DNA from: Halovivax cerinus
GTDB taxonomy: Archaea > Halobacteriota > Halobacteria > Halobacteriales > Natrialbaceae
Direction of reading: 5' to 3'
DNA length: 64,000 nucleotides
Assembly (NCBI RefSeq): GCF_024498195.1
Contig: NZ_CP101824.1
Span: forward strand, 1,798,001-1,862,000
Numbering within the stretch: position 1 is the first letter of the stretch; each line of letters starts with the position of its first letter. Shown here piece after piece: positions 1 through 64,000 of the stretch. The translations under genes were made by a program, and so were the position numbers. The notes below the pieces were generated by a model. It was not told the DNA's origin. It did no database searches and saw nothing but the letters and a program-made list of their open reading frames with translations.

Positions 1-258
1 GAATTCTTAGCTACTGAAGTCGAAGATGGAGGCGAAACGGCAGCCTGTGATGCGATGACTGTCTTAGACGCACTAGTTGATCACGCCGAACAGTCCTACC
101 GTTTCACCGCCCCTGACAAGCGCTGGACCGTCGTCACTGAAGCAGCAGCAGCCGGTGATGAACGAGCGCTCCGAAATGCAGAACAGTTCTTCCAGCAAGG
201 AGAATCAGAGTATGAGCGAGTCATCGAACGCCACAAGACCGACTCTGGGTCTGTCTAG
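1..258 (+). CDS. C-terminal part of an unknown protein, cut by the window start
   Basis: The reading frame is open from base 1 and ends at a stop at 256-258, so the start codon lies outside the window. An internal ATG at 55 gives 67 residues, but the same frame upstream of it also reads as an acidic haloarchaeal protein. The visible part is helical and charged and ends in a Ser/Gly tail. I recognise no domain and infer no function. It points away from the convergent minus-strand operon at 355-1898. Confidence 0.5.
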   Translation, partial: EFLATEVEDGGETAACDAMTVLDALVDHAEQSYRFTAPDKRWTVVTEAAAAGDERALRNAEQFFQQGESEYERVIERHKTDSGSV

Positions 259-354
259 CTGGGCCCGAAATCGCTACGTCCCCCAGTTACAAATTCCCTT
301 CCTCACCAGACCGTTTCACACTCGTGAGAGTGACGCGTTCTACCGATATACCGC

Positions 355-1086
355 TCACCCATCGGAGCCACGACGAACCGGCCCAAGTCGCGTGATCTTC
401 CCGTCCTCAACAAGCCGTTCAAGTCCGTCTCGCCTCGGGAATCCGAAGGTCCCCGTTTCGACAGTTCGCCCAGGGGCAACGCAGCGAAAGTACTTCCCGT
501 ACGGGTCTTCCGCAAGAATCCGGCGTTGACACCCAGCCAAGTCGAACATACCAAGATCATACGCGCCGTCTCGCTGAGAAATATATGCCGCACCGCTCCG
601 ATACCCGAGGTGATCCCGGGCTACGAACTCCCCCATTGACTCCACCGGGAACGCGTAATTCTTGAACGTTAATGGGTCACCCACTGCCAACGTGTCATTC
701 AACGGATCGTACTCACCGAACCGGAACGGGCGCTCTAATTCCGGAAAGAGTGCCTCTCGGGCATCGCGCATCTGATCTCGGTGGTCGGTATGGAACACCC
801 AGTGAATCACGAATCCCAGACGCAACGCCTCCCGCGTTTTCTCGCGGTACGGTTGATCAGAGCCAGCAACGAATTCGATCCACCAATTCAACCTGTCGCC
901 AAGCACAAAACAATCCGGGACGCGATCAGCAACCGTTCTTTCGAACCGATACTCCCCTGGAAACCACGGCTCCCGTTCAGCCTTCCGTCGACGATCCAAC
1001 TCTACTTTCGGCCACAAATGCTTCTCCGATTCCTTCCCCGCCGTTCGAAACCGATCGACATCACCCCAAATCTCGAATGAAGTCAT
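355..1086 (-). CDS. Unknown 243-aa protein, possibly nuclease-fold
   Basis: Last gene of a four-gene minus-strand run starting at 1898, 7 nt after the preceding stop. The middle of the protein (about residues 55-100) has a hydrophobic strand containing Asp-Cys, a following strand with Trp-Trp-Ile-Glu, then a helix and a strand with Trp-Val-Phe-His. This order resembles PD-(D/E)xK or CoiA-like nuclease cores, but I cannot confirm it. The rest is Arg- and Tyr-rich. Function is not established; the neighbours look like small plasmid or provirus proteins. Confidence 0.6.
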   Translation of the reverse strand: MTSFEIWGDVDRFRTAGKESEKHLWPKVELDRRRKAEREPWFPGEYRFERTVADRVPDCFVLGDRLNWWIEFVAGSDQPYREKTREALRLGFVIHWVFHTDHRDQMRDAREALFPELERPFRFGEYDPLNDTLAVGDPLTFKNYAFPVESMGEFVARDHLGYRSGAAYISQRDGAYDLGMFDLAGCQRRILAEDPYGKYFRCVAPGRTVETGTFGFPRRDGLERLVEDGKITRLGPVRRGSDG

Positions 1087-1093
1087 GCCTCAC

Positions 1094-1285
1094 TCACCTG
1101 CTGACCCTGATACTGTCATCTCTTGTGGGCCGACTCAGCAATGCGGCCGTTCGATCCGTACCCAGCGGCACTGTATCGTTGACCCGCACCCCAGCAACCC
1201 GATCACGAGCCGCCGCTTGCGACCGGCCACGCAGTATATTCACGTCCGGCCTATACACCGCGACTACCGGTGCTACATGAATCAT
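1094..1285 (-). CDS. Small Arg-rich hypothetical protein
   Basis: Sixty-three residues, basic (many Arg), with no recognised domain. The case for a real gene is positional: its ATG overlaps the stop of the preceding ORF in an ATGA arrangement (1282-1285), and the next gene begins 7 nt after its stop. The composition is unusual for a haloarchaeal protein, so it may be a DNA-binding peptide or a spurious frame. Confidence 0.35.
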   Translation of the reverse strand: MIHVAPVVAVYRPDVNILRGRSQAAARDRVAGVRVNDTVPLGTDRTAALLSRPTRDDSIRVSR

Positions 1286-1527
1286 AGCCTCGCTGTCACC
1301 CGACTCATGCCCAGCGGCCGCACTCTCTGCCGACGAACAGCATCGCCACCCCGAACCCCATCCGACTCCACCATATCACCGTCATCACCTGTGCCATCAG
1401 CATCACCTGCACCGGGCTGGCTCTGTGCTGACTGCGGCGACGAAATTGGGTGGACCTCATCCAAATCCTCACCCGCTTCCAGATCTTCATCGTTACCATT
1501 ACCGTCAGCTTCGTCCGACCTCGTCAT
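1282..1527 (-). CDS. Small acidic, low-complexity hypothetical protein
   Basis: Eighty-one residues. The first 50 or so are dominated by Asp, Glu, Gly and Asn (a disordered acidic segment) and the C-terminus is Arg-rich. Both ends overlap neighbours by ATGA junctions, which suggests translational coupling in an operon running from 1898 to 355. No family is recognised. Confidence 0.4.
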   Translation of the reverse strand: MTRSDEADGNGNDEDLEAGEDLDEVHPISSPQSAQSQPGAGDADGTGDDGDMVESDGVRGGDAVRRQRVRPLGMSRVTARL

Positions 1528-1898
1528 GCGAACTCACCTTCCCACACATCGCAAGGCATCGGCTGGTCATCATCGCAAGCAGCCGTCCACGCCTGTAACA
1601 CACGAACGAACACCCCACGAATAGCACACGGTTGTGATGCTAACAGTACTGGCCACGATGATTCGGTTGCCTGCTCACTGTGCGTGCCGATGCGGCCATC
1701 CATCACGAGTTCCCGCACGCCGGCCGTGAAGTACTCTGTCGACTCGTACCGACACTCAGTGCATTTCACGTGCTCTATCTGGAAGGCTGGCTGATCGATC
1801 GACCGGAAAGCGGACGCAACGAAAGAAGCGCCTTCCCGCAGGTTTTCACCGCAGCCTTCACATATCACGGCTCCTTCTCCGATCACAACATATTGCAT
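1524..1898 (-). CDS. Zinc-ribbon-like small haloarchaeal protein
   Basis: First gene of the four-gene minus-strand run, 124 aa. Two CxxC pairs, Cys-Glu-Gly-Cys near residue 14 and Cys-Thr-Glu-Cys near residue 51, form a probable zinc ribbon. The segment after it, with a conserved-looking Phe-Thr-Ala-Gly-Val-Arg-Glu-Leu stretch, is the style of small haloarchaeal proteins often met on plasmids and proviruses. A specific role is unknown; nucleic-acid binding is the obvious guess. An AT-rich stretch just upstream (about 1905-1920) could hold its promoter. Confidence 0.6.
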   Translation of the reverse strand: MQYVVIGEGAVICEGCGENLREGASFVASAFRSIDQPAFQIEHVKCTECRYESTEYFTAGVRELVMDGRIGTHSEQATESSWPVLLASQPCAIRGVFVRVLQAWTAACDDDQPMPCDVWEGEFA

Positions 1899-2090
1899 TT
1901 GTAATACATTTCAATTAATCGATTGTCGATGGGTTTCTGCGTCGTTTGTATTGAGTTGGTTATGGACTCTTTCACAACCCTGTGGATCACCCGATCCGGG
2001 TGCTCCAACCACTCGGGCGCATTCTGTGACCGCTGTACCCTATAGGACCGGGGTTCCACACCACATGGATACTATTTGTAGTCACTTATA

Positions 2091-2152
2091 GGTTACTGCA
2101 TATAGTAACCATTACTGTATACAGTATTAACATAACCATGCACAGTAACAGC
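2091..2152. promoter_or_regulatory. Array of three operator-like dyads
   Basis: Three related dyad motifs sit side by side at about 20-bp spacing. Site 1 (2091-2110) has 7-bp arms GGTTACT/AGTAACC around GCATAT. Site 2 contains the perfect 14-bp palindrome TACTGTATACAGTA (2113-2126). Site 3 (about 2132-2150) is degenerate but keeps ACAGTAAC. The shared half-site is TTACTG. They lie just upstream of the TATA-like box of the 70-aa gene at 2184. Two-turn spacing suggests cooperative binding of a dimeric regulator, probably autoregulation; this is inferred. Confidence 0.6.
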
Positions 2153-2160
2153 TAATATAT
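2153..2160 (+). promoter_or_regulatory. TATA-like box for the 70-aa gene
   Basis: An AT-only stretch, TAATATAT, is centred about 27 nt upstream of the ATG at 2184. This is the spacing expected for a leaderless haloarchaeal transcript. Confidence 0.55.
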
Positions 2161-2183
2161 GATGACAAAGCTAATCGGCAGGT

Positions 2184-2396
2184 ATGGGTGATGACCAGTA
2201 TCGTGGTCTCCTCACCGAACGTGAGCGAGAAATACTCAAAGGGGACGCCGATGTCTCCGATAACTACCGTTATAGAGTCGTTAGTCGAGTCCGTACGAAG
2301 ATTGAAAATGTAGATGAAGATATTTCGATTTTGGCTGAAAACCAGGAAGATCTTCTTGAGGAGTTGCGCGAAGCAGTCTGTGAAAATACAAATTGA
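2184..2396 (+). CDS. Small conserved-looking haloarchaeal protein, possible regulator
   Basis: Seventy residues, highly charged and helical. The N-terminal part (Tyr-Arg-Gly-Leu-Leu-Thr-Glu-Arg-Glu-Arg-Glu) is a pattern I associate with small haloarchaeal proteins of unknown function; the C-terminal half looks like a short coiled coil. The ATG is chosen because the TATA-like box lies 27 nt upstream. The dyad array in front suggests it may encode its own repressor, but no helix-turn-helix is clear. Confidence 0.65.
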   Translation: MGDDQYRGLLTEREREILKGDADVSDNYRYRVVSRVRTKIENVDEDISILAENQEDLLEELREAVCENTN

Positions 2397-2536
2397 TGCC
2401 GTTCTACTTCATTCTGGCACCTAATTACTACCACCAGGATACCGTGGTTCTCAAGTTATTTCATACAGCTCTGTAAGGTTCCGAGCGAAATTGTATCCAT
2501 GGCCAGACTACTAACAAGACCAGTTATATGGTTTGT

Positions 2537-3016
2537 CTACAGGGCCTTCATCATCCTGTACATTTCGCGCCCTCCGTCTGTTTGCCACTCATACTCGATG
2601 TCGTACTCGATAGACGTCCAAAAGTTCACAGCGGGGGAGTCACAAGCGACATCAGCGCTGACTCTTTCTTGCCCGTGATACGTGGCGAACTCTTCTGCAT
2701 TTTCACACAGCCTGGCCGCAATCCCCTCCTCACGACGGTCTGGTGAAACAGCAACCAGACGAATCTGGGCTTCATCATCATCCAGCACGCGAGATTCACA
2801 CCAAACCATCAACGCGCCGACCAACGATTCATTGTCTTCAACATAGAATAACCGACGGTCGTCTCGGCTGAATGCCCTCGAAAGTGTCGTCCGGTACGTG
2901 AACCGGTGTAGCTCCTGTTTTATAACCTTTGAATTGAAAAACTCGTTGATGCGCGTGACATCTTCCTCTTCAGTTGCATGCTTGATCGTTATTGGTTCAG
3001 ATGTTGGCTTCTTCAT
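2537..3016 (-). CDS. GNAT-family N-acetyltransferase
   Basis: The 159-residue protein has a GNAT core: a beta strand around residues 83-90 (Ile-Arg-Leu-Val-Ala-Val) leads into the acetyl-CoA loop Arg-Arg-Glu-Glu-Gly-Ile-Ala (R/QxxGxG/A motif A), and the C-terminus has Pro-Ala-Val-Asn-Phe-Trp plus a Tyr-rich segment, as in motif B. It is the last gene of the eight-gene operon and overlaps the HerA-like gene by ATGA. The acceptor is unknown. Because the operon begins with a QueF-type enzyme that should make a primary amine on a 7-deazaguanine, one untested possibility is that this enzyme acylates that amine; it could equally be an immunity or housekeeping acetyltransferase. Confidence 0.85.
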   Translation of the reverse strand: MKKPTSEPITIKHATEEEDVTRINEFFNSKVIKQELHRFTYRTTLSRAFSRDDRRLFYVEDNESLVGALMVWCESRVLDDDEAQIRLVAVSPDRREEGIAARLCENAEEFATYHGQERVSADVACDSPAVNFWTSIEYDIEYEWQTDGGREMYRMMKAL

Positions 3017-4182
3017 GCCTCACCGCCTCCATGCATACTTTTGCGCGGTCGAATCTTTACCATCTGTACTGTCTCCTCCTCATCGTCGACATACACCGCC
3101 TCGCCGGTGTTGTTGATGTTCCGAACGTAGGTTTTCAGACTACCGCTCATGTAATCCTGGCTGAGTTTATTCAGTGACTTGATATCCTCCTGTGTTGTAA
3201 TTTTGTGACAAAGGATTACGTCACACTGGGAAAGGACGTCGCTATCAATCGCAGATGGTTGTTGGCTGGCCACTACAATCGACAGTCCCGGTTGGCGGCC
3301 CTCTTTCACCCATCGAATGATGGTGTCTTTTGCCAATGATGACTGCCCACTCGGCACAAAATTGTGTGCCTCGTCGATGAACAGCCACACCTTGGGAATG
3401 TCGATGCCAAGATTAAGCTCTTCGCGCCGGCGCGCAGCTTGACGACGCCGGAACAACTCCTTGCCGAGTACCTCCACGACGAGGTTTCGAAGCCCGTATT
3501 TCCCGGGTTCAATCACACTCATATCTAACACATTGATGCGATTTTCGTCGACAGTGTGGAAGATATCCTGATATGAATTAGCAAAGATTCCCCAGTCACC
3601 CGCCATCTCTAAACGATTCAGCAGTGCTTCACGTGTACGCTCACCCGCGTCACCGTCCATTTCTACTTTCTTGATGATGTCGCCCAGATAGAACGCCCCA
3701 TCTTCGTTGTCGTCATTGAGCTCACGGACAGCGCGATATAGCGCGATTCCCATCGGCTTGTTGATATTCAGATCGAACAGGTCACACCACCCATCAGGAG
3801 ACATGTCTGATGGATTTAATAATAATGGATTGATGTCGATACCTCGGCTTTCCAGTTCGCGGCGAACATCCGGGTCAAACCGTTCTTCTGGGTCACCAGG
3901 CACCAGCAAGTTTACCGGGAACGCTTCTTCGGACATCCCCCAGTCCCAGACGAGATCGCGCTGTTCGTCGTTTTCTTCGGCCATCGTCCAGTAAATCCCC
4001 ATTGGATCGATCACGAGCGGAACGACGTCATCACCCTCGGTGTGGATTTCTTCGACGATGTCGCCCATAGTGTAGCTTTTCCCGGTACCGCGTTTCCCGC
4101 AGGCCAAGATTGATCGGGCGCTGGAAGCGTCGATGTACGTGTCTGTACCATCTTCTATCTCTTCACCGATGAATAATTTCAT
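3013..4182 (-). CDS. HerA/DUF87-like P-loop ATPase
   Basis: The 389-aa protein has a Walker A GKRGTGKS at residues 29-36 and a Walker B with Phe-Ile-Asp-Glu-Ala-His-Asn-Phe-Val-Pro, the DEAHN signature of the HerA/FtsK group. It then has the Val-Ala-Ser-Gln-Gln-Pro sensor segment followed by Asp-Val-Leu-Ser-Gln-Cys, also typical of HerA. It lacks the long N-terminal HAS barrel of housekeeping HerA. It overlaps the PglZ-like gene upstream and the GNAT gene downstream by ATGA junctions. In defence systems such ATPases usually translocate DNA for a partner nuclease or modifier; the partner here is not obvious. Confidence 0.88.
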   Translation of the reverse strand: MKLFIGEEIEDGTDTYIDASSARSILACGKRGTGKSYTMGDIVEEIHTEGDDVVPLVIDPMGIYWTMAEENDEQRDLVWDWGMSEEAFPVNLLVPGDPEERFDPDVRRELESRGIDINPLLLNPSDMSPDGWCDLFDLNINKPMGIALYRAVRELNDDNEDGAFYLGDIIKKVEMDGDAGERTREALLNRLEMAGDWGIFANSYQDIFHTVDENRINVLDMSVIEPGKYGLRNLVVEVLGKELFRRRQAARRREELNLGIDIPKVWLFIDEAHNFVPSGQSSLAKDTIIRWVKEGRQPGLSIVVASQQPSAIDSDVLSQCDVILCHKITTQEDIKSLNKLSQDYMSGSLKTYVRNINNTGEAVYVDDEEETVQMVKIRPRKSMHGGGEA

Positions 4183-5288
4183 TTTGAATCACTATTGTTG
4201 CTAATTTCGATAAGGGGCACCACGGATTCGTGATAAGAGAATCCGCCATGTACCCCCCATTCTGTGTTTTTCAATTCCCGGGTCAGGTACGGATAGGCCA
4301 ACCCGGTCGCCGTGTCTCGGTCTGCGTCCTGTTCGGTCATGCCGTGTGCTAAGTCTTTATCGCCTTCGACAAAGCGAGCGTGGTCTTTCCAGTCCTCACA
4401 TACAACAGGCGGGTCATCTGGGAGATGGTCGCGCCATAGAATGCCGTGGTCGGCCGTAACGAAAATTCGGAAGTCATCTGTGATTCCCGCTGCGACATCG
4501 GCCAATTCATTGAGATCGGTAGCCAAGCTATCCCGAACGGCATCGTGATTAGGTTTCTCCTTTCGGTTGTGTGAGTCCTGATCGAATCCCATCCGGGTAA
4601 TCTGCACGTACGTCTTCTCATGGAGTGGTTGGTCTTCCTGAAGTTGAGTGAGACCCTGATCGAAATCATTGATTCGGTATACACTTTTTCCCATCGCAGA
4701 ATGCAGCTCTGTTGAGAGGTCTTCCTGACCGCGTTTCCAGTATGTAAACCCATAGGTGTTGTAGAATTCCTTGTCTGTCAGGGCCGCATAAACGGACATT
4801 TTATCGCCTCCATAGATGATGCGTCTAAACCCGGGCTCTGTTGTCGTTATGCCATCTACAATTACTGGCTGGACATCAAAATCAAGTGAGCGAACGGAAT
4901 CGTATGAGAGACCGTCTACAATGACCAGTACAACGAGGCTTTCAGTACTGACGGTGTTGAGGATGTACTCTTTTAGATTTGACTGACGGAGCAAACCCTG
5001 CCGAATCCGGTCGTGGTGTTCACGATTATCCCACTCAACTACCTCGTCGAGTACTGGGGTGATAGGATCGGCCGTACAGTCGATGCGGGGATAATCTGGA
5101 TGGCGGTCATCGGCGTCAAGAATGACATCCTGTTCAAATAAGAAGTCAGGATCATACAGGTCGCGGTGGAATTCCTGCTGTGAACGGTAGATGGCGAATT
5201 CATTTAGATAGAAGCTGGCGAGCGGGGGTAATACTGAAATGATTGGTGTGTCGCGTGCACGTTCTGCAATAGTATCGAATGTTGCCAT
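4179..5288 (-). CDS. PglZ-like alkaline-phosphatase-superfamily protein
   Basis: The 369-aa protein shows the metal-ligand scheme of PglZ. A strand ends in Val-Asp-Gly-Leu-Ser-Tyr-Asp (about residues 123-129), a second site is Thr-Ala-Asp-His-Gly (about 279-283), and near the C-terminus is His-Gly-Gly-Phe-Ser-Tyr-His-Glu-Ser. Canonical PglZ of Pgl/BREX is roughly twice this length, so this is a short form. PglZ is a hallmark of BREX, but no PglX methyltransferase is in the operon. It lies 2 nt after the large ATPase gene and overlaps the HerA-like gene, so the three are probably made together. Confidence 0.85.
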   Translation of the reverse strand: MATFDTIAERARDTPIISVLPPLASFYLNEFAIYRSQQEFHRDLYDPDFLFEQDVILDADDRHPDYPRIDCTADPITPVLDEVVEWDNREHHDRIRQGLLRQSNLKEYILNTVSTESLVVLVIVDGLSYDSVRSLDFDVQPVIVDGITTTEPGFRRIIYGGDKMSVYAALTDKEFYNTYGFTYWKRGQEDLSTELHSAMGKSVYRINDFDQGLTQLQEDQPLHEKTYVQITRMGFDQDSHNRKEKPNHDAVRDSLATDLNELADVAAGITDDFRIFVTADHGILWRDHLPDDPPVVCEDWKDHARFVEGDKDLAHGMTEQDADRDTATGLAYPYLTRELKNTEWGVHGGFSYHESVVPLIEISNNSDSK

Positions 5289-5290
5289 CC

Positions 5291-8200
5291 TTATCGACGA
5301 CCTCGTCGTTGCGTGATCTTGATATCTATTTGATTAAGTTTGAATAACTGCTCCATCCGGTCCAACAGCTCGTCAACCTCAATATTATCCCCGTCATCAT
5401 GATACTCCATCAACAACTCTTTGAAATCCGCACCGCGGTTGTTCTCCACGCGACGGAGGAGATCCTGCACCACATCATCATCCGGTTGGGATTGTGAACG
5501 GAATTTACGTGCTTGATCAGCCAACTCATTCGCCTTCGTGATTAGGTCGTTACCTTCCTCGGCCAGGTCTGTATCGTCACCAATATCCTCGAAATCGAAC
5601 CGTGAGAGCGACGTCCGGAGGCTTCGATGTGTCGCCTGTACCTGCTCAATCTCCTCTGCGACCCGGTCTGGATCAGCGTCGGTGTCAGCTTCGACACCAA
5701 CAATCTGCGCGTACTCAATCTCATTACGCGCGTTCTCGAGCTTACCCTCAGCGTTGTCCAGGACCTGACTCCTGTATTCACTCTTGAAGTCCTCAAGCAA
5801 ATGGCGACGCGACTCGTCAGGCTGCTTCACGTCGAAGGTCGCCGATCGTAGACCAACAGTCCCTCCCTCGGTGGCCTCATCGAGAATGGTTTTAAGTTTT
5901 TCACGCTTCGCATCGAACACGTCTCGCCGCTGTTCCCGTCGTTGCTGGTATGATTCCTCAATATGGCTGAGTCGCTCTTGGAACGCTTCCCGGTTCATCA
6001 AGGCATCCAGCGGATTCTCTACGAGCCGCTCGGCGATCTGTGCGATGAAGGCCTCAATATCATCCTCCTCATCCAACGCCTCATCAAACGTCCGCGAATA
6101 GTCTTTGATGTCCTGCTTGACGTTCGCAGACTTGTCGGTGAAAGTGCGCCACCGTTTCAATTCATCCCCGTAACTTTCCAGTTCATCAATCTCACTATCG
6201 ATGCTGTCGAGGCGGTCTCGTGCGTCCGCGACTTCTTGATGTAGATTGCTTGCTGCTTTGACTGTCGGAGAATTGTGCTTACGCCGTGCGTCTTCCAGTG
6301 TCTCAATCAGTTCAGACAGATCACTCTTGACACCGCGGAACTCTGCGAGCAACTCTGAACGAGCGTCATTTAGACCACCGACGAACTGAACACCACCGGC
6401 CACTTCCTTCTCCAAATGGTCCGGGATTAAACTACGCCGCTTTCGCTCGGCCTTAGTCTTGACATCATCGCACTCGGACTGATGATGCGAATGTAGGAGT
6501 TCACCAACTTCTTTGAGCCGCTCGATTCCATATTTCGCCTCAACATGCATCGCCTCTAGTTTTTCACTAGCGTCTGGATTCGTTTGCTCCAGTTCTGCTT
6601 CAAGCCCGTCAAGCTTCTCAGGCACGCCACTCGGCACTCGGTCTGGGTCTAACTCCTCGATTGTGTTCACGAGTCTGCGAGCGTCCGCGAGAGCGCTTTC
6701 AACGTCACCAATGGAGACATCAGCCTCCTGGATTATCAGCGCATCCGCAGTTTCGTTCAGACCGACAATGCCGCGAGCTTGCATGAACTGGTTGATCACA
6801 TCGATCTCTTCATCGCGGTATCCTTTCTCAAGTGCCATGTCCTCAACCTGTGTCAGAGGCAATTTATCCTCACTACCGGTTTCCAACCGGTCAAAGATCT
6901 CTTTCTCGAATGGATGCAACTCAGCGCGGACTTCGTAATCATCCGCACCATCATTCACCACGGTGAGGAGGTCATTGTAGTGTTTACGAATACGGCCGTC
7001 GAATGGTGAGGTCTTTCGCAGACCGAACCGTTCTGCAACATTCTCTTTAGGTTCTCGAAGCGTATCAGAACCTCGACGTTTTGAGATTGTGTCGAGAGAT
7101 GCGAGGAAGTCTGCATAATCCTGCATCATGTCCTTGTACTGCGTGCTAGTGATCACGGTGTGATAGTCTGGGTACAGGTTTTCCATTGCACTCGTGAACA
7201 GTCCCTTGACCGCACGCTTTCCGGAACGACGCAGTGTGACGGGTGCATTGTTGATGAGTGTCTCATCGAACATCGCCTTCAGTGCCTGGTCAAGGAGACT
7301 CTGCTGGAAAGACTCAACCCGATTTTCCTGCTGCGCATCTAATTCGGTGCTTGGGTCTTCGAGATACTGAACGAGCGCTAACATGAGGAAGGGCGTAACT
7401 GCATTGGGATCCATTGCATCCCGGAGGAAATCAAGCCCCTGCGGTAGCTCATCGAACGATTCCCGCCCATCAAGGACGAAGGTAAACTCCCGGTCTGACT
7501 CCTTTCTGATATGGGTTTTGTTGTTTTGGCTGTCACTGCTCTCCCATGTGAGCACGAAGTTGAACGCGAGCTCGGGGTCGCCAAAGTAGTCCCCAAGTGA
7601 CCCGTGTTCTCCGATGATCTCGTTTTGTTTTGTGTTATCACTTACGGCCACATTCAACCGTCGTTTCGGAAACCGCGTATCGAATGTGCCCTCGAATTGG
7701 TCCTTGTAGACGGTCTGCTGGATCTCGTTAAGGGGGGAACCGCCGTTGGTCCAGCCGTCAAGAGTGCCCCGTTTCGCCTCGAAAATGCCCTCATTCAATA
7801 ACTTGTTTGCTAGCGCATCAACGGCGTATTCAGCGCTTCCATGGCCGACGCTATATTCACGCCAGAAATCACGGATAAGCTGTTGCACAACGTCTTCTGG
7901 TCCGTCTCGTTTAGTGACGTCGATTAGCGTGTATCCGTCGGCGATTACCTTGATGACCTCACCGTGAATCTTCTTGGAGAGTGCATTCTGGGCATCGTTG
8001 AGTCCGTATTCGTCGACAACCTTATCTGGGATCCCCTCAACCGGGAAGACAGCACACAGTTTCAGGAAGGTTTCTTTGGCAGCCGTGTCTGCGGCCGAAT
8101 GATCTAACGCATCTCCGATTGCTGACTGGATTTTGGTGCTGGACCCCTGATACCGAACATTGCCCTCGAAGAAGGCTTCTGCAAAGTTCAAGGCGGTAAA

Positions 8201-9268
8201 GGTTTCCTGTGTGTTCAGGTACTGCTTGAGTGCTAGGCGGAAAATGTCAATAACGGTACGAGGGCCATTACTGAGATCGTTTCGAGAGCAGACTTCACCA
8301 GTGGCTGTGAGAGCGTGATTGCTGATGACATCGTATTGTCGGTTGGAGAAGCCGAAACGGTCAGCGTAGCGACTCCAGAGCTCCGCGGGGAATTCACGAC
8401 CATAGACCGTCTGAAGATTCAGAACGAGGTTATCTCGTTGGAGACGGTTCAGAATGTCTTCGGCCCGAGAGTCGAACGTGCTCTTCGTCTTCTCGGGCAT
8501 GGAGATGAACAGGCCGAATTCATCTCTGATTTGAGCGCCTGAGTGGAGTCCGAACACCAGCTGCCGGAAGCGCGACTCAGCGTCTTTCTGGTTGTCAGCA
8601 CTATTGAGATACTCTTGGAATTCGTCACCGACGACGACCAGGGCGTCAAACCCAGCGTCACGCGCAAGCTCGGTGCACTCATCGAAGAAGTCAATGAGTG
8701 TGTCCGCATTGATACTGAGGTCCAGATTGTTCTCCTGTTCCATCTCCTCAAACATCTGGACTAGCTTGTCAAAATCTAGGTCGTGCTGATCCTGCTTCTG
8801 TTTGGCTACCGTCTGAAGTTCCTGTTGAAGGAAACGTTCATGAATGTCGTCGACATCATCGACGTATCCTGGTGCCTTGTTCTCAAACTCGTATCGCATC
8901 CACCCATATGTGGCTCGCATGATGGCTGCGAACGAGTCCATCGTAAACGGCGGCACCGCAATTACATCCTGTTCACTCAGTGTGTTCCAGATACTTACCG
9001 CGGTACTGGTTTTCCCGTACCCATATGGGCCGTAGAGATAACCTTTGGCCGGGGAGTCTTGTTCAGCGACTTTCTCGTAAATTTCCTCCTCGAAGTCACT
9101 GGTGTCGCCGAGTGAAACGTGTGTGTTGGCGTACCGCCGGTACTCTTCTTCCACGGTCTCCGGTTCGGTTTCGAGGCTGCGTGCTTCGAAGGTGGAAATA
9201 ATCCCCTCGCTCTTGCGAACGAGGTCGAACAAGTCATCGACGTTCTCAGTCAGGGTTTGTGTGCTCAT
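5291..9268 (-). CDS. Very large P-loop ATPase with coiled coils (BrxC/PglY-like architecture)
   Basis: The 1325-residue protein has an N-terminal AAA-type ATPase with Walker A GPYGYGKT (about residues 80-87) and a Walker B strand Leu-Val-Val-Val-Gly-Asp-Glu-Phe (about 216-223). The middle is a long globular region; from about residue 830 on there are long charged helices predicted to be coiled coils, and the C-terminus is basic. Size, N-terminal ATPase and adjacency to a PglZ-like gene match the architecture of BrxC/PglY of BREX and Pgl, although motif-level homology cannot be shown by eye. Its ATG overlaps the stop of the small P-loop gene (9265-9268). It is the largest component of the candidate system. 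Confidence 0.85.
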   Translation of the reverse strand: MSTQTLTENVDDLFDLVRKSEGIISTFEARSLETEPETVEEEYRRYANTHVSLGDTSDFEEEIYEKVAEQDSPAKGYLYGPYGYGKTSTAVSIWNTLSEQDVIAVPPFTMDSFAAIMRATYGWMRYEFENKAPGYVDDVDDIHERFLQQELQTVAKQKQDQHDLDFDKLVQMFEEMEQENNLDLSINADTLIDFFDECTELARDAGFDALVVVGDEFQEYLNSADNQKDAESRFRQLVFGLHSGAQIRDEFGLFISMPEKTKSTFDSRAEDILNRLQRDNLVLNLQTVYGREFPAELWSRYADRFGFSNRQYDVISNHALTATGEVCSRNDLSNGPRTVIDIFRLALKQYLNTQETFTALNFAEAFFEGNVRYQGSSTKIQSAIGDALDHSAADTAAKETFLKLCAVFPVEGIPDKVVDEYGLNDAQNALSKKIHGEVIKVIADGYTLIDVTKRDGPEDVVQQLIRDFWREYSVGHGSAEYAVDALANKLLNEGIFEAKRGTLDGWTNGGSPLNEIQQTVYKDQFEGTFDTRFPKRRLNVAVSDNTKQNEIIGEHGSLGDYFGDPELAFNFVLTWESSDSQNNKTHIRKESDREFTFVLDGRESFDELPQGLDFLRDAMDPNAVTPFLMLALVQYLEDPSTELDAQQENRVESFQQSLLDQALKAMFDETLINNAPVTLRRSGKRAVKGLFTSAMENLYPDYHTVITSTQYKDMMQDYADFLASLDTISKRRGSDTLREPKENVAERFGLRKTSPFDGRIRKHYNDLLTVVNDGADDYEVRAELHPFEKEIFDRLETGSEDKLPLTQVEDMALEKGYRDEEIDVINQFMQARGIVGLNETADALIIQEADVSIGDVESALADARRLVNTIEELDPDRVPSGVPEKLDGLEAELEQTNPDASEKLEAMHVEAKYGIERLKEVGELLHSHHQSECDDVKTKAERKRRSLIPDHLEKEVAGGVQFVGGLNDARSELLAEFRGVKSDLSELIETLEDARRKHNSPTVKAASNLHQEVADARDRLDSIDSEIDELESYGDELKRWRTFTDKSANVKQDIKDYSRTFDEALDEEDDIEAFIAQIAERLVENPLDALMNREAFQERLSHIEESYQQRREQRRDVFDAKREKLKTILDEATEGGTVGLRSATFDVKQPDESRRHLLEDFKSEYRSQVLDNAEGKLENARNEIEYAQIVGVEADTDADPDRVAEEIEQVQATHRSLRTSLSRFDFEDIGDDTDLAEEGNDLITKANELADQARKFRSQSQPDDDVVQDLLRRVENNRGADFKELLMEYHDDGDNIEVDELLDRMEQLFKLNQIDIKITQRRGRR

Positions 9269-9741
9269 TGTTGGATCGGGGATGGTGCAGTATCAAGGTC
9301 CAAGCCAAGGTCTGCCCAGTTGGACGCGATCTCGGAGTAGTGTTCTTCTGCCGGACTTAATTCGACGCGAGGATACACTTCCTCGGCAGGGCGTTCGGTC
9401 ACATAGACGATCGTTGCCAAGCCGTTGATACTGGCGTGGTTGCGGAGTTTTCGTGTTGCGCGACGATCAGGGTTACCGTGGTCGTAGATGGTGGTGGGTG
9501 TGTTTGCATTGTCTGGAAGGGCTTGGTAGTAGGCCCAGTCGGAATCCTGCTGAAGAACCCAACACAGGAACGTTTTTCCGGCGTGTTGTGGGCCGTGCAG
9601 GTTGATGAACTTTGCATCATCTTCGCGGTGATCCTTGATAGCTGTCAGTGCCGCTTCCTGCGCATCAGTGAGCAGCTCACCACTGGCGGCTTGTTTGAGT
9701 GTGTTCATGCGTGTGAGGATTGTGGCATTAGGCGAGGTCAT
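9265..9741 (-). CDS. Small P-loop protein
   Basis: 158 aa with a clear Walker A, GPQHAGKT, at residues 50-57, followed by a short Rossmann-like core and no recognisable Walker B acid pair. Two starts are possible: the listed ATG (14-nt overlap with the upstream gene) or Met12 at 9708, which gives a clean 19-nt gap. It is sandwiched between the helical protein and the 1325-aa ATPase, as a switch or loader for the latter might be. Specific role unknown. Confidence 0.75.
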   Translation of the reverse strand: MTSPNATILTRMNTLKQAASGELLTDAQEAALTAIKDHREDDAKFINLHGPQHAGKTFLCWVLQQDSDWAYYQALPDNANTPTTIYDHGNPDRRATRKLRNHASINGLATIVYVTERPAEEVYPRVELSPAEEHYSEIASNWADLGLDLDTAPSPIQQ

Positions 9742-10552
9742 TGATTTCCACCGGGTCTGTCAGTCTGACCCTGAGTTGGTAATCTGATTGAATTGAGAGC
9801 CGTGCGTCCATTGACGCGACATGCTCAATAACATCTGTAACACTCTCTTCTTGGAGCAGCAGGATGGTGCAGACCGAGTCGATAGCGTCTCCTGTTAATT
9901 CCAGCAGATCGCCGTAGCCGATGGTTTCTGAAACAATATCCGTCCGGTAAAGGTGGTCAATAGTGGCCAAGACGACCTCCTTTTGAGCGAACGAACGAAG
10001 GGTGACTTCACCATCTTGGTAAACTGAAGGATCCAACAGTTCAATGAATCGTCGATAGTTGGTGAGGCTGGTATTACTGAGTGGGCCGTGGTCATTAAGA
10101 GCTTCATCAGGTGCGCCGTCAGCCTCTTCCATCACTGCCTCAACAACTTCCTGCTTGACATTGGTGAAGTCGGCCGGTGCACGACGGCGGAATTCGTCAC
10201 AAATGTGGTAATACGACCACGAGATGGCGCGGTCTGGGCTAGGATCTCGGTGATAGGCAGTAGCGTATGTGAAATGTAGCAGTTCGTAGAAAAGTTGTTC
10301 GTTGTATAGAAGGACTTCAACAACATCCCGGCCATAATCTGTGAGTTTCTGCCGGTTTTGATCGTTAACGAGGCCCAGTTTGGACAGAGTCGTTTCCATG
10401 TTCTTGGTGTTAACCAGATCGATCCCTGTTTCCTGATAGACATCATCCATCACGCCATTGAGTGAGGAGTAGGTACGCCTGTCGACGAAATCCAGGTAGT
10501 GCTTGATGACCTCGGGCCGATCTGAGGCACCTTCGATATGGAGCTTTGCCAT
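9728..10552 (-). CDS. Unknown 274-aa helical protein, possibly winged-helix
   Basis: Mostly alpha-helical with short beta pairs. Residues about 20-80 alternate helices with a Lys-Leu-Gly-Leu-Val turn and an Asp-Tyr-Gly-Arg strand, as in winged-helix domains. A Tyr- and Trp-rich central segment around residues 85-125 follows. I cannot assign a family. It starts 2 nt after the transglycosylase stop and overlaps the small P-loop gene, so it is an integral operon member and probably a DNA-binding or specificity subunit. That role is inferred only from context. Confidence 0.75.
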   Translation of the reverse strand: MAKLHIEGASDRPEVIKHYLDFVDRRTYSSLNGVMDDVYQETGIDLVNTKNMETTLSKLGLVNDQNRQKLTDYGRDVVEVLLYNEQLFYELLHFTYATAYHRDPSPDRAISWSYYHICDEFRRRAPADFTNVKQEVVEAVMEEADGAPDEALNDHGPLSNTSLTNYRRFIELLDPSVYQDGEVTLRSFAQKEVVLATIDHLYRTDIVSETIGYGDLLELTGDAIDSVCTILLLQEESVTDVIEHVASMDARLSIQSDYQLRVRLTDPVEINDLA

Positions 10553-10554
10553 GG

Positions 10555-11595
10555 CTAGATGCTGACCTTCTTTTTATTGGGTGATGTGACTTTCTTCAGA
10601 CGGCGTCGATACGTAGACTTTTCATCCATAGCCTCTAGAATCTCTTCACGAGTCATATCTTCGACTTTATTAGTCATATCTTGGATGACAATGAGATTGT
10701 GCATGACCCGATTCCAGCGGGAGGAACTGAGCTGTGACATTTCCTCACAGAACGGACACTCATGGCCGGTTTCTGCCTTGAGGTGCGGTAGTTCATCTTT
10801 AGTTAGCACTTTTCCGCTGCGGTTTTTCCGATGTGAGGCGTTGTACCGGCTCTTGAAAGGGAAGAACACGTTTCCGTACCCGCTGGAACGCATCCAACTG
10901 GTGGTGTCGAAACTATCGACACCAGCATGATACAGGAGTGGGATGCTCGTTGGCCCACCGACCCCGAATGCGTGAACGCTGAGTCCGGCCTCATGCGCCT
11001 GTTGTACTGCCCATTCAAGATGATAATAGGCTTCGGTGGTGAGCATGTTGACACCGTTGCTAACACCGCTTGTGCCGAAGCTCCCGAAGCCCACATGCTG
11101 GAGCCCATCAAGTGAGGCGTATTTATTCAGGCAGTGTTGAAGTTGATCCTGTGTGTGACCCTGAACGACCGCGAGGGCGCGCGACTGAAGCGCATCAGGC
11201 ATCTGCCTGTAGAACAACGCAGAGATATCCGCGGTTTGCTTTACCTTCTGTTCGACAACATCTGGCGAGTCCTGTGAGACAGGAACATTATCAGGGAGGA
11301 CGTAGCGATGCCCCCAGTGGTTGTCGGCGTAGAAGTCGTGCAGATATGCTTGTAAATCGTCAAATGTATTATTACCAACCTGAACTTCGTAGCCACCGGA
11401 ATCGAACATGATGTTGATGCCGAGGTGGTCATTCAGATTTCGAATAGTTTGATGTGCTTCCTCGCCACCTGAAATAGGAGTAAACATGATATTTTCCAGC
11501 GGCTCAAGTGACCCATAGCCATCTTCCAGTTTGGAGAAGGTCTTTCGCATTGAGCTTGGTGAGACGCTCAGGGCAGCGTAAAAAGTGAATGTCAT
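10555..11595 (-). CDS. DpdA-like guanine (7-deazaguanine) transglycosylase
   Basis: 346 aa of the tRNA-guanine transglycosylase fold. Visible features are Asp-Ser-Gly-Gly-Tyr (residues 65-69; DSGGF in TGT), Gly-Val-Gly-Gly-Pro (211-215), the nucleophile region Val-Asp-Ser-Phe-Asp (226-230; cf. VDMFD) and a metal site with Cys280, Cys283 and His299-Asn300. It has no PUA domain, so a tRNA role is less likely. DpdA enzymes of this family exchange guanine in DNA for preQ0-derived bases. It overlaps a QueF gene by ATGA (11592-11595), which matches a DNA 7-deazaguanine pathway fed by preQ0 from the host's archaeosine pathway. No queC, queD, queE or folE lies in the window. Confidence 0.85.
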   Translation of the reverse strand: MTFTFYAALSVSPSSMRKTFSKLEDGYGSLEPLENIMFTPISGGEEAHQTIRNLNDHLGINIMFDSGGYEVQVGNNTFDDLQAYLHDFYADNHWGHRYVLPDNVPVSQDSPDVVEQKVKQTADISALFYRQMPDALQSRALAVVQGHTQDQLQHCLNKYASLDGLQHVGFGSFGTSGVSNGVNMLTTEAYYHLEWAVQQAHEAGLSVHAFGVGGPTSIPLLYHAGVDSFDTTSWMRSSGYGNVFFPFKSRYNASHRKNRSGKVLTKDELPHLKAETGHECPFCEEMSQLSSSRWNRVMHNLIVIQDMTNKVEDMTREEILEAMDEKSTYRRRLKKVTSPNKKKVSI

Positions 11596-12020
11596 CGTTC
11601 AGATGGAATCCGTGATAGATCGTCTGCTCTGCTTTGGCGACTCTCAGGAATGTCATCCGTTAGTTCACCGTAGTCAACTGTGACGTCGGTGGTGATGCCG
11701 CCACGCGTGTTGAACTGGCCAGTGACTCGCATCCACCGTGGGCTGGACACTTCCACCAGATCCGTGAGAATTTGGTTGACAGCTGGTTCGTGGTAGATTT
11801 CGACGTTTCGATACGATCCGAGGTAAAGCTTGAGCGATTTGAGTTCTACGATGACTTCATCGGGCACATATTCGATGATGATTGTACCAAAGTCTGGTTG
11901 TGATGGCTTCTCAGGGCAGAGACACGTGAATTCTGGTGCGACAACCTCAATACGTGTGTTCCGTTTAGGATACTCATTCGAGATTGCGCTCAAATGGGTT
12001 GGGTCAATTTCGTCGTTCAT
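11592..12020 (-). CDS. queF: QueF-type 7-cyano-7-deazaguanine (preQ0) reductase
   Basis: 142 aa, T-fold family. Catalytic elements are all present: Glu-Phe-Thr-Cys-Leu-Cys-Pro (nucleophile Cys35), Gln-Pro-Asp (Asp43), the NADPH motif Glu-Leu-Lys-Ser-Leu-Lys (59-64) and the substrate-binding His77-Glu78 pair. There is one extra residue between Cys and Asp compared with bacterial QueF. The known reaction reduces the preQ0 nitrile to the aminomethyl group of preQ1. Haloarchaea make archaeosine rather than queuosine, so a QueF here is out of place for tRNA and fits modification of DNA by the adjacent DpdA-like enzyme. It is the first gene of the eight-gene operon. Confidence 0.88.
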   Translation of the reverse strand: MNDEIDPTHLSAISNEYPKRNTRIEVVAPEFTCLCPEKPSQPDFGTIIIEYVPDEVIVELKSLKLYLGSYRNVEIYHEPAVNQILTDLVEVSSPRWMRVTGQFNTRGGITTDVTVDYGELTDDIPESRQSRADDLSRIPSER

Positions 12021-12748
12021 ATTAGCGTTGTTGTCTGTTTGTTAGCCGGTGGTGCAGCTTCCTGGTGAGTAACGTAGTCTCACTCATTCAGTTCTGGATT
12101 ATTCTTAGACTAAACCGGTATCCTGTTGGGAATGTCGGAGTTCGTGAAGGCGCACACATTCCAGTTCAATGGAAGGATACTAACGGGCCATTTATAATTC
12201 CATTGGCCAGTAATCACTATTGACGCTCTGAATCAAGATTCAAAATTGATTTTAATTAGATATGGAATAAAAAGTTAGAATTTAGAAGCCTGATGGTTCC
12301 TGTATAACTACAGCAATAGATACAATCCCTCCGAGACGACCTGCGGCCGTTCGTCGAAACTGTCTTTTCGTAGAGTGATTAGCATCACAACTGCAGTCAG
12401 ACGGCTCTCTGTACAACAATCAGAGGATGCCCGAAATATGCTTCTCCGTCGTAAAGCGTTCGCATGGCGGGGAATGCAAGCGTAAGCTTCGTACCGTAAA
12501 TTTTGAGAATGCGTGCTCAGATTTGCCGTTTTAAATATTAAACAAGTTTGTTCAGCACTATGCACCCACTGCTGACTCTCTACTCAACCAAGTACTCCGA
12601 TCATTTAGAAATAGACCTTATAAACCCAAATGACTCGTAATGACTAATGTTATCGAGTCAGTCATCTTTGACCGTTTCCTGTCATGGTCTGGTCTCGCGG
12701 ATTTGAATCTCGAAATATGTATGAGGTTTGGCTACACACCAGAGAGCC
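12021..12748. other. AT-rich intergenic region between the two QueF-fold genes
   Basis: About 730 bp without a convincing gene; the only frame over 80 codons (12308-12565, minus) looks like chance. It should hold the divergent promoters. A TATA-like stretch near 12708-12718 lies 35 nt before the ATG at 12749; none is clear for the minus operon at 12020. Several A/T runs (12190-12290, 12525-12545) are present. The segment at about 12686-12706 resembles a tRNA T-arm and is discussed under rejected items. Confidence 0.5.
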
Positions 12749-13135
12749 ATGTGTGCAGAATCCTTGACGGATGATCGACGTGAAGACGTTTTGGATGGGT
12801 TTGAGGCACCCGAATCAGATGCAAATCAGGTGTATACATTTAATTCATCGGAGTTGACTGCTCTTTGTCCCTTTGATTTTGGCGGTCCGGATTACTACGA
12901 ATTCACCCTTCGGTACATTCCAGATAAAATGTGTGTTGAGAGCAAGAGCCTAAAACAGTATCTTGAGTCTTTCCGAGATGTGGAGATTACGGGTGAAGAA
13001 ATTGGGGCGGAGATGTACGATGCATTTGACCAACTGTTGGATCCGAAATCCATATACCTCCGTCTTGAACAGGCCCGTCGTGGCGGTATCGAAGAAACTG
13101 TCGAGTACGGCGATCGGTCATTATCACCGAATTAG
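12749..13135 (+). CDS. QueF-fold protein with altered active site (QueF-like/amidinotransferase-type candidate)
   Basis: 128 aa from the ATG at 12749; a TTG at 12728 is less likely. It has Leu-Cys-Pro (Cys40), Gly-Pro-Asp (Asp48), the Glu-Ser-Lys-Ser-Leu-Lys motif (64-69) and a Glu at 83 aligned with the QueF substrate-binding Glu. The preceding His of the His-Glu pair is replaced by Gly (Gly82). Loss of that residue with Cys and Asp kept recalls QueF-like enzymes that act on preQ0 without the normal reduction. It lies divergent from the operon carrying the canonical QueF. It may act on the modified base or on a different precursor; this is inference. Confidence 0.75.
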   Translation: MCAESLTDDRREDVLDGFEAPESDANQVYTFNSSELTALCPFDFGGPDYYEFTLRYIPDKMCVESKSLKQYLESFRDVEITGEEIGAEMYDAFDQLLDPKSIYLRLEQARRGGIEETVEYGDRSLSPN

Positions 13136-13277
13136 ACCTCAGAAAGAGCGGTTCATTCTCAAGCTGACTACAAGCATATGATAATTAAATGACCGTTATC
13201 GCCATTGCTATAGAATTTTCCTATGGTAGTTTGGGCGAGTATGAACTGTTTCAATAGTCCCTAGTTGTCAACTGAAG

Positions 13278-13643
13278 CTATATTTCAATACTTACTGGGT
13301 AAGGTACTTTGACGGTGTCTTTGCCTAGTGAGAGTGCTTTGTATGTTTCCCCAAATCGGTCCTGTACGATCATCGTCGTTGAACGATCTTTCATACGGAA
13401 GATGCCATAATGGGTGTAGGTATCCGTGTTTAATGCTTGGAGATCAACAGGAGGGGAATCATCTAATGATCCGATCTCAGTTACTTTCCCCTCATCAATG
13501 GTCGGTTCCTGACTTTTTAGAAATTTGAGTTGATATACTTTCTCCCCAGATTTACCGTCTCTTTGCTTTTCATCAGGAGATCTTTTCGAGTCAATATCAC
13601 TCAAAGACAAACCACTCTCATGTTGATCATCTCGTTCACTCAT
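13278..13643 (-). CDS. Unknown 121-aa protein
   Basis: The first 35 residues are charged and disordered (Ser/Asp/Lys-rich); the remainder alternates short beta strands, suggesting a small beta-rich domain. The ATG at 13643 is supported by a TATA-like TTAATATA about 27 nt upstream. It is convergent with the QueF-fold gene and divergent from the 14091 gene. No family recognised; it could be an accessory part of either neighbour. Confidence 0.6.
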   Translation of the reverse strand: MSERDDQHESGLSLSDIDSKRSPDEKQRDGKSGEKVYQLKFLKSQEPTIDEGKVTEIGSLDDSPPVDLQALNTDTYTHYGIFRMKDRSTTMIVQDRFGETYKALSLGKDTVKVPYPVSIEI

Positions 13644-14090
13644 TCCTCATCACCCATTCTATCGTTTAGTATATTAATAGTCTTGGACATCGAGCACTAC
13701 ATATAGTTGGAAGGTTTCGCGCCGGAACTCTGTTACACTCAGTCCTGCAGATTCCGTTATCCGCTGGCCGAAGATAGATAATTCCTCATAATAATTATTT
13801 CTGCTCCAACTGAAGCACTAATGCGGTCCAGTTGAAAGCGAGTTGTACTAGGTTGGGTTACTCACCAAACGGGGTGTGCAACTCTATCGAATTAGTCCTA
13901 CAAAGCCAACTGGCGATTGCAGCGGCGGGTCCGATAATGAAAGAATGAATGAAGATCTACTGCCAAGGTATAAAGGGTTGGAAGGGATTTTACTGAATAC
14001 AGACAGCACGACACTTTTAAATTGCTTTTGGTTATTAACTTGAAAAATAGAAGGTATCTGGAGAATAATGGTCTCAATCCATACCGTTCC
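13644..14090. other. Intergenic region with divergent promoters
   Basis: About 450 bp, AT-rich, no supported gene. It contains the TATA-like box of the minus gene (near 13665-13672) and TTTTAAA near 14015-14021, which may drive the plus gene at 14091 with a leader of roughly 50 nt. Nothing else stands out. Confidence 0.45.
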
Positions 14091-15152
14091 ATGACCAACT
14101 ATCCCTCTGAATCCTCACTGGTGGTGAACGCCACCCAACAGCAGTTGTCGCAAAGCCCGTTCACTGCTGGGGTCGCAATAGCACCTTCTCAGCGCGAAGA
14201 GGCAGAAGGCGGCTACGATATTGCGTTCGAAACTGCCAGCCGACTTGAACTCCAGTACAAGGCTGTCTACAGCGAGATTGGTGACAGGATGTTTCGGCGT
14301 GGACTCACTTTGGACGCTGCGAAATTCCCATTCGACGGATCACAAGCGAAATCCCTCCTCGCTCGGCAAACGGGTCCAGGTACAGCTTTTTACGCGCTAC
14401 CGGTTGTTACTGATGTCTCCGGCCTCGGTGACGTTCTCGGTGCAACCGTATTTCTTGATGTGGTCGGTTTGTGGAACCTGCCCAAAGCTCCGGGAGATTT
14501 ACAGGAGTACACGGCGTTTTGGGTACCCGTTAACAACGGTACGCCGACATTCTCCGAGGTGTATCTTAAAGATGGTGGGGTGTCACGTTATTCCAGGCCC
14601 CGAGCGTATGACCGTGTCGAGGGGCAGTATCTCTACACTTGGTCAGAAATCAAACGGCTGACGGGTGCAACCATGATTGGAGTACCCATTCGTACCGATG
14701 GTGAAACACAAACAACGGCAGGGTATCTGGACCTAGTATCATTCGAACGTCAGCTATTGCACTCTAAACTCCGTGAGTTGACTCTTGACGACCCAAGATC
14801 GGAAGAAACCGAGGAATGGGATCTCATCTCCGCTGTAAGTAGTGAGATCGGTCTGCGGAACATCCAGGTTGGCGAAACGGTAGCTCAGACCAGGCCAGAA
14901 AGGACCGAACTCCCGTCAGAAGTGCGGGAACTGCTTAACAACCATCGATATCTGCTGGATCCGAAGTTCGACATTGAACGGCAACAAAAAGCAGTGGAAG
15001 CCGCGCTCGTCAGCGGGTCGGACGAGGAAGGGATAGAAATTGATTATGCGGGTCTGGACCCGCGTCAGGGATCACGGCATCGCCAATATCGGTTCCTCAC
15101 CTCGGGCGAACAGACTGACGAGGTGCTTACAGTTCCGATCGGATTCGCGTAA
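14091..15152 (+). CDS. Unknown 353-aa protein
   Basis: The start is set at the ATG at 14091; the frame extends upstream to a TTG at 14022, but that part is not protein-like. The product is soluble, with a mixed alpha/beta N-terminal two thirds and an acidic C-terminal third (Glu/Asp-rich with an Arg-Gln-Gln-Lys helix). I see no transmembrane segment, nucleotide-binding motif or metal cluster. It lies 91 bp before the end of the convergent GmrSD-type gene and may be unrelated to it. Function unknown. Confidence 0.65.
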   Translation: MTNYPSESSLVVNATQQQLSQSPFTAGVAIAPSQREEAEGGYDIAFETASRLELQYKAVYSEIGDRMFRRGLTLDAAKFPFDGSQAKSLLARQTGPGTAFYALPVVTDVSGLGDVLGATVFLDVVGLWNLPKAPGDLQEYTAFWVPVNNGTPTFSEVYLKDGGVSRYSRPRAYDRVEGQYLYTWSEIKRLTGATMIGVPIRTDGETQTTAGYLDLVSFERQLLHSKLRELTLDDPRSEETEEWDLISAVSSEIGLRNIQVGETVAQTRPERTELPSEVRELLNNHRYLLDPKFDIERQQKAVEAALVSGSDEEGIEIDYAGLDPRQGSRHRQYRFLTSGEQTDEVLTVPIGFA

Positions 15153-15243
15153 GAACGTGGCCTAATAGGAAGTTCCGATCTACTGTAACCAGTATTTCTA
15201 AATAGGTGACGGATGTTAGTCGGTGTAGATATCTATGTTCGCT

Positions 15244-16959
15244 CTACTCTGCTGCTTCCTCTACCTGCAGCAGCTGATCCTCTTCCAACTTTAGAAGGCT
15301 CGCAGACTTCTTCACCAGATAATCCCTGTAGTCTATAATATTCTCGGGTGTCCAATCATCATACTCCTCAACGACACGACGAGTTAAATCAAAGTTCGTT
15401 GCCTCGCGGTCTTCAGCTACCGATGCTAAGGTACTGTCACTCCCCATGTAGTGAGCCGCCTTCGTTGGGAATGACTTTTGCTGAACCGTTTCGTGGACCT
15501 CCTGCTCCAAGGGTATCAAATTACCTAGGCTGTGTCTCAACTTAGCAGCCTCTTCAGCAGAGAAGTTTTCCCGCCAATACTGCTCGTTCTCCATCGCAGT
15601 AGTGAATTTCTTAGGTAGAATGTGCTCACGGTGCAGTTCCTGGCCAGGCTCAATCTCACTGGTCTTCATATCTGGAGTGAACCGGTACTCGATGGCGAGG
15701 AGAAGTGGTCGATGCCAGCTAGCTTCGTAAACGTCGGAGCCCAGATTGTTCCGCACCTTCTGAGCAATGTTTTTGCTGCTGCGGTCCTCCTCGATGTACT
15801 CCCAGACCTCATTGAGACTTCCACCATCCTTAATCAGGCTCAAGAGATCGTAAGACGGATTCTTGATTTTTGCGCTGGTATGACCTCCGACCCAATAGGA
15901 GTAGTACATAGCGACCAAGGCATCCACCAAGCCCTCGTAATCCTCGAACCCTTGCTTCTTTGCTGTGGTGAGCAAGGTTTTCCAGTACTGAGTGTGCTTC
16001 AGATTTGAGAGCATGAACATCTCCCGCGACTGGTCATTTTCCACACTCAGGAACTCCTCCGCGTACCTATCGATGTCCCTGGCCAGTTCCACGACAGATG
16101 TCTCCCCTTGCAGCGTTGAATCGAACTCCTCTTTCAACTCCTCGTAGATGGATGATTCTGCCCGTGTTTCCTGAAGATAGAGACGGTAGCTGGATAGGAG
16201 GTTGTCCAACCGACTGTAGTTATCGTCGAACTTGCTGGAGAGCTTTTTCCAGGACTCCGTCACCGTCTTTCGCTGTTCATCGTTCGAGGTGAGACTGAGA
16301 AGGTAGCTCTTGGTCAGGTCGGATACAGTGAGATCCTTCCCTCGCGTATTCGCCGTCTGGAATAACCGGATAGCATACGAAAGATCCGATGTCTCAATCT
16401 GTATGATCTCAACCTCCAGTTCAACAAAGTCGTAGAAGTCCCTCAGTTCCTCTGGATCCTCGAACTTGTCCTTCAAGGCGTTCTTGGTGTACTTCGCCGC
16501 GTCCGTGTAGTTGTTGTCCTCACTCAGGTCGACACCAGATAGGATAGTGGTCTCAAACTCGTCCTGATGCTTCTCACCTGTCCGTAACCTGTACGTAGAG
16601 TCATCACCTGAAGAGTCCTCCAACCGGCGTTCTATCGTACCCATTTGAGACGCCAGTTCTTCACTATAGAAGTCACGGAGGACAGCATAGAAGATCACCA
16701 ATGTAGTGATCCGCTGCTGACCGTCCAGGACATCCAGTCTCTTCTCACCGTTGTCTACCAGAATTACTGTCCCCAAGAAATACGAGTCATCACCGTTATT
16801 CTCTGCGTTCCAGGCCTCGTAAAGGTCATCCCAGAGCTGATCGATATGTCTTTTCTCCCAGCTGTACGGTCGCTGGTACTCCGGAATCTTGTACAGGGTC
16901 TTCCTGCCCTCGAAAAGATCACAGATATCCGCCGGTTCTGCGTCGAATTGGCTAGCCAT
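15244..16959 (-). CDS. GmrSD-type modification-dependent (type IV) restriction enzyme
   Basis: 571 aa from the ATG at 16959, preferred over the upstream TTG because a TTTTAT box lies about 28 nt before it. The N-terminal DUF262 half has Tyr-Gln-Arg-Pro-Tyr-Ser-Trp (near residue 29) and Leu-Asp-Gly-Gln-Gln-Arg-Ile-Thr (near residue 78), the ParB-like nucleotide-binding motif. The C-terminal DUF1524 half has His-Arg-Glu-His-Ile-Leu-Pro, the HNH-type nuclease motif, and Ser-Leu-Gly-Asn-Leu. Fused GmrS-GmrD proteins cut DNA with modified bases such as glucosylated hydroxymethylcytosine. It stands alone here. Whether it avoids the host's own presumed 7-deazaguanine mark is an open point. Confidence 0.9.
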   Translation of the reverse strand: MASQFDAEPADICDLFEGRKTLYKIPEYQRPYSWEKRHIDQLWDDLYEAWNAENNGDDSYFLGTVILVDNGEKRLDVLDGQQRITTLVIFYAVLRDFYSEELASQMGTIERRLEDSSGDDSTYRLRTGEKHQDEFETTILSGVDLSEDNNYTDAAKYTKNALKDKFEDPEELRDFYDFVELEVEIIQIETSDLSYAIRLFQTANTRGKDLTVSDLTKSYLLSLTSNDEQRKTVTESWKKLSSKFDDNYSRLDNLLSSYRLYLQETRAESSIYEELKEEFDSTLQGETSVVELARDIDRYAEEFLSVENDQSREMFMLSNLKHTQYWKTLLTTAKKQGFEDYEGLVDALVAMYYSYWVGGHTSAKIKNPSYDLLSLIKDGGSLNEVWEYIEEDRSSKNIAQKVRNNLGSDVYEASWHRPLLLAIEYRFTPDMKTSEIEPGQELHREHILPKKFTTAMENEQYWRENFSAEEAAKLRHSLGNLIPLEQEVHETVQQKSFPTKAAHYMGSDSTLASVAEDREATNFDLTRRVVEEYDDWTPENIIDYRDYLVKKSASLLKLEEDQLLQVEEAAE

Positions 16960-17218
16960 GAGAAACAGTCGGAGTAACTTCAAATAAAATCTATGCTACA
17001 GGTGTCACGCGGCTACCCCGAAAAATCCGGAAGAAATTCGATGGGGGAGAGGGGTTGTTGTCACGGAGACATGACAAAAGGGGATGTTCACACCTCCCCC
17101 CTTCCCAGAAAACTCGTTGAACACAGAGGGATTTCTCGAAAACCAAGAGGGCCCAACCCCCGCTATTGTAAGAGAGTATCCAGTACCGTTATCCGATGTG
17201 CCAACGATCTTTACAATA

Positions 17219-17584
17219 ATGTCAGATCAGCTTTCCCTGAAGGAACTCCGCCAGTATACCTTCGCAACCAACGAACGAATCGCAGAACAGGAATCAGGCT
17301 ATGAATTAGAGGAGGAACCAGACGAGTTCACTGCCTTCTACCACCGGGACCGTGGCGGGAAAGAAGAGTATGTCCTAGTTCAGGATGTGACCGAAATCAC
17401 CGAGGAATCGAAATGGAGCCCGCTCCTTGAAGACGGGTTCGAACGAGTCGCCTACCTCCTTGAAGGCTCAAACTCCATCCCTGTTGGCGAAACCGAAAAC
17501 GGGGAAATCTTCGAACTCGTCGATGGCGGCGTGGATGGACTCGCTGTCTCTGACCGCGTTCAAATCCAGTTGTGCCAAGAATAG
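17219..17584 (+). CDS. Unknown 121-aa acidic protein
   Basis: The frame is open from 17084, but the stretch before the ATG at 17219 is Pro-rich and unlikely to be coding, so I place the start there. The protein is acidic and has several short beta strands (Glu-Tyr-Val-Leu-Val-Gln-Asp-Val, Gly-Phe-Glu-Arg-Val-Ala-Tyr-Leu). No motif recognised. The 260 bp before it (16960-17218) includes the promoter of the GmrSD-type gene and a G-rich stretch, with nothing else clear. Confidence 0.55.
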   Translation: MSDQLSLKELRQYTFATNERIAEQESGYELEEEPDEFTAFYHRDRGGKEEYVLVQDVTEITEESKWSPLLEDGFERVAYLLEGSNSIPVGETENGEIFELVDGGVDGLAVSDRVQIQLCQE

Positions 17585-17749
17585 AGTCAGAACGTACGGC
17601 TGGAATGCTCCTTGTTCCACCTAATACGTCTTGCCAGCCATACCAGAGGCCTACAGACTGAATACCCATATCAGTGTCTCGTAGCCCTCTGAGAAACGTT
17701 ATTCGATTGGTGGCACAATTCATGCGGTAGGCCGTCTAGGTTTGGAAAC

Positions 17750-18379
17750 ATGGATAGCGAAACGCTCGCAGGAATCGCTAAACAGTACCCGTGGGCTAGT
17801 TGGGCTGTGTGGGACGACGTATTCCCCGATCGTGACTGCGTTGAGAAGCGGCCCGAGGGTTTGATCGAATTCGTCCATGACCGTGCCGAGGTGCTGACTC
17901 CAGATGTCGTCCTTATGGGGTTGAACCGATCTGATGATCTCCCTGTTCCGTGCTCGAACTTCCATGCACCAACCCGGAAACACTATGATTACCGACTGAA
18001 GGAATTCATCCAAGACGGTGGACTGGACCGACTCCAGGGGGCGTACATAACCGACCTTGTGGACGAAGTTGACCCGGACAGCCAGAATGTCAAGGTAAGC
18101 GACGACGATGCCGCGGTGCTGCTGGAACAGTTGCGCTTGCTCGGAGAATCCGAGTACCACGTTGTGTGTTTCGGGAACCAGCCGTTCGACGGACTGGTTG
18201 ATTACTTCGATGCTGAAGTGACCTCCTACTCAACAGATATCAAGCGAGCCACAATCGAGATTGACGGACTAACACTCTACCTCTACCGTGTCTGGTTCTA
18301 CGGGCTTTACCGCGCAAATCAGGACAAGGTGGATAGGCTCAAGAACCAACTGCACGAATTGAACGAACGGATCGCCTGA
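17750..18379 (+). CDS. Unknown 209-aa protein, possibly UDG-superfamily fold
   Basis: A core strand Val-Val-Leu-Met-Gly-Leu-Asn-Arg-Ser near residue 53 is followed by an Asn-Phe-His turn. Gly-Ala-Tyr-Ile-Thr-Asp-Leu comes near residue 97, and a later strand is Val-Val-Cys-Phe-Gly-Asn-Gln. This order (GLNxS, ITDL, FGNQ) resembles the uracil-DNA glycosylase superfamily, where equivalent positions hold a GLNPG-like loop and a second glycine-rich strand. The catalytic residues of true UDGs are not evident, so the enzymatic role is uncertain. Base excision would fit a defence island, but this is a guess. Confidence 0.6.
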   Translation: MDSETLAGIAKQYPWASWAVWDDVFPDRDCVEKRPEGLIEFVHDRAEVLTPDVVLMGLNRSDDLPVPCSNFHAPTRKHYDYRLKEFIQDGGLDRLQGAYITDLVDEVDPDSQNVKVSDDDAAVLLEQLRLLGESEYHVVCFGNQPFDGLVDYFDAEVTSYSTDIKRATIEIDGLTLYLYRVWFYGLYRANQDKVDRLKNQLHELNERIA

Positions 18380-18435
18380 ACGGACGCGACGACGCTTTCT
18401 CGCTGGTTCCCTTTCGTCTCCTCGTACCGGGCAGT

Positions 18436-18678
18436 TCAGGCCCATATCCGAACTTGAGACATGCGACTGCGCCACTTGTCCACGTGCCTAGATCGCATTA
18501 ATCCGTTCTGTACGAGGCGGGTAAAGCACGGGCATGGGAGCTGACTGAGCCAGTCCAAGTGTCCGGAATCTATGAGGAAGAAACCGTATGGAAAGATCTC
18601 ATCCGCACGAACGTACTGTTCAATTTCGTCCAACAGTTCAAGCATATCGGCGTACTCAACGCGGATACATGCAGTCAT
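18436..18678 (-). pseudogene. Possible gene fragment in the 18380-18794 gap
   Basis: An 80-codon frame whose first 45 residues look protein-like (amphipathic helix, then a hydrophobic Phe-Phe-Leu-Ile-Asp strand), while the rest is Arg/Cys-rich and looks out of frame. The reading suggests a gene truncated or frameshifted after about residue 48. No family recognised. The remainder of the 415-bp gap shows nothing else. Confidence 0.3.
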
Positions 18679-18794
18679 AACGGGAGATCAGCGAGTATGA
18701 CCCTGCTGCGAACCCGTGGGTGTTACGAGAAGATCAGAAAGACTTGGGTGAGGTGGTCTGGTCGGTGAAGTCAAGGAATTGCTGGACTTTCCGG

Positions 18795-20168
18795 TCAATT
18801 CGTTTTAATGAATGTAGCAATTCGATCTGGTGAAAGACCAATTTCTGACAGAATGACGATATTGAAAATAATTGCGAGATTCTCTGATCGTCGGTACAGC
18901 GCAAAGGACGAGTTCTGAGTTCCTTCAAGCAAAGAGTCTATACTCGAATGAGCTTCTGAAACCCAGTCTACTACTTGGTCTGGTACCTTGGAGGCCGTGT
19001 CGGAGTGACGTTCAAATATCTCCTCCAATTGTACGTCAAACGACTTTTCTGTTTCCTCGCCGAGGAGCGCCTTTATTGTATCATAGTCTGCCTGTGGCTC
19101 CTCAAAGCCAGTGTGATCAAGGGACGGGCCACCGGGTTGATTTGCGCATATTCGGGTACGATAGTAGGCTTCTAGGGTCGCACGTCGAAGAAGGTACATT
19201 GTAATAAGGTCAGGGTCGTCATAGATTGTTTTAAAATATATGTTGAGTACCGGCGCTAACTCTTCAAATGACTTTATCCATGTATCTAAGACCGACTCAA
19301 ATTCCTCTTCTATATCTGGTAATAAGAAGAGCAACTCCTGTGGATGTGAATTTTCAGAAACCGTGTCTTCAGCAGAGCTATTCGTTAGGATCTCCACTGA
19401 GGCTTCAGGTTGCTCGCCGCCTGATTCATAGTACCCCGTAATCTCGATCGGTTGAACCGGTTCTTGAAGCCCTAATGCGAGGAATAACTGTATTTTTCGT
19501 AGTACTGTTTGTGTTCGGTTTAGCGAAATCGTGTCCTCACTCCATCTTGGACCAACCTCTATCGATGTAGTCTCTGAAAATTTCACTGTTGTGCTTCTCC
19601 CACGCTCAACTGTGATTCCTGGATCGAAGTGAACCGTGAGATCATCAGAAACAACGGTTTCAGAATCTGGGTACGTGTACTGCGCGCTAACAACTGGCTC
19701 TGAAGCCTGTTTTTCAACTGTGCCGTTCGTCTCTTGCTCCCCTGCGTCTGGATCGAGATCAAGGTTGAGGCCGCTCCGTGAGAACCACCGATGAAGCGCC
19801 TCGAGCTGCATCCCAACTGATTCGAATTGGATCTCATCGTGAAAATGCTCACCAAGCAGTGCCCTCGTAACTAAGAACGTCTCTGGACGGATTACTTCTG
19901 AACCGTTTACAACTCGCTTAAACGTCCGCTGGCATGTATCGAGCGTAACGCGATCCCCGTCATCGGTAATCCCAAGGATTCGGTCGACAACTGGTGGTTC
20001 ACCATCTTCACTTATCTTAAACGCATCCGACGCGTGGTGGGTAAGGGAATCGAAAACATCCAATTCAAGCCCATCCGTTGGATGATAGGAGAGCACACCG
20101 CCGACGACCCTTTCATCACGATTCCCGGGAAGCCACCAATGGCCGCGTAAGTCACGCTGGTCGTGCAT
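18795..20168 (-). CDS. apeA-like: ApeA-like protein (ApeA N-terminal domain, HEPN-type C-terminus)
   Basis: 457 aa. The N-terminus (Leu-Arg-Gly-His-Trp-Trp-Leu-Pro-Gly then Val-Gly-Gly-Val-Leu-Ser-Tyr) matches the opening of the ApeA N-terminal domain, and residues about 160-290 form the usual beta-rich region. The C-terminal third is helical as in HEPN domains. ApeA is a single-gene antiphage protein whose HEPN part is a presumed RNase. The expected Arg-x4-6-His RNase motif is not evident: where it should be (about residues 405-440) I read Ser-Glu-Ala-His-Ser-Ser and Tyr-Arg-Arg-Ser-Glu-Asn. It overlaps its upstream neighbour by 17 nt, so it may work as a pair. Confidence 0.75.
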   Translation of the reverse strand: MHDQRDLRGHWWLPGNRDERVVGGVLSYHPTDGLELDVFDSLTHHASDAFKISEDGEPPVVDRILGITDDGDRVTLDTCQRTFKRVVNGSEVIRPETFLVTRALLGEHFHDEIQFESVGMQLEALHRWFSRSGLNLDLDPDAGEQETNGTVEKQASEPVVSAQYTYPDSETVVSDDLTVHFDPGITVERGRSTTVKFSETTSIEVGPRWSEDTISLNRTQTVLRKIQLFLALGLQEPVQPIEITGYYESGGEQPEASVEILTNSSAEDTVSENSHPQELLFLLPDIEEEFESVLDTWIKSFEELAPVLNIYFKTIYDDPDLITMYLLRRATLEAYYRTRICANQPGGPSLDHTGFEEPQADYDTIKALLGEETEKSFDVQLEEIFERHSDTASKVPDQVVDWVSEAHSSIDSLLEGTQNSSFALYRRSENLAIIFNIVILSEIGLSPDRIATFIKTN

Positions 20169-20814
20169 CTAACTCATCCTCATGCTGACGGCCGTGATGT
20201 CGTCGATCGGCAGTTGAAAAAGAAACGGCATTCTGTGTATGGCCACTCGCAATAGCACGGGATTTCGCAGATTTAGAACTTACAGTCACTACAGGGCCTG
20301 TAGCACGCGCCTCGAACCGGTCTCGAAGGATCTGGACCTCTGCAAGCTCTGCCTTACACTCAGATTGGCGCTGATCACGCAGCTCCGCAGCTGTTTCAGC
20401 GTCAAATTGATCAAAGGAACTTTTTACATCGCAGTAGTAATTCGTGACCACAGTTTTGACTTGTGAGAGACGATCACGGACAAGCCCCTCCGCAGTCGCC
20501 TCAATTTGTGACAACACCGCTCTTTCTCCCACGTTTGAAAGGTCACGACGAGCACGTCTCATTTCCTCGTCTACCTCGTTATCACTCAACACCTGTGAGA
20601 ATCGCACTGCAAGCGGATATAACTCTCCTTCTCCAAGCAACTGAAGCATCTCATCGGACAGTACTTCTGTGAGTTCGGCCGCAATACACGCTTGAAGAAA
20701 CTCGCGTGGCGTGTCCATGTGACGGTCGTACCACGAACGCTGGGCTGCGTTGTATAGAACTCGAGGGCTCTTTTTTCGCAAGTACTCACCTCGTTCACCA
20801 GCGTCTGGACTCAT
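20152..20814 (-). CDS. Unknown 220-aa helical protein coupled to the ApeA-like gene
   Basis: Long charged helices (about residues 75-175, Arg/Glu/Gln-rich, coiled-coil-like) with a basic, Ser/Arg/His-rich C-terminal tail. Its last codons overlap the start of the ApeA-like gene by 17 nt, which implies joint expression. Known ApeA systems act alone, so a dedicated partner would be unusual. Function unknown; it could be a sensor, regulator or immunity-type protein. Confidence 0.6.
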   Translation of the reverse strand: MSPDAGERGEYLRKKSPRVLYNAAQRSWYDRHMDTPREFLQACIAAELTEVLSDEMLQLLGEGELYPLAVRFSQVLSDNEVDEEMRRARRDLSNVGERAVLSQIEATAEGLVRDRLSQVKTVVTNYYCDVKSSFDQFDAETAAELRDQRQSECKAELAEVQILRDRFEARATGPVVTVSSKSAKSRAIASGHTQNAVSFSTADRRHHGRQHEDELDARPA

Positions 20815-20958
20815 GGTTCTTACCTAAGGCTTAGATACCGACACTCAAAAGTGTAGTCCTCCATCGACACATAGCCCCATTCGGTCGTTATACGAAGCAG
20901 CACCACTGCATATCCCTGTTTTAGTATCGCACCAGGCTAATGATTATTCTCTCCCCCC

Positions 20959-22014
20959 TCACGAGAACTGTACTTCCCCGTCAGTGATGAGGGAGATAGA
21001 CTCTTCAACAGACGGGGATTTCTCAGGTACGTCGTCTGCTACCTCTGCATACCAGTCACTGAGCCTCTCAATGCCTCCATCGGTCGTAACCAAGAGTTTT
21101 TCACGGGGAAATGTGCTCTCTAGAGAATATCCTTTTATACGCTCGTGAGCCTCCTCTAGAAGATTAATGAACGTGATGAATCTACGATCGTCGGGTTTTG
21201 GAAGCGGATCAAAGAATTCCTCAATAGAGTACCGATGCTGAACACCTCCGTCCTTTTCATTCGGTGCTTTCAGGAGTACTTCCGCTTCCTCAGCAGAGAA
21301 TTCTGCTGTGACTGTCCCGAGAACTCTGCACTCGCCATCGTCAGTGAGTAGTCCAGTGTCATCAGAATACTGCGTAATATAATCGGGGGCCAGTATAATA
21401 TCAGTCACGTCAACCTCCTTCTCAACCACAATTGGGCTGTACCCTGCAGCGTTCCCCTCACTCGGAGTGTAATTATTGAGGACTGTTGCCGGCACTGAGA
21501 ATGACTGCTGGGACGGATCATCGATTGCCGCAGCCAGTACATGCGGAACATCATATCGTTCGCTCAGACCGCGGTACAGACGCAATTGCTCATCAGTCAC
21601 TGCGCATTCCTCGCTCACAACGGCAAGCGAAACCGATTGAGACAATCCATATAACGTCCATGCACACCGGCACGCCTCATCATCCCATCCCGTCTCAACA
21701 ACCTGTTCTCGTCGAACCTTCAGCTCTGAGGGATCGTCGTGAGGACCATCACCGCTGACAATCTGAGCGAACAGCGATTCCTCACGACCCATCGCACGAA
21801 CATTACCACCCTTCCATTCCTGCAGATCTCCCCACAGAGTTGAGATAGTATCTATCGAGAATTCACCAGCAAGAGCAGACGAGATCTGTCGCTGTTGCTC
21901 ATCATCAAGACGCTTGAACTCCTGATTTGGAGCAAACCCGTATACAACGGAATCTTGATCGAAGAGATCGACAACCGCACTGCCAGGCAACCTATGTTCA
22001 CCAGTCTCGTGCAT
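20959..22014 (-). CDS. Unknown 351-aa protein
   Basis: The start is placed at the ATG at 22014; the frame runs 6 nt further to a TTG. The protein is acidic. It has an N-terminal alpha/beta part, a central segment with Asp-Ile-Ile-Leu-Ala-Pro-Asp-Tyr-Ile-Thr, and a helical C-terminus ending in Asp-Gly-Glu-Val-Gln-Phe-Ser. No catalytic motif recognised. A 144-bp gap separates it from the gene pair at 20814. A decayed HerA-type gene lies directly upstream. Confidence 0.6.
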   Translation of the reverse strand: MHETGEHRLPGSAVVDLFDQDSVVYGFAPNQEFKRLDDEQQRQISSALAGEFSIDTISTLWGDLQEWKGGNVRAMGREESLFAQIVSGDGPHDDPSELKVRREQVVETGWDDEACRCAWTLYGLSQSVSLAVVSEECAVTDEQLRLYRGLSERYDVPHVLAAAIDDPSQQSFSVPATVLNNYTPSEGNAAGYSPIVVEKEVDVTDIILAPDYITQYSDDTGLLTDDGECRVLGTVTAEFSAEEAEVLLKAPNEKDGGVQHRYSIEEFFDPLPKPDDRRFITFINLLEEAHERIKGYSLESTFPREKLLVTTDGGIERLSDWYAEVADDVPEKSPSVEESISLITDGEVQFS

Positions 22015-22079
22015 ACTCAAGAGAGTGCCGTCGAAATCCGTATGTAGTAACTCCAGCCGACACGTTATAAACTTGCATC

Positions 22080-22349
22080 ACTGGTACTCCGTTTCGAACT
22101 CTTGTCAGGGCCCGCTGCTTATCCACTGGAACGATACTATCCGTACTACGAAACTGATCGGGGATTTGGGAAATCCTGAAGAGGCCGAGTTTATTTTTGC
22201 GACCTTGTTTGACGGCGTAACGAGCGCGGTTGACGATGTACTGTTCGCGGAGGGTGGTGGCCGGAGACGTAGTTGTGGGCTTCATCGACAACGATGAGGA
22301 GAGAAGTATCTTTGACGTTGGAGATCGCGTGGGGGTCGCTGAGAATGAG
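22080..22349 (-). pseudogene. Remnant of a HerA/DUF87-type ATPase
   Basis: On the minus strand one frame (about 22349-22240) reads Thr-Ser-Leu-Leu-Ile-Val-Val-Asp-Glu-Ala-His-Asn-Tyr-Val-Ser-Gly, a HerA-type Walker B. The next frame (22291 downward) continues with Glu-Gln-Tyr-Ile-Val-Asn-Arg-Ala-Arg-Tyr, then Gly-Arg-Lys-Asn-Lys-Leu-Gly-Leu-Phe and Ile-Ser-Gln-Ile-Pro, the segment that follows Walker B in such ATPases. The two halves are joined by a frameshift near 22245-22255. The Walker A half is missing. It lies between an intact unrelated gene and an intact herA, so it is debris of an earlier copy. Confidence 0.6.
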
Positions 22350-22355
22350 CTAGGT

Positions 22356-24017
22356 TCAGAGGGCAGTGTCGTCTACGTCGTCTTCTTCTTCGTCGTAGGC
22401 GTTGACGACGCTTCGGTTCTGTTCTTCATTGTGTGTTTCCCAGCTTGTGCGCCATTCCGACGTCGCATTGAGGCTGTCCGCGCCGTGTTCGGTGTGGCGG
22501 TGCCGGATGCGTGTCAGTACGGGGGTGTTCATTGCGTCGCCGGAGATGACTGCTTGGCCGGGGGTGAGGCCGGGGAGTTCGTCGAGGACGTCTTGGCCGG
22601 CGCTTTCGACGGATTGCTGGATGGCTTGTTGGTCGTTCGGGTTCTGGATCTGCATGATGACTTGGGTACCGCATTGGGAGAGAACGTCGGCGTCGAGTTT
22701 CGAGGGGCGTTGAGAGATGATGCCGACACCGAAGCCGAACTTGCGGCCTTCGGAGAGGATTGTTCGGAGAATGCCGAGTGACCGTGCGTTGCCGTCGGGG
22801 GCGAAGCGGTGGCCTTCTTCGAGGAGTGTGAACAGCGGGAAGTCGAGTCGGTCATCGTCGCCCCGCATCGCTTCCTCGCGGGCTTCGTACAGTTTTCGGA
22901 GGAGTGCGGCGGCAAGCATCTGCTGATCGTCTTTCGACAGTTGGTTGAGTTTGAGTACAGTCACTTGGCCCGGTGCGACGAGGTCCGTCAAATCCTCACG
23001 GGCGGCGCGAACGAATAGGTCACGGCCGAGTGCGCGTTGAATCCGCCACTCCAGTGCTTCTGCAGTGTCACTCTGCTCGCCGTCCTCCTCATAGCATGTC
23101 CGGACGAGGTCGTGAGCGCTGATGTCGTTTGTTTCCTGTTGGAGTTTGCGCCAGGCTTTCTGGAGGATGTATTTCATTTTGTCACTCGGGCCATCCAAGA
23201 GTGCGAGGAGATCGCCGTAGTTGAGGTCGGGGATGGCAATTGTGATCTCGTCCGGTTGGACGATGTTGACCTCCGGGGTGTAGTCACCGTCGCTAAATAC
23301 GTCCTCGTACTTTGATTTCCGCATATCTTCGAGTGTGTCATATTCGCCGTGCGGGTCGAAGACGAGCATGGCGGCGCGGGAGGACGGCCGCATCATTTCT
23401 TCCATAATGACGCTCGCGGTGTAGGATTTCCCGCTGCCTGTCGACGCGAGGATGGCGAGGTGGGTTGAGGCGAATTCGTCAATGGGGAGGAAGACGTTCG
23501 CGTCGCGTGCTGGCCGATTGAGCAGCCAGCCGACGTGGGCGAGTCCGGCGTCACTTTCCCAGTCTGCGTTTGGAAGGACAGCTTCGAGGAAGGCGTTGTT
23601 GGCAAGGTAGACGCGTGATCCGGGGTCAGGGAGTGATCGCGGGTTGGTGAACGTCCCCATGTCGTCGTTGAAGTACCCGATGATGCGTGCGGTCACGCTG
23701 TTTAGTTCGACATCGCCAGTGGGGACGCCGAGGGCGTCGGCGACGGCGTCGGAATCGACGCCCGGGTTGGCGAGGAAGTCACCAGGGAGGCCGCGTTCCT
23801 GTTCGGTGTTTGTGACGCGGGCGAGAACGTTGTGGTGTTCGCCTTCGACGGTCGTGTTGTACACGATGAACTCGCCCGTCCGGACGTCGATGTCGTTCGG
23901 GGCGATGAACTGAAACTCGTCGGCGGAATCGCCGGGTTGTTCGACGGTCCCGACGACCGTGTCCGATGCGGCAGGTACATTTCGATTCTGCGGCGGGTCG
24001 GGCAGGTCGTTGCTCAT
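22356..24017 (-). CDS. herA: HerA-type bipolar DNA helicase/translocase
   Basis: 553 aa. Residues 1-130 have the small-beta-strand pattern of a HAS barrel. Walker A STGSGKS lies at 192-198 and is followed by the conserved Asp-Pro-His-Gly-Glu-Tyr. Where HerA usually has DEAH, the Walker B here reads Leu-Leu-Glu-Glu-Gly-His-Arg-Phe-Ala-Pro. The arginine finger/sensor part Ile-Ser-Gln-Arg-Pro-Ser-Lys-Leu-Asp-Ala-Asp-Val-Leu is intact. HerA partners NurA and Mre11-Rad50 in resecting DNA ends. It is the last gene of the mre11-rad50-nurA-HAS-herA operon (ATGA overlap with the HAS gene) and has a disordered acidic tail. Confidence 0.9.
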   Translation of the reverse strand: MSNDLPDPPQNRNVPAASDTVVGTVEQPGDSADEFQFIAPNDIDVRTGEFIVYNTTVEGEHHNVLARVTNTEQERGLPGDFLANPGVDSDAVADALGVPTGDVELNSVTARIIGYFNDDMGTFTNPRSLPDPGSRVYLANNAFLEAVLPNADWESDAGLAHVGWLLNRPARDANVFLPIDEFASTHLAILASTGSGKSYTASVIMEEMMRPSSRAAMLVFDPHGEYDTLEDMRKSKYEDVFSDGDYTPEVNIVQPDEITIAIPDLNYGDLLALLDGPSDKMKYILQKAWRKLQQETNDISAHDLVRTCYEEDGEQSDTAEALEWRIQRALGRDLFVRAAREDLTDLVAPGQVTVLKLNQLSKDDQQMLAAALLRKLYEAREEAMRGDDDRLDFPLFTLLEEGHRFAPDGNARSLGILRTILSEGRKFGFGVGIISQRPSKLDADVLSQCGTQVIMQIQNPNDQQAIQQSVESAGQDVLDELPGLTPGQAVISGDAMNTPVLTRIRHRHTEHGADSLNATSEWRTSWETHNEEQNRSVVNAYDEEEDDVDDTAL

Positions 24018-24685
24018 CTGACCACCCCGCGGTCGCTGCTCGTTTCCCAGCGGACTTTCTGCTCGATGACGTCCAGGAGCTCCTCGTCAGCGGCGGTCCC
24101 GTCGCGGAGCTGGTCGAGGAGAGCAAGCGTCACCTCGGCCCCGAATTGGTCGGCTGTGGAGATAAGCCGGTCGTAGTACTGTAGCCGGAGATCGCCGTCG
24201 GGGAAGTGGAACTGCTCGAAGCCTGCTCGCGGGAGCTTGCGGATCGAGTCATCTATTTCGAGTGTCCACGGCGGCATTTCTTGCGAGACATCCGTGAAGT
24301 TCGACCCGTTTGAGGCGGGTTCAAGGGTTGCGTAGCCGAGAAACGCGACACCGAGGAGTGTGCGTTTCTCGTCGACGTATCCTGGGACGAACAGTTCTTG
24401 ATCCGGGTTCGAGAGGCGAGGGCCGGCGCGGCCTTGGTCAGGGTCGACGAGCCGTGAATCGTAGACCACGCCGATAAGGGCGTACTCGGTCCCACGAATT
24501 GTCGTGGTTGTGTACACTGGCTGCCCGAATTTGTAGTCCTGTTTCTCAGGCGGACGTTCGCGCTCACGTTCGCGGTACACTTCGACGACATAGTCCATTT
24601 GCGAGTGCGACTCGGCAACTGTTCCAAGAGTGAGGTCGTTTGCAGTGATCACCGGTGCATCGTCGGTTGAGGTTGTCTGTGTCAT
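24014..24685 (-). CDS. HAS-barrel-like accessory protein of the HerA-NurA operon
   Basis: 223 aa. The N-terminal 110 residues alternate short beta strands with loops in the HAS-barrel style; the C-terminal 80 residues are helical (Leu-Gln-Tyr-Tyr-Asp-Arg, then Leu-Ala-Leu-Leu-Asp-Gln). It sits between nurA (23-nt gap) and herA (ATGA overlap), so it is likely an adaptor for the NurA-HerA complex. No enzymatic motif is visible. Naming it HAS-like rests on context and strand pattern. Confidence 0.6.
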   Translation of the reverse strand: MTQTTSTDDAPVITANDLTLGTVAESHSQMDYVVEVYRERERERPPEKQDYKFGQPVYTTTTIRGTEYALIGVVYDSRLVDPDQGRAGPRLSNPDQELFVPGYVDEKRTLLGVAFLGYATLEPASNGSNFTDVSQEMPPWTLEIDDSIRKLPRAGFEQFHFPDGDLRLQYYDRLISTADQFGAEVTLALLDQLRDGTAADEELLDVIEQKVRWETSSDRGVVR

Positions 24686-24708
24686 GATGACTTAATTTGG
24701 TGTCTGTG

Positions 24709-25944
24709 TCAGCGGCGTCGTCGCTGTTTACTCAGAGTTTTCGCGTCCCACTCGATGGGGAGACCTTCTTCTTCTTCGGCGAAGTTCTGAACGAGCGCGA
24801 GAAACCGGCGCTCAGCGTCTGTGTTCAGGACAGCGTTTGCGTCCGCTTGCTGGAGGACCTCCGGATAGCCGCGACCGACGCCAGTCTCGGCCCGCACAAC
24901 ATCAATCACGTCGTCGACGAGTCCCTCGCGGAGAATCCAGCCGGGGAACTCCAGATAGTCCATTGCGTTCCCGTCAGGGATGTCGAGGTACGTGAACAGG
25001 ACGTCCGTGGCGAACTCGTGAGTGGCTCCCCGGTAGCTGGCTTCCATCGCGTCGACGGTGCCGTCTTGCCGGTGGATGAATAGCTGTGATCGGTCACCCC
25101 AGTTGGTCGTGAACGCATCGAGGATGCGGGAGTCTGCGACGAACGGTTCATTGTGCAGGCGGTCTCTGTACGTTCGGCGAAGAAGTTTGGCGATGTTGGT
25201 CCGCGTGCTTCCAGCCGAGTACCCAACGACTGGGACGCCGTGATGTTCGCTCGCTGCGAGTACGCGGGCCATCGTGCGGCGATAGTGCCCGTCGCGCACG
25301 TCGGGAGCGTACGTGTTGGCGAACGTGGGGACGAGCGGCCCATCGTACAGAACGACCGGTGGTGGGTTGAGTTCCGCGAAGCGCTCGATGCACTCGATGA
25401 CTGTCTTTCCTTCGTCGCGGTAGCGTTCGTGCCCTGGTGCTTGCCCGTCCGGGTACCGGAGCCCGTCCTCGCTGTCAGAGGCTGTGGTGACTGCGCGTGG
25501 TCCGAGGACCCGCGTGTTGACACCTTCGTCGTAGTTGCCGTCCTCGTGGTGATGGTTTGCCATCCACGCGACTTGCACGAGGCCGAGCGGAACGGTGAAT
25601 TCACTCGTCGGACCGAGTTCCGACCCGTCGGCTGCAATTGTCGTCACGCCTTCCAAGACGTCTTTCGCGTACTCGTTGACGGCCTCGTGATTGTCCCACG
25701 ACGCTGATCGCTCAAACGGAACGACTGGGGCACCGTTGTCGTTCCATTCGCGGGTTGGGAGCGCACCGGGATAGCGGCCGGGACCGAGTTCCGCCTGAAG
25801 CGGATCTGCTTCGTAGTCTTTGAGCGCGTCCCGCAACGCGTCTTGGTACTTCGCCACTGTGTCGGACTCGTCGCGTGCGAACTCTCGAATCTCACTGGTA
25901 TGTTCACGGAGCCCATCGAGCGCGCTTTCTGGGTAGAACGGCAT
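24709..25944 (-). CDS. nurA: NurA-family 5'-3' nuclease
   Basis: 411 aa. The NurA signature is present: Ala-Ala-Asp-Gly-Ser-Glu-Leu (near residue 105), a second acidic motif Leu-Tyr-Asp-Gly-Pro-Leu (near 216) and a C-terminal Leu-Phe-Ile-His segment. NurA is an RNase H-like-fold Mn-dependent nuclease that works with HerA. Its ATG overlaps the Rad50 stop by one base (TAATG), showing coupling. Haloarchaea have chromosomal mre11-rad50; this island copy with NurA and HerA is probably an accessory set. Confidence 0.85.
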   Translation of the reverse strand: MPFYPESALDGLREHTSEIREFARDESDTVAKYQDALRDALKDYEADPLQAELGPGRYPGALPTREWNDNGAPVVPFERSASWDNHEAVNEYAKDVLEGVTTIAADGSELGPTSEFTVPLGLVQVAWMANHHHEDGNYDEGVNTRVLGPRAVTTASDSEDGLRYPDGQAPGHERYRDEGKTVIECIERFAELNPPPVVLYDGPLVPTFANTYAPDVRDGHYRRTMARVLAASEHHGVPVVGYSAGSTRTNIAKLLRRTYRDRLHNEPFVADSRILDAFTTNWGDRSQLFIHRQDGTVDAMEASYRGATHEFATDVLFTYLDIPDGNAMDYLEFPGWILREGLVDDVIDVVRAETGVGRGYPEVLQQADANAVLNTDAERRFLALVQNFAEEEEGLPIEWDAKTLSKQRRRR

Positions 25945-28667
25945 TACTCGGACACCACCTGGGACACCTCCCGGTCTTCGTCTTTGTTCAGTTCGACTGT
26001 CCGCTCGGTCATTGATTCGAACGTCCGGTCGTGACTCACGACGAAGAGTTGATTCAACTCGTCCAAGTCTTCGAGTTGCGCCACGAGGTTCTGTTTCTTC
26101 TGTTGGTCGAGGTTCGCAGTCGGCTCATCGAGGAAGGCGACGCCGACGGACGCGATCTGTTCGAGAACGGCAAGGCGGACAGACAGCGCTGCGGCCATTT
26201 TCTCACCGCCGGAGAGCGTGTCGAACGGCTTGTTCTGTCCGCGGACGCGTACGCGCAAGTTGTATGTTTTGTCCCAGACGAGCGTCTCAGTCGGGTTCCC
26301 GCGGAGCTGCTGATAGATCATGTTCGCACGGTCACCGATCTCGCTCGTGACGAGATCGCGGAGATCCTCAGCGCCTTGCTGGAGACTGTTGCGAACCCAC
26401 CGTGCGAACTCTTGGTCACGCCGCACTTCTTCGATCTCAGTTTCCAGCGACTGTTTGCGCTCCTGTTTTTCTTTGAGGTCGTCCAGTTCGTCGTGGGCGT
26501 CCTGCAGGTCCGACTTTCTATCCTCCAGTTTACCCTCAGCTTTCGAACGGTCGGTACGCAACTCTCGGAGCTCACTCTCGATGGTAGTGAGACGCTCGGG
26601 ATCGAACTCGGACTGGAGGCCCTCGAACATCTCTTCGACATCATCACGTTCCTCCCGCAAGGACTCCAGCTCTTCCTGCTCCGCTTCGACTTTTTCTTGG
26701 CGTTCAGGGAGTTCGGCCGCGTCGTCTTCTTTCCGGATGTACGTCTCGTGGGCGTCTTCAGTCTCTTCGATAACCGCGCCCGCATCGCTGATCTCAGTGT
26801 CGAGATCATCGAAATCGGCGAGATCGTCTTGAACGCGCTGATATTCAAGCAGACGCTCGCCTAAAGTGCGACGCGCATCTCGGAGAGCGGCCTCAGTTTC
26901 ATCGACGTCTGTGGCTTTGGCCTTGGCAGTATGGTACTCATCGACAACGCCGTCGAGTTCATTGCGTTCAGTTTTCTTTTCCGGAAGATTGTCGAGAGCG
27001 TCAGTGAGATTCTCACGCTCCATATCGAGTTCCTCCCGCTTTGAACGGAGATCACTAATTTCCGTAATGATACCATCGAGTTGGTCTTCTAGTTGCGGGA
27101 TCTGGTTAACTACTTCTTTGGCCTTCCTTGCGGACTCGATGTCATCATCAAGAGCTTCGATTTCCGATTCGACCGTCGGAATTTCTGTGTTCGTGATTTC
27201 CTCGATACGGTCTTCGTTCTCTTCGAGCACGCTCTCGCGGTGCTCGGCGGTAACAGGCTGATCGCAGGTTGGACACGAAACTTCCGACGCCTCACCCAAC
27301 TCAATCGCGCGGAGCTCCTCGTTCTGCTCGCGGCACGTCTGATGTTCGTTTTTCAGTGATTTCTTCTTGGCAACGAGCTCTTGTCGTTGCTCCTGGAACT
27401 CAGTGAGTCGGTTTGCTTCCTCACGCCGACCCTTCGCTTCCTCGATTTCCTCACGAAGTTCCTCTGCGTTGGTCTCTAGACCGTCGATTTCATCAGCGAT
27501 GTCATCGAGTCGTTCATCGATTTCCTCGACACGCTCCTGTTTTTCATACAGATTTTCGATTTCCGCTTCGAGGGATTCGTACCGCTCTTTCTTTGGCTCC
27601 AGTTCCGCGACGCGGTTATGCGCTGCTTCAGCCTCGTGTTTGTCCTCCTTCAGCCGTGAGATCTCGTCGCGTACCCGGTCAATATCTCCGCTGAGTTCTG
27701 TGAGACGAGAGTTTAGGTCATCGCGCTTCTCACGTTTCTCTTCCAGTTTATCGAGTCGCTTTTGGGCCTCCAGATACCGTTCGTGGTCGTCCTTGACCTC
27801 TTCAAGACGTTCTTTCGCTTTCTGCGCCTTCTCACGCCTATCTTTGGCGTTTGAGAGTGTTGTCTTCTGTGCGGGTATCTTGTCCTCTTCGAACCGGGTC
27901 AGTTCCTGCCGAGCATCATCGAGATCAGCCTGCAGTGATTCGAGATCGTCCTTTTCTTCTCCGAGATCGTCAATTTCGTCAGTCAGTGACGCGATTTTCT
28001 CTTTCAGCTCCTCAACTTGATCCTCGTAGTTAGTTACGTCCCGCTTGGCCTCTGGAAGGTCTTCGAGTCGTTCCTCCAGACGTGTGATATCGTCCTCCAG
28101 TTCTCCGATCTCGTCCTCGAATTCGTCTTCCAGTCCACTGAGGGAGGAGTACGCCTCACGGTACCGCTCAATATCGAAGAGGGGATCGAACGTATCGATC
28201 CGGTCCGTCTCAGTCTGAGTAAAGTCAGAAATGAAGTCGGTCTGAGGCACACCGACGCTGCGTTCCCAGATCTCCGAGAGATCGTCTGGGGTATCAACAC
28301 CGAGCCGCGTGCAAACCCACTCCTTGACTTCGCCGGCAGTATCAAGGCTAAGAAGATCTCCGTTTTCGTCGAGGACTTCATAGGTACCGCCGCCAGCTTG
28401 CCGACGGACGGTATATATCCCGCCAGTTTCCCGTACTGTAAACGTGACCTCAATTCGGCCAGAGGACTCGCCGTCCCGAACCAAGCGTTCTTGATTCTGA
28501 AAGGGATGCGTGTCGAAGAGAGCGTACCCGATGGCTTCCTGAATGGTGCTCTTTCCGGAGCCGTTATCTCCGAGGATCGCAGTGACACCGGAACCGATTG
28601 TGATCGTCGTCTCGTCCGCGTAGCTCTTGATGTTCTTCAGCGTGACCTGGTCGATTTGGAGGCTCAT
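25944..28667 (-). CDS. rad50: Rad50-type SMC-like ATPase
   Basis: 907 aa with the full Rad50 layout. Walker A GDNGSGKS at 33-40, long coiled coils on both sides, and a zinc hook Cys-Pro-Thr-Cys near residue 465. Then come the ABC signature Leu-Ser-Gly-Gly-Glu-Lys (near 811) and Walker B Phe-Leu-Asp-Glu-Pro-Thr (near 840). It forms the Mre11-Rad50 end-processing complex and overlaps mre11 by ATGA (28664-28667). It is clearly intact. Confidence 0.93.
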   Translation of the reverse strand: MSLQIDQVTLKNIKSYADETTITIGSGVTAILGDNGSGKSTIQEAIGYALFDTHPFQNQERLVRDGESSGRIEVTFTVRETGGIYTVRRQAGGGTYEVLDENGDLLSLDTAGEVKEWVCTRLGVDTPDDLSEIWERSVGVPQTDFISDFTQTETDRIDTFDPLFDIERYREAYSSLSGLEDEFEDEIGELEDDITRLEERLEDLPEAKRDVTNYEDQVEELKEKIASLTDEIDDLGEEKDDLESLQADLDDARQELTRFEEDKIPAQKTTLSNAKDRREKAQKAKERLEEVKDDHERYLEAQKRLDKLEEKREKRDDLNSRLTELSGDIDRVRDEISRLKEDKHEAEAAHNRVAELEPKKERYESLEAEIENLYEKQERVEEIDERLDDIADEIDGLETNAEELREEIEEAKGRREEANRLTEFQEQRQELVAKKKSLKNEHQTCREQNEELRAIELGEASEVSCPTCDQPVTAEHRESVLEENEDRIEEITNTEIPTVESEIEALDDDIESARKAKEVVNQIPQLEDQLDGIITEISDLRSKREELDMERENLTDALDNLPEKKTERNELDGVVDEYHTAKAKATDVDETEAALRDARRTLGERLLEYQRVQDDLADFDDLDTEISDAGAVIEETEDAHETYIRKEDDAAELPERQEKVEAEQEELESLREERDDVEEMFEGLQSEFDPERLTTIESELRELRTDRSKAEGKLEDRKSDLQDAHDELDDLKEKQERKQSLETEIEEVRRDQEFARWVRNSLQQGAEDLRDLVTSEIGDRANMIYQQLRGNPTETLVWDKTYNLRVRVRGQNKPFDTLSGGEKMAAALSVRLAVLEQIASVGVAFLDEPTANLDQQKKQNLVAQLEDLDELNQLFVVSHDRTFESMTERTVELNKDEDREVSQVVSE

Positions 28668-30040
28668 TCCACCACCTCCTCGTCATCTTCCGCACCCGCT
28701 CCATCCGGGAAGAGTTCACGACGTCGTTCTCGGAGGTATTCTGCGACCCCCGCTGTGGACTGGCTGTCCTCGTTGACGAGATTCTCCGTGCGGTCCAGCG
28801 TTTCTGCAACGGCGTTCGTCTCGCCATTATATCTGGACTCCCCAGCGATAGTCGTGAACACACGCTCCTGGAGCGCGTCCGTGTTGACGGTACCATCGGG
28901 ATTGAACGCCTCATCCCGCTCAAGATCCCCGAGAAGTTCCTGCACCGCTTTCCGTTCGGTGTGGTTTGTCGGTTGCGTGTACAACGCGTCGAGTTCCTTT
29001 TCGACGATGTCAGTCAGCGTCTCAACGTCGAAGGTCGCGTGATCAAGCAGAAGTGTCCCCTCCAAACGGAGATTGATGAGTGGAGAGCGTCGCCCATCAT
29101 TGCCGTCGCGGTAGATACTACGTTGGCAGGTGCCTTCGACATCAGACCGTGCGTCAGCGACTTCGTCTTCGAAGTCACCGCGGAGGTCTTCGAACGTCCG
29201 GTACCCGGAGACATCGAAATCAAGCGTGACGTAGGGACGGCGTTTCGACAAGTGGTGCTCAGCGGTTCCGGTCTCTGTATCGTAGATGTAGTACCCATGC
29301 TCGTCGCTCCACCTGCCTTCCTGAATGTCGAAAGCTTCGAGGCTTCCAGGGTTGTGAGCGGCATCTCCGCTCTCGTACTGCTTGTGGATGTGTCCGAGCG
29401 CGATGTAATCGACAAGATCTTCGATGTCGGTGAGTGCAGAGCGTGCGACGTTCGCACCTAGATCCGGGACGGCGTCATCAACACCGAAGTGTGCGAGAAG
29501 AATCGACACGTCGGGTTCATCCTCGGTATCGTTCACAGTCCTGATACCGTCCGCGACGGCAGGGAGATCCCGTTCGATGTACGCGCCGCGGTACTGAAGT
29601 CCGAAACACCGGACTAGATTGCCGTCCCGTTTTAGGTCGACGTATCCGCCACCGCCCTTACGTGGATCATCTGCATCTGTCTGGACGAATGAGGCCTGGT
29701 CGCCAGTGAGGTCCGCGGAGAGAAGGGTGATGATTCCACGATTATTCAGGTACTGCAGCCACGTGAGTGAGCGCCGTCGACTCATATTCTGGTCGTGATT
29801 CCCCGGCGAAACGATAATTGGCTTATCGACATTTTCGAGGATATCCTCCGTTTGCTGGAGGGTCTCGGGGCGAATATCCCGTGAGTCGAATAAATCGCCT
29901 GGAATCAGAATCGCGTCGGCGTCGTGTTCGCGTGCCTGGGAGAGGAATTTCTGAAACGAGAGTCGCCCATCGACTTCTCGTTGTGAGAGCCCATATTGCC
30001 GGTGACCGAGGTGTATATCGGCTGCGTGTGCTAAGCGCAT
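28664..30040 (-). CDS. mre11: Mre11-type DNA double-strand break nuclease
   Basis: 458 aa. Phosphodiesterase motifs run in order: Ala-Asp-Ile-His-Leu-Gly-His (7-13), Gly-Asp-Leu-Phe-Asp-Ser (48-53), Gly-Asn-His-Asp (80-83), a central Leu-Ala-His-Phe-Gly, then Leu-Gly-His-Ile-His-Lys. Known role: Mn-dependent 3'-5' exonuclease/endonuclease with Rad50. First gene of the operon reaching herA at 22356. An acidic C-terminal tail is present. No clear TATA box directly upstream; a GGAG-like element precedes the ATG. Confidence 0.93.
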   Translation of the reverse strand: MRLAHAADIHLGHRQYGLSQREVDGRLSFQKFLSQAREHDADAILIPGDLFDSRDIRPETLQQTEDILENVDKPIIVSPGNHDQNMSRRRSLTWLQYLNNRGIITLLSADLTGDQASFVQTDADDPRKGGGGYVDLKRDGNLVRCFGLQYRGAYIERDLPAVADGIRTVNDTEDEPDVSILLAHFGVDDAVPDLGANVARSALTDIEDLVDYIALGHIHKQYESGDAAHNPGSLEAFDIQEGRWSDEHGYYIYDTETGTAEHHLSKRRPYVTLDFDVSGYRTFEDLRGDFEDEVADARSDVEGTCQRSIYRDGNDGRRSPLINLRLEGTLLLDHATFDVETLTDIVEKELDALYTQPTNHTERKAVQELLGDLERDEAFNPDGTVNTDALQERVFTTIAGESRYNGETNAVAETLDRTENLVNEDSQSTAGVAEYLRERRRELFPDGAGAEDDEEVVE

Positions 30041-30187
30041 AATCTTAGTTACTCCTTGTTGAGTGTTGTTTTCCGATGACCGTGTGGCACCAAAATGGCT
30101 GATAATTCTGCATTAATGTCCTATCGGAGATGAATAACGTCCAAGGAATTAAAACTCGTCCTACCGAGGTGAAAGTGGTCGGGACAG

Positions 30188-30559
30188 GTGGCTGAGGAAG
30201 GGGAAGCGAATCTGGACGCATTGTTCGCGCATATCGACGACGAACTAGATGTCACTGCACTTTCTGAGGATGCTGCCGAGCGGGACGGACCGCAAGCCCG
30301 AGTGACAGCACCGTCTGTCGCCGTCGCTGGCGGTGCTGGTCGAACAATTCGTAACATTTTAGCCGCGGAATTTGGTGTCGAGCCAGAGCAGGTCATCGAC
30401 TTTCTACGGTCCGGTGACCCAGTGGACCGGCTCAATACGGCTGTTGAAGCAATTGAGTCTGCTGAAGAGGTCACGAAATCGGAGTACTACGGGCAGATTG
30501 TGTTTGTCCGACCAGCGTATCGCTACCGACTGACCGAGCTGGCGATGGAACTCGTGTAG
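30188..30559 (+). CDS. Unknown 123-aa protein
   Basis: Begins with GTG (30188). An AATTAAAA box lies about 35-40 nt upstream. The centre contains Val-Ala-Gly-Gly-Ala-Gly-Arg-Thr, then an amphipathic helix and a final Tyr-Arg-Tyr-Arg segment. No family known. It lies between the mre11 operon (divergent) and the ATPase gene at 30591 (convergent, 31-nt gap), so a link to DNA-end processing is possible but unproven. Confidence 0.6.
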   Translation: MAEEGEANLDALFAHIDDELDVTALSEDAAERDGPQARVTAPSVAVAGGAGRTIRNILAAEFGVEPEQVIDFLRSGDPVDRLNTAVEAIESAEEVTKSEYYGQIVFVRPAYRYRLTELAMELV

Positions 30560-30590
30560 TACCGCGAGAGGTGGACAGGGATCGAGGCGA

Positions 30591-31928
30591 CTAGTCCCCG
30601 AACAACCGAGACAGGAATCCGCCGGAGTTGTCCGTATCCGATGCGTCTTTTGTGGTGGCTGACTGCTCGGTGTCTGTGCCGGTTTCGGCCGCTCCGTTCA
30701 GGAGGTCGTTGACGGAGTATCCGATCCACTCGGCGAATTCCTCGGGTGCGCCGATGTAGACGCTCGTGGACGATTTCTCGGACATGAACCGTTTGGGGAG
30801 ACGCTTCTCGTAGTCGTACACCTCGTACTCTTCGCGGTCGAAGTCAGCTGTGATGGCATTCGGCTCCGACTCGAACGTGACACGGCCGCCTTGAATGTCG
30901 CGCTGCCACTTCAACCGTCCCGTGTCATACGTCTTCTCGGCCGGCTCGTCAGCGGGGAAGTACTCGGGCTGCTCTCGACCCGCTTTGTCGTAGAATTCAC
31001 GGACGATGCGGCGAACGTCTTCGATAGTGCCGTTCCCATCGGTCCACGGTTGCTCGGTGAGCATTCGGCGGGCCACGTAACTGAAGATCGGGTTCTGCCG
31101 TTCCAGCACGTCCGAAAGGTCTTCTTGCGCTTCGCGGAAGCCCGGGTCCTCCGGGTTGGAGGGGAAGGAAACGTCCATGCTCAGGATTTTCATTCGGTTC
31201 CGAAACTCGGATTTCGGGAGCGCGTCATTGGTCGTGAATATGAGGCACGGCTGATCGACGCTGGTGGGCGTCCAGTCGCCCCAGTAGTTTCGGATTGGGC
31301 TCCACCGCTGGATCTTCTCCTTCTCCGCGTCGATGATGGCGTACGGGAAGCATGTGTCCCACTCGCGGACGCCGCGGACCTCCTTGACGCCGACGTCGTC
31401 TGCATCCACACCGGAGATAACTGTGTTGTCGGAGACGAGTCGCAGGATGTACTCGGTGAGCTTGTCCTTCCCCGCGTCGCTCTTCCCTTCGATGTACAAG
31501 TGTTGCAGGACGTTGTCCAGCGTCCGAGACGGAGACGACAACGCCTCGGCGTACTGGTTGGCGAACGGTGCCCAGAACCCGTAGAGGAACGCTTCGTACA
31601 TCTGCGCCATTACTGCGGTCTCGGATTGCGTGTGGCCGTGGTTCTCGACGGTCTCGATGTAGTCTTCGATGGTTTCGAGGCAGTGATCCAGGACTTCGGG
31701 GGTCGGTTCGTCGGTGGCGACAAGAATCATTTCGTCATCCTCACCGATCACGACCTGCTCGGTCTCCGGTAGGACCGACATCGTCGGAATAGCCGTCGAC
31801 TCCTTGACCTGGTTGTTATACGCACTCAACGGCGCGGTAATGCTGTGGTCCTCGACGGTCGCACCGCGGTCACGAAGACCAGCCCCGAACTCGTCGGCAG
31901 TGTCCTTATCCACCTTGCTGGTTCCCAT
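30591..31928 (-). CDS. P-loop/AAA-like ATPase, probably the C-terminal half of a PLD-ATPase protein
   Basis: 445 aa from an ATG at 31928. A Walker-A-like Glu-Gly-Lys-Ser-Asp-Ala-Gly-Lys-Asp (near residue 153) is followed by a strand ending in Ala-Ile-Ile-Asp, and a sensor-like Phe-Thr-Thr-Asn-Asp segment follows; this recalls SF3/D5-type helicase ATPases. The same frame stays coding upstream of 31928 for at least 25 codons (Arg-Gly-Trp-Asp-Gly-Leu-Asp-Arg-Pro-Arg), reaching into the PLD gene in another frame. I therefore suspect one frameshifted gene. It ends in an acidic tail. Confidence 0.7.
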   Translation of the reverse strand: MGTSKVDKDTADEFGAGLRDRGATVEDHSITAPLSAYNNQVKESTAIPTMSVLPETEQVVIGEDDEMILVATDEPTPEVLDHCLETIEDYIETVENHGHTQSETAVMAQMYEAFLYGFWAPFANQYAEALSSPSRTLDNVLQHLYIEGKSDAGKDKLTEYILRLVSDNTVISGVDADDVGVKEVRGVREWDTCFPYAIIDAEKEKIQRWSPIRNYWGDWTPTSVDQPCLIFTTNDALPKSEFRNRMKILSMDVSFPSNPEDPGFREAQEDLSDVLERQNPIFSYVARRMLTEQPWTDGNGTIEDVRRIVREFYDKAGREQPEYFPADEPAEKTYDTGRLKWQRDIQGGRVTFESEPNAITADFDREEYEVYDYEKRLPKRFMSEKSSTSVYIGAPEEFAEWIGYSVNDLLNGAAETGTDTEQSATTKDASDTDNSGGFLSRLFGD

Positions 31929-32862
31929 CCGTATTTTCTCGTCGGGCGCACGAATCCGCGGACGGTCGAGTCCATCCCAGCCCCGTTTCGTGATCCGACT
32001 CGACGAGCCCGACGTCCGGTGACTCGTCGTCGTCCGGGTCGACGGACGAGTCTTCCTCGTCTGTGGGAGCGTCCGGCTCGACGACGTTTCGGTCGGCGTT
32101 CTCGGGTTCTTCGACGAACGCAACTGTCTCGTTAGCCTCCTCTGGGTCGTCGACGACGGCAGTAATTTGGTCGGCGACATCTTTCAGGTCCTCGACGGCG
32201 TCCTGATTTAGGGCGGCAGTGTCGCTCACGTCGAGGTCACCGGCACCAACCCAGTACTCGATGCGGTTCTCCCGCTCTTCCGGCGAATCGGCTTCCTCCA
32301 GCGCCTTGACGAGCCCTTCGAGGAGCGTCTGGTCGCTGTACCCCTCGCGGTACTCGTTGAGGAACCGCTCGAACTCTTCGTCCAGTTCGGTTCCGACGTC
32401 GGTCTTGAAAACGGATATCTGGTTCGTGTGGTACTCCCAGGAGTTCCGCGAGAGGTTGGCCGACCCTTGGACGAGCTTCACCGTGTTGTCCGGCATGACA
32501 ATTCGGTAAATCTTAGAGTGGACAGTCTTTCGGTTCTTCAATCGAACCGTGAGTCGGTTGTCCTGTCGAAGTCGGACGAGAGACCTGGCTGTCGAGACTT
32601 CGCTCACCTGGTCGGCGTAGTTTTCCGCGTTCCCGATGAGCACGTCGAGCGAGCCGATGTCGTACTCGGTCAGCATCGTTACCATCAATTCGGGCGTCTC
32701 CGCGTACGTCACGGCGTCCACGTGACGAGCGCCAGCGAACAAATCGAGAAAGTCATCCCGCTCTTTCACCATCGTCAGGCGGTATTTCGCAGCCCCCGAT
32801 CCGTAGAACTCCGGCATATCCGCGAACCTGTCGAACGAGATATTCGCTGTCAGTTCATCCAT
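31906..32862 (-). CDS. Phospholipase-D-family (PLD) nuclease-like protein
   Basis: 318 aa from the ATG at 32862, supported by a TTTTAT box about 27-30 nt upstream; upstream codons of the frame are not protein-like. One HxK motif is visible: Val-His-Ser-Lys-Ile-Tyr (near residue 146), followed by Gly-Ser-Ala-Asn-Leu-Ser. PLD nucleases dimerise so that two HxK motifs make one active site. The last 30 residues (Ser-Cys-Ala-Arg-Arg and on) look out of frame, while the next gene's frame carries a better continuation. Hence a frameshift near 31990-32010 is likely. Confidence 0.75.
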   Translation of the reverse strand: MDELTANISFDRFADMPEFYGSGAAKYRLTMVKERDDFLDLFAGARHVDAVTYAETPELMVTMLTEYDIGSLDVLIGNAENYADQVSEVSTARSLVRLRQDNRLTVRLKNRKTVHSKIYRIVMPDNTVKLVQGSANLSRNSWEYHTNQISVFKTDVGTELDEEFERFLNEYREGYSDQTLLEGLVKALEEADSPEERENRIEYWVGAGDLDVSDTAALNQDAVEDLKDVADQITAVVDDPEEANETVAFVEEPENADRNVVEPDAPTDEEDSSVDPDDDESPDVGLVESDHETGLGWTRPSADSCARRENTDGNQQGG

Positions 32863-33047
32863 AAACACGGAAGCGGCCTGAAACGAATAAAAGCATGCCG
32901 TGGAGCGGTAGTGGAGCATACGCTGTAGACTCCCAGAGACACTTACCGAACCTCGCTATGGAGAGACTGGGAGGGGGCGATCACGACCTGGCGCGTCCAC
33001 TCCACAGTCACGTCGAAGCTTATAATCTGTAGCACGATAGTTACGCT

Positions 33048-33380
33048 ATGGCCTATCGATTCGTGCGGGCTCAGCCAAAACGTGATCGGTTGACCTCGTT
33101 ACGTGAGCGATTAGATAGCGGTGAAATCGAGCAGATTGAGCCGTTTGGTCGTGCGATGACGACGGCGCTACAGCAGGCCCGGTTCGATCCTGCGAGCGGT
33201 GAAGCGGTCTGGGTTGAGGAGGATTACTGTTCTCCGCCACTGGCGATGGAACGCGCTGAAGTCCTTGACGACTACTTTACGGACATCACGATTGTTGACG
33301 AGGATGTAGATGAAGCAACGGGATGGGAACGAATTAACCATCTTCCCGGCCTCTGGAATCAGGTTCTTGACGAGGTATAG
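33048..33380 (+). CDS. Unknown 110-aa protein
   Basis: The ATG at 33048 has a TATA-like CTTATAAT about 27 nt upstream (leaderless). It is acidic with a clear N-terminal helix (Leu-Arg-Glu-Arg-Leu-Asp-Ser-Gly-Glu-Ile-Glu) that resembles the start of small haloarchaeal proteins of unknown role. No motif. It precedes the methyltransferase gene by 157 bp with its own promoter. Confidence 0.6.
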   Translation: MAYRFVRAQPKRDRLTSLRERLDSGEIEQIEPFGRAMTTALQQARFDPASGEAVWVEEDYCSPPLAMERAEVLDDYFTDITIVDEDVDEATGWERINHLPGLWNQVLDEV

Positions 33381-33537
33381 GTTTAATCTGGACGACCCAA
33401 AGCATCCCGACAGACGAGGCTAAATACCACTCCTGTCGCGGCGTCCGGTGCGACCATAGCTGTGTACCGGGTAGAACGGCAACCCCTTGAGTGGCTTACC
33501 TTTTTAATTCACAAGGTCATGAAACTGCATTACTCTG

Positions 33538-35826
33538 ATGTCTCACACTGCTACAGAATCAGATTCTGTCGGCCGGTTACGACTGTCTACTGGTGAGTGC
33601 TACACCTCCCAAGATACCGAACGGGTTACCGATACCCAGAGCGGGGAAGTTGAGTCACCTGTCACGCCTTACGGGACTGAGAGACCGAGTGACAGTGATT
33701 GGGAACCAGCTCCGGATCGATTCGACGAGAGCACGTATGAAACCCTCGTAAAGAGACTTCGGACGGCAGCCGACGCTGTTCTTGATGCCCTCGATCCCCA
33801 GCTGCCCGAATCACTACAGGATCAGGTTACAGAGTGGTGCGAACTCCACGGGTTTGACAGTCCGGCTGCCAAGCGCACGCGAACAATCATCGCTCGGCAA
33901 GCTGTGCTGAACGTACTTCTCAAAACGTCACTCTACGAATGGCACCACCAACACAGTGACCTGCCATCGCTTCCTCCCAATGAGCGAGAGGCACTTCGAC
34001 AAGCAGTGGATCAAACAGAGAATCCAGCGTTCAACGAGTACGTTCTTGATGAGCTGGTGTGGCTCGCTGACGACCTCGATCTCGAACCAGTGCTTAACGC
34101 TCGGGACTGGTTACTGGGGTCGGGAGAACCAGCTGAAACCATCGGCCGACTCTATGCGGACCTGATGTCGAACGACGACCGCCAGAAACTCGGCCAATTC
34201 CGGACGCCGCCGAACGTCGGGACGCTCATGCGGACGTGGGCAGCCGATGGCGATGATAGCGTACTTGACCCAGGGATGGGAGCAGGTGTCCTTTCGAGCC
34301 CACTCCACCCGCAGTGGGACCTGAGTACAGAACCAGTCCACGTACACGGGATTGACCGGAGTCGTCTCTCGCATCTCATGGGCACGACCGCGTTGACATT
34401 GTATAGGCAGGCGCACGAACCGCATGCGGCGGACTTCCTCGACCTCTCACCGGATGACCTACAGCGAGGTGTCGACGCGATCATCTGCAACCCGCCGTAC
34501 ACGAGTGGAGATTCACTCCCTGCAGCGTACAAAGACCGAATCAACACGCAAATCGAGCAATCGATCGAGAGCGAAATCAGCGCACGATCGCCGCTCCACG
34601 CGTACTTTTTCTACCACGCACGGCAGTTTCTCTCCCCGGCTGATCGCGCGGCATTCCTCACACCACTAAGCATCCTCACGGCGCGCTATGGAGAATCACT
34701 CAAGCGGTTCCTCCTGGAGACGTTCTCGATCAAGGCGTTCGTCCAATTTGATCCGGCTGGTGAACGAATCTTCCCGGACGCTCACACGACTGCCCTCATC
34801 ACGTTCTTGGAAGCAACACCTGAGAACGAATCGGGTGGCAATACGCGGTTCATTCGCGTTGATGAATCAGTTGATGGGTACGATCTTCGTGTAGCAGTCG
34901 AGAACGGCACGCCAGGGAACACTGACTGGGGGTCGATCCATTGCGTGCCACAAGCACAGCTTGATCCGACCAAGAACTGGGAGGCATTATTCACCCCGAC
35001 AGACATCGATACGAGCAATCTCACACGACTAGGAGAGTTCGTCACAGTTCATCGAGGGATGACAACTGGCGCAGTCGATTTCTTCTGCCTCTCACAGACC
35101 GAGGTAGACAATCTTGAACTCGACAACCAGTACCTGTCACGATTGATTCGGCAGCCGAGACTCGTCGACGGGTATGATTTCCGTGACGAAGACTGGGAGG
35201 CACTACGGGAGAGAGGGGAAGACGTGTGGCTGTTCGATCCTGACGCGATCCAAGCGATTCCGGAGTCAATTCACGTGTTCAGCGAGCAGGTAGCCGGTGA
35301 CTCATCGGTACTACCCGACGACTCTGGCATGGTAGGGAATCTGCTCGCATATCTGCGCGACGGTGTCATGGAGCACGGTCTGCCAGGGACGACTGCGCTC
35401 GAAAACCGCCCGTACTGGTACCGGCCGGAGAGGCAAGACCCTCCTCGGGTGCTGGTTCAAAATGGGAGCCGAGACGGATTCACGTTCCGGCTGAATGAGA
35501 CAGATGCCCGTAACATCCACAACTTCGATGGGCTCTATGACGTGACGGTGAATGAGACGGATCTGAAGGCGTTGCTCGCGTATTTGAATAGCGGCGTTGC
35601 CGAGCGTGTCGTTCGCAATCACACGCAGACACGGCAAGGTGGTTTTGAAAAACTGGGGCCAGGTACTCTCAAAGAACTGCCTGTAATCGACGTGACCGAC
35701 ATGGATGACAAGATGACAACTGACCTTGCTGACTCGTTCGATGCACTGCGAGAGACAGCACGACGCGACGGTGATTGCGAGCCCATCATTAATCGCATCG
35801 ACGCTGTACTCCAGCAAATCCTCTGA
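33538..35826 (+). CDS. N6-adenine DNA methyltransferase (Eco57I/type I-like), apparently orphan
   Basis: 762 aa. Order of motifs: an N-terminal helical region of about 200 residues, then Gly-Gln-Phe-Arg-Thr-Pro-Pro (near 220), the SAM motif Leu-Asp-Pro-Gly-Met-Gly-Ala-Gly (near 242), catalytic Asn-Pro-Pro-Tyr at 318-321, then a C-terminal target-recognition region (Val-His-Arg-Gly-Met-Thr-Thr-Gly). No PD-(D/E)xK or HNH nuclease is evident and no neighbour encodes one, so it may be an orphan methylase or rely on a distant nuclease. A TTTTTAA box near 33500-33506 precedes the ATG. Confidence 0.88.
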   Translation: MSHTATESDSVGRLRLSTGECYTSQDTERVTDTQSGEVESPVTPYGTERPSDSDWEPAPDRFDESTYETLVKRLRTAADAVLDALDPQLPESLQDQVTEWCELHGFDSPAAKRTRTIIARQAVLNVLLKTSLYEWHHQHSDLPSLPPNEREALRQAVDQTENPAFNEYVLDELVWLADDLDLEPVLNARDWLLGSGEPAETIGRLYADLMSNDDRQKLGQFRTPPNVGTLMRTWAADGDDSVLDPGMGAGVLSSPLHPQWDLSTEPVHVHGIDRSRLSHLMGTTALTLYRQAHEPHAADFLDLSPDDLQRGVDAIICNPPYTSGDSLPAAYKDRINTQIEQSIESEISARSPLHAYFFYHARQFLSPADRAAFLTPLSILTARYGESLKRFLLETFSIKAFVQFDPAGERIFPDAHTTALITFLEATPENESGGNTRFIRVDESVDGYDLRVAVENGTPGNTDWGSIHCVPQAQLDPTKNWEALFTPTDIDTSNLTRLGEFVTVHRGMTTGAVDFFCLSQTEVDNLELDNQYLSRLIRQPRLVDGYDFRDEDWEALRERGEDVWLFDPDAIQAIPESIHVFSEQVAGDSSVLPDDSGMVGNLLAYLRDGVMEHGLPGTTALENRPYWYRPERQDPPRVLVQNGSRDGFTFRLNETDARNIHNFDGLYDVTVNETDLKALLAYLNSGVAERVVRNHTQTRQGGFEKLGPGTLKELPVIDVTDMDDKMTTDLADSFDALRETARRDGDCEPIINRIDAVLQQIL

Positions 35827-36178
35827 TTCAGAGAGCGTCTTTGACGCTATGACCGGCTAAGTGACCCTGACTCTCCGCTACGAGAATAGTAGCAGGTCAA
35901 GACGGCTACAGTGCCTCATTGTCGAGCCATCTCGGAGAAGTTCATACCGGCGAGGGCGTGGTGTCGAGGATATGGAACAGCGAATTTGATGAAGGACATA
36001 ATCCTTTCGCGCGCGCGACCAGCTGGTACACGATCTGAGCGTCACCAGCTAGCAACGATATAGAACCGAAAGCAGAGTCTGGTCAACAGATTTAGAGGGA
36101 AGGTCAGGCCGTCAGTTCAACCCGCACCCGGAGAATCGATGCGCACAGTTCCGCAGGCATTTGAACTGTGAGTCTAAT
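35827..36178. other. Intergenic stretch beside the tRNA-Phe 3' end
   Basis: About 350 bp without a supported gene. It is where an island junction (attachment site) would be expected, directly against the 3' end of the tRNA at 36179. I see no repeat of the tRNA end within it and no recombination-protein gene nearby. Confidence 0.5.
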
Positions 36179-36251
36179 GCCGCCTCCCGGATTTGAACCG
36201 GGGACAGCTCGATCTTCAGTCGAGTGCTCTCCCAGTCTGAGCTAAGGCGGC
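36179..36251 (-). tRNA. tRNA-Phe (GAA)
   Basis: 73 nt; folds as 7-bp acceptor stem (GCCGCCT/AGGCGGC), 4-bp D stem, 5-bp anticodon stem CTCGA/TCGAG with loop CTGAAGA (anticodon GAA) and 5-bp T stem CCCGG/CCGGG around TTCAAAT. No CCA encoded. Its 3' end faces the island, as for integration into tRNA genes by tyrosine recombinases. Confidence 0.97.
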
Positions 36252-36431
36252 CTGTACGGTTCTCCGTCGATAGCACAAAAAAGGATTTCGAATGGCGTCG
36301 CCGGTGTGGTACTGGGTGGGTACCGACCGGTCCCCCGTCGACGGTACTCGGTAGGGACAGTCTTCGGCCCGTATACTTGACGAACGGATATTCAAGACAC
36401 ACTTTTGCCGGTAAGCGGGTAACTAGTGGTT

Positions 36432-36878
36432 ATGGCACCGCTTACAGAGGAAGCGGAATCCGAGGATCTCACGGCGGACACTATCCTCGAATTACTCGCG
36501 AACCGCCGTCGTCGGTACCTCCTCTACGCGCTCAGGGGCCGGACCGAGCACGTCGAGCTGTCGCGACTGGCGGAAACCGTCGCGGGGTGGGAACACGACG
36601 TGCCCCCGGACGAGGTGCCAAAGAACGATTACAAGAGCGTCTACGTCTCGTCCGTCCAGTGTCACGTGCCGAAACTCGCCGACGCGAACGTCGTCGATCA
36701 CGATACGGACGATCACTCGGTCATCCTCGCGGAGAACTACGAGCAGCTCGAACCCTACCTCGAGGTCGTTATCCGGGACGAACCGGAAAACTCGACCCTT
36801 CAGCGGGCGCTCGAATCGCACACAGGCGACGGATTCTTCCGCTCCATTCGCGAAAACGTATCGCGACTGACGCACTGA
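36432..36878 (+). CDS. Winged-helix transcriptional regulator of a haloarchaeal type (DUF7344-like)
   Basis: 148 aa from the ATG at 36432 (a GTG lies 6 nt upstream). The N-terminal half carries a helix with Leu-Leu-Ala-Asn-Arg-Arg-Arg-Arg-Tyr-Leu-Leu-Tyr-Ala-Leu, the typical start of haloarchaeal wHTH regulators, followed by a recognition region with Val-Ser-Ser-Val-Gln-Cys-His-Val-Pro-Lys-Leu. First core gene past the tRNA boundary. Ligand and targets unknown. Confidence 0.75.
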   Translation: MAPLTEEAESEDLTADTILELLANRRRRYLLYALRGRTEHVELSRLAETVAGWEHDVPPDEVPKNDYKSVYVSSVQCHVPKLADANVVDHDTDDHSVILAENYEQLEPYLEVVIRDEPENSTLQRALESHTGDGFFRSIRENVSRLTH

Positions 36879-37166
36879 TTTCGACACTATGGCGCAGGCT
36901 CAAAATCGGAAATGGGTATTGGAAACCGACAACGCTTTCCTCACCGTTCGAACCCTCGCGTAGCGACCGAATCGGTCGCAGGCGGTGTATCGGAATCGGG
37001 TCGGGGACACTGATCATCCCCGCCACTCTAGTGGTGCGTGAAGGATTCGGGAGAGCCGATATCAACCGCTCCCGTCCGCACCAGGGTACGATCGAGTGGT
37101 ATGGACCCGGCGAGACAGGTCGTCCCGTACCGCGTCCCGGTTCCCCGAATCGTTCGAGCCATCACC

Positions 37167-37385
37167 ATGACTACCGACGGCACCTCGAACACCGATCCGC
37201 GCTCGTTCGCTCTCTTGACGCTCGCGTTCGGCGCGTTCGTCGTTCTCATGAACGGTCAGCCGACCGTCGTCTTCGTCGCGACCGCCGTCTCGATGCTCGT
37301 CTACTTCGGGGCCGACCTCTCGACGATCGAGATAGCCGACTGGCTCCGTATCCAGTTTCGGCCGTCGGATCGTGACGACGAGTGA
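37167..37385 (+). CDS. Small two-helix membrane protein
   Basis: 72 aa from the ATG at 37167. A hydrophobic segment (Phe-Ala-Leu-Leu-Thr-Leu-Ala-Phe-Gly-Ala-Phe-Val-Val-Leu) and a second one (Thr-Val-Val-Phe-Val-Ala-Thr-Ala-Val) make two membrane spans with a short Asn-Gly turn. The C-terminus is charged and acidic. The upstream frame from 37038 is Arg-rich and non-coding in character. Role unknown. Confidence 0.65.
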   Translation: MTTDGTSNTDPRSFALLTLAFGAFVVLMNGQPTVVFVATAVSMLVYFGADLSTIEIADWLRIQFRPSDRDDE

Positions 37386-37420
37386 TCTTCGATCGGCGCA
37401 GTCGGACCCTGCTGTGGAGC

Positions 37421-37475
37421 GCGCTACAGCGACACGAGGAGATAGCCCACGGCGTCAGCTGTGGGAGGAGGTCAC
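37421..37475 (+). mobile_element. Hairpin like an IS200/IS605 right end or TnpB omega-RNA scaffold, without transposase
   Basis: Contains the stem CCCACGGC (37446-37453), loop GTCA, GCTGTGGG (37458-37465), followed by AGGAGGTCAC. A near-copy lies at 60293-60347, with matching flanks ACGAGGAGA before and GTCAC after. I know this motif from the 3' ends of haloarchaeal IS1341-type tnpB elements, but I cannot verify it. Its end overlaps the ilvD stop codon (37472-37474). No tnpA or tnpB remains nearby, so it would be a relic or solo guide RNA. Confidence 0.5.
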
Positions 37476-39202
37476 TCGTCTCGTTTCGCGGCCGGGTTCG
37501 TCACCGCGCCGTTGGCCGCCGATCCGAACGCCTGGCCGTACTTCGCGAGGACGCCCGAGGTGTAGGCGGGTTCGGGATCGTCACGCGCCGCCAGTCGGGA
37601 CGCGATCTCGTCGTCAGAGAGGTCGACGGACAGGTCGCGATTCGGGATGTCGACGGTCACCGTATCGCCGTCTTCGATGGCGCCGATCGGCCCGCCGTCG
37701 AACGCCTCGGGTGCGACGTGGCCGATCATCGGCCCGCGCGTCGCGCCGGAGAAGCGGCCGTCGGTGAGCAGCGCGACGTCGTCCTCGTGACCCTGGCCGA
37801 CGACGGCGGCCGTGACGCCGAGCATCTCGCGCATACCGGGCCCGCCGCAGGGCCCTTCGTTCCGGATGACGACGACGTCGCCGGACTCGATGTTCCCTTC
37901 CTGTACCCACGCCATGGCATCCTCTTCGCGCTCGAAGACGTGGGCCGGACCCTGGTGGTAGAGTTCGTCGTCACCGGTCACCTTCAGGACCGAGCCGTCG
38001 GGGGCGAGGTTGCCGCTGAGGATGACGAGTGCACCCTCTTCGTGGATCGGGTCCTCGATCGGGCGGACGACCGCCGGGTCGACCGTGTCGTCTGCCGGCA
38101 GCGAGAGCGCGTCGAGTTCGTCCGACAGCGTCCCCCCGGTGACAGTCATCGCGTCGCCGTGGAGCAAGTCGGCCTCGAGGAGCCGCCGGAGGACGACCGG
38201 AATCCCGCCCTGCTGGTGGAGGTCGGCCATCACGTGCGTTCCACCGGGGCGGACGTCGACGATGTGGGGCGTGCGCCGGGAGATCTCGTCGAAGTCCTCG
38301 ATCGAGAGGTCGACACCGGCCTCCGCCGCCAGCGCGAGCAGGTGGAGGACGGAGTTCGTCGACCCGCCGATCGCGACGTCGAGCGTGATGGCGTTCTCGA
38401 ACGACTCCCTGGTGAGGATGTCGGAGGGGCGTCGATCCGCTTCGACTGCCTCGAGTGCGAGTGCGCCCGCCTCGGCGACGATCTCGGCGCGTTCGTCCGT
38501 AACGGCGGGTGCGGTCGCGGAGCCCAGGGGAGCGAGGCCGAGCGCTTCGCTCATCGAGGCCATCGTGTTCGCGGTGTACATGCCGGCGCAGGAGCCGGGG
38601 CCGGGACAGGCGGCGTGTTCGAGTTCGTCGAGTTCCTCCCGAGAGAGGTCGCCCTCGGCGTGGGCGCCGACGCCCTCGAAGACGTCCTGAATAGTGACGT
38701 CGTCGCCGTGGAACTCGCCAGGGAGGATGGTTCCGCCGTAGCAGAAGACGGTCGGCAGGTCGGTTCTGATCGCCGCCATCATCATGCCCGGCAGGTTCTT
38801 GTCGCAGCCAGCAAGCGTCACGAGGCCGTCGAGACGCTCGCCGAAGGCGACGAGTTCGACGGAGTCGGCGATGACCTCACGGGAGACGAGCGAGGCCTTC
38901 ATCCCCTCCGTGCCCATCGAAATCGCATCGGAGATGGTGATCGTTCCGAATTCGATCGGCATGCCGCCGGCTTCGTCGACGCCGGTCCACGCCGCCTTCG
39001 CGAGATCGTCCAGGTGGACGTTACAGGGTGTGACGTCGGCCGCCGGATTCGCGACGCCGATCATCGGCGAGGAGAGGTCACTCTCGTCGTAGTCCATCGC
39101 GTAGAACATCGCCCGGTGTGGCGCGCGATCGGGGCCCTCGGTGACGTCGTTGCTCGGCAGGTCTGGTGGTTTCTCTCGAGATTCAGGGATCTCCTGTGAC
39201 AT
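37472..39202 (-). CDS. ilvD: Dihydroxy-acid dehydratase
   Basis: 576 aa from the ATG at 39202; upstream codons of the frame are spurious. Motifs: Gly-Cys-Asp-Lys-Asn-Leu-Pro-Gly-Met (near residue 127), Gly-Pro-Gly-Ser-Cys-Ala-Gly-Met-Tyr-Thr-Ala-Asn-Thr-Met (near 200) and Gly-Gly-Ser-Thr-Asn, with cysteines for an Fe-S cluster. It converts dihydroxy-isovalerate and dihydroxy-methylvalerate to keto acids for valine, leucine and isoleucine. It is separate from the main ilv operon. A TATA-like CTTATGG is centred about 30 nt upstream. The stop lies inside a hairpin element. Confidence 0.95.
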   Translation of the reverse strand: MSQEIPESREKPPDLPSNDVTEGPDRAPHRAMFYAMDYDESDLSSPMIGVANPAADVTPCNVHLDDLAKAAWTGVDEAGGMPIEFGTITISDAISMGTEGMKASLVSREVIADSVELVAFGERLDGLVTLAGCDKNLPGMMMAAIRTDLPTVFCYGGTILPGEFHGDDVTIQDVFEGVGAHAEGDLSREELDELEHAACPGPGSCAGMYTANTMASMSEALGLAPLGSATAPAVTDERAEIVAEAGALALEAVEADRRPSDILTRESFENAITLDVAIGGSTNSVLHLLALAAEAGVDLSIEDFDEISRRTPHIVDVRPGGTHVMADLHQQGGIPVVLRRLLEADLLHGDAMTVTGGTLSDELDALSLPADDTVDPAVVRPIEDPIHEEGALVILSGNLAPDGSVLKVTGDDELYHQGPAHVFEREEDAMAWVQEGNIESGDVVVIRNEGPCGGPGMREMLGVTAAVVGQGHEDDVALLTDGRFSGATRGPMIGHVAPEAFDGGPIGAIEDGDTVTVDIPNRDLSVDLSDDEIASRLAARDDPEPAYTSGVLAKYGQAFGSAANGAVTNPAAKRDE

Positions 39203-39381
39203 ACTCACGTAGCGGCGCCGGAGAACCATAAGCCTCGTCAGTGGTGCAAAACTGGTCGGGTACCCGCCGGTCGGGGGAACATGTTTGCTGTGGTCGCGAG
39301 TGGATAGTTCGCCCATCCACGTGACCGGAAAATCGGTACTCGAACCGACACGTATAGGAGATGGCACCCGTCAAATCTGGT

Positions 39382-40584
39382 ATGATCGAGTATCGCCCCC
39401 TCGGCGAGAACCACCGCGAAGCGTTCAGCGAGTACGTCAGCTACGGCTTCACTCCCGAGTCGGGCCCGGTGGACTTCGACCCGGACGAGGACGATCCCGA
39501 GCGGATGCAACTCGGCGCGCGCCGCGGTCTCTTCGATACCGAAACGGCGGACGACGATCCGCTGGTCGTCTGTCTGCACCACTGGTTCGACGCGCTCGTC
39601 CGCGGTGACCACCATCCCTCGCCCGGCCTCTCGATGGTCGCCTCTCCCCCGGAACACCGTCGGAAGGGCTACATCGAGGACCTCCTGGCCCGTTCGCTCT
39701 CGGAGTATCGCGACCGCGGCGATCGCTTCTCACTCCTCTGGCCGTTTCGCTACCGCTTCTACCGCCAGTTCGGCTGGGAGACCGCCTCCTCGCGCCACGC
39801 CTACACCTGCGAGCCGTCGGTTCTCTCGTTCGCGCGGGACCGACTCGACGAACCGGGCGAGTTCCGGTCGGTCGACGCCGACGAGTACGAGCTCCTCGCC
39901 GGCGTCTACGACGCGATGGCAGAGCGGTACGCCCTCTCGATCGATCGCTCTGACGACTGGTGGACTCATCGCATCTTCACGGGATGGGACGAGGACCCCT
40001 ACGCCTACGTCTGGGAACACGACGGCGAGGTGCGCGGCTACCTCGTCTACTTCATCGAGGGATCGTGGGGCGACCGATCGATGCGTGTCCGCGATCTCGC
40101 GTTCCGCGATACCGAGGCCTTGCTCGCGCTCTGTGCGTACCTCGCGAACCACGACTCCCAGATTGCGGAACTCTCGTTCACCCTTCCAACCGACGTCCCA
40201 CTTCGGGACCTCGCGACCGATCCAGACGAACTCGACTGCGAACTGTCGAACGGGCCGATGGCCCGCCTCGTCGACGCCGTCGAGACGCTCCCAGCGCTCT
40301 CGTTCCCGGCCGTCGACGCCGAGGTGACGATCGACATCGAGGACCCGCTCGTCGACTGGCACGACGACCCGATCCGGCTCGTCGTCGAAGACGGCACCTC
40401 GACGTGCGACCGCGTTCGCGGCGCCGACCCCGACCTCGCCATCGACGTGGGGACCCTCTCGCAGGTCGTCGTCGGCTATCGCATGGCGAGCGATCTCGAA
40501 CGACTCGACGCGCCCGACGACGTCGTCGCGACGCTCGATCGACTCTTCCCTCGTGACCAGACGTACGTCGACACCGGGTTCTGA
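39382..40584 (+). CDS. Eis-like GNAT N-acetyltransferase
   Basis: 400 aa from the ATG at 39382. The N-terminal GNAT part has Val-Ala-Ser-Pro-Pro-Glu-His-Arg-Arg-Lys-Gly-Tyr (acetyl-CoA loop, near residue 93) and Trp-Pro-Phe-Arg-Tyr-Arg-Phe-Tyr-Arg-Gln-Phe-Gly-Trp. The middle is a second GNAT repeat (Asp-Glu-Asp-Pro-Tyr-Ala-Tyr-Val-Trp) and the C-terminal 100 residues resemble a sterol-carrier-like domain, as in the Eis family of multi-acetylating enzymes. Substrate not known. Divergent from ilvD. Confidence 0.8.
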   Translation: MIEYRPLGENHREAFSEYVSYGFTPESGPVDFDPDEDDPERMQLGARRGLFDTETADDDPLVVCLHHWFDALVRGDHHPSPGLSMVASPPEHRRKGYIEDLLARSLSEYRDRGDRFSLLWPFRYRFYRQFGWETASSRHAYTCEPSVLSFARDRLDEPGEFRSVDADEYELLAGVYDAMAERYALSIDRSDDWWTHRIFTGWDEDPYAYVWEHDGEVRGYLVYFIEGSWGDRSMRVRDLAFRDTEALLALCAYLANHDSQIAELSFTLPTDVPLRDLATDPDELDCELSNGPMARLVDAVETLPALSFPAVDAEVTIDIEDPLVDWHDDPIRLVVEDGTSTCDRVRGADPDLAIDVGTLSQVVVGYRMASDLERLDAPDDVVATLDRLFPRDQTYVDTGF

Positions 40585-40621
40585 CGGGTTCGACGCGAAT
40601 TCTACGGGTACGTAGTTGCCA

Positions 40622-40657
40622 AATTCTGCGTCGGGCGTTCGCGACCGACGCAGAATT
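40622..40657. terminator. Perfect 13-bp hairpin between convergent genes
   Basis: Arms AATTCTGCGTCGG (40622-40634) and CCGACGCAGAATT (40645-40657) around a 10-nt loop, between the stops of the Eis-like gene and leuB. It may terminate both; there is no long T run, so this is not an E. coli-like terminator. Confidence 0.55.
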
Positions 40658-40674
40658 GCTGCGGTCAGATACAG

Positions 40675-41742
40675 TCACTCGACGTCGAACCGTTCGACGA
40701 TCGCCCCGGTGACGTCGTCGGTCGTCGCGTCGCCGCCGAGGTCGGGCGTCCGTGGGCCCGACTCCAGCACGGACTCGACGGCCCCGCGAACCGCTCGCGC
40801 CTCGGCGTCGTAGCCGAGGAATTCCAGGAGCATGGCCGCCGAGAGGATCGTCGCGCTCGGGTTCGCGACACCCTCCCCGGCGATGTCGGGTGCCGTTCCG
40901 TGGACCGGCTCGAACAGCCCGCGCTCGGGCCCCAGATTCGCGGAGGGGAGGAGGCCGAGCCCGCCGACGAGGCCGGCCGCCAGGTCGGAGAGCACGTCGC
41001 CGGCGAGGTTCGGACAGACGACGACGTCGAACTGCGTCGGGTCGAGACAGACCCGCGTCGCGAAGGCGTCCATGAGGACCTCGTCGGGCTCGACGCCGCG
41101 ATCGGTCGCCACGTCGAAGACGGCCTCGCGAAAGAGCCCGTCGGTCTCGCCCATCACGTTCGCCTTGTGGACGACCGTGAACGAGTCGGTCTCGACGTCC
41201 GCGAGGTAGGAACAGGCGAACTCGGCGAGTCGTTCGGATGCCGCGCGCGTCGTCAGGCGCGTCCCGGTCGCGACCTGATCGCTCAGTCGGTGTTCCAGCC
41301 CGGCGTAGACGCCTTCGGTGTTCTCGCGGAGGAAGACCAGGTCGGTCTCCGGCCGCACGGCGTCGACGCCGGGGTACGCTCGGGCCGGGCGAACGTTGAC
41401 GAAGGAGTCGACGGCGCTCCGAAGGGGGAGGATCACGTCTGCGGCCGTCTCGCCCGCGGCGCCGAAGAGGGTCGCCTCGGCCGCTTCGACGGCCGCGCGC
41501 GTCTCCGCGGGGAGCGGCGTGCCCCGCTCTTCTGCGACGTGGTCGCCCGCCTCGTACGACGCGAATTCGAACCCCAGATCGAGCGCCTCGAGCACGTCGA
41601 CGGCGGCTGGAACGACCTCCTGGCCGATACCATCGCCCGGGATCACGACGATCGTCTCGTCGCCGGTGCCAGAATCGACGCCTGCTGAATCGTCGCCGGT
41701 GCCGGGCTCGTCGCTCCGACTACCGGGCGCTCCGTCGGTCAT
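40675..41742 (-). CDS. leuB: 3-isopropylmalate dehydrogenase
   Basis: 355 aa. Ile-Pro-Gly-Asp-Gly-Ile-Gly (34-40) starts the Rossmann-like core; Arg-Glu-Asn-Thr-Glu-Gly-Val-Tyr is the substrate loop; His-Lys-Ala-Asn-Val-Met follows, and [10 protein letters not shown] binds NAD. It oxidises 3-isopropylmalate to ketoisocaproate in leucine synthesis. A 29-residue low-complexity Gly/Asp/Ser extension precedes the core. It overlaps leuD by ATGA (41739-41742) and is the last gene of the ilv-leu operon. Confidence 0.95.
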
Positions 41743-42419
41743 CGCCCGTCACCGCCACCGGTCCCTCCCGATCGCCCGATACCGTCGCCGTGTTCGAGGT
41801 CGACGTAGGGGAGCGATTCGGCCGTCTGGCGAACGGACTCGGGGTTCTGGCGCATGAGCGCCGTCGTGTCCCAGTTGCCGTCGACGAGTGCCCGCCGCTG
41901 GGCCTCGTCCACAGAGACGTCGAGCGCCGTCTCGCCGTAGGTGACGGTCTCGTCCGCGACGGAGAGCGAGATCGTCTCGTCGGGATTGTCGTCGATCCAG
42001 TCCTGCAGCGCAGTGACTTCCTCGTGATCGGCCGTCACGGTCGGGATGCCCAGGCCGAGGCAGTTGCCCGCGAAGATCTCCGCGAAACTCTCGCCGACGA
42101 TGGCGTCGATCCCCCAGCGCATGAGCGCCTGCGGGGCGTGCTCGCGCGAGGAGCCACAGCCGAAGTTCGAATTCACGACGAGGATCGACGCACCGGTGAA
42201 TCGGTCGTCGTTGAACGGATGCTCGAGCGGGTCGTCGGTCTCATCAAATCGCTGGTCGAAGAACGCGAACTGGCCGAGTCCCTCGAAGGTGACCGCCTTC
42301 AGGAAGCGCGCCGGCAGGATCTGGTCCGTGTCGATCTCGTTGCCGCGGACCGGAATGGCGGTGCCACTAACGTGCTCGACCGGGTCCGGGCCGGCTGTAG
42401 CGCCGTCAGTATCGCTCAT
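41739..42419 (-). CDS. leuD: 3-isopropylmalate dehydratase small subunit
   Basis: 226 aa from the ATG at 42419. [12 protein letters not shown] (about 27-38) and [11 protein letters not shown] are the LeuD swivel-domain signatures. It pairs with LeuC to isomerise isopropylmalate. Separated from leuC by the 55-nt double-hairpin element; SD-like GGAGGTG lies 6 nt before the ATG. Low-complexity Gly-rich C-terminus. Confidence 0.94.
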
Positions 42420-42489
42420 ACCGTCACCTCCAGAGCAAGCTCTGGCGTACTCGCATGAACTCGCTTCGCTTCGTTCATGCGACCACCTC
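42420..42489 (-). repeat. Double-hairpin intergenic element (copy 1: leuC-leuD junction)
   Basis: Read on the minus strand: GTGGTCGCATGA (leuC end and stop), then a first hairpin GCATGAAC/GTTCATGC, then GCGAGTACGCC, a second hairpin CCAGAGC/GCTCTGG that runs into the SD-like GGAGGTG of leuD. The same arrangement, with compensating changes, is at 58995-59061 between etfB and etfA. The stop codon lies in the first stem and the SD abuts the second, so it could control coupled translation. Confidence 0.75.
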
Positions 42490-43893
42490 CGGAAGCGTTC
42501 GAACATCGGTAACGGTGCCGTTGACGGCCGCCGCGGCGACCATCTTCGGGCTCATCAGGACGGTCCGGCCGTCCGGACTGCCCTGCCGGCCGACGAAGTT
42601 GCGGTTCGAGGAGGAGGCACAGGCCTCGTCACCCTCGAGCTGGTCGTCGTTCATTCCGAGACACATCGAGCAGCCAGCGCCGCGCCAGTCGAAGCCGGCG
42701 TCGCGGAAGATTTCGTCGAGGCCCTCGCGCTCGGCGGCCGCCTTGACCCGCTGGCTGCCGGGGACGACCATCGCGCGGACGTCGGGGTGGACCTCGCGGT
42801 CCGAGACGACTTCGGCCGCCGCGCGCAGGTCGGCCAGTCGCGCGTTCGTACAGGAGCCGAGGAAGGCGACGTCGATCTCGTAGCCGTCCATGGTCTCGCC
42901 GGGCGAAACGCGCATGTGATCCTGGGCCTCCCGGGCGACCTCGCGCTCGTCGTCGGGCAACTCGGCCGGGTCGGGGATCGGCTCGGTGATGCCGACGCCC
43001 TGTCCCGGGGTCGTTCCCCAGGTGACCATCGGTTCGAGCGACGAGGCGTCGATCTCGACGACGTCGTCGTACGTCGCGTCGGAATCGGATCGGATCGACT
43101 CCCAGTAGGGTCTCAGTTCCGCAAGTCGGTCCGGGTCGTCTTCGAATTCGGGCGTCTCGGCTAGCCACGCGTAGGTGGTCTCGTCGGGGTTGACGTACCC
43201 GGCGCGGGCGCCACCCTCGATCGACATGTTGCAGATGCTCATCCGTCCCTCCATGTCCATCGACTCGATGGCCTCGCCCGCGTACTCGTAGACGTAGCCG
43301 ACGCCGCCGTCGGTGCCGAGCTTGCGGATGATCGCGAGGATGACGTCTTTGGCGGTGACGCCCGGACCGAGTTCGCCGGTGATCTCGATCCGGCGGACGC
43401 GCTGTTTCTCCATGGCGACGCAGCCGGTCGCCAGCACGTCCCGGATCTGGGAGGTCCCGATGCCGAACGCGAGCGCGCCGAACGCGCCGTGGGTCGCGGT
43501 GTGGGAGTCCCCGCAGACGACGGTCGTCCCGGGCTGGGTCAGTCCCTGTTCCGGCCCGACGACGTGGACGATGCCCTGGCGCCCCGACTCGGGGTCAGAA
43601 AAGTCGATGTCCGCCGCCGAGACGTTCGCCTCAAGCGCCTGCATCATCTCTTCGGCCGCGTCGTCGGCGAACGGGCGCGACTGGTCGGCCGTCGGGACGA
43701 TGTGATCGACCGTCGCGTGCGTGAGCGAGGGGTAGGCCACGTCGTAGCCCCGCTCTTCGAGCATACCGAAGGCTTGCGGACTCGTCACCTCGTGGACGAG
43801 GTGCAACCCCACGAACAGTTGATCCTGGCCGGTCGGGAGGGTCTGGACCCGGTGGGCGTCCCACACCGCGTCGTAGAGGGTTCCCTCGCTCAT
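42475..43893 (-). CDS. leuC: 3-isopropylmalate dehydratase large subunit
   Basis: 472 aa, aconitase family. [11 protein letters not shown] (near residue 125) and the Fe-S cysteines Gly-Ser-Cys-Thr-Asn (near 347) and Cys-Ser-Met-Cys (near 407) are in order. It dehydrates and rehydrates 2-isopropylmalate with LeuD. Its ATG overlaps the stop of the preceding 172-aa gene (43890-43893). It ends inside the double-hairpin element. Confidence 0.95.
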
Positions 43894-44408
43894 TTCGACC
43901 GGTCGCTCGATTCGCCGCCGCGACCGAAGGTCCGTACGTGACCGTCGACCGGTGACGTGTGATCTCTGTCCTTCACTCGCCGGGGCGTCTCGTCGTTGTC
44001 CGATGGCGATTCCGACGCGTCGGTTGGATCGTCCGTACTCCGCCGTCGGCCACCGTCCGTTCGCGCCGAGCGACCCTCGTGGTAGCGGTCGAACGTGCGT
44101 TCGGGGCCCTCGACTGGCGACGTGTGATCCCTGTCTTTGACCCGTCTCGGGGTATCTCCCCCGCTGCTTCGGCCGTTCGCCGACGGCCCGCTGATGTCAC
44201 TCGCTGGCGTGGGATCGACAGCCGCTCGAGCGTCGCCCTCACTCGCGTCGGTCGGGTCGGGTCGGTGCGTTTCTGCCTCGGTTCGGTCGTGATGTTCTGT
44301 CTCCTCTGACATGGTCTCGCAGGTTCGGTCGCTTCTCGGTTCGGTTCCGGCCGCTCCGCCGTCTCGGGTCGGGTCCGGGTCGTTCGACGATCGGTTCGCG
44401 TCGCTCAT
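43890..44408 (-). CDS. Disordered 172-aa protein with a duplicated motif, inside the ilv-leu operon
   Basis: Coupled at both ends: its ATG overlaps the ilvC stop (TGATG, 44406-44410) and its stop overlaps the leuC ATG (43890-43893). The protein is low-complexity, rich in Arg, Asp, Glu, Ser, Thr. It contains [14 protein letters not shown] twice, at residues 86-99 and 141-154, each followed by an Arg-Thr-Phe triplet. No enzyme fold visible. Position suggests a role in branched-chain amino acid synthesis or simply a translational bridge. Confidence 0.7.
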
Positions 44409-45802
44409 CACTCGCCCTCCGCGTCGCCCCAGGCGAACAGCGTTCGCAGTTCGGCGCCGACGCGCTCGATCTCGTGGTTCGCTTCGGCCTCGCGATACTG
44501 GGTGTATGCCGGCCGGTTCGCCTGATTCTCGTTGATCCACTCGCGAGCGAACTCGCCGTTCTGGACGTTCGTCAGGATCTCGTCCATTCCATCGCGGTCG
44601 ACGACGCTCTCGCCGCGGGTGAGGCCGCCGTACTCGGCCGTGTCGGAGACCGAGTTCCACATCTCCATGTGGCCACCCTCGTACAGCAGGTCGACGATGA
44701 GCTTGAGTTCGTTCAGACACTCGAAGTACGCCATCTCGGGCGCGTACCCCGCCTCGACGAGCGTCTCGAAGCCAGCCTTGATCAGGTCGGTGACGCCGCC
44801 ACAGAGGACGGCCTGCTCGCCGAAGAGGTCGGTCTCCGTCTCTTCGCGGAACGTGGTCTCGACGACGCCGGCGCGCGTACACCCGAGCGCGTCGGCGTAC
44901 GCAAGCGCCTGCTCGCGTGCGGTCCCGGTCGCGTCCTGGTAGACCGCCAGCAGGCCGGGCGTCCCCTGGTCGTTCTCGTAGTTACGACGGACCAGGTGGC
45001 CCGGCGACTTCGGCGCGATCATCGTCACGTCGACGCCCTCTGGCGGCGTGATCTGGTTGTAGTGGACGTTGAACCCGTGGGCGAACTGCAGGGTATCGCC
45101 CGGTTCGAGGTTCGGTTCGATCGACGCCTCGTAGACGTCTGGCTGGACCGTGTCCGGGAGCAGGACGCTCACGACCGACGCCTGCGCTGCGGCTTCGTCC
45201 GGCGTCGCGACTCGCAGACCGTCTTCCTCCGCGGCTGACCAGGAGGAACTATCCGCCCTGAGACCGACGACGACGTCGACGCCGCTCTCGGCGAGATTCT
45301 GCGCGTGTGCGTGGCCCTGCGAGCCGTATCCCAGGACGGCTACCGTCTCCCCGGAAATGTACTCCCTGTCGGCGTCCGCCTCGTAGTAGACTGTCGCGTC
45401 GAACGATGGCGACTCGTCGTCGACGTCCGTGCCGCCATCCGTGACGACTCGCTTCGGTCGTTCGGTTTCACCGTTGGTCCTCGCTCCGTCCACTGTCGTC
45501 TCGTGCGTCACGTCGTTCGCCGTCGTCCCGTCAGTCACGTCGTCCATTGTAATACTCTCAGTCACGTCGTTCAGCGTCGTCTCGTCCAGTACCGCCGTCG
45601 TAACCGTTTCCGTCGATCTGCCGGCGGTCGTCGTCTCGTCCCCTGTCGGTTCGCTGGTCGTCCGTTCGGATACCGTGACGGTCGTCCGTTCCGTCTGCCG
45701 TTCGGCCATCCGATCGACCGTCCGCTCGTGGTTGGTCCGTGCGTCGTCTGTCTGTCTTGTATCGTTCATGTAGTGGTCTGGTGATCTCTGTCTCGTTCTC
45801 AC
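44408..45802 (-). CDS. ilvC: Ketol-acid reductoisomerase with long N-terminal extension
   Basis: 464 aa from a GTG at 45802 that overlaps the ilvN stop (GTGA); an ATG at 45769 is the alternative. The enzyme core begins near residue 134: Leu-Gly-Tyr-Gly-Ser-Gln-Gly-His-Ala (157-165) is the NADPH motif, and Ala-Pro-Lys-Ser-Pro-Gly-His and Phe-Glu-Cys-Leu-Asn-Glu-Leu-Lys-Leu follow. The first 120 residues are Thr/Glu/Asp-rich with degenerate Asn-Asp-Val-Thr-type repeats. Typical archaeal/bacterial class I IlvC is about 330-350 aa, so this extension is unusual. Confidence 0.93.
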
Positions 45803-46566
45803 TTGGTCGGACGTCGCTCACCGCCGTCCGTTCGGGCCGCTGGTTCGGTCGGCACAGCACTCCCGTCGTCAGCGCTCGGTTGGGCCGTCCGCTCCCGGTC
45901 GTCGGTATCACAGCCTGGTGCAGGTTGTTCGCCCGGGGTCGTCGGCACGTCACCGCGCGCGAGGGCGGTTTCCCCTGTGCGAGCGATCTCGACGATGCCG
46001 AACTGTCGGTAGGCGTCGATCGCGGCGTCGATCCGTGCCTCGTCGCCGGTGAGCTCGACGGTGATCGTCCGCGGACCGGCGTCGAGCGTCTCGCCGTCGT
46101 ACATCTCGGTGATCGCCTGGACCTGTTCCGGGGCGTCGCCGCGGACCTTCACGAGGACCAGTTCGCGGGAGACGGTCTCTCCCGCGATCTCGCCCGCCGA
46201 GATGACGGCCGAAAGCTTTCGGAGCTGTTTTTTGAGCTGGTCGATGCCCGGGTCGGTCTCCTCGACGACCATCGTGATCCGGGCGTGGCCGTCCACGGTC
46301 GTCGGTCCGACGGTCAGGCTCTCGATGTTGAACTGCCGGCGCGAAACAAGGCCGGACACTTGCGCGAGTACGCCCGGTTCGTGATCGACCAGGGCGGAGA
46401 CGACCGCCCGGCGGGGTTCGTGCTCGGCCTCGACGACAGGATCGATCCGTATCCCGTCGGTGTTTCGTCGTGCCTCCGGGTGTGGCCGCTCGGACGGGGC
46501 CTGACCGGGAAGACTGGCGTTCTGTTCGCTCTCGTCGTCCGATCGACCTGTACCGTCGCCGCTCAT
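45799..46566 (-). CDS. ilvN: Acetolactate synthase regulatory (small) subunit
   Basis: 255 aa from the ATG at 46566, overlapping the ilvB stop by ATGA. The ACT domain is at about residues 52-125 ([16 protein letters not shown], then Asn-Ile-Glu-Ser-Leu-Thr-Val-Gly) and a second, ACT-like C-terminal part follows. It confers valine feedback control on IlvB in bacteria. Both termini are low-complexity extensions, like several proteins of this operon. Confidence 0.92.
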
Positions 46567-48440
46567 AGGTGGTCCTCCGAGAGCGCGAACTGGCCGTTCG
46601 CCCCACCGCTGGGGACCATCGGCAGGACGTTCTCCTCCGGATCGACGTGAAAGTCGATCACTGACGGGCCGTCGTAGTCGAGTGCCGCCTCGACGGTCGC
46701 CGGGACGTCGTCCCGATCGTCGACGCGGAAGCCACGCGCACCGAACGCTTCTGCGAGGGTATCGAACGCCGGCACCCAGTCGTACTCCGAGGCCATCCGG
46801 CGGCCCTCGAAGAAGGCATCCTGCCACTGGCGCACCATACCGATGTGCTCGTTGTTGAGGACCGCGATCGTGACGTCGAGATTCTCACGAACGGCGACCG
46901 ACAGCTCCTGTATCGTCATCAGGAACGAGCCGTCGCCCTCGAAACAGACGACGTCGCGGTCTGTCTCACCCGCCTCGTCCGCGGCGATTCGCGCCCCGAT
47001 AGCTGCCGGAAGACCGTATCCCATGGTTCCCAGCCCGTGTGAGGACACCCAGGTGCGCGGCTCGGTGAACGTCCAGAACTGACAGGCCCACATCTGGTGC
47101 TGGCCGACGCCGGTCGTCACGATCGTGTCGTCGGCCGTGGCCGCGTCGAACGCCTCGACGACGAACTGCGGTTTCAGCGGCTCGTGGTCGTTCATCGCGT
47201 ACGTAAGCGGATACGTCTCTTTCCACTCCGTACACTGTGTGCGCCAGTCCTCGGCAGCCGGTGGCGATTCGATCGCGGCCGACACCTGTTCGAGGACGGC
47301 ACCCGCGTCGCCGACCAGCGGATAGTCCGCGTGGACGTTCTTGCTGATCTCGGCCGGATCGATGTCGACGTGAATCACGTCTGCCTCGGGCGCGAACGTA
47401 TCGATGCCGCCCGTCAGGCGGTCGTCGAACCGGGTTCCCACGGCGATCAGGCAGTCGGTGTGCGTAATCGCCATGTTCGCGTAGCCGGTGCCGTGCATGC
47501 CGGCGAACGACAGCGCCAACTCGTCGTCCTCGGGGAACGACCCGAGACCCGGCATCGTCGTCGTCACGGGGATCTCGTACGTGCGCGCGAAGGTCGTCGC
47601 GACGTCGCTCGCATCCGCCGCGACGACGCCACCGCCGAACAGACAGACCGGCCGTTCGGCCGATTCGATCGCTCGAGCGGCCGCCTCGACGCCGTCGGGA
47701 TCGGCGCGCGGGTTCCGTTCACCGTCCGATCGAGCCTCCGTCGACGTCGTGTCGTCGAACTCGGCGTGCTCGTCGACGTCGGCGAGCGAGACGTCCTTCG
47801 GGAGGTCGACCAGCGTCGGTCCCTGCCGGTCGCACCCGGCGCGACGAAACGCGTCTTCGACGACGGCACCGATGGTGTTCGGATCGTCGGCGAACGCGTT
47901 GTACTTCGTGATCGGGCGTGTGACGCCGATAGTGTCCGTCTCCTGGAACGCGTCGTTGCCGACGAGGTCCCTCGGGACCTGTCCCGTCAGCGCGAGCATC
48001 GCGTCGGAATCCATCTTGGCGTCGGCGATGCCGGTGACGAGGTTGGTCGCACCTGGCCCGGAGGTGGCCAGGCAGACGCCCGGTTCACCCGCGACGACCC
48101 CGTACGCGTCGGCCGCGTGGGCGGCCGCCTGCTCGTGAGCCATGGTCACGTGCCGGACCGACGACGACGCCAGCGCGTCGTACACGGGCATGATCGCCCC
48201 GCCCTGGATCCCGAAGGCCGACTCGACGCCGGACGCTTCGAGCGCCCGGGCGATGGCCTCCGCGCCGGTCGAGACGGGACCGTCGTCGTCCGTCTCGTGT
48301 GATCGATCCTGGTTCGTCTCCTCCTGTCGGGGATCGCTCTCGTCGTTCCGTGCAATTCCATCGTCGGTCGAATCCGCCGCTGCACCCCGACTTGCCGTTT
48401 CGTCTGTGTACTCTCTGTGCCTCGGCTTCGCGTCTGTCAT
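46563..48440 (-). CDS. ilvB: Acetolactate synthase catalytic subunit
   Basis: 625 aa, thiamine-diphosphate enzyme. Gly-Ile-Gln-Gly-Gly-Ala-Ile-Met-Pro (near residue 77), His-Glu-Gln-Ala-Ala-Ala-His-Ala (catalytic Glu), Ala-Thr-Ser-Gly-Pro-Gly-Ala-Thr-Asn, and the ThDP motif Glu-Gly-Asp-Gly-Ser-Phe-Leu-Met with Asn-Asn-Glu-His-Ile-Gly. Condenses pyruvate or 2-ketobutyrate. A 55-residue acidic N-terminal extension is present. First gene of the operon; upstream lie a leader-peptide candidate and hairpin (48571-48669). Confidence 0.95.
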   Translation of the reverse strand: MTDAKPRHREYTDETASRGAAADSTDDGIARNDESDPRQEETNQDRSHETDDDGPVSTGAEAIARALEASGVESAFGIQGGAIMPVYDALASSSVRHVTMAHEQAAAHAADAYGVVAGEPGVCLATSGPGATNLVTGIADAKMDSDAMLALTGQVPRDLVGNDAFQETDTIGVTRPITKYNAFADDPNTIGAVVEDAFRRAGCDRQGPTLVDLPKDVSLADVDEHAEFDDTTSTEARSDGERNPRADPDGVEAAARAIESAERPVCLFGGGVVAADASDVATTFARTYEIPVTTTMPGLGSFPEDDELALSFAGMHGTGYANMAITHTDCLIAVGTRFDDRLTGGIDTFAPEADVIHVDIDPAEISKNVHADYPLVGDAGAVLEQVSAAIESPPAAEDWRTQCTEWKETYPLTYAMNDHEPLKPQFVVEAFDAATADDTIVTTGVGQHQMWACQFWTFTEPRTWVSSHGLGTMGYGLPAAIGARIAADEAGETDRDVVCFEGDGSFLMTIQELSVAVRENLDVTIAVLNNEHIGMVRQWQDAFFEGRRMASEYDWVPAFDTLAEAFGARGFRVDDRDDVPATVEAALDYDGPSVIDFHVDPEENVLPMVPSGGANGQFALSEDHL

Positions 48441-48570
48441 GTGCGCATGTTCTCGGTAGGTTCGCGTGGGAAACTCGAACGCGAGCCGCGACGGCGATGG
48501 CCGGTGAAACCGACTCGACAGCCGCGTCGCTTGCGTTCGACGATACGTCCGGTCGGTGAGAATGGGGTGA

Positions 48571-48592
48571 TGTAGGGGACTAGGCCCCTACA
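48571..48592 (-). promoter_or_regulatory. 8-bp hairpin at the end of the ilvB leader ORF
   Basis: On the minus strand TGTAGGGG (48592-48585) pairs with CCCCTACA (48578-48571) around CCTAGT, which contains the leader-peptide stop TAG. A ribosome at the last codons would melt the stem. It lies about 130 nt before ilvB. Confidence 0.6.
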
Positions 48593-48669
48593 ATAATCGA
48601 ACCGCCGAGAATCGCAGCGACCGCTCCCGTGGCCGCGAACTGGACGTGCGTGGGAGCGTTCGGTCGCAC
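48580..48669 (-). CDS. Candidate ilvB leader peptide, Ile/Leu/Val-rich
   Basis: 29-codon ORF from GTG (48669) to TAG (48582-48580), reading Met-Arg-Pro-Asn-Ala-Pro-Thr-His-Val-Gln-Phe, then Ala-Ala-Thr-Gly-Ala-Val-Ala-Ala-Ile-Leu-Gly-Gly-Ser-Ile-Ile-Val-Gly-Ala. Seven residues after the start are Ile, Leu or Val, with Ile-Leu and Ile-Ile-Val near the end, just before the hairpin. The GTG lies 30 nt from a TATATA box, as for a near-leaderless transcript. This matches the logic of ilv attenuation leaders in bacteria, which I do not know to be described for archaea. Expression unproven. Confidence 0.55.
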   Translation of the reverse strand: MRPNAPTHVQFAATGAVAAILGGSIIVGA

Positions 48670-48677
48670 TGTGCTCT

Positions 48678-48711
48678 GGCGAAAGCAGGCCGTTCGTATA
48701 TAGCTTTCGCC
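48678..48711. promoter_or_regulatory. ilvB promoter: TATA box framed by a perfect 9-bp inverted repeat
   Basis: TATATA at 48697-48702 is the clearest TATA box of the region. GGCGAAAGC (48678-48686) and GCTTTCGCC (48703-48711) are perfect inverted arms spaced 16 nt, enclosing the TATA box and the segment towards the start site. This is a good operator candidate for a repressor that blocks TBP/TFB. Confidence 0.6.
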
Positions 48712-48948
48712 GCTCGCAACGTTCGCACCGTTCGGTGCGGATCGTACCGGTTGCTCGGCGGATCTGGAACGTCGGTCGCTTCGACCGCCTGTCCGACAGC
48801 CGCACCGGTCTCGGCCCTCGTGGCGCGTCCGATCGGCGTCGCCGACGCATCGGCCATCGCGCCCACCGGACCGTGCCGCGGGGCGGTCGTCGAGGGGTCG
48901 AAACTGCCGACTGACTGGTGGGTGCGATCACCCGGTCGCGTGCGTCCA

Positions 48949-50115
48949 TCAGATCGGCCCCTCGTGAACGCGTCGTCGGTCGACGTCGACCTCACTCGCG
49001 AACCGATCGACGACCTCCGCGGTCACCTCGCCTTCGGTGGCGCCGTAAGATTTGACGCGGGTCGCGACCTCGCGCACCTGCTCGTCGGTCGGATCGTACC
49101 CCGCCTCTCGCAGGTGCTTGCGAACGCTGTGGGTGCCGGTGTGTTTACCCAGGACGAACGCGCGCTCGGCGCCGACCATCTCGGGGGTCATCACGCCGGG
49201 TTCGAACGTCTCCGCGTTCTCGATCACGCCCGCGGCGTGGATGCCGCTCTCGTGACTGAACGCGTTCTCGCCGACGACCGGCTTGTTCCTGGGGACGGAT
49301 ACCTCGCTACGCGACTCGACGAGCGAGGAGAGTTCGACGAATCGGGTCGTGTCGATACCCGTGTCGATCCCGTAGACCGATTCGAGCGCCATCACGACCT
49401 CTTCTGCGGCGGCGTTGCCCGCCCGTTCACCGATTCCGTTGACCGAAACCTGTGCCTGCGCGGCGCCCGCCTCGATCCCCGCGACCGCGTTCGCCGTCGC
49501 CATGCCGAAGTCGTCGTGGCAGTGGACGTCGATCGCGGCGTCGGTGTGCTCGCCGACGAACTCGACCAGCTCACCCATGCGTTTCGGCGTACAGACGCCG
49601 ACGGTGTCGGGGATGTTGATCCAGTCTGCGCCCGCGGACGAGACGGCCTCGACCATCTCGGCCAGGAACGCCGGCTCCGTCCGCGTGGCGTCCATCGGCG
49701 AGAACATGCACTCGACGCCCGCCTCGGCGACGCGTTCGACCGCCTCGACCGAACGGCGCTCGACCGCGTCACGCGTCGAGTGCATCGAGTCGGCGAGCTG
49801 TACGTCCGACGTCGACGCGAACACGTGAACCATGTCCACGCCCGCGTCGAGCGCCGCCTCGACGTCATCCTCGACGACCCGCGCGAGCCCGCAGACGGTC
49901 GTCTCGCACGCGCCAGCGATGTCGTGGACGGCCTCGAACTCCGCCTCCGAGTTCACCGGGAAGCCCGCCTCGATGACGTGCGTCCCCATCTCGTCGAGTA
50001 CCGCCGCTATCTCACGCTTGTCCTCGTAGGTGAACGAGACGCGTGCTGCCTGCTCGCCGTCGCGTAAGGTGGTATCGAAAATCCGTGCGTCGTCAATCTC
50101 GGCTACAGTAGCCAC
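48949..50115 (-). CDS. leuA: 2-isopropylmalate synthase / citramalate synthase family enzyme
   Basis: 388 aa. Asp-Thr-Thr-Leu-Arg-Asp-Gly-Glu-Gln (14-22) is the catalytic start, His-Cys-His-Asp-Asp-Phe-Gly-Met-Ala (metal ligands, near 198) and Gly-Ile-Gly-Glu-Arg-Ala-Gly-Asn follow, then Ser-His-Glu-Ser-Gly-Ile-His. It condenses acetyl-CoA with ketoisovalerate (LeuA) or pyruvate (CimA). It stops after the catalytic and linker parts and lacks the roughly 130-residue C-terminal leucine-sensing domain, so leucine inhibition is unlikely; I cannot separate LeuA from CimA by eye. About 500 bp and the leader lie before ilvB. Confidence 0.88.
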   Translation of the reverse strand: MATVAEIDDARIFDTTLRDGEQAARVSFTYEDKREIAAVLDEMGTHVIEAGFPVNSEAEFEAVHDIAGACETTVCGLARVVEDDVEAALDAGVDMVHVFASTSDVQLADSMHSTRDAVERRSVEAVERVAEAGVECMFSPMDATRTEPAFLAEMVEAVSSAGADWINIPDTVGVCTPKRMGELVEFVGEHTDAAIDVHCHDDFGMATANAVAGIEAGAAQAQVSVNGIGERAGNAAAEEVVMALESVYGIDTGIDTTRFVELSSLVESRSEVSVPRNKPVVGENAFSHESGIHAAGVIENAETFEPGVMTPEMVGAERAFVLGKHTGTHSVRKHLREAGYDPTDEQVREVATRVKSYGATEGEVTAEVVDRFASEVDVDRRRVHEGPI

Positions 50116-50326
50116 TTCATTACCGTCGAAGAACTCGACTCCCCTGCCGGGTGACAGAGGCGCCCTCTGGTGTCGTCATTGCACCCGAATCAAATGAACG
50201 TATGAACTTAAACTCACGGGTCGAACTGAACGTTGCCTGCCACACCTGGTTTATAATGATATTTTATACTCTTCACGTTCTCCTGGCCCGGGATTTACTA
50301 TCGAAGATTCGTCTTCGCCGACTGGA
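50116..50326. other. Intergenic region upstream of leuA
   Basis: No gene supported. AT-rich patches at 50205-50218 and 50245-50275 could hold a leuA promoter with a 5' leader of about 80-100 nt, but I cannot fix it. Confidence 0.35.
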
Positions 50327-50637
50327 GGGCTCGGGCGAATTCGAACTGCGCCGTCACCTCGCTCCGCTCGGCGCCGTCTAATTCGAATCGCCTTCTCGTC
50401 AGAGTTCTGCCGCTCACGGTTTGCTCGCGGCAGACATATGGGCTCGGGCGGATTCGAACTACTCCCGAGAACCTGCTCGCTCCGCTCGCAGAACCTCCGT
50501 ATAATTCGAATCGCCCTCACGTCACACCGCCGGCGCTCACGATTTGTTCGCGCCGGCAGGAGTGGGCTCGGGCGGATTCGAACTACGCCGTCACCTCGCT
50601 CCGCTCGGCGCCGTCTAATTCGAACCGCCCTCGATCA
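50327..50637 (-). repeat. Array of three hairpin copies of the tRNA-Val 3' end
   Basis: Three near-copies of the tRNA-Val acceptor/T-arm end, GGGCTCGGGCGGATTCGAA (as on the plus strand), start at 50327 (one mismatch), 50440 and 50574; the intact tRNA starts at 50676. Each copy is followed after 30-45 nt by an inverted arm TAATTCGAAYCGCCC, so each forms a hairpin. Start-to-start distances are 113, 134 and 102 nt. Spacers share CCTCGCTCCGCTCG-type palindromes. Confidence 0.8.
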
Positions 50638-50675
50638 CGAATTCGCGCCTCGCTGTCGCTCGGCGCAGAATTAGT

Positions 50676-50748
50676 GGGCTCGGGCGGATTCGAACCACCG
50701 ACCTCGGCCTTGTAAAGGCCACGTCATAACCAGCTAGACCACGAGCCC
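50676..50748 (-). tRNA. tRNA-Val (UAC)
   Basis: 73 nt. Acceptor GGGCTCG/CGAGCCC, anticodon stem TGGCC/GGCCG with loop TTTACAA (anticodon TAC), T stem GGTGG/CCGCC with one G-T pair around TTCGAAT. No encoded CCA. A hairpin with arms AATTC-GCGCC/GGCGC-AGAATT lies directly downstream at about 50639-50673 and may help termination. Confidence 0.95.
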
Positions 50749-50949
50749 GTATACACGGAAAGCGGTTCGGGGTGAATAACTGTTACTTTCTCGTTCGGGG
50801 GGTCGCGTCGATGGGTGCGTGTCGTCGGTCCCGGTCGACCTGCTTCGGGTCGATTCGTCCGGTTCGGTCGGCCGTCCTGTCGGTGTGGTCGAATTGCTAT
50901 TTCGATTCGAAGGGAATATTTATTGGCGCGTATCCCACATCCCGGTGTA

Positions 50950-52884
50950 ATGAGTGTCGAGTGGGAGGAAGACGATCCCTTCGAGGAACAACGGGACAAG
51001 ATCGAGAACCCGATGAAGCGGCTGTTCCGCGAGTACGGGGCTCGGTACAAGTTCCAGGCGCTGGTCGGAATTTTCGCGAGTATCTTCGCTCGCCTGCTCG
51101 ATCTATTGCCGCCGTTGATGCTGGGGATCGCGCTCGACTCGATCTTCCGGAACGAGGGGACGTTCTCCGAGCAGATTCCGCTCGTCGTCCTGCCAGACGG
51201 CTGGTTGCCCACCGACCCTGAGGGTCAGTTCTGGTTCACGATCGCCGTGTTAGTCGGCGCGTTCGGTTTCGGCGCGGTATTCCACTGGACGCGAAACTGG
51301 GGGTTCAACTCGTTCGCCCAGAACATCCAGCACGACGTCCGTACCGACACGTACGACAAGATGCAGCGCCTCAACATGGATTTCTTCTCCGACAAGCAGA
51401 CGGGGGAGATGATGTCCATCCTCTCGAACGACGTCAACCGGCTCGAGCGATTCTTGAACGACGGAATGAACTCCCTGTTCCGGATGTCGGTGATGGTCCT
51501 CGGAATCGGCGGCTTGCTGCTGTGGATCAACTGGCAACTGGCGCTCGTCGCGCTCTTGCCGGTCCCGCTGATCGCCGCCTTCACGTACGTGTTCGTCAGG
51601 ATCATCCAGCCCAAGTACGCGAGGGTCCGCTCGACGGTCGGGAAGGTCAACTCCCGACTGGAGAACAACCTGGGCGGGATCCAGGTCATCAAGTCGAGCA
51701 CGACGGAGGACTACGAATCCGACCGCGTCGACGACGTCTCGATGGACTACTTCGACGCCAACTGGGACGCCATCGAGACCCGGATCAAGTTCTTCCCAGG
51801 TCTCCGGGTCATCGCCGGCGTCGGCTTCGTCATCACGTTCGTCGTCGGCGGCCTCTGGGTGTTCAACGGCACGGCACCGGGACCGTTCTCCGGCACGCTG
51901 ACTGAGGGGAACTTCGTCGTCTTCGTCCTCTACACGCAACGCTTCATCTGGCCCATGGCCCAGTTCGGGCAGATCATCAACATGTATCAGCGCGCTCGTG
52001 CGTCGTCCGCGCGCATGTTCGGCCTGATGGACGAACCCAGCCGCGTCGAGGAGAACCCCGGCGCGACGGAACTCGAGGTCACCGACGGGCACGTCGAGTA
52101 CGATCACGTTACGTTCGGATACGACGACGAGACCATCATCGAGGACGTCGACTTCGACGTCGAAGGTGGCGAAACCCTCGCGCTCGTCGGTCCGACCGGT
52201 GCCGGCAAGTCCACGATTCTGAAGCTCTTGCTGCGGATGTACGACATCGACGATGGCGAAATCCGGATCGACGGCCAGGACCTCCGGGACGTCACCCTCC
52301 GAAGCTTGCGAGAGCGGACTGGCTACGTCAGTCAGGACTCGTTCCTGTTCTACGGGACCGTCGAGGAGAACATCACGTACGGGACCTTCGACGCGACCCG
52401 CGACGAAGTGATCGAGGCCGCGAAGATGGCCGAAGCACACGACTTCATCGAGAACCTGCCCGAAGGGTACGACACCGAGGTCGGCGAACGCGGCGTCAAA
52501 CTCTCCGGCGGCCAGCGCCAGCGCATCTCCATCGCGCGGGCGATCCTCAAGGACCCCGAAATCCTCATCCTCGACGAGGCGACCAGTGACGTCGACACCG
52601 AGACGGAGATGCTGATCCAACGCTCGATCGACAAACTCGCGGCCGATCGGACCACGTTCGCCATCGCACACCGCCTCTCGACGATCAAGGACGCCGACAC
52701 CATCGTCGTCCTCGAGGGCGGACAGATCGTCGAGCGTGGCACCCACGACGACCTCCTCGACAACGGCGGCCTCTACGCACACCTCTGGGGCGTCCAGGCA
52801 GGCGAAATCGACGAACTCCCACAGGAGTTCATCGAACGCGCCCAGCGTCGGACCGCACGAACGGAGTCACAGCAGGACGACTGA
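50950..52884 (+). CDS. ABC exporter, fused membrane and ATPase domains
   Basis: 644 aa from the ATG at 50950, with an AT-rich ATATTTAT box about 28 nt upstream. The N-terminal 330 residues carry about six membrane helices of the type I exporter fold. The nucleotide-binding domain has Gly-Pro-Thr-Gly-Ala-Gly-Lys-Ser-Thr, the signature Leu-Ser-Gly-Gly-Gln-Arg-Gln-Arg, Walker B Ile-Leu-Ile-Leu-Asp-Glu-Ala-Thr, and a His switch (Ala-His-Arg-Leu-Ser). It should work as a homodimer exporting lipid, drug or peptide; substrate unknown. Confidence 0.93.
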   Translation: MSVEWEEDDPFEEQRDKIENPMKRLFREYGARYKFQALVGIFASIFARLLDLLPPLMLGIALDSIFRNEGTFSEQIPLVVLPDGWLPTDPEGQFWFTIAVLVGAFGFGAVFHWTRNWGFNSFAQNIQHDVRTDTYDKMQRLNMDFFSDKQTGEMMSILSNDVNRLERFLNDGMNSLFRMSVMVLGIGGLLLWINWQLALVALLPVPLIAAFTYVFVRIIQPKYARVRSTVGKVNSRLENNLGGIQVIKSSTTEDYESDRVDDVSMDYFDANWDAIETRIKFFPGLRVIAGVGFVITFVVGGLWVFNGTAPGPFSGTLTEGNFVVFVLYTQRFIWPMAQFGQIINMYQRARASSARMFGLMDEPSRVEENPGATELEVTDGHVEYDHVTFGYDDETIIEDVDFDVEGGETLALVGPTGAGKSTILKLLLRMYDIDDGEIRIDGQDLRDVTLRSLRERTGYVSQDSFLFYGTVEENITYGTFDATRDEVIEAAKMAEAHDFIENLPEGYDTEVGERGVKLSGGQRQRISIARAILKDPEILILDEATSDVDTETEMLIQRSIDKLAADRTTFAIAHRLSTIKDADTIVVLEGGQIVERGTHDDLLDNGGLYAHLWGVQAGEIDELPQEFIERAQRRTARTESQQDD

Positions 52885-52921
52885 CCTCTCCGAACCGCGG
52901 CGGCGCTCGACGGATTTCATC

Positions 52922-53266
52922 TCAGAACGACTCCTGTTCCCGTTGCCCCTCCTGTCCCGGTGCCCCCTCGTCCTGCCGGTCCTCGCCGGGTGCCGGGGGC
53001 GTCCGGTCGCTGTAGTTCTTCCGCCCGATCGCCTCGTCGCCGACCATGGTCACGATCGCCTGTTCGACTTCGACCGGTGACTCGTACCGATCCTCGTTGA
53101 ACGGTTCGAGCAGTTCTCGAAACGTCGTCGTCTCCTCTTCCATCGACAGTTCCTCGTCCCCGTACGCGTCGAGCAACTCGTCCTGGCTGGCGGGGTAATC
53201 GTGCTCATGGAGCTTGGTCCCGAGGTCGCCCAGCTCGACACCTTGCTCGCGATTTGAGTCGCTCAT
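52922..53266 (-). CDS. DUF5789-family small haloarchaeal protein
   Basis: 114 aa from the ATG at 53266. The pattern Leu-Gly-Asp-Leu-Gly-Thr-Lys-Leu, His-Asp-Tyr-Pro, Glu-Leu-Leu-Asp-Ala-Tyr-Gly-Asp-Glu-Glu-Leu, and Met-Val-Gly-Asp-Glu-Ala-Ile-Gly-Arg-Lys-Asn-Tyr matches what I know of DUF5789. The last 25 residues are disordered. Function unknown; convergent with the ABC gene. Confidence 0.75.
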   Translation of the reverse strand: MSDSNREQGVELGDLGTKLHEHDYPASQDELLDAYGDEELSMEEETTTFRELLEPFNEDRYESPVEVEQAIVTMVGDEAIGRKNYSDRTPPAPGEDRQDEGAPGQEGQREQESF

Positions 53267-53413
53267 ACCCGGTTCGTTGGGGGACCGTCGGAAACCCCTT
53301 GGCCCTGCCAACGCGTGTACGGGTGCCAGCTATCGGTCGGAACGCGGAGGTTCGCCGTTCCTGCACCCCGCAGAGACGGAGCTTACAAGGCCCGACCGCC
53401 CGTCGAGCCGGGT

Positions 53414-54154
53414 ATGAACCTCGAACGAGCCGCGTGGCCGGACGCGGCCGATCTGGACACTGACCTGGCAGTCCTCCCCGTCGGGAGCACGGAACAGCAC
53501 GGTCCACACGCGCCGCTCGGCACCGACACCCTGGCAGCGACGGCGGTCGCCGAGACCGGCGTCGAGGCGTTCGACGGCGATGTCGCGGTCGCACCCGCGC
53601 TCCCAGTCGGCGTCGCCGAAGAACACCGCCACTTCGCTGGGACACTCTGGCTCGAACCCGACACGTTCCGGGCTACCGTCCGCGACTGCGTCCGGAGCCT
53701 CGCACACCACGGGTTCGACCGCGTCGTCGTCGTCAACGGCCACGGCGGTAACGTCGATGCCCTAACCGAGGTCACCGCCGAGAGCAGCCGCCACGACGAC
53801 GCGTACGCCGTCGCGTTCACCTGGTTCGAAGCCGTGGGCGAGCACTCGGCCGACATGGGTCACGCGGGCCCGCTGGAGACGAGCCTCTTGCGGGCGATCG
53901 ATCCCGACCTCGTCCGCGAGGACCGCGTCGAGGAGGCTCGCGACGGAGCCGCGGACGGCTGGGGAGAGTGGGTGAGCCACACGAATCTCGCGCACGATTC
54001 GGCCGACTTCGCCGACAACGGCGTCGTCGGCGACCCGGCCGACGGCGACGCTGCACGCGGCGAGGAACTCCTCGAACTGGCGGCCGAGTCGCTCGCGCGA
54101 CTCCTCGCTGCCGTCGAATCGCGGGATCTGACGGAGTCGTCACACCGAGAATAG
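53414..54154 (+). CDS. Creatininase-family amidohydrolase (ArfB-like)
   Basis: 246 aa from the ATG at 53414. Gly-Ser-Thr-Glu-Gln-His-Gly-Pro-His-Ala-Pro-Leu-Gly-Thr-Asp (near residue 24) and Asn-Gly-His-Gly-Gly-Asn (near 109) give the metal ligands; Glu-Glu-His is also present. Archaeal members include ArfB, the formamide hydrolase of riboflavin/F420 synthesis. An ArfB role is plausible but not certain. Confidence 0.8.
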   Translation: MNLERAAWPDAADLDTDLAVLPVGSTEQHGPHAPLGTDTLAATAVAETGVEAFDGDVAVAPALPVGVAEEHRHFAGTLWLEPDTFRATVRDCVRSLAHHGFDRVVVVNGHGGNVDALTEVTAESSRHDDAYAVAFTWFEAVGEHSADMGHAGPLETSLLRAIDPDLVREDRVEEARDGAADGWGEWVSHTNLAHDSADFADNGVVGDPADGDAARGEELLELAAESLARLLAAVESRDLTESSHRE

Positions 54155-54177
54155 GGATCGTTCGGTGACTCGATCAC

Positions 54178-54585
54178 TCACTCCTCGTCTTCGTCCTCGT
54201 CGGCGTCTTGCAGCGTACTCCGGAGCCCCGGGATCGTCGAGGTGAGGTCCGATACCTGTTCGCCGGCGGTCTCGATGTCCTCGACCGTCGACTCTAGCGT
54301 CTCGATCTCTTCGGCGAGATCGTCGCCGTCGTCGAACGCGTCGGCGCGCTCGCCCATCGTGTACCACTTCTTGGCGTCACGGAGGTGGTCCGCGGCGTCG
54401 CCCGTGTCGAGTGCGGACTTTAGCCCGTTCAACGCACCGAGGACGTTGTCGGCGTCCGTCTCCCAGATCTCGTCCGCGGCGGGGAGGGCGTCGCGGGCGT
54501 CGGCCAGCGAGGATTCGACGTCCTCGCGCATCTCGGTCGCCGCCTCGCCGAACAGGTCGTCGTCGGTGAGTGAGGCCTGACTCAT
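54178..54585 (-). CDS. DUF5790-family haloarchaeal protein
   Basis: 135 aa, almost wholly helical and very acidic; starts Met-Ser-Gln-Ala-Ser-Leu-Thr-Asp-Asp-Asp-Leu-Phe-Gly-Glu-Ala-Ala, then Asp-Ala-Lys-Lys-Trp-Tyr-Thr-Met-Gly-Glu-Arg-Ala-Asp, as in DUF5790. The C-terminus is a coiled-coil-like acidic helix. Function unknown. About 240 bp of non-coding sequence follow to the mptD stop. Confidence 0.75.
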   Translation of the reverse strand: MSQASLTDDDLFGEAATEMREDVESSLADARDALPAADEIWETDADNVLGALNGLKSALDTGDAADHLRDAKKWYTMGERADAFDDGDDLAEEIETLESTVEDIETAGEQVSDLTSTIPGLRSTLQDADEDEDEE

Positions 54586-54828
54586 GCCCGACGGTACTTC
54601 GCCATCGGGGTTAAACGATCGCCCGAAAGTGAAAGTGAAAACTGGGTCGCGAAGTGGTTTACCGGCGATATTCTTTACGCCCGGGAACGTTGCCGAGTCG
54701 CGAAGCGCGTCGTCGACGCGTCGCGAACAGGGGCGTCTCGCCGACGAGGCGATACGTCTCCGAACCGGCTAGCCCGATTCGAGCCGTCCCCGAACCGAAC
54801 AGTCGGAATCGGGACGTCGCCCACTCGA

Positions 54829-55230
54829 TCAGTCGTCCCGGTCGGCTGGGCGGGAGATCTCCGTAACCTGCATCAGCGGATAGCCGTCCTCCAGCGCCAT
54901 CCGGGCGGTGACGCCGCGCTCCTCGTACTCGACGACGACCTCGACCTCGAGGAATCGGCCGGTCAGCTCCGTGTAGTCGGCGCTCGACGCCGCGAGTTCG
55001 GCCCGGATCGCGTCGACATCGACCTCGACGCTGACATCCACGCAGTGGGGCTGGTTCTCGATCGATTCTTCCATCGCGCGGGCGATGCTGTCCGAGTTCG
55101 CGGGCGAGACGGGCGTCCCCGCGAACTGGTGGTACAGCGAGCCGAACTTGATCCCGGCCTCGAAACAGGCGACCTCTCCGGGCGTGGGCTCGGCCGCGTT
55201 GGGCGGGCTCTCCGGTGGCGTCTGATTCAT
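54829..55230 (-). CDS. mptD: Archaeal-type dihydroneopterin aldolase
   Basis: 133 aa from the ATG at 55230. Cys-Phe-Glu-Ala-Gly-Ile-Lys-Phe-Gly-Ser-Leu-Tyr-His-Gln-Phe (near residue 22) and Thr-Pro-Val-Ser are signatures of MptD, with Glu-Asn-Gln-Pro-His-Cys-Val. It cleaves dihydroneopterin to 6-hydroxymethyl-dihydropterin on the way to folate or methanopterin-type cofactors. Divergent from azf. Confidence 0.85.
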   Translation of the reverse strand: MNQTPPESPPNAAEPTPGEVACFEAGIKFGSLYHQFAGTPVSPANSDSIARAMEESIENQPHCVDVSVEVDVDAIRAELAASSADYTELTGRFLEVEVVVEYEERGVTARMALEDGYPLMQVTEISRPADRDD

Positions 55231-55385
55231 GGCTGTTCGGTGGGTCGCCCGGGCAATGGACGTTCCGATCGACCGGCCATCGGTCCGCCGTCGGCTGGCG
55301 ATTGCGCGGGCGTTTTTCACCGTGGTCGTCACCGCTCGTCCCAGACCGCAAGCTACGTATCCGGGTACACCTTTCGGACGGACGA

Positions 55386-56156
55386 ATGGCACAGTCGGTC
55401 CTGTTGACCGGGGCGGCGGGTCGCGTCGGCTCGGCCGTCCTGGGCGAGCTTGCCGACGACTACGAGTGGCGGCTGCTCGATCGCGACCCGCCGACCGAGG
55501 AGATGCCGGGCGAGTTCGTCGTCGCAGACATCACCGACGAGGAGGCCGTCCGCGAGGCGATGGACGGCATCGACGCGGTGATACACCTCGCGGGCGACCC
55601 GCGTAAGGAAGCGCCGTGGTCCAGCGTGCTGCCGAACAACATCGACGGTACCCGCGTGGTCTACGAGGCGGCCATCGACGCCGGCGTCGATACGGTCGCG
55701 TTCGCCTCCTCGAATCACGCGGTCGGCCACTACGAGACTGACGAGCGCACGCCTGATATGTATCGAAAGGACGACGAGTTCCGCCTCGACGGGACGGAAC
55801 TCCCGCGCCCTGGCAACCTCTACGGCGTTTCGAAGGCCACCGGCGAACTCCTCGGGCGGTACTACCACGACGAGTACGACCTCTCGGTCGCCTGCGTCCG
55901 CATCGGTAACCTCACGAAGGGTCACCCGCCGATCGACTACGAGCGCGGCCAGGCGATGTGGCTCTCCTATCGCGACTGTGCGCACCTCTTCGAACGCTGT
56001 ATCGAGGCCGACTACGGGTTCGAGATCGTCTACGGCATCTCCGACAACGACCGGAAGTACTACTCGATCGACCGCGCGAAGGAGGTTCTGGGGTACGAGC
56101 CGCGGGACAACTCCGCGGAGTGGAACGGCGACGAACGAGTCGGGTCGGATCGCTGA
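55386..56156 (+). CDS. azf: NAD-dependent glucose-6-phosphate dehydrogenase
   Basis: 256 aa from the ATG at 55386. Extended SDR fold: Leu-Leu-Thr-Gly-Ala-Ala-Gly-Arg-Val-Gly (6-15), Ser-Ser-Asn-His-Ala-Val-Gly, and the catalytic Tyr-Gly-Val-Ser-Lys. The C-terminal Tyr-Ser-Ile-Asp-Arg-Ala segment and overall sequence are close to Azf of Haloferax volcanii as I recall it. Azf starts the oxidative pentose phosphate pathway of haloarchaea. Confidence 0.85.
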   Translation: MAQSVLLTGAAGRVGSAVLGELADDYEWRLLDRDPPTEEMPGEFVVADITDEEAVREAMDGIDAVIHLAGDPRKEAPWSSVLPNNIDGTRVVYEAAIDAGVDTVAFASSNHAVGHYETDERTPDMYRKDDEFRLDGTELPRPGNLYGVSKATGELLGRYYHDEYDLSVACVRIGNLTKGHPPIDYERGQAMWLSYRDCAHLFERCIEADYGFEIVYGISDNDRKYYSIDRAKEVLGYEPRDNSAEWNGDERVGSDR

Positions 56157-56297
56157 AGCCCCTTCGACCGGGATCGTACGATCGCCGTACATGGAACCGA
56201 CGGTTCGTTCCTTCCGCGACGCTCCTCCGCCTCCACCGCAGTGATTTCACACTCTCACTGGATAGATATTTGTGTGACGGCGCGAATGTAACGACGT

Positions 56298-56702
56298 ATG
56301 GTACCGGCACTCGTCCTCGCCTTCCTGTTCTCCATGGCGCTCTTTGCGGCGTCGGCGATCCTCCTCGCCTGGTGGATTTACATCGACGCGACCCAGCGCG
56401 GGGCCGATCCGGCGTGGCTGTGGGCCGTCGCCACCGTCGCCCTCCCGGTCGTCGCGCTAGCGTACCTCGTTCACCGACGGAGGCTCCCGGGACGCACGGC
56501 GCCGATGGACCGCACCGAACGACTGGTCGGCACGATGTTCGTCGCGTCGTCGGCCGGCATCCTCGCGTCCGGGCTCGCTCCTCCGGATCCGATCACGCAG
56601 TCGGTCTACAGTCTCGTCCTGAGCGCCCTGGGGCTGGCGCTCGGCTACGCCCTCGTCTGGCGCCGCGGCTGGTCGACGGTTCGCCCGCGGCTGGCGACGT
56701 AG
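56298..56702 (+). CDS. Integral membrane protein, unknown
   Basis: 134 aa, four hydrophobic segments (about residues 3-27, 40-60, 78-92, 100-122) with Arg-rich loops, probably four membrane spans. The N-terminus resembles a membrane anchor rather than a cleaved signal. No family assigned. Preceded by the short gap from azf. Confidence 0.7.
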   Translation: MVPALVLAFLFSMALFAASAILLAWWIYIDATQRGADPAWLWAVATVALPVVALAYLVHRRRLPGRTAPMDRTERLVGTMFVASSAGILASGLAPPDPITQSVYSLVLSALGLALGYALVWRRGWSTVRPRLAT

Positions 56703-56732
56703 GATCACTCGATCACGCTGGGCCGTCTGTCG

Positions 56733-57350
56733 TCACTCGAAGAGGCCCTCGACGTCGCTCTCGCGGACCTCGCGTCTTTCGACGTGCTGTCCGAGTCGCT
56801 GGTAGACCACGTCTCGATTCGCCGGGTCGCCCGCAGCGAACTCACTGAGGAGCGCGAGAAACGGCGTCCCGGTTCGTTCTCGACCGAGTTCGTCTCCGAG
56901 AAACTTACCGGCTCGCTCGACGACCGCCCCGTCGTACCCCCACTCCTCGGCGAGGACCGCGGCGGCGACGGCGATCTCGGGCGGCGAGCACTCCTCCAGC
57001 GTCAGGATGTCGCCGTCGTGGGAGAGCGCGAGCGGAGCCCGTCGCTCGATCAGTGCCGGATCGTCGGCGAGGTCGGCGAGAAATCGCCGGATGGCGTCGA
57101 CGTTACACCCGCGGTAGTCCGGCGGAAGGTCCGCCAGATACTCACCGGCGCTCCGCGCGAGGCCGACGCTTCCCTCCCAGTTACGACGCCGGGCGTGGTG
57201 GACGGCCGCCGTGAACTGGATCAACCCGTGGAGCAATCGTTCGTCGGCGGTTCCGGCTTCGAGGTCGAGCCAGTGGTCCTCCCAGGCGTCGTGGGCGGCG
57301 TGGTAGTGACCTTCGTTGTAGACGGCGATCCCGGCCCGGAGCGGGGTTCG
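56733..57350 (-). CDS. DUF309-family protein
   Basis: 205 aa from the ATG at 57350. Tyr-Asn-Glu-Gly-His-Tyr-His-Ala-Ala-His-Asp-Ala-Trp-Glu-Asp-His-Trp and Leu-Ile-Gln-Phe-Thr-Ala-Ala-Val-His-His are the DUF309 helical signature with paired His/Glu. Function unknown in any organism I know. Confidence 0.85.
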   Translation of the reverse strand, partial: RTPLRAGIAVYNEGHYHAAHDAWEDHWLDLEAGTADERLLHGLIQFTAAVHHARRRNWEGSVGLARSAGEYLADLPPDYRGCNVDAIRRFLADLADDPALIERRAPLALSHDGDILTLEECSPPEIAVAAAVLAEEWGYDGAVVERAGKFLGDELGRERTGTPFLALLSEFAAGDPANRDVVYQRLGQHVERREVRESDVEGLFE

Positions 57351-57446
57351 CATGGTCGACTCTTCGAACGGTGTCGGCAAAAGCGATACGGGAGACGGAC
57401 GGGTACAGATTCCACTCGTGAACGGGGTGTCCGGACGGGGCGAGCC

Positions 57447-57944
57447 TCAGGAGCCCCAGAAGTTCTCGCGGCTCCCGAGATGCGGGCGGGTCGGACCGTC
57501 GTCCGTCCGCTCTTCGTCGGTTTCCTCGTCGGTGTCCTCACCGTCGGTCGCGTCGTCGTCCTCGTCCGCTGCGTCGGTGTCCTCGCCGTCGGCTTCGTCC
57601 TCGTCGGGGTCGAGCGGGAGTCGCTCGACCTCCTCGCCACGGGCGTGGTTGCTGTGGACGCGGGTGATCTCGACGCGCGAGCGTGCTTTCGGGAGGACGC
57701 CGTCGACCATGACGATGAACCCGTCCTCGGTACGGCCGACGCCCGCGCCGCTTTCGTGCATGTCGACGATCTCGACGACGACTTCCTCACCGCTCTTGAC
57801 GGGCTGGGTCTTGAGCTCGCTGATGGGCTGGTTGTAGTGGTTGCACCACTCCTTGCCGCCCTTGTCGCCGTAGTGCTGACACCCCATGCCAGCGATCCGC
57901 TCCGAAAAACTCGGACACTCGTCGGCGAGTGGACAATCTGCCAT
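57447..57944 (-). CDS. TRAM-domain RNA-binding protein with zinc-type cysteines
   Basis: 165 aa from the ATG at 57944. N-terminal cysteines (Cys-Pro-Leu, Cys-Pro, Cys-Gln-His-Tyr, Trp-Cys-Asn-His) suggest a zinc site; residues about 49-105 are a TRAM beta barrel (Gly-Glu-Glu-Val-Val-Val-Glu-Ile, Gly-Ala-Gly-Val-Gly-Arg); the rest is a very acidic tail. TRAM proteins bind RNA and may act as chaperones. Confidence 0.85.
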   Translation of the reverse strand: MADCPLADECPSFSERIAGMGCQHYGDKGGKEWCNHYNQPISELKTQPVKSGEEVVVEIVDMHESGAGVGRTEDGFIVMVDGVLPKARSRVEITRVHSNHARGEEVERLPLDPDEDEADGEDTDAADEDDDATDGEDTDEETDEERTDDGPTRPHLGSRENFWGS

Positions 57945-58214
57945 GGGTTCCGTAGCGGCGGCAGCGTTAAACCGCTTGCGTATCACGCACAGGGGGATAG
58001 ACCTGCCGATTTCGAGCAGCGTCCACAGCCTCGCACTCAGGAACGGCGCTCGGCCAGTTCGTCACGACCAGGGACCGCGGTTCGGACAGCGGGCGCGATG
58101 ACGGCGTGGGTACCGACCGGAAGCGATCGCTGTTCCCGGGAGACGTGATCAACTGTCGACGCGACGAATCCGGTTTCGAAAGCATTTACGGGCATGCGGA
58201 CGGAGTTCGACGCG

Positions 58215-59006
58215 ATGAAGATCCTCGTAACGGTCGCGGAGGTGGCCACCGTCGACGACGAGTTCGAGATCGACGGGACCGAGATCGCCGACCAGTACCT
58301 GAGCGCAGACTTGAACGAGTGGGACGATTACGCTGTCGAGGAGGCCGTCCAGCTGCAGGAGGAGGGCATCGCCGACGAGGTCGTCACGGTCACGATCGGG
58401 CCGGAAGACTCAGAACAGACGATCCGGCAGGCGCTCGCGAAAGGTGCCGACCGTGCGATCCGCGTCTGGGACGACGCACTCGACGGCGTCGACCTGCTCG
58501 ACGTCCACGCCAAGACGGCGATCCTCCGGGCGGTCGTCGCCGAGGAAGATCCCGATCTGATCCTCTCGGGCGTCCAGACGGGCGACGACAGCTGGATGGC
58601 GACCGGCGTCTCGCTGGCGGAATCACTCGACTTCCAGTGGGCGGCCGTCGTCAACGCCCTCGACCACGATATCGCGGACGGCACGGCCGCCGTTCGCCGT
58701 GAACTCGAAGGCGGCGTCGAGGAACTGACCGAGGTCGATCTCCCGGCCGTGCTGACGATCCAGACGGGTATCAACGAGCCCCGCTACGCGAGCCTGCGCG
58801 GCATTCGACAGGCACAGCGAAAGGAACTCGACGCCCTGACGCTCGACGACGTCGGGCTCGACGCGGGCGTCGTCGAGGGGAGCCTCGAACTGACGGACAT
58901 GTACGAGCCGGAATCGGAGAGCGAGGCGACCGTCTGGGAGGGCGGCGCCGAAGAGACCGCCGGGGAACTGGCCGAACTGCTCCGCGAGAAGGGGGTGGTC
59001 GCATGA
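58215..59006 (+). CDS. etfB: Electron transfer flavoprotein beta subunit
   Basis: 263 aa from the ATG at 58215. Lys-Ile-Leu-Val-Thr-Val-Ala-Glu-Val at the start, Leu-Asn-Glu-Trp-Asp-Asp-Tyr-Ala-Val-Glu-Glu-Ala, and Leu-Ser-Gly-Val-Gln-Thr-Gly-Asp-Asp are EtfB markers. With EtfA it carries electrons from acyl-CoA or other dehydrogenases to the quinone pool. It ends at the double-hairpin element. Confidence 0.92.
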   Translation: MKILVTVAEVATVDDEFEIDGTEIADQYLSADLNEWDDYAVEEAVQLQEEGIADEVVTVTIGPEDSEQTIRQALAKGADRAIRVWDDALDGVDLLDVHAKTAILRAVVAEEDPDLILSGVQTGDDSWMATGVSLAESLDFQWAAVVNALDHDIADGTAAVRRELEGGVEELTEVDLPAVLTIQTGINEPRYASLRGIRQAQRKELDALTLDDVGLDAGVVEGSLELTDMYEPESESEATVWEGGAEETAGELAELLREKGVVA

Positions 59007-59061
59007 GCGATCGAAGTGAGCGCCTGCGAGTACGCCAGCGTTCCGCTCTGGAGGTGGCAGC
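58995..59061 (+). repeat. Double-hairpin intergenic element (copy 2: etfB-etfA junction)
   Basis: GTGGTCGCATGA (end of etfB) then an imperfect first hairpin, TGCGAGTACGCCAG, and a second hairpin leading into the SD-like GGAGGTG of etfA. Order and most bases match copy 1 at the leuC-leuD junction (42420-42489), including identical GCGAGTACGCCAG and CTCTGGAGGTG cores. Confidence 0.75.
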
Positions 59062-60018
59062 ATGACGGACGTCCTCGCGATCGCCGACCACCGCCGCGGT
59101 GAACTGCGGCCGGTGAGCTACGAACTCGCGACGGCAGGGCGTGAACTCGCCGACGCGACGGGTGGCGACCTCCACCTGGCCGTCATCGGCGGCGACGTCG
59201 AATCCTTCGGGGAGAAACTCGCTCGGGATGGCGTCGACGTCGTCCACACTGTCGCCGAGGGCGAGGAGTTCAACCACGACGTCTACACGCAGACGATCGA
59301 GCAACTCTACGCGGCGCTCGACCCGCAGTACGTCCTCGCCCCCAACAGCGTGAACGGGCTCGACTACGCGCCGGCCGTCGCCGGTCGCCTCGACCTCCCG
59401 ATCGTGACGGACGTCGTCGGTCTCGAACTCGACGGTGACTCCCTCGTGGCGACGCGCGAGATGTACGGCGGGAAGGTCGAGACGACGACGGAACTCGATG
59501 CGGGTGCCGCGCTCGCGACGATCCGCGAAGGTGAGTGGCCGGAGGCGGAGGGGACCGGCGAGGCCTCGATCGAGGCGTTCGACGTCGACATCGACGAGGA
59601 CGCTGTCGGCTCGACCGTGACCGGTTTCGAGGAGGTCGCCGGCGGCGACGTCGACATCAGCGAAGCCGACCTGCTCGTCTCGATCGGTCGCGGCATCGAA
59701 GAGGAGGAGAATCTGGACCTCATCCGCGACCTCGTCGACGCACTCGACGCGACGCTCTCCTCGTCGCGTCCGATCGTCGACGCCGGCTGGCTCCCGGCGA
59801 ACCGCCAGGTCGGCCAGTCGGGCAAGGTCGTGACGCCCGACGTCTACCTCGCAATCGGTATTTCCGGCGCCGTCCAGCACGTCGCAGGGATGAAGGGATC
59901 GGACACGATCGTCGCGATAAATACCGACCCCAACGCGCCGATCATGGACATCGCCGATTACGCGATCCACGACGACCTCTTCGACGTCGTGCCGGCGTTG
60001 ATCGAGGCGTTCGAGTAG
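59062..60018 (+). CDS. etfA: Electron transfer flavoprotein alpha subunit
   Basis: 318 aa, ATG 5 nt after GGAGGTG. The C-terminal FAD domain has Ser-Ile-Gly-Arg-Gly-Ile, Gly-Gln-Ser-Gly-Lys-Val-Val-Thr-Pro and Gly-Ile-Ser-Gly-Ala-Val-Gln-His, then Ile-Asn-Thr-Asp-Pro-Asn-Ala-Pro-Ile, all canonical. Partner of EtfB. Confidence 0.94.
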   Translation: MTDVLAIADHRRGELRPVSYELATAGRELADATGGDLHLAVIGGDVESFGEKLARDGVDVVHTVAEGEEFNHDVYTQTIEQLYAALDPQYVLAPNSVNGLDYAPAVAGRLDLPIVTDVVGLELDGDSLVATREMYGGKVETTTELDAGAALATIREGEWPEAEGTGEASIEAFDVDIDEDAVGSTVTGFEEVAGGDVDISEADLLVSIGRGIEEEENLDLIRDLVDALDATLSSSRPIVDAGWLPANRQVGQSGKVVTPDVYLAIGISGAVQHVAGMKGSDTIVAINTDPNAPIMDIADYAIHDDLFDVVPALIEAFE

Positions 60019-60260
60019 CGCGAGGTTCGGAGCGCCGAAGGCGCGAGAACCTCGGTATTGTGAACGGGGAACGGAGTGACCCGTGAGCTGCGAGGGTTGG
60101 AGCGCGAGGTTCGGAGCGCCGAAGGCGCGAGAACCTCGGTATTGTGAACGGGGAACGGAGTGACCCGTGAGCTGGGTAGGTCGGAGCGCGAGGTTCGGAG
60201 CGCCGACGGCGTGAGAATCTGGGAGTGTCGAGCGGGGAGCGAAGTGGGCCACGAGTCGCG
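60018..60260 (+). repeat. Three 84-bp tandem repeats downstream of etfA
   Basis: Copies begin at 60018, 60102 and 60186, period 84 bp; the first two are almost identical, the third diverges. Each has GCGCGAGGTTC, GAACCTCG (a hairpin pair) and a second short inverted pair. No ORF is supported. It reaches to the IS605-like hairpin at 60293. Likely a local duplication of a hairpin-rich element. Confidence 0.85.
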
Positions 60261-60292
60261 ACGATCGAGCCTCGCCAGACGGGAAGCACGAC

Positions 60293-60347
60293 GGATTACA
60301 CCGATACGAGGAGACCGCCCACGGCGTCAGCCGTGGGAGGATGTCAC
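60293..60347 (+). mobile_element. Second IS200/IS605-like right-end hairpin, without transposase
   Basis: Stem CCCACGGC (60318-60325), loop GTCA, GCCGTGGG (60330-60337), then AGGATGTCAC; flanked by ACGAGGAGA. It matches the element at 37421-37475 with about eight differences, the stem change being compensated by the G-T/G-C exchange. No tnpA/tnpB is nearby. Identity with IS605-type ends comes from memory. Confidence 0.5.
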
Positions 60348-60627
60348 GCCGGAAGAGCGAGCGGTGAGTGGACCGAACCGTGAGCAGCGAAATCCTCGGC
60401 TGTGCGAGGGGAAGGACCACCCGCGAGCGGAGGAGTGAGAACCGCGAGTCCGACCGGAGTGATCGGCGGGCGGTGGGAGCCGAGTTGTGCCGGGTCCTGT
60501 AGAATTTCCTATTATTACACAACGGGGATTACTGTTGCTGTGTACCGAATTCTCGGCAGATAGGGCTCGGGTGTCGATTCTGTCGGTTCAACCGACAAAT
60601 GTGTCACGGAATTACCAATCTCCGGAG
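60348..60627. other. Intergenic stretch before the binding-protein gene
   Basis: About 280 bp without a supported gene; GC-rich and repeat-like in the first part, AT-rich from 60500. Contains no clear promoter except the box directly before 60660. Confidence 0.4.
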
Positions 60628-60637
60628 TTATTATAAT
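60628..60637 (+). promoter_or_regulatory. TATA-like box of the binding-protein gene
   Basis: TTATTATAAT is centred 28 nt before the ATG at 60660, which supports that start over the in-frame ATG at 60636 lying inside the box. Confidence 0.6.
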
Positions 60638-60659
60638 GGTACTATCTCAACCGTACCTC

Positions 60660-61940
60660 ATGGTGGATCGCTACAAGAGACGAACGTACCTGGCGGGGTT
60701 GGCCGCAGGTGGTCTGGGCGGGCTGTCGGGATGTCTCGACAGTATTCCCGTGATCGGGTCCGGGACTGGCGAGGACGAGGTCGGTGGGTTGGATCGAACG
60801 ATCAAACTAGGTCTGTTGCACTCGGTTACAGGTGATCTGCAACACGTCGGAACACCGATCCACAACGCGGGGCTCCTGCCGATAACGCAACTCGAATCGG
60901 CCGACGTCGCCCTCGAGTTCGACGTCGAGGAGGCAGACGCGGAGACGTCGCCGGCCGTGGGAGTCCGGAGGGCGCTAGCGCTCGTCGAGGCGGGATATCC
61001 GGCGATCAACGGCGCGCTGAGCTCCGACGTCACGTTACAGGCGACACAGCAGGTACTCATCCCGTACCGGACAGTGAGCTGTTCGCCGGCGAGCACGTCG
61101 CCGACCATCACGGCGTTGAACGACGGCGGTATGGTGTTCAGGACGGCCGTCTCGGATTCTCTCCAGGCGGTTGTCCTCGCCGATCAGGCGGCCGCTGAGG
61201 GACACGCCAGCGCAGCGACGATGTACGTCAACAACGATTACGGGTACCAGTTGAGTCGTGCGTTCGAGCGGTCGTTCGCTCACGACCACGGTGGAACGGT
61301 GGCACAACAGGTGCCGTTCGAACAGGCTGCGGACGGAGAGTCGGTCTCGTATTCCTCGGAACTGTCGCGAGCGGTCGATGGGGACCCGGACGTTCTCGTG
61401 TTGATCGGGTACACGAACAGCGGCGCCCAGTTGCTTCGAGATCTCGAGGCCAGTGGCGCTGACCCCGCCGTGCTCGTGACGGATGGTATGAAAGACGAGA
61501 GCCTTCCCGAGCGGGTCGACCACTCGATCGAACACGTCCGGGGGACCGCACCGCTCTCTGCGGGTCCTGGCAAGGAATACTTCGATCGGTTGTTCGAAGA
61601 CGAGTACGGAGCCGACCCCGACAGTACGCCGTTCAACGCCCACAGTTACGACGCGACAGCGATCCTGTTACTCGCGAACGCGTTCGCCGGGACGAACGAC
61701 GGCGAGGCGATCGGGGCGTCGATCGAACCCGTCACGAACGATAGCGGCGAGCGGATTCCGCCCGACGATCTCGCGAGGGGGATCGAACTCGCCGCGGAGG
61801 GCGAACTGATCGAGTACGTCGGCGCGTCGAGCGGCGTCCGATTCGACGAGAACGGTGACATCGCCGCGGCCAATTTCGAGTACTGGACGTTCGAAGACGG
61901 TGCGATAACGCAACTGGAGACGGTGACCATTGATGGGTAG
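60660..61940 (+). CDS. Branched-chain amino-acid-type substrate-binding lipoprotein (Tat)
   Basis: 426 aa from the ATG at 60660. Lys-Arg-Arg-Thr-Tyr-Leu-Ala is a twin-arginine motif and Leu-Ser-Gly-Cys a lipobox, so it is exported folded and lipid-anchored. The body is the LivK/periplasmic-binding-fold family (Leu-Leu-His-Ser-Val-Thr-Gly-Asp, Tyr-Val-Asn-Asn-Asp-Tyr-Gly-Tyr). It overlaps the transducer gene by 8 nt. In Halobacterium such binding proteins (BasB/CosB type) present ligand to a chemotaxis transducer; no ABC permease genes are visible. Confidence 0.85.
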
Positions 61941-64000
61941 TCTACACCAACTAGTGCTGTCGTTCGTCCGACGACGGTACCGAACGAAGTTCGTCATCTC
62001 CATCCTCGCGGTCGTCCTCGTTATCGGCCTCGTGGGTGGAGTCAGTTACGTACAGGCCGATCAAACGGTGCGGGCGGACTCGAACGAACAGCTACAGTCG
62101 ACGGCGGAACTGCAAGCGAGTTCGATCGGGGACTGGGTCGAGACGATGGGCGTCCAGACACGGACGATTTCGGCCGCGGAGTCGCTCCGGTCGGGCGACG
62201 TTCAGGAGGTACAGGCCCACATCGTCGAGGAACAGGCACGAATGTCGGTCGACGTTCGCGCGATTCACTACGTCGACGTGGAAACGAACGAGATCGTCAC
62301 GAGTACGACACCGTCCCAGCGTGGAATCGCCCTCGACGAGATCGACGAACCGTGGGCCCGTTCCGACATCTCGTCGTCTCTCGCGTTCGACGACGACGTC
62401 TGGCACACGGAGACGTCCTACGAGGACGACGTTCTCGAGGATCAGGTGATGGCGTTCGCGAGCCCGGTCAACGAGCGGTCCGACCGCGTCGCCGTCGTCA
62501 TCGGCACGCTCGAGTATCGCGTCGAACAGCTACATCAGCCGTCGTCGGCTTCTTCGACGCGCATCGTCGATGCGAGCGGCGATCCAGTGTTCGAGTCCAC
62601 AGACGAGGCCCAGCAGATGACCGTCGATCAGCAGTCACTCGCCGCGGCGATGGCCGGCCAGTCGACCGTGGATGACACTGGCGATCCGGTTGCGGCGTAC
62701 GTCCCGGTTCCCAACAGTGAGTGGGTTGCAGTGACGACTGTCCCGGCCGAAGAGGCATACGGTGTCGCGAATTCGGTCGGGTGGAACGTCCTCATCCTGA
62801 TCTCCCTGAGTCTCGTCTCACTCGGGGTGATGGGAGCGATTCTGGGCCGGCAGACGGTTCGTCCACTCAGCCGACTTCGCGACCGGGCAGCGGCCATGGA
62901 AGACGGAGATCTGGACGTCGATCTGGAGACCGACCGGGTCGACGAGATCGGGCGGCTGTTCGAGGGCTTCGACAGCATGCGGACGTCGCTGAAAGCCCGG
63001 ATCGACGAGGCGACGACGGCCCGTGACGACGCTGAAGACGCTCGCGCCGAGACCGAAGCGATGAATCGCCACCTGGAGGCGACGGCCGAACGGTATCGTG
63101 CGGTGATGGCCGACTGCGCCGAGGGTGACCTCACCCGCCGGCTCGACCCGTCGAGCGAGAACGAGGCGATGAACGAGATCGCCCGTGCCTTCAACGACAT
63201 GATCGCCGACCTGGAGGAGACGACGGCGCGCGCCCAGGCCTTCTCGCGGATCGTCGCCGAGGCCAGTCAGGACGTCACGGGGAGTGCGGAGGAGGTCAAG
63301 TCTGCCTCTAGCCAGATGAGTCGCTCGGTTCAGGAGATCTCGGACGGCGCCGAGAAACAACACGAGAACCTTCGCTCCGTCGCTGGCGAGATGGAGGGGC
63401 TCTCGACGACGACCGAGGAGATCGCCGCCTCTTCGAACGAGGTGGCGGACGTTGCCGAACGGACGGCCGAGACGGGTACCGAGGGACGCCACGCTGCACA
63501 GGACGCGATCGACGGGATGCGCGAGATCGAAGCCGACTCGGCGGATGCGGTCGCCGCGATCGAGCAACTCGAGGCGGAGATGGCCCAGATCGACGAACTG
63601 ATCGAGTTCATCTCGACGCTCGCTGGCGAGACGAACATGCTGGCGCTGAATGCCAACATCGAGGCGTCTCGAAGCGGGGACGGCGGCGGCTCGGGTGACG
63701 GCTTCGCCGTCGTCGCTGACGAGGTCAAACAACTGGCCGCCGAGACGAAGGAGGCGGCCGAGGACGTCGAAGAACGCCTCGACAGTATCAAGTCCGAGAC
63801 CGAAAGCGTCTCCGAGGCGGTTCAGCAGACCGCCGACCGGGTGACCGAACACGTCGATTCCGTCGAGAACTCGGCGAGCGCGCTCGAACAGGTCGCCACG
63901 TACGCGGCCGAGACGAACGACGGCGTCCAGGAAATCTCCGCGGCGACGGAAGAACAGGCCGCCTCGACCGAGGAAGTCGTCGTGATGGTTTCCTCGGCGA
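61933..64000 (+). CDS. Methyl-accepting chemotaxis transducer, cut by the window end
   Basis: Starts at the ATG at 61933 and stays open to base 64000 (689 codons). One N-terminal membrane helix (about 19-40), an extracellular Cache-like sensor domain, a second helix (about 285-305), HAMP domain, then the cytoplasmic signalling hairpin with [11 protein letters not shown]. Its pairing with the lipoprotein indicates a Bas/Cos-like sensing pair. Compared with common transducers, the hairpin loop after Glu-Ala has a longer Gly-rich insert (Ser-Gly-Asp-Gly-Gly-Gly-Ser). Confidence 0.93.

Follow-up and report, generated by a model that had tools for sequence, protein, structure and literature searches.

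A probable BREX-Related Capture-type defence operon with preQ0 reductase (QueF) genes in Halovivax cerinus

In this study, we analyzed a 64,000-nt stretch of the Halovivax cerinus genome (the window) and found an operon that is very probably a BREX-Related Capture (BRC)-type defence system. A BREX-like core is joined in it to a 7-deazaguanine transglycosylase module, as a sequence-only reading of the same DNA had proposed and as family searches and conserved gene order support. The operon is a new find only in part: its core gene set is known, and the QueF genes, a link to Druantia and a 121-aa gene are new. We lean toward a reading in which the self mark is a preQ1-type base and the BREX-like side restricts unmarked DNA.

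Layout, setting and identity of the operon

All eight minus-strand ORFs of the sequence-only reading (2537-12020) are present, and the divergent second gene of the QueF fold is borne out. The components are:

2537-3016, minus strand: GNAT acyltransferase gene (Pfam 3.3e-10; subfamily HMM)
3013-4182, minus strand: HerA/FtsK-type DNA translocase gene (Pfam DUF87 4.6e-12; PADLOC HerA 5e-24, mad8 2e-22)
4179-5288, minus strand: short PglZ gene, alkaline-phosphatase-fold effector (PADLOC 7e-7; family profile; alignment)
5291-9268, minus strand: giant BrxC-like ATPase of the AAA+ class, 1325 aa long and with a coiled coil (PADLOC BrxC 4e-4; Pfam BrxC_BrxD in the family)
9265-9741, minus strand: small P-loop NTPase, STAND/BrxB-like, with the Walker A motif GKT (conserved columns in relatives)
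9728-10552, minus strand: BrxA/DUF4007-like protein, helical or winged-helix and presumed to bind DNA (position and family shared with all relatives)
10555-11595, minus strand: TGT/DpdA-like guanine transglycosylase that consists of just the TGT catalytic domain (Pfam TGT 1.8e-10; AF2 model; family profile)
11592-12020, minus strand: QueF1, type I preQ0 reductase (preQ1 synthase) (Pfam QueF 6e-33; NCBIfam QueF-II; motifs)
12728-13135, plus strand: QueF2, second preQ0 reductase, divergent, of another lineage (Pfam 2.9e-18; above the QueF-II cut-off; tree)
13278-13643, minus strand: small conserved protein of 121 aa, an accessory that we propose as the ninth component in haloarchaea (co-occurrence with BRC)

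The genes meet in the 4-nt overlaps or 2-nt gaps that had been described, with the exception of one 14-nt overlap (9728-9741). Searches with each protein gave strong family matches for GNAT, HerA, the TGT/DpdA-like enzyme and both QueFs; PglZ and BrxC were weak as single sequences and became clearer with family profiles. The single PglZ sequence reached Pfam 0.003 and PADLOC 7e-7, whereas its family profile matches a solved PglZ (9zn5, E 0.0026), and the metal-site motifs VDG, DHG and HGG are kept. In the giant ATPase family, Pfam BrxC_BrxD is found in five of nine members (best 2.3e-6) and the Walker A GKT is invariant. Against PDB sequences, the profiles of BrxC, the small NTPase and DUF4007 gave just coiled-coil, generic P-loop and weak winged-helix matches, and an NCBIfam scan of the operon gave no names to the helical and P-loop proteins. 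In one haloarchaeal relative (L021:12913-14022), PglZ no longer has the DHG Asp or the HGG His and is possibly an inactive effector.

The operon sits inside a low-GC defence island. Over roughly the first 36 kb of the window GC is mostly 0.43-0.61, and past that mostly 0.60-0.69; the TGT is missing from the four other genomes of the same genus in our Halobacteria survey, which is consistent with horizontal gain. Insertion of the island at the tRNA-Phe gene (36178-36251) was considered and set aside because the 24-base tRNA end occurs just once in the genome, so that no attachment repeat is shown. The surroundings include a GmrSD-type (type IV-like) restriction protein beside the operon (15244-16983, minus strand, Pfam 9e-38), an ApeA-like antiviral protein (18795-20168, minus strand, Pfam ApeA_NTD1 1.7e-31) and a cluster at 22356-30040 (minus strand) with HerA-like and NurA (Pfam 2.5e-23) proteins, which encloses a 223-aa ORF and also holds putative Rad50 and Mre11 proteins named by sequence appearance. 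An Eco57I-like N6 adenine methyltransferase lies close to the island edge (33538-35826, plus strand).

The earlier claim that no described system has this gene set fails, since BRC, a system known from comparative genomics only, was published with the same core set (NAR, January 2026; PMC12839542). BRC is reported from 45 taxa, including three archaeal classes, and comprises PglZ, a BrxC-like ATPase, a STAND NTPase, DUF4007 and a universal HerA/FtsK translocase, with GNAT and TGT in a subset (PMC12839542). The operon combines PglZ, a BrxC-like ATPase, a small NTPase, a DUF4007-like protein, HerA, GNAT and TGT, and it is assigned to BRC by HerA, the short PglZ, GNAT and TGT, which match directly. 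For BrxC/DUF6079, the family carries the BrxC_BrxD matches given above and Pfam DUF6079 has none; for DUF4007, a homologous family is present in all loci, yet Pfam DUF4007 gave no match to any of 15 members; and for an active STAND NTPase, the Walker A G-K and Asp87 are invariant in 17 members, the STAND subclass aside. QueF and the 121-aa gene are extra in the operon; the BRC paper mentions neither QueF nor Druantia, and the 121-aa gene is not among its seven components (PMC12839542).

Two other kinds of system resemble the operon. Dpd (DpdA-K; Salmonella Montevideo type) likewise has a TGT-family enzyme presumed to set a 7-deazaguanine self mark in DNA; in contrast, the effector side of the operon is BREX-like, and PADLOC matched no DpdB, DpdC or Dpd helicase among the operon proteins or the ten neighbouring ORFs scanned. 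BREX/Pgl shares the core of PglZ and a BrxC-like ATPase, but the operon is without the PglX/BrxX methyltransferase and has HerA, GNAT, TGT and QueF in addition; neither Pfam nor PADLOC found a methyltransferase within 2537-13135, the nearest being the Eco57I-like enzyme. The operon is therefore neither Dpd nor BREX, because the defining genes are absent.

Our survey of 391 Halobacteria genomes found eight with a BRC TGT, and a Haloplanus plasmid carries a ninth locus. All nine haloarchaeal loci share one gene order: TGT, DUF4007-like, small NTPase, BrxC, PglZ, HerA, GNAT. The search for recurring gene order that the sequence-only reading had suggested thus found eight other loci, each with a QueF gene (directly upstream of TGT in six, at the GNAT end in two), so the operon is no chance assembly. 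Scanning with the BrxC family gave 27 loci, spread over haloarchaea, cyanobacteria, Chloroflexi, Desulfotomaculum and proteobacteria. A profile search added one more complete locus (L143), from a genome that belongs to the phylum of the haloarchaea but to a different taxonomic order; the label "methanogen-type" for this locus is a guess from the content of its genome. In four Chloroflexi BRC loci (L031, L032, L041, L043), a gene upstream of TGT encodes a protein that has both an RNA polymerase alpha-CTD and a sigma-70 region 4 domain.

The 121-aa gene occurs in six Halobacteria genomes, five of the eight with BRC versus one of the 383 others, and also adjoins the plasmid locus (L014). It appears to track the BRC system and is a candidate ninth component of the operon. 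A single-sequence structure model of the protein (pLDDT 39) gave no usable fold.

QueF in haloarchaeal BRC loci

Motif alignment shows the catalytic Cys35 and Asp43 and the NADPH motif ELKSLK of QueF1 to be intact, and the protein scores 146 bits against the NCBIfam QueF-II equivalog (cut-off 86.9). QueF2 keeps an intact NADPH motif, ESKSLK, and is also above this cut-off. All ten BRC QueFs retain both catalytic residues, Cys and Asp, as well as the NADPH motif E-x-K-[SA]-[LI]-[KR]; judged by these motifs, they look like preQ0 reductases rather than QueF-L amidinotransferases. QueF is obligate in haloarchaeal BRC loci. An above-cut-off QueF was found in 11 of the 391 genomes, that is, in 8/8 with a BRC TGT and 3/383 others (Fisher p about 1e-14, uncorrected for kinship). 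Every time it lies inside the locus, in the eight genomes as in all nine loci including the plasmid, and the host genome has no copy outside its locus.

The haloarchaeal TGTs form one clade (99/98) and their QueFs about three lineages, which indicates that QueF was acquired anew repeatedly. QueF1 of the window groups with five other BRC QueFs (100/100), QueF2 falls with those of L014 and L021 within a halovirus/provirus group (97/92), and the L022 QueF stands alone on a long branch. From these trees, the simplest reading would be one TGT lineage that needs QueF throughout and swaps copies. A further QueF (L135:9460-9912) has a provirus-like setting, with a 246-aa protein adjoining and putative MCM, PCNA and C5 methyltransferase neighbours, named by sequence appearance.

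The halovirus HVTV-1 resembles the operon in its QueF homolog, its haloarchaeal setting and its 7-deazaguanine DNA, in which dPreQ1 replaces about 30% of G; it differs in that the virus modifies its own genome, without DpdA and without a restriction system (PMC6884629). Such DNA could be a target. The module might sense or attack foreign DNA, with TGT engaging viral DNA and licensing PglZ/HerA, and without self-marking. The dPreQ1 of HVTV-1 DNA (PMC6884629) and the QueF genes of haloviruses, HCTV-1 too, would agree with this, as would the kinship of QueF2 with virus and provirus QueFs. However, sensing would need no QueF, yet QueF is obligate, and the modification enzymes of BREX, Dnd and Dpd serve self protection. 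We therefore consider this explanation very improbable.

As to the supply of preQ0, the plasmid locus is flanked by the preQ0 genes queC, queE and queD, and in another genome (G134) QueC lies 2.4 kb from QueF. Two haloarchaeal genomes with a locus (G245 and G289) are without full-length QueC, so import of preQ0 would be required. Outside the haloarchaea, the complete genome of L143 contains GNAT-TGT and no QueF, and most Chloroflexi TGT-positive genomes, which are fragmentary MAGs, have neither QueF nor full-length QueC. A universal need for QueF is ruled out by these genomes, and GNAT is not everywhere reliant on a QueF-made amine. The genomes without full-length QueC may import bases, or their chemistry may differ. 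In the L143 locus (L143:18530-20000 and L154:530-2226), overlapping the HerA end, we found a homolog of the 2-hydroxyglutaryl-CoA dehydratase D component (HGD-D, 9e-24) and a BcrAD/BadFG (BadF/BcrA-type) ATPase (4.5e-33). As a speculation from one locus, this ATP-driven low-potential reductase pair could in principle stand in by reducing the preQ0 nitrile.

The BRC paper suggests dPreQ0 alone as the base (PMC12839542). GNAT would then act on another substrate, such as a protein partner, and the haloarchaeal QueF would have a side function, lowering free preQ0 or shifting the base balance. The occurrence of TGT-GNAT without QueF in L143 and most Chloroflexi genomes speaks for this explanation. 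Nevertheless, we regard it as unlikely, for the haloarchaeal QueF is obligate, intact, re-acquired more than once and nearly absent from other Halobacteria. In haloarchaea, preQ1 rather than preQ0 is the base that we consider fairly likely.

The transglycosylase and its GNAT partner

The AF2 model of the TGT (pLDDT 91.4) can be overlaid on archaeosine TGT (1iq8), with Z 27.7 and 2.6 A over 294 residues. Only residues 22-351 of the 577-residue 1iq8 chain are covered, which means that the operon TGT lacks the C-terminal part found in the archaeal tRNA enzyme. Asp65, Asp102, Asp230 and H-x-C-x2-C...H are invariant in the family and fit the catalytic and zinc sites, the residue mapping being inferred. 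The target of this enzyme is probably DNA. The family profile, searched against PDB sequences, has one TGT-superfamily match, the DNA-guanine transglycosylase DpdA 7ui4 (E 0.0027). In addition, the host genome has a separate full tRNA-type TGT match (E 4e-80, C1:17970), which makes a housekeeping role for the operon TGT unlikely.

An enzyme that acts on tRNA or another RNA, for example one placing preQ1 in anticodons as translation control or as an abortive response, would set no DNA mark. It would agree with the structure search, where tRNA TGTs rank top and are all of the best fold matches, and with the DpdA models, which match the TGT at 2e-5 to 7e-5 (PADLOC 7e-5), far under the NCBIfam cut-off, and are beaten by the Pfam TGT score. 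On the other hand, the model aligns with the catalytic part of ArcTGT only, DpdA is the sole match of the family profile within the superfamily, the operon partners are DNA-handling proteins and the host owns its tRNA TGT. Overall, we find an RNA target quite unlikely. A phage origin of the TGT was also considered and rejected, as no match was found in phage records and none was confirmed in viral contigs.

TGT and GNAT are closely linked. A GNAT of one subfamily is present in 27 of the 28 TGT loci, eight of which have it as an N-terminal fusion to TGT, and the operon GNAT belongs to the same subfamily as the domain fused to TGT in bacteria. The lone locus without GNAT (L041) is cut by a contig end, and L031 from the same isolate has the gene; none of four TGT-less relatives carries GNAT. 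In three TGT-less loci (L042, L045 and L047), DUF4007-small NTPase-BrxC is preceded by an McrB-like AAA_5 protein together with a DUF2357/PDDEXK_7 nuclease (Pfam on L047 only).

Exchangeable effectors and the proposed mark

The effector side is exchanged as a unit. Relatives of the GNAT-TGT-DUF4007-BrxC block occur with PglZ/HerA, the set found in the window, in 14 loci, and in bacteria adjoin Druantia (PADLOC DruE/DruL/DruF) in 11 (L015, L024, L025, L027, L028, L029, L036, L038, L040, L044 and L048); no locus has both, and three are undecided. The TGT tree requires two changes of partner. Such block swapping indicates that a marking and sensing block is separate from the effector block. Our literature search found no paper linking Druantia with a tRNA-guanine transglycosylase.

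For the favoured preQ1-type mark, we propose the following mechanism. preQ0 is present in the host, where it is made for archaeosine, and QueF would reduce it to preQ1, which to our knowledge haloarchaea do not otherwise make. Guanine in host DNA would next be replaced with preQ1 (or preQ0) by the TGT/DpdA-like enzyme, for which the DUF4007-like protein, the small NTPase and BrxC are probable helpers, and GNAT may complete the mark by acylating the 7-aminomethyl or another group of the base. Finally, a complex of BrxC, small NTPase, DUF4007 and PglZ would inspect incoming DNA, with HerA pumping the DNA and PglZ cutting that without the mark. Against a preQ1 mark, the Eco57I-like methyltransferase in the island could be the real self mark.

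Self-marking by base exchange, as the sequence-only reading had it, is supported as the probable reading, and an acylated 7-deazaguanine as a possible product; the BRC paper, too, proposes 7-deazaguanine or acyl self marks (PMC12839542). We consider acylation of the base plausible yet somewhat doubtful, and not universal. Tentatively, QueF, a DNA-acting TGT and GNAT might together make an N-acylated preQ1 mark (7-acylaminomethyl-7-deazaguanine) in cellular DNA. The GNAT-TGT-DUF4007-BrxC block would then be a marking and sensing unit portable between PglZ/HerA and Druantia, and organisms without QueF would have a substitute for this enzyme, as HGD-D/BcrAD may be in L143. Phage DNA contains further 7-deazaguanine bases, including acylated forms, on which this reading does not draw.

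We know of no PglZ-type system for which marking by base exchange has been demonstrated, and the sole 7-deazaguanine mark in cellular DNA known to us is the preQ0/ADG pair of Dpd. The base-making genes of the operon point to a DNA mark so far unreported in any cell, and the obligate QueF predicts preQ1-type bases in host DNA. preQ1 would be a possible chemical substrate for the GNAT of BRC, whose presence is otherwise unexplained, and the exchange between PglZ/HerA and Druantia would make self-marking and killing separable modules.

Follow-up and report, generated by a model that had tools for sequence, protein, structure and literature searches.

Does the short open reading frame (ORF) upstream of the acetolactate synthase gene ilvB in Halovivax cerinus control this operon through the ribosome that translates it? 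Such ribosome-mediated attenuation is known from bacterial leaders, e.g., those of ilvGMEDA, ilvBN, trp, pheA and pheST. A first-pass annotation, made from the sequence without database searches, had proposed a leader of this type combined with a repressor site. Its elements (a 29-codon ORF, a TATA box, a hairpin at the stop codon and an inverted repeat around the TATA box) are all present in the window, i.e., the whole stretch of 64,000 nucleotides that was analysed, and the start codon of the ORF is the GTG at 48669, with the transcript start being inferred only.

The gene order on the minus strand is leuA, leader, ilvB, ilvN and ilvC, with the families checked by profile searches (Table 1). 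The true start of ilvN is probably located further downstream than that of the annotated ORF. The leader ends with the codons ATT (48597-48595), ATT (48594-48592), GTA (48591-48589), GGG (48588-48586), GCC and TAG. Note that a gene for tRNA-Val (TAC), the reader of GTA, is located at 50674-50748, upstream of leuA and in the same orientation. The IlvB proteins of the genus are ~71-78% identical to Halorubrum-type proteins from another family, versus ~66-70% to the listed proteins of their own family; judged from these identities, the ilvB operon may have been acquired by transfer together with its leader.

Table 1. Features of the ilvBNC locus in the window (position 1 is the first letter of the window).
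Feature	Position	Strand	Remarks
TATA box (TATATA)	48697-48702	minus	33 nt from the first base of the hexamer to the leader start codon
Leader ORF, 29 codons (VRPNAPTHVQFAATGAVAAILGGSIIVGA, then stop)	48580-48669	minus	GTG at 48669, TAG at 48580
Putative regulatory codons ATT ATT GTA (Ile Ile Val)	48589-48597	minus	5' edge of the hairpin; based on conservation and codon usage
8-bp hairpin (TGTAGGGG-CCTAGT-CCCCTACA)	48571-48592	minus	stop codon in the loop
Stem 1, 5' arm (GCGACC and GCTCCC)	48652-48667	minus	structure prediction
Stem 1, 3' arm (GGGAGC, GGTCGC)	48617-48628	minus	~20 nt ahead of the Ile codons; structure prediction
G-free pyrimidine-rich tract	48555-48570	minus	adjoins the 3' side of the hairpin; candidate termination region
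ilvB, acetolactate synthase, large subunit	46563-48440	minus	TIGR00118, 667 bits, above cut-off
ilvN, acetolactate synthase, small subunit	45799-46827	minus	TIGR00119 and NF008864 above cut-off, residues 140-293
ilvC, ketol-acid reductoisomerase	44408-45802	minus	TIGR00465 above cut-off

To follow the leader through the haloarchaea, the best 80 of 269 IlvB loci from named genomes, a sample biased towards close relatives, were combined with those of the five genomes of the genus, among them the genome of the window. Two of these 85 loci (L019 and L069) were left out, as their contigs end before the leader. All 83 ilvB loci with upstream sequence possess the leader, 82 of them with the core AT(T/C)-GTA-GGG-G; the remaining one (L050) has GTC-GTA-GTA-GGG-G and was recognised only with a widened pattern. 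In five of the 83 (L041, L044, L045, L047, L065), the stop codon lies beyond the hairpin and the ORF reads through the stem. A covariance model of the core (R1), built from 79 sequences, matched 286 of the 292 genomes of the class Halobacteria and 74 of its 77 genera (E ≤ 0.01); IlvB was found in 291 of these genomes. The position of the match was checked in 107 genomes, not in all 286, and in each of these 107, i.e., those with both matches listed, it shares the strand of IlvB and precedes it by 87-300 nt. Furthermore, 30 extra loci were hand-chosen from other families, six of them since the model had no match there. The leader is present in 26 of them, 23 being recognised by pattern and three (L116, L118, L121) by eye, and it is absent in four (L128, and L135-L137, in which leuA abuts ilvB). 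Given this conservation, the combination of ORF and hairpin is, on comparative grounds, far beyond chance, and the alignment with relatives that the first-pass annotation had suggested as a check of its leader-peptide reading turned out in favour of it. Outside the class, the model gave ten weak matches (E ≤ 0.001) in a phylum sample of 392 genomes. Four of the ten were examined (L138-L141), and no match to IlvB, IlvN, IlvC or LeuA was present within the 5 kb taken; the best one is antisense to an ORF that reads as dapA-like (no family search was made). A leader outside the class was not accepted on the basis of these matches.

The ORF has the properties expected of a translated sequence. When a TATA-like hexamer was picked blind to the reading frame and a start codon was then sought 29-34 nt away, 76 of the 83 loci turned out to have one. 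Every one of these 76 codons shares its frame with the conserved end (one third expected), with the reservation that related loci are not independent cases. Of the 83 loci, 43 have an offset of -33 from TATA box to start codon, and 29 have one of -31. The leaders, 23-55 codons long, stop with TAG (49), TAA (20) or TGA (14), whereas the stop codon of ilvB is TGA at 81 of 83 loci; thus, it is the stop function that is kept and not one trinucleotide. We judge it very likely that the leader is translated and acts in cis, the latter on the basis of a dN/dS of ~1.2 outside the last codons, even without transcript, ribosome or reporter data. Its transcript is probably leaderless or nearly so, as far as the inferred transcription start allows.

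The end of the leader is remarkable for its codons. The Val codon is GTA in all 83 leaders, compared with 0.5% of the 4002 Val codons of the ilvB genes at the same loci, and the preceding Ile codon is ATT in 60 of 83 leaders, compared with 6.4% of 1958 Ile codons in these genes. In L118, Leu-Val-Leu-Val replaces Ile. As GTA is kept even where the stem falls short of it (e.g., L041, L045), pairing alone does not explain its presence. We infer with good confidence that the supply of Ile and Val is sensed by pausing of the ribosome at these codons.

Similar leaders precede genes for tRNA ligases. Secondary matches of R1 led to valS, and 16 genomes were then examined. A valS leader was found by eye in 13 of the 16 loci (none in L154, L156 and L157). 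Nine of these leaders are of the ilvB type and have Val codons at their end, with GTA and with GGGG, but lack the Ile (MDESVTECRFDGSRGAVLVGAV followed by the stop in the window's own genome); the other four have 9-10 codons with GTA GTA CGT and stand ahead of another type of ValS. In front of pheS, a leader ending in a run of Phe is present in 13 of 16 loci (MTSESRRRCVARQPPRSRSGFGFFLAR and stop in the own genome, with TGA within the hairpin loop), and in front of trpS2, which encodes a TrpRS paralogue (NF008927), a Trp-rich leader is present in 10 of 10 loci (MISALIWRWRRPSRADSVDVVPVAA and stop in the own genome). For ileS, only one of 16 loci (L164) has a leader, which ends in SPIIAGQ before the stop and shows the same layout. 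No cognate leader was found with the same kind of script for tyrS (0/16), trpC (0/16), hisG (0/16) and the long TrpS (0/11), and no Leu-rich leader resembling that of ilvB was found in the leuS-type regions L177-L192, which were placed from weak ValS matches and are perhaps not all leuS. Five of these regions (L177, L184, L188, L189, L191) have a conserved ATGGAAAG-TAT-like element before the gene, without Leu codons. Note also that a long conserved block (GTTTCGACGGATGTATTG...) is located downstream of the valS leader hairpin in L148-L151 and L158, and that ACGTATCGTCGAACGC, which follows the ilvB hairpin in the window, is somewhat like it.

As the pheS and trpS2 leaders were chosen by their residue content, their enrichment is inflated, and a control matrix was used as a guard against that. 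The test for Phe was met in 13 of 16 pheS loci and in 0-1 loci of the other sets, the test for W.W in 10 of 10 trpS2 loci (other sets, 0-2), and the test for GTA with two Val in 11 of 16 valS loci (other sets, 0-3). Off-target matches occurred in trpC (3/16 for GTA, 1/16 for Phe), valS (2/16 for W.W, 1/16 for Tyr) and trpS2 (2/10 for three Val), so that single matches of this kind are no evidence. The most enriched residue is Ile and then Val in the ilvB leaders, Val in the longer valS leaders, Phe for pheS and Trp for trpS2; Val is outranked by Arg and Ser in the short type of valS leader (four loci). The codon in the leader thus follows the gene behind it, a correspondence that is difficult to account for unless the ribosome acts as the sensor. 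Kept frame, start and stop, a drifting peptide body, the invariant GTA and cognate leaders at valS, pheS, trpS2 and one ileS lend further weight to the leader peptide proposed at the outset.

Small ORFs ahead of genes of this kind have been reported before. In Haloferax volcanii, the uORFs in long 5'-UTRs with mapped starts include one of 26 aa before pheS and one of 23 aa before a gene for a Trp-tRNA ligase (PMC4983044, Table 2). The former and our pheS leader L208 both have 26 aa and a pI of 5.9, with masses of 2772 and 2822, respectively. The uORF section of that paper contains neither amino acid content nor an attenuation reading, and ilvB1 is not in its table.

The stop hairpin is present in the minimum free energy fold, with z = -2.5 for 48530-48670 and one of 200 shuffles equally stable. 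No covariation was found in the alignment of 79 sequences because the core of the stem is near constant. In three loci outside this alignment, however, which belong to two families (L113 in one, L116 and L121 in the other), GGGCC..GGCCC stands for GGGGC..GCCCC, so that the fourth pair is altered on both sides; the fifth pair is C-G in 45, U-A in 22 and U-G in 2 of the 83 loci and unpaired in 14. RNAalifold predicted the stop hairpin in all four clades tested and, likewise in all four, stem 1, in which the 5' end of the leader pairs with a segment ~20 nt before the core. The Natrialbales-type set and that of Haloferax have pairs of stem 1 in which both partners differ, and the longest helix of this stem has 7.1 bp compared with 5.7 in shuffles, a modest excess. 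A competing pairing of the segment before the core with a downstream GCGAC was sought and could not be established, nor could any alternative antiterminator pairing. Rfam gave no match to the leader at E up to 10, and none at the gathering threshold in 8 loci; no family in Rfam covers it.

Behind the 3' arm of the hairpin, G is found with a frequency of 0-2% at nearly all of positions 1-13 (83 loci), compared with 27% and 24.5% further downstream and 34% in the body of the ORF. Within 100 nt behind the hairpin, 31 of 83 loci have TTTT, versus 4.3 ± 2.0 in mononucleotide shuffles, most commonly in the context CCGTTTTCA; at the locus in the window, only TTT is present. In a reporter of H. volcanii, a T stretch ending at C terminated 95% of transcripts, and one tested hairpin terminated 59% (PMC7237163).

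Several other explanations were considered for these data. The least credible of them, which we practically discount, is that the ORF encodes a functional small protein. The short hydrophobic C-terminus seen in many loci would suit it, but dN/dS outside the last codons is ~1.2 (~1.19 for 25 distinct 24-codon leaders of Halorubrum and near relatives) and not under the column-shuffle null of 1.06 ± 0.26, with 74 of 100 shuffles at or below the observed value. Lying within the spread of the null, this ratio points to an absence of purifying selection on the peptide body, and a stable functional peptide was rejected for that reason; the wide range of lengths and a synonymous choice fixed at GTA also disagree with it. 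It is very improbable as well that GTAGGGG..CCCCTAC is an untranslated element, i.e., a protein-binding operator or a riboswitch with the ORF as a by-product. The near-invariant hairpin core would be typical of a binding site, but a start that is in frame in every one of the 76 cases, the use of all three stop codons, the varying spacing between the half-sites, the matching of codon to gene at valS, pheS and trpS2 and the missing Rfam match all stand against it. Hardly better is the prospect of an operator for a repressor acting together with the leader, the second part of the original proposal. The inverted repeat around the TATA box of the window (GGCGAAAGC, 48711-48703, with GCTTTCGCC, 48686-48678) is indeed perfect over 9 bp, but none of the four congeners has a repeat of at least 6 bp at the same stretch. 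Being confined to the genome of the window, it was rejected as a repressor site or transcription-factor operator, and this part of the first-pass annotation had to be given up. All five genomes of the genus (the window and L082-L085) have a TTGCA-like hexamer upstream of the TATA box (GTTGCG at 48720-48715 in the window), possibly a regulator site.

More serious, even if we consider it unlikely, is an output at the level of translation, in which the same leader and the same pause of the ribosome control access to ilvB, reinitiation or mRNA processing instead of termination, in some clades by means of a second small ORF. Such an ORF ends at the ATG of ilvB as ATGA in L041, L044, L045, L047, L050 and L065 and is also present in the Haloferax loci L063, L080 and L071; the overlap suggests translational coupling, and runs of T are not universal. 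On the other hand, the 139-nt gap between leader and ilvB in the window has no second small ORF except one of three codons, and both the G-free tract that adjoins the hairpin and the surplus of T-runs resemble termination signals. Premature termination of transcription at the hairpin and the pyrimidine tract is the output that we favour, with reserve, as termination is inferred.

Taken as a whole, the data are best read as ribosome-mediated attenuation by a leader peptide, to which we assign a probability of roughly 0.7. The transcript would start close to the GTG, and the first ribosome would translate the short leader, in which no coding content is conserved except the Ile/Val codons ending in GTA at the 5' edge of the GGGG/CCCC hairpin. 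In a shortage of charged tRNA-Ile or tRNA-Val, the ribosome would pause on ATT ATT GTA and cover the 5' arm; the hairpin would be blocked and RNA polymerase would go on into ilvBNC. If the charged tRNAs are plentiful, the ribosome would reach the stop codon and depart, the hairpin would form and, together with the G-free pyrimidine tract (and the T-runs further down in many species), would stop transcription, either intrinsically or with the help of the termination factor FttA/aCPSF1. Coupling of transcription and translation has been reported in haloarchaea (PMC8576121). Comparison shows that the ORF is conserved together with its frame, its start codon and a stop in or just past the hairpin, as are the codon identity, the promoter geometry, the hairpin and the tract, and that codon and gene match in the other leaders; regulation, transcription start, pausing and termination are inferred and were not measured. 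Some points speak against attenuation. Classical bacterial leaders carry more regulatory codons than the 2-4 present here. The hairpin core is invariant, the ribosome must translate through the hairpin in five loci, T-runs of at least four are present in only 31 of 83, the leader is absent in L128 and L135-L137, and ilvB1 is missing from the uORF table mentioned above.

The haloarchaeal leader resembles bacterial attenuators in its short ORF, in cognate codons near a hairpin and in preceding a gene for biosynthesis or for a tRNA ligase. It differs in its archaeal promoter with a start codon ~31-33 nt from the TATA box (probably leaderless), in having only 2-4 regulatory codons with one invariant rare codon, and in a stop codon that usually lies inside the hairpin loop, without a classical terminator with a long U tract. 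As far as comparative features go, it belongs to this class; its functional features are inferred. In the TnaC system, a ribosome held at the end of the leader controls termination by Rho. Similarly, a ribosome held at the end of the haloarchaeal leader could shield the C-rich tract from a termination factor; unlike with TnaC, there is neither an inducer nor Rho, and FttA would have to fill the part of the latter. A conserved uORF or leader before ilvB or ilvBNC is also found in Corynebacterium, a bacterium, namely the uORF of ilvB-II (PMC10272879) and the ilvBNC attenuator (PMC11857589). The first-pass annotation had been aware of no such leader in archaea. According to a 2021 paper, no mechanism of transcription attenuation or antitermination was known in archaea (PMC8448881), and no report of an archaeal leader-peptide attenuator was found in the open-access literature; most subscription papers and all preprints were outside this scope, and prior work is possible.

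We lean towards the view that ribosome-sensing attenuators form a regulon and that most of the class possesses it. It would comprise ilvBNC (Ile/Val), valS (Val), pheS (Phe), the trpS paralogue (Trp) and, in one sampled genome, ileS (Ile), and each leader would read the charging of its own tRNA and set premature termination by the archaeal RNA polymerase. These findings suggest that salt-loving archaea sense amino acid shortage via a pausing ribosome, a strategy known in bacteria and not reported in archaea. Should the inferred mechanism hold, archaea possess attenuation, and they do so with a eukaryote-like RNA polymerase and on transcripts that are probably leaderless; the coupling of transcription and translation as well as regulated premature termination would then become testable in a genetically tractable system such as Haloferax.
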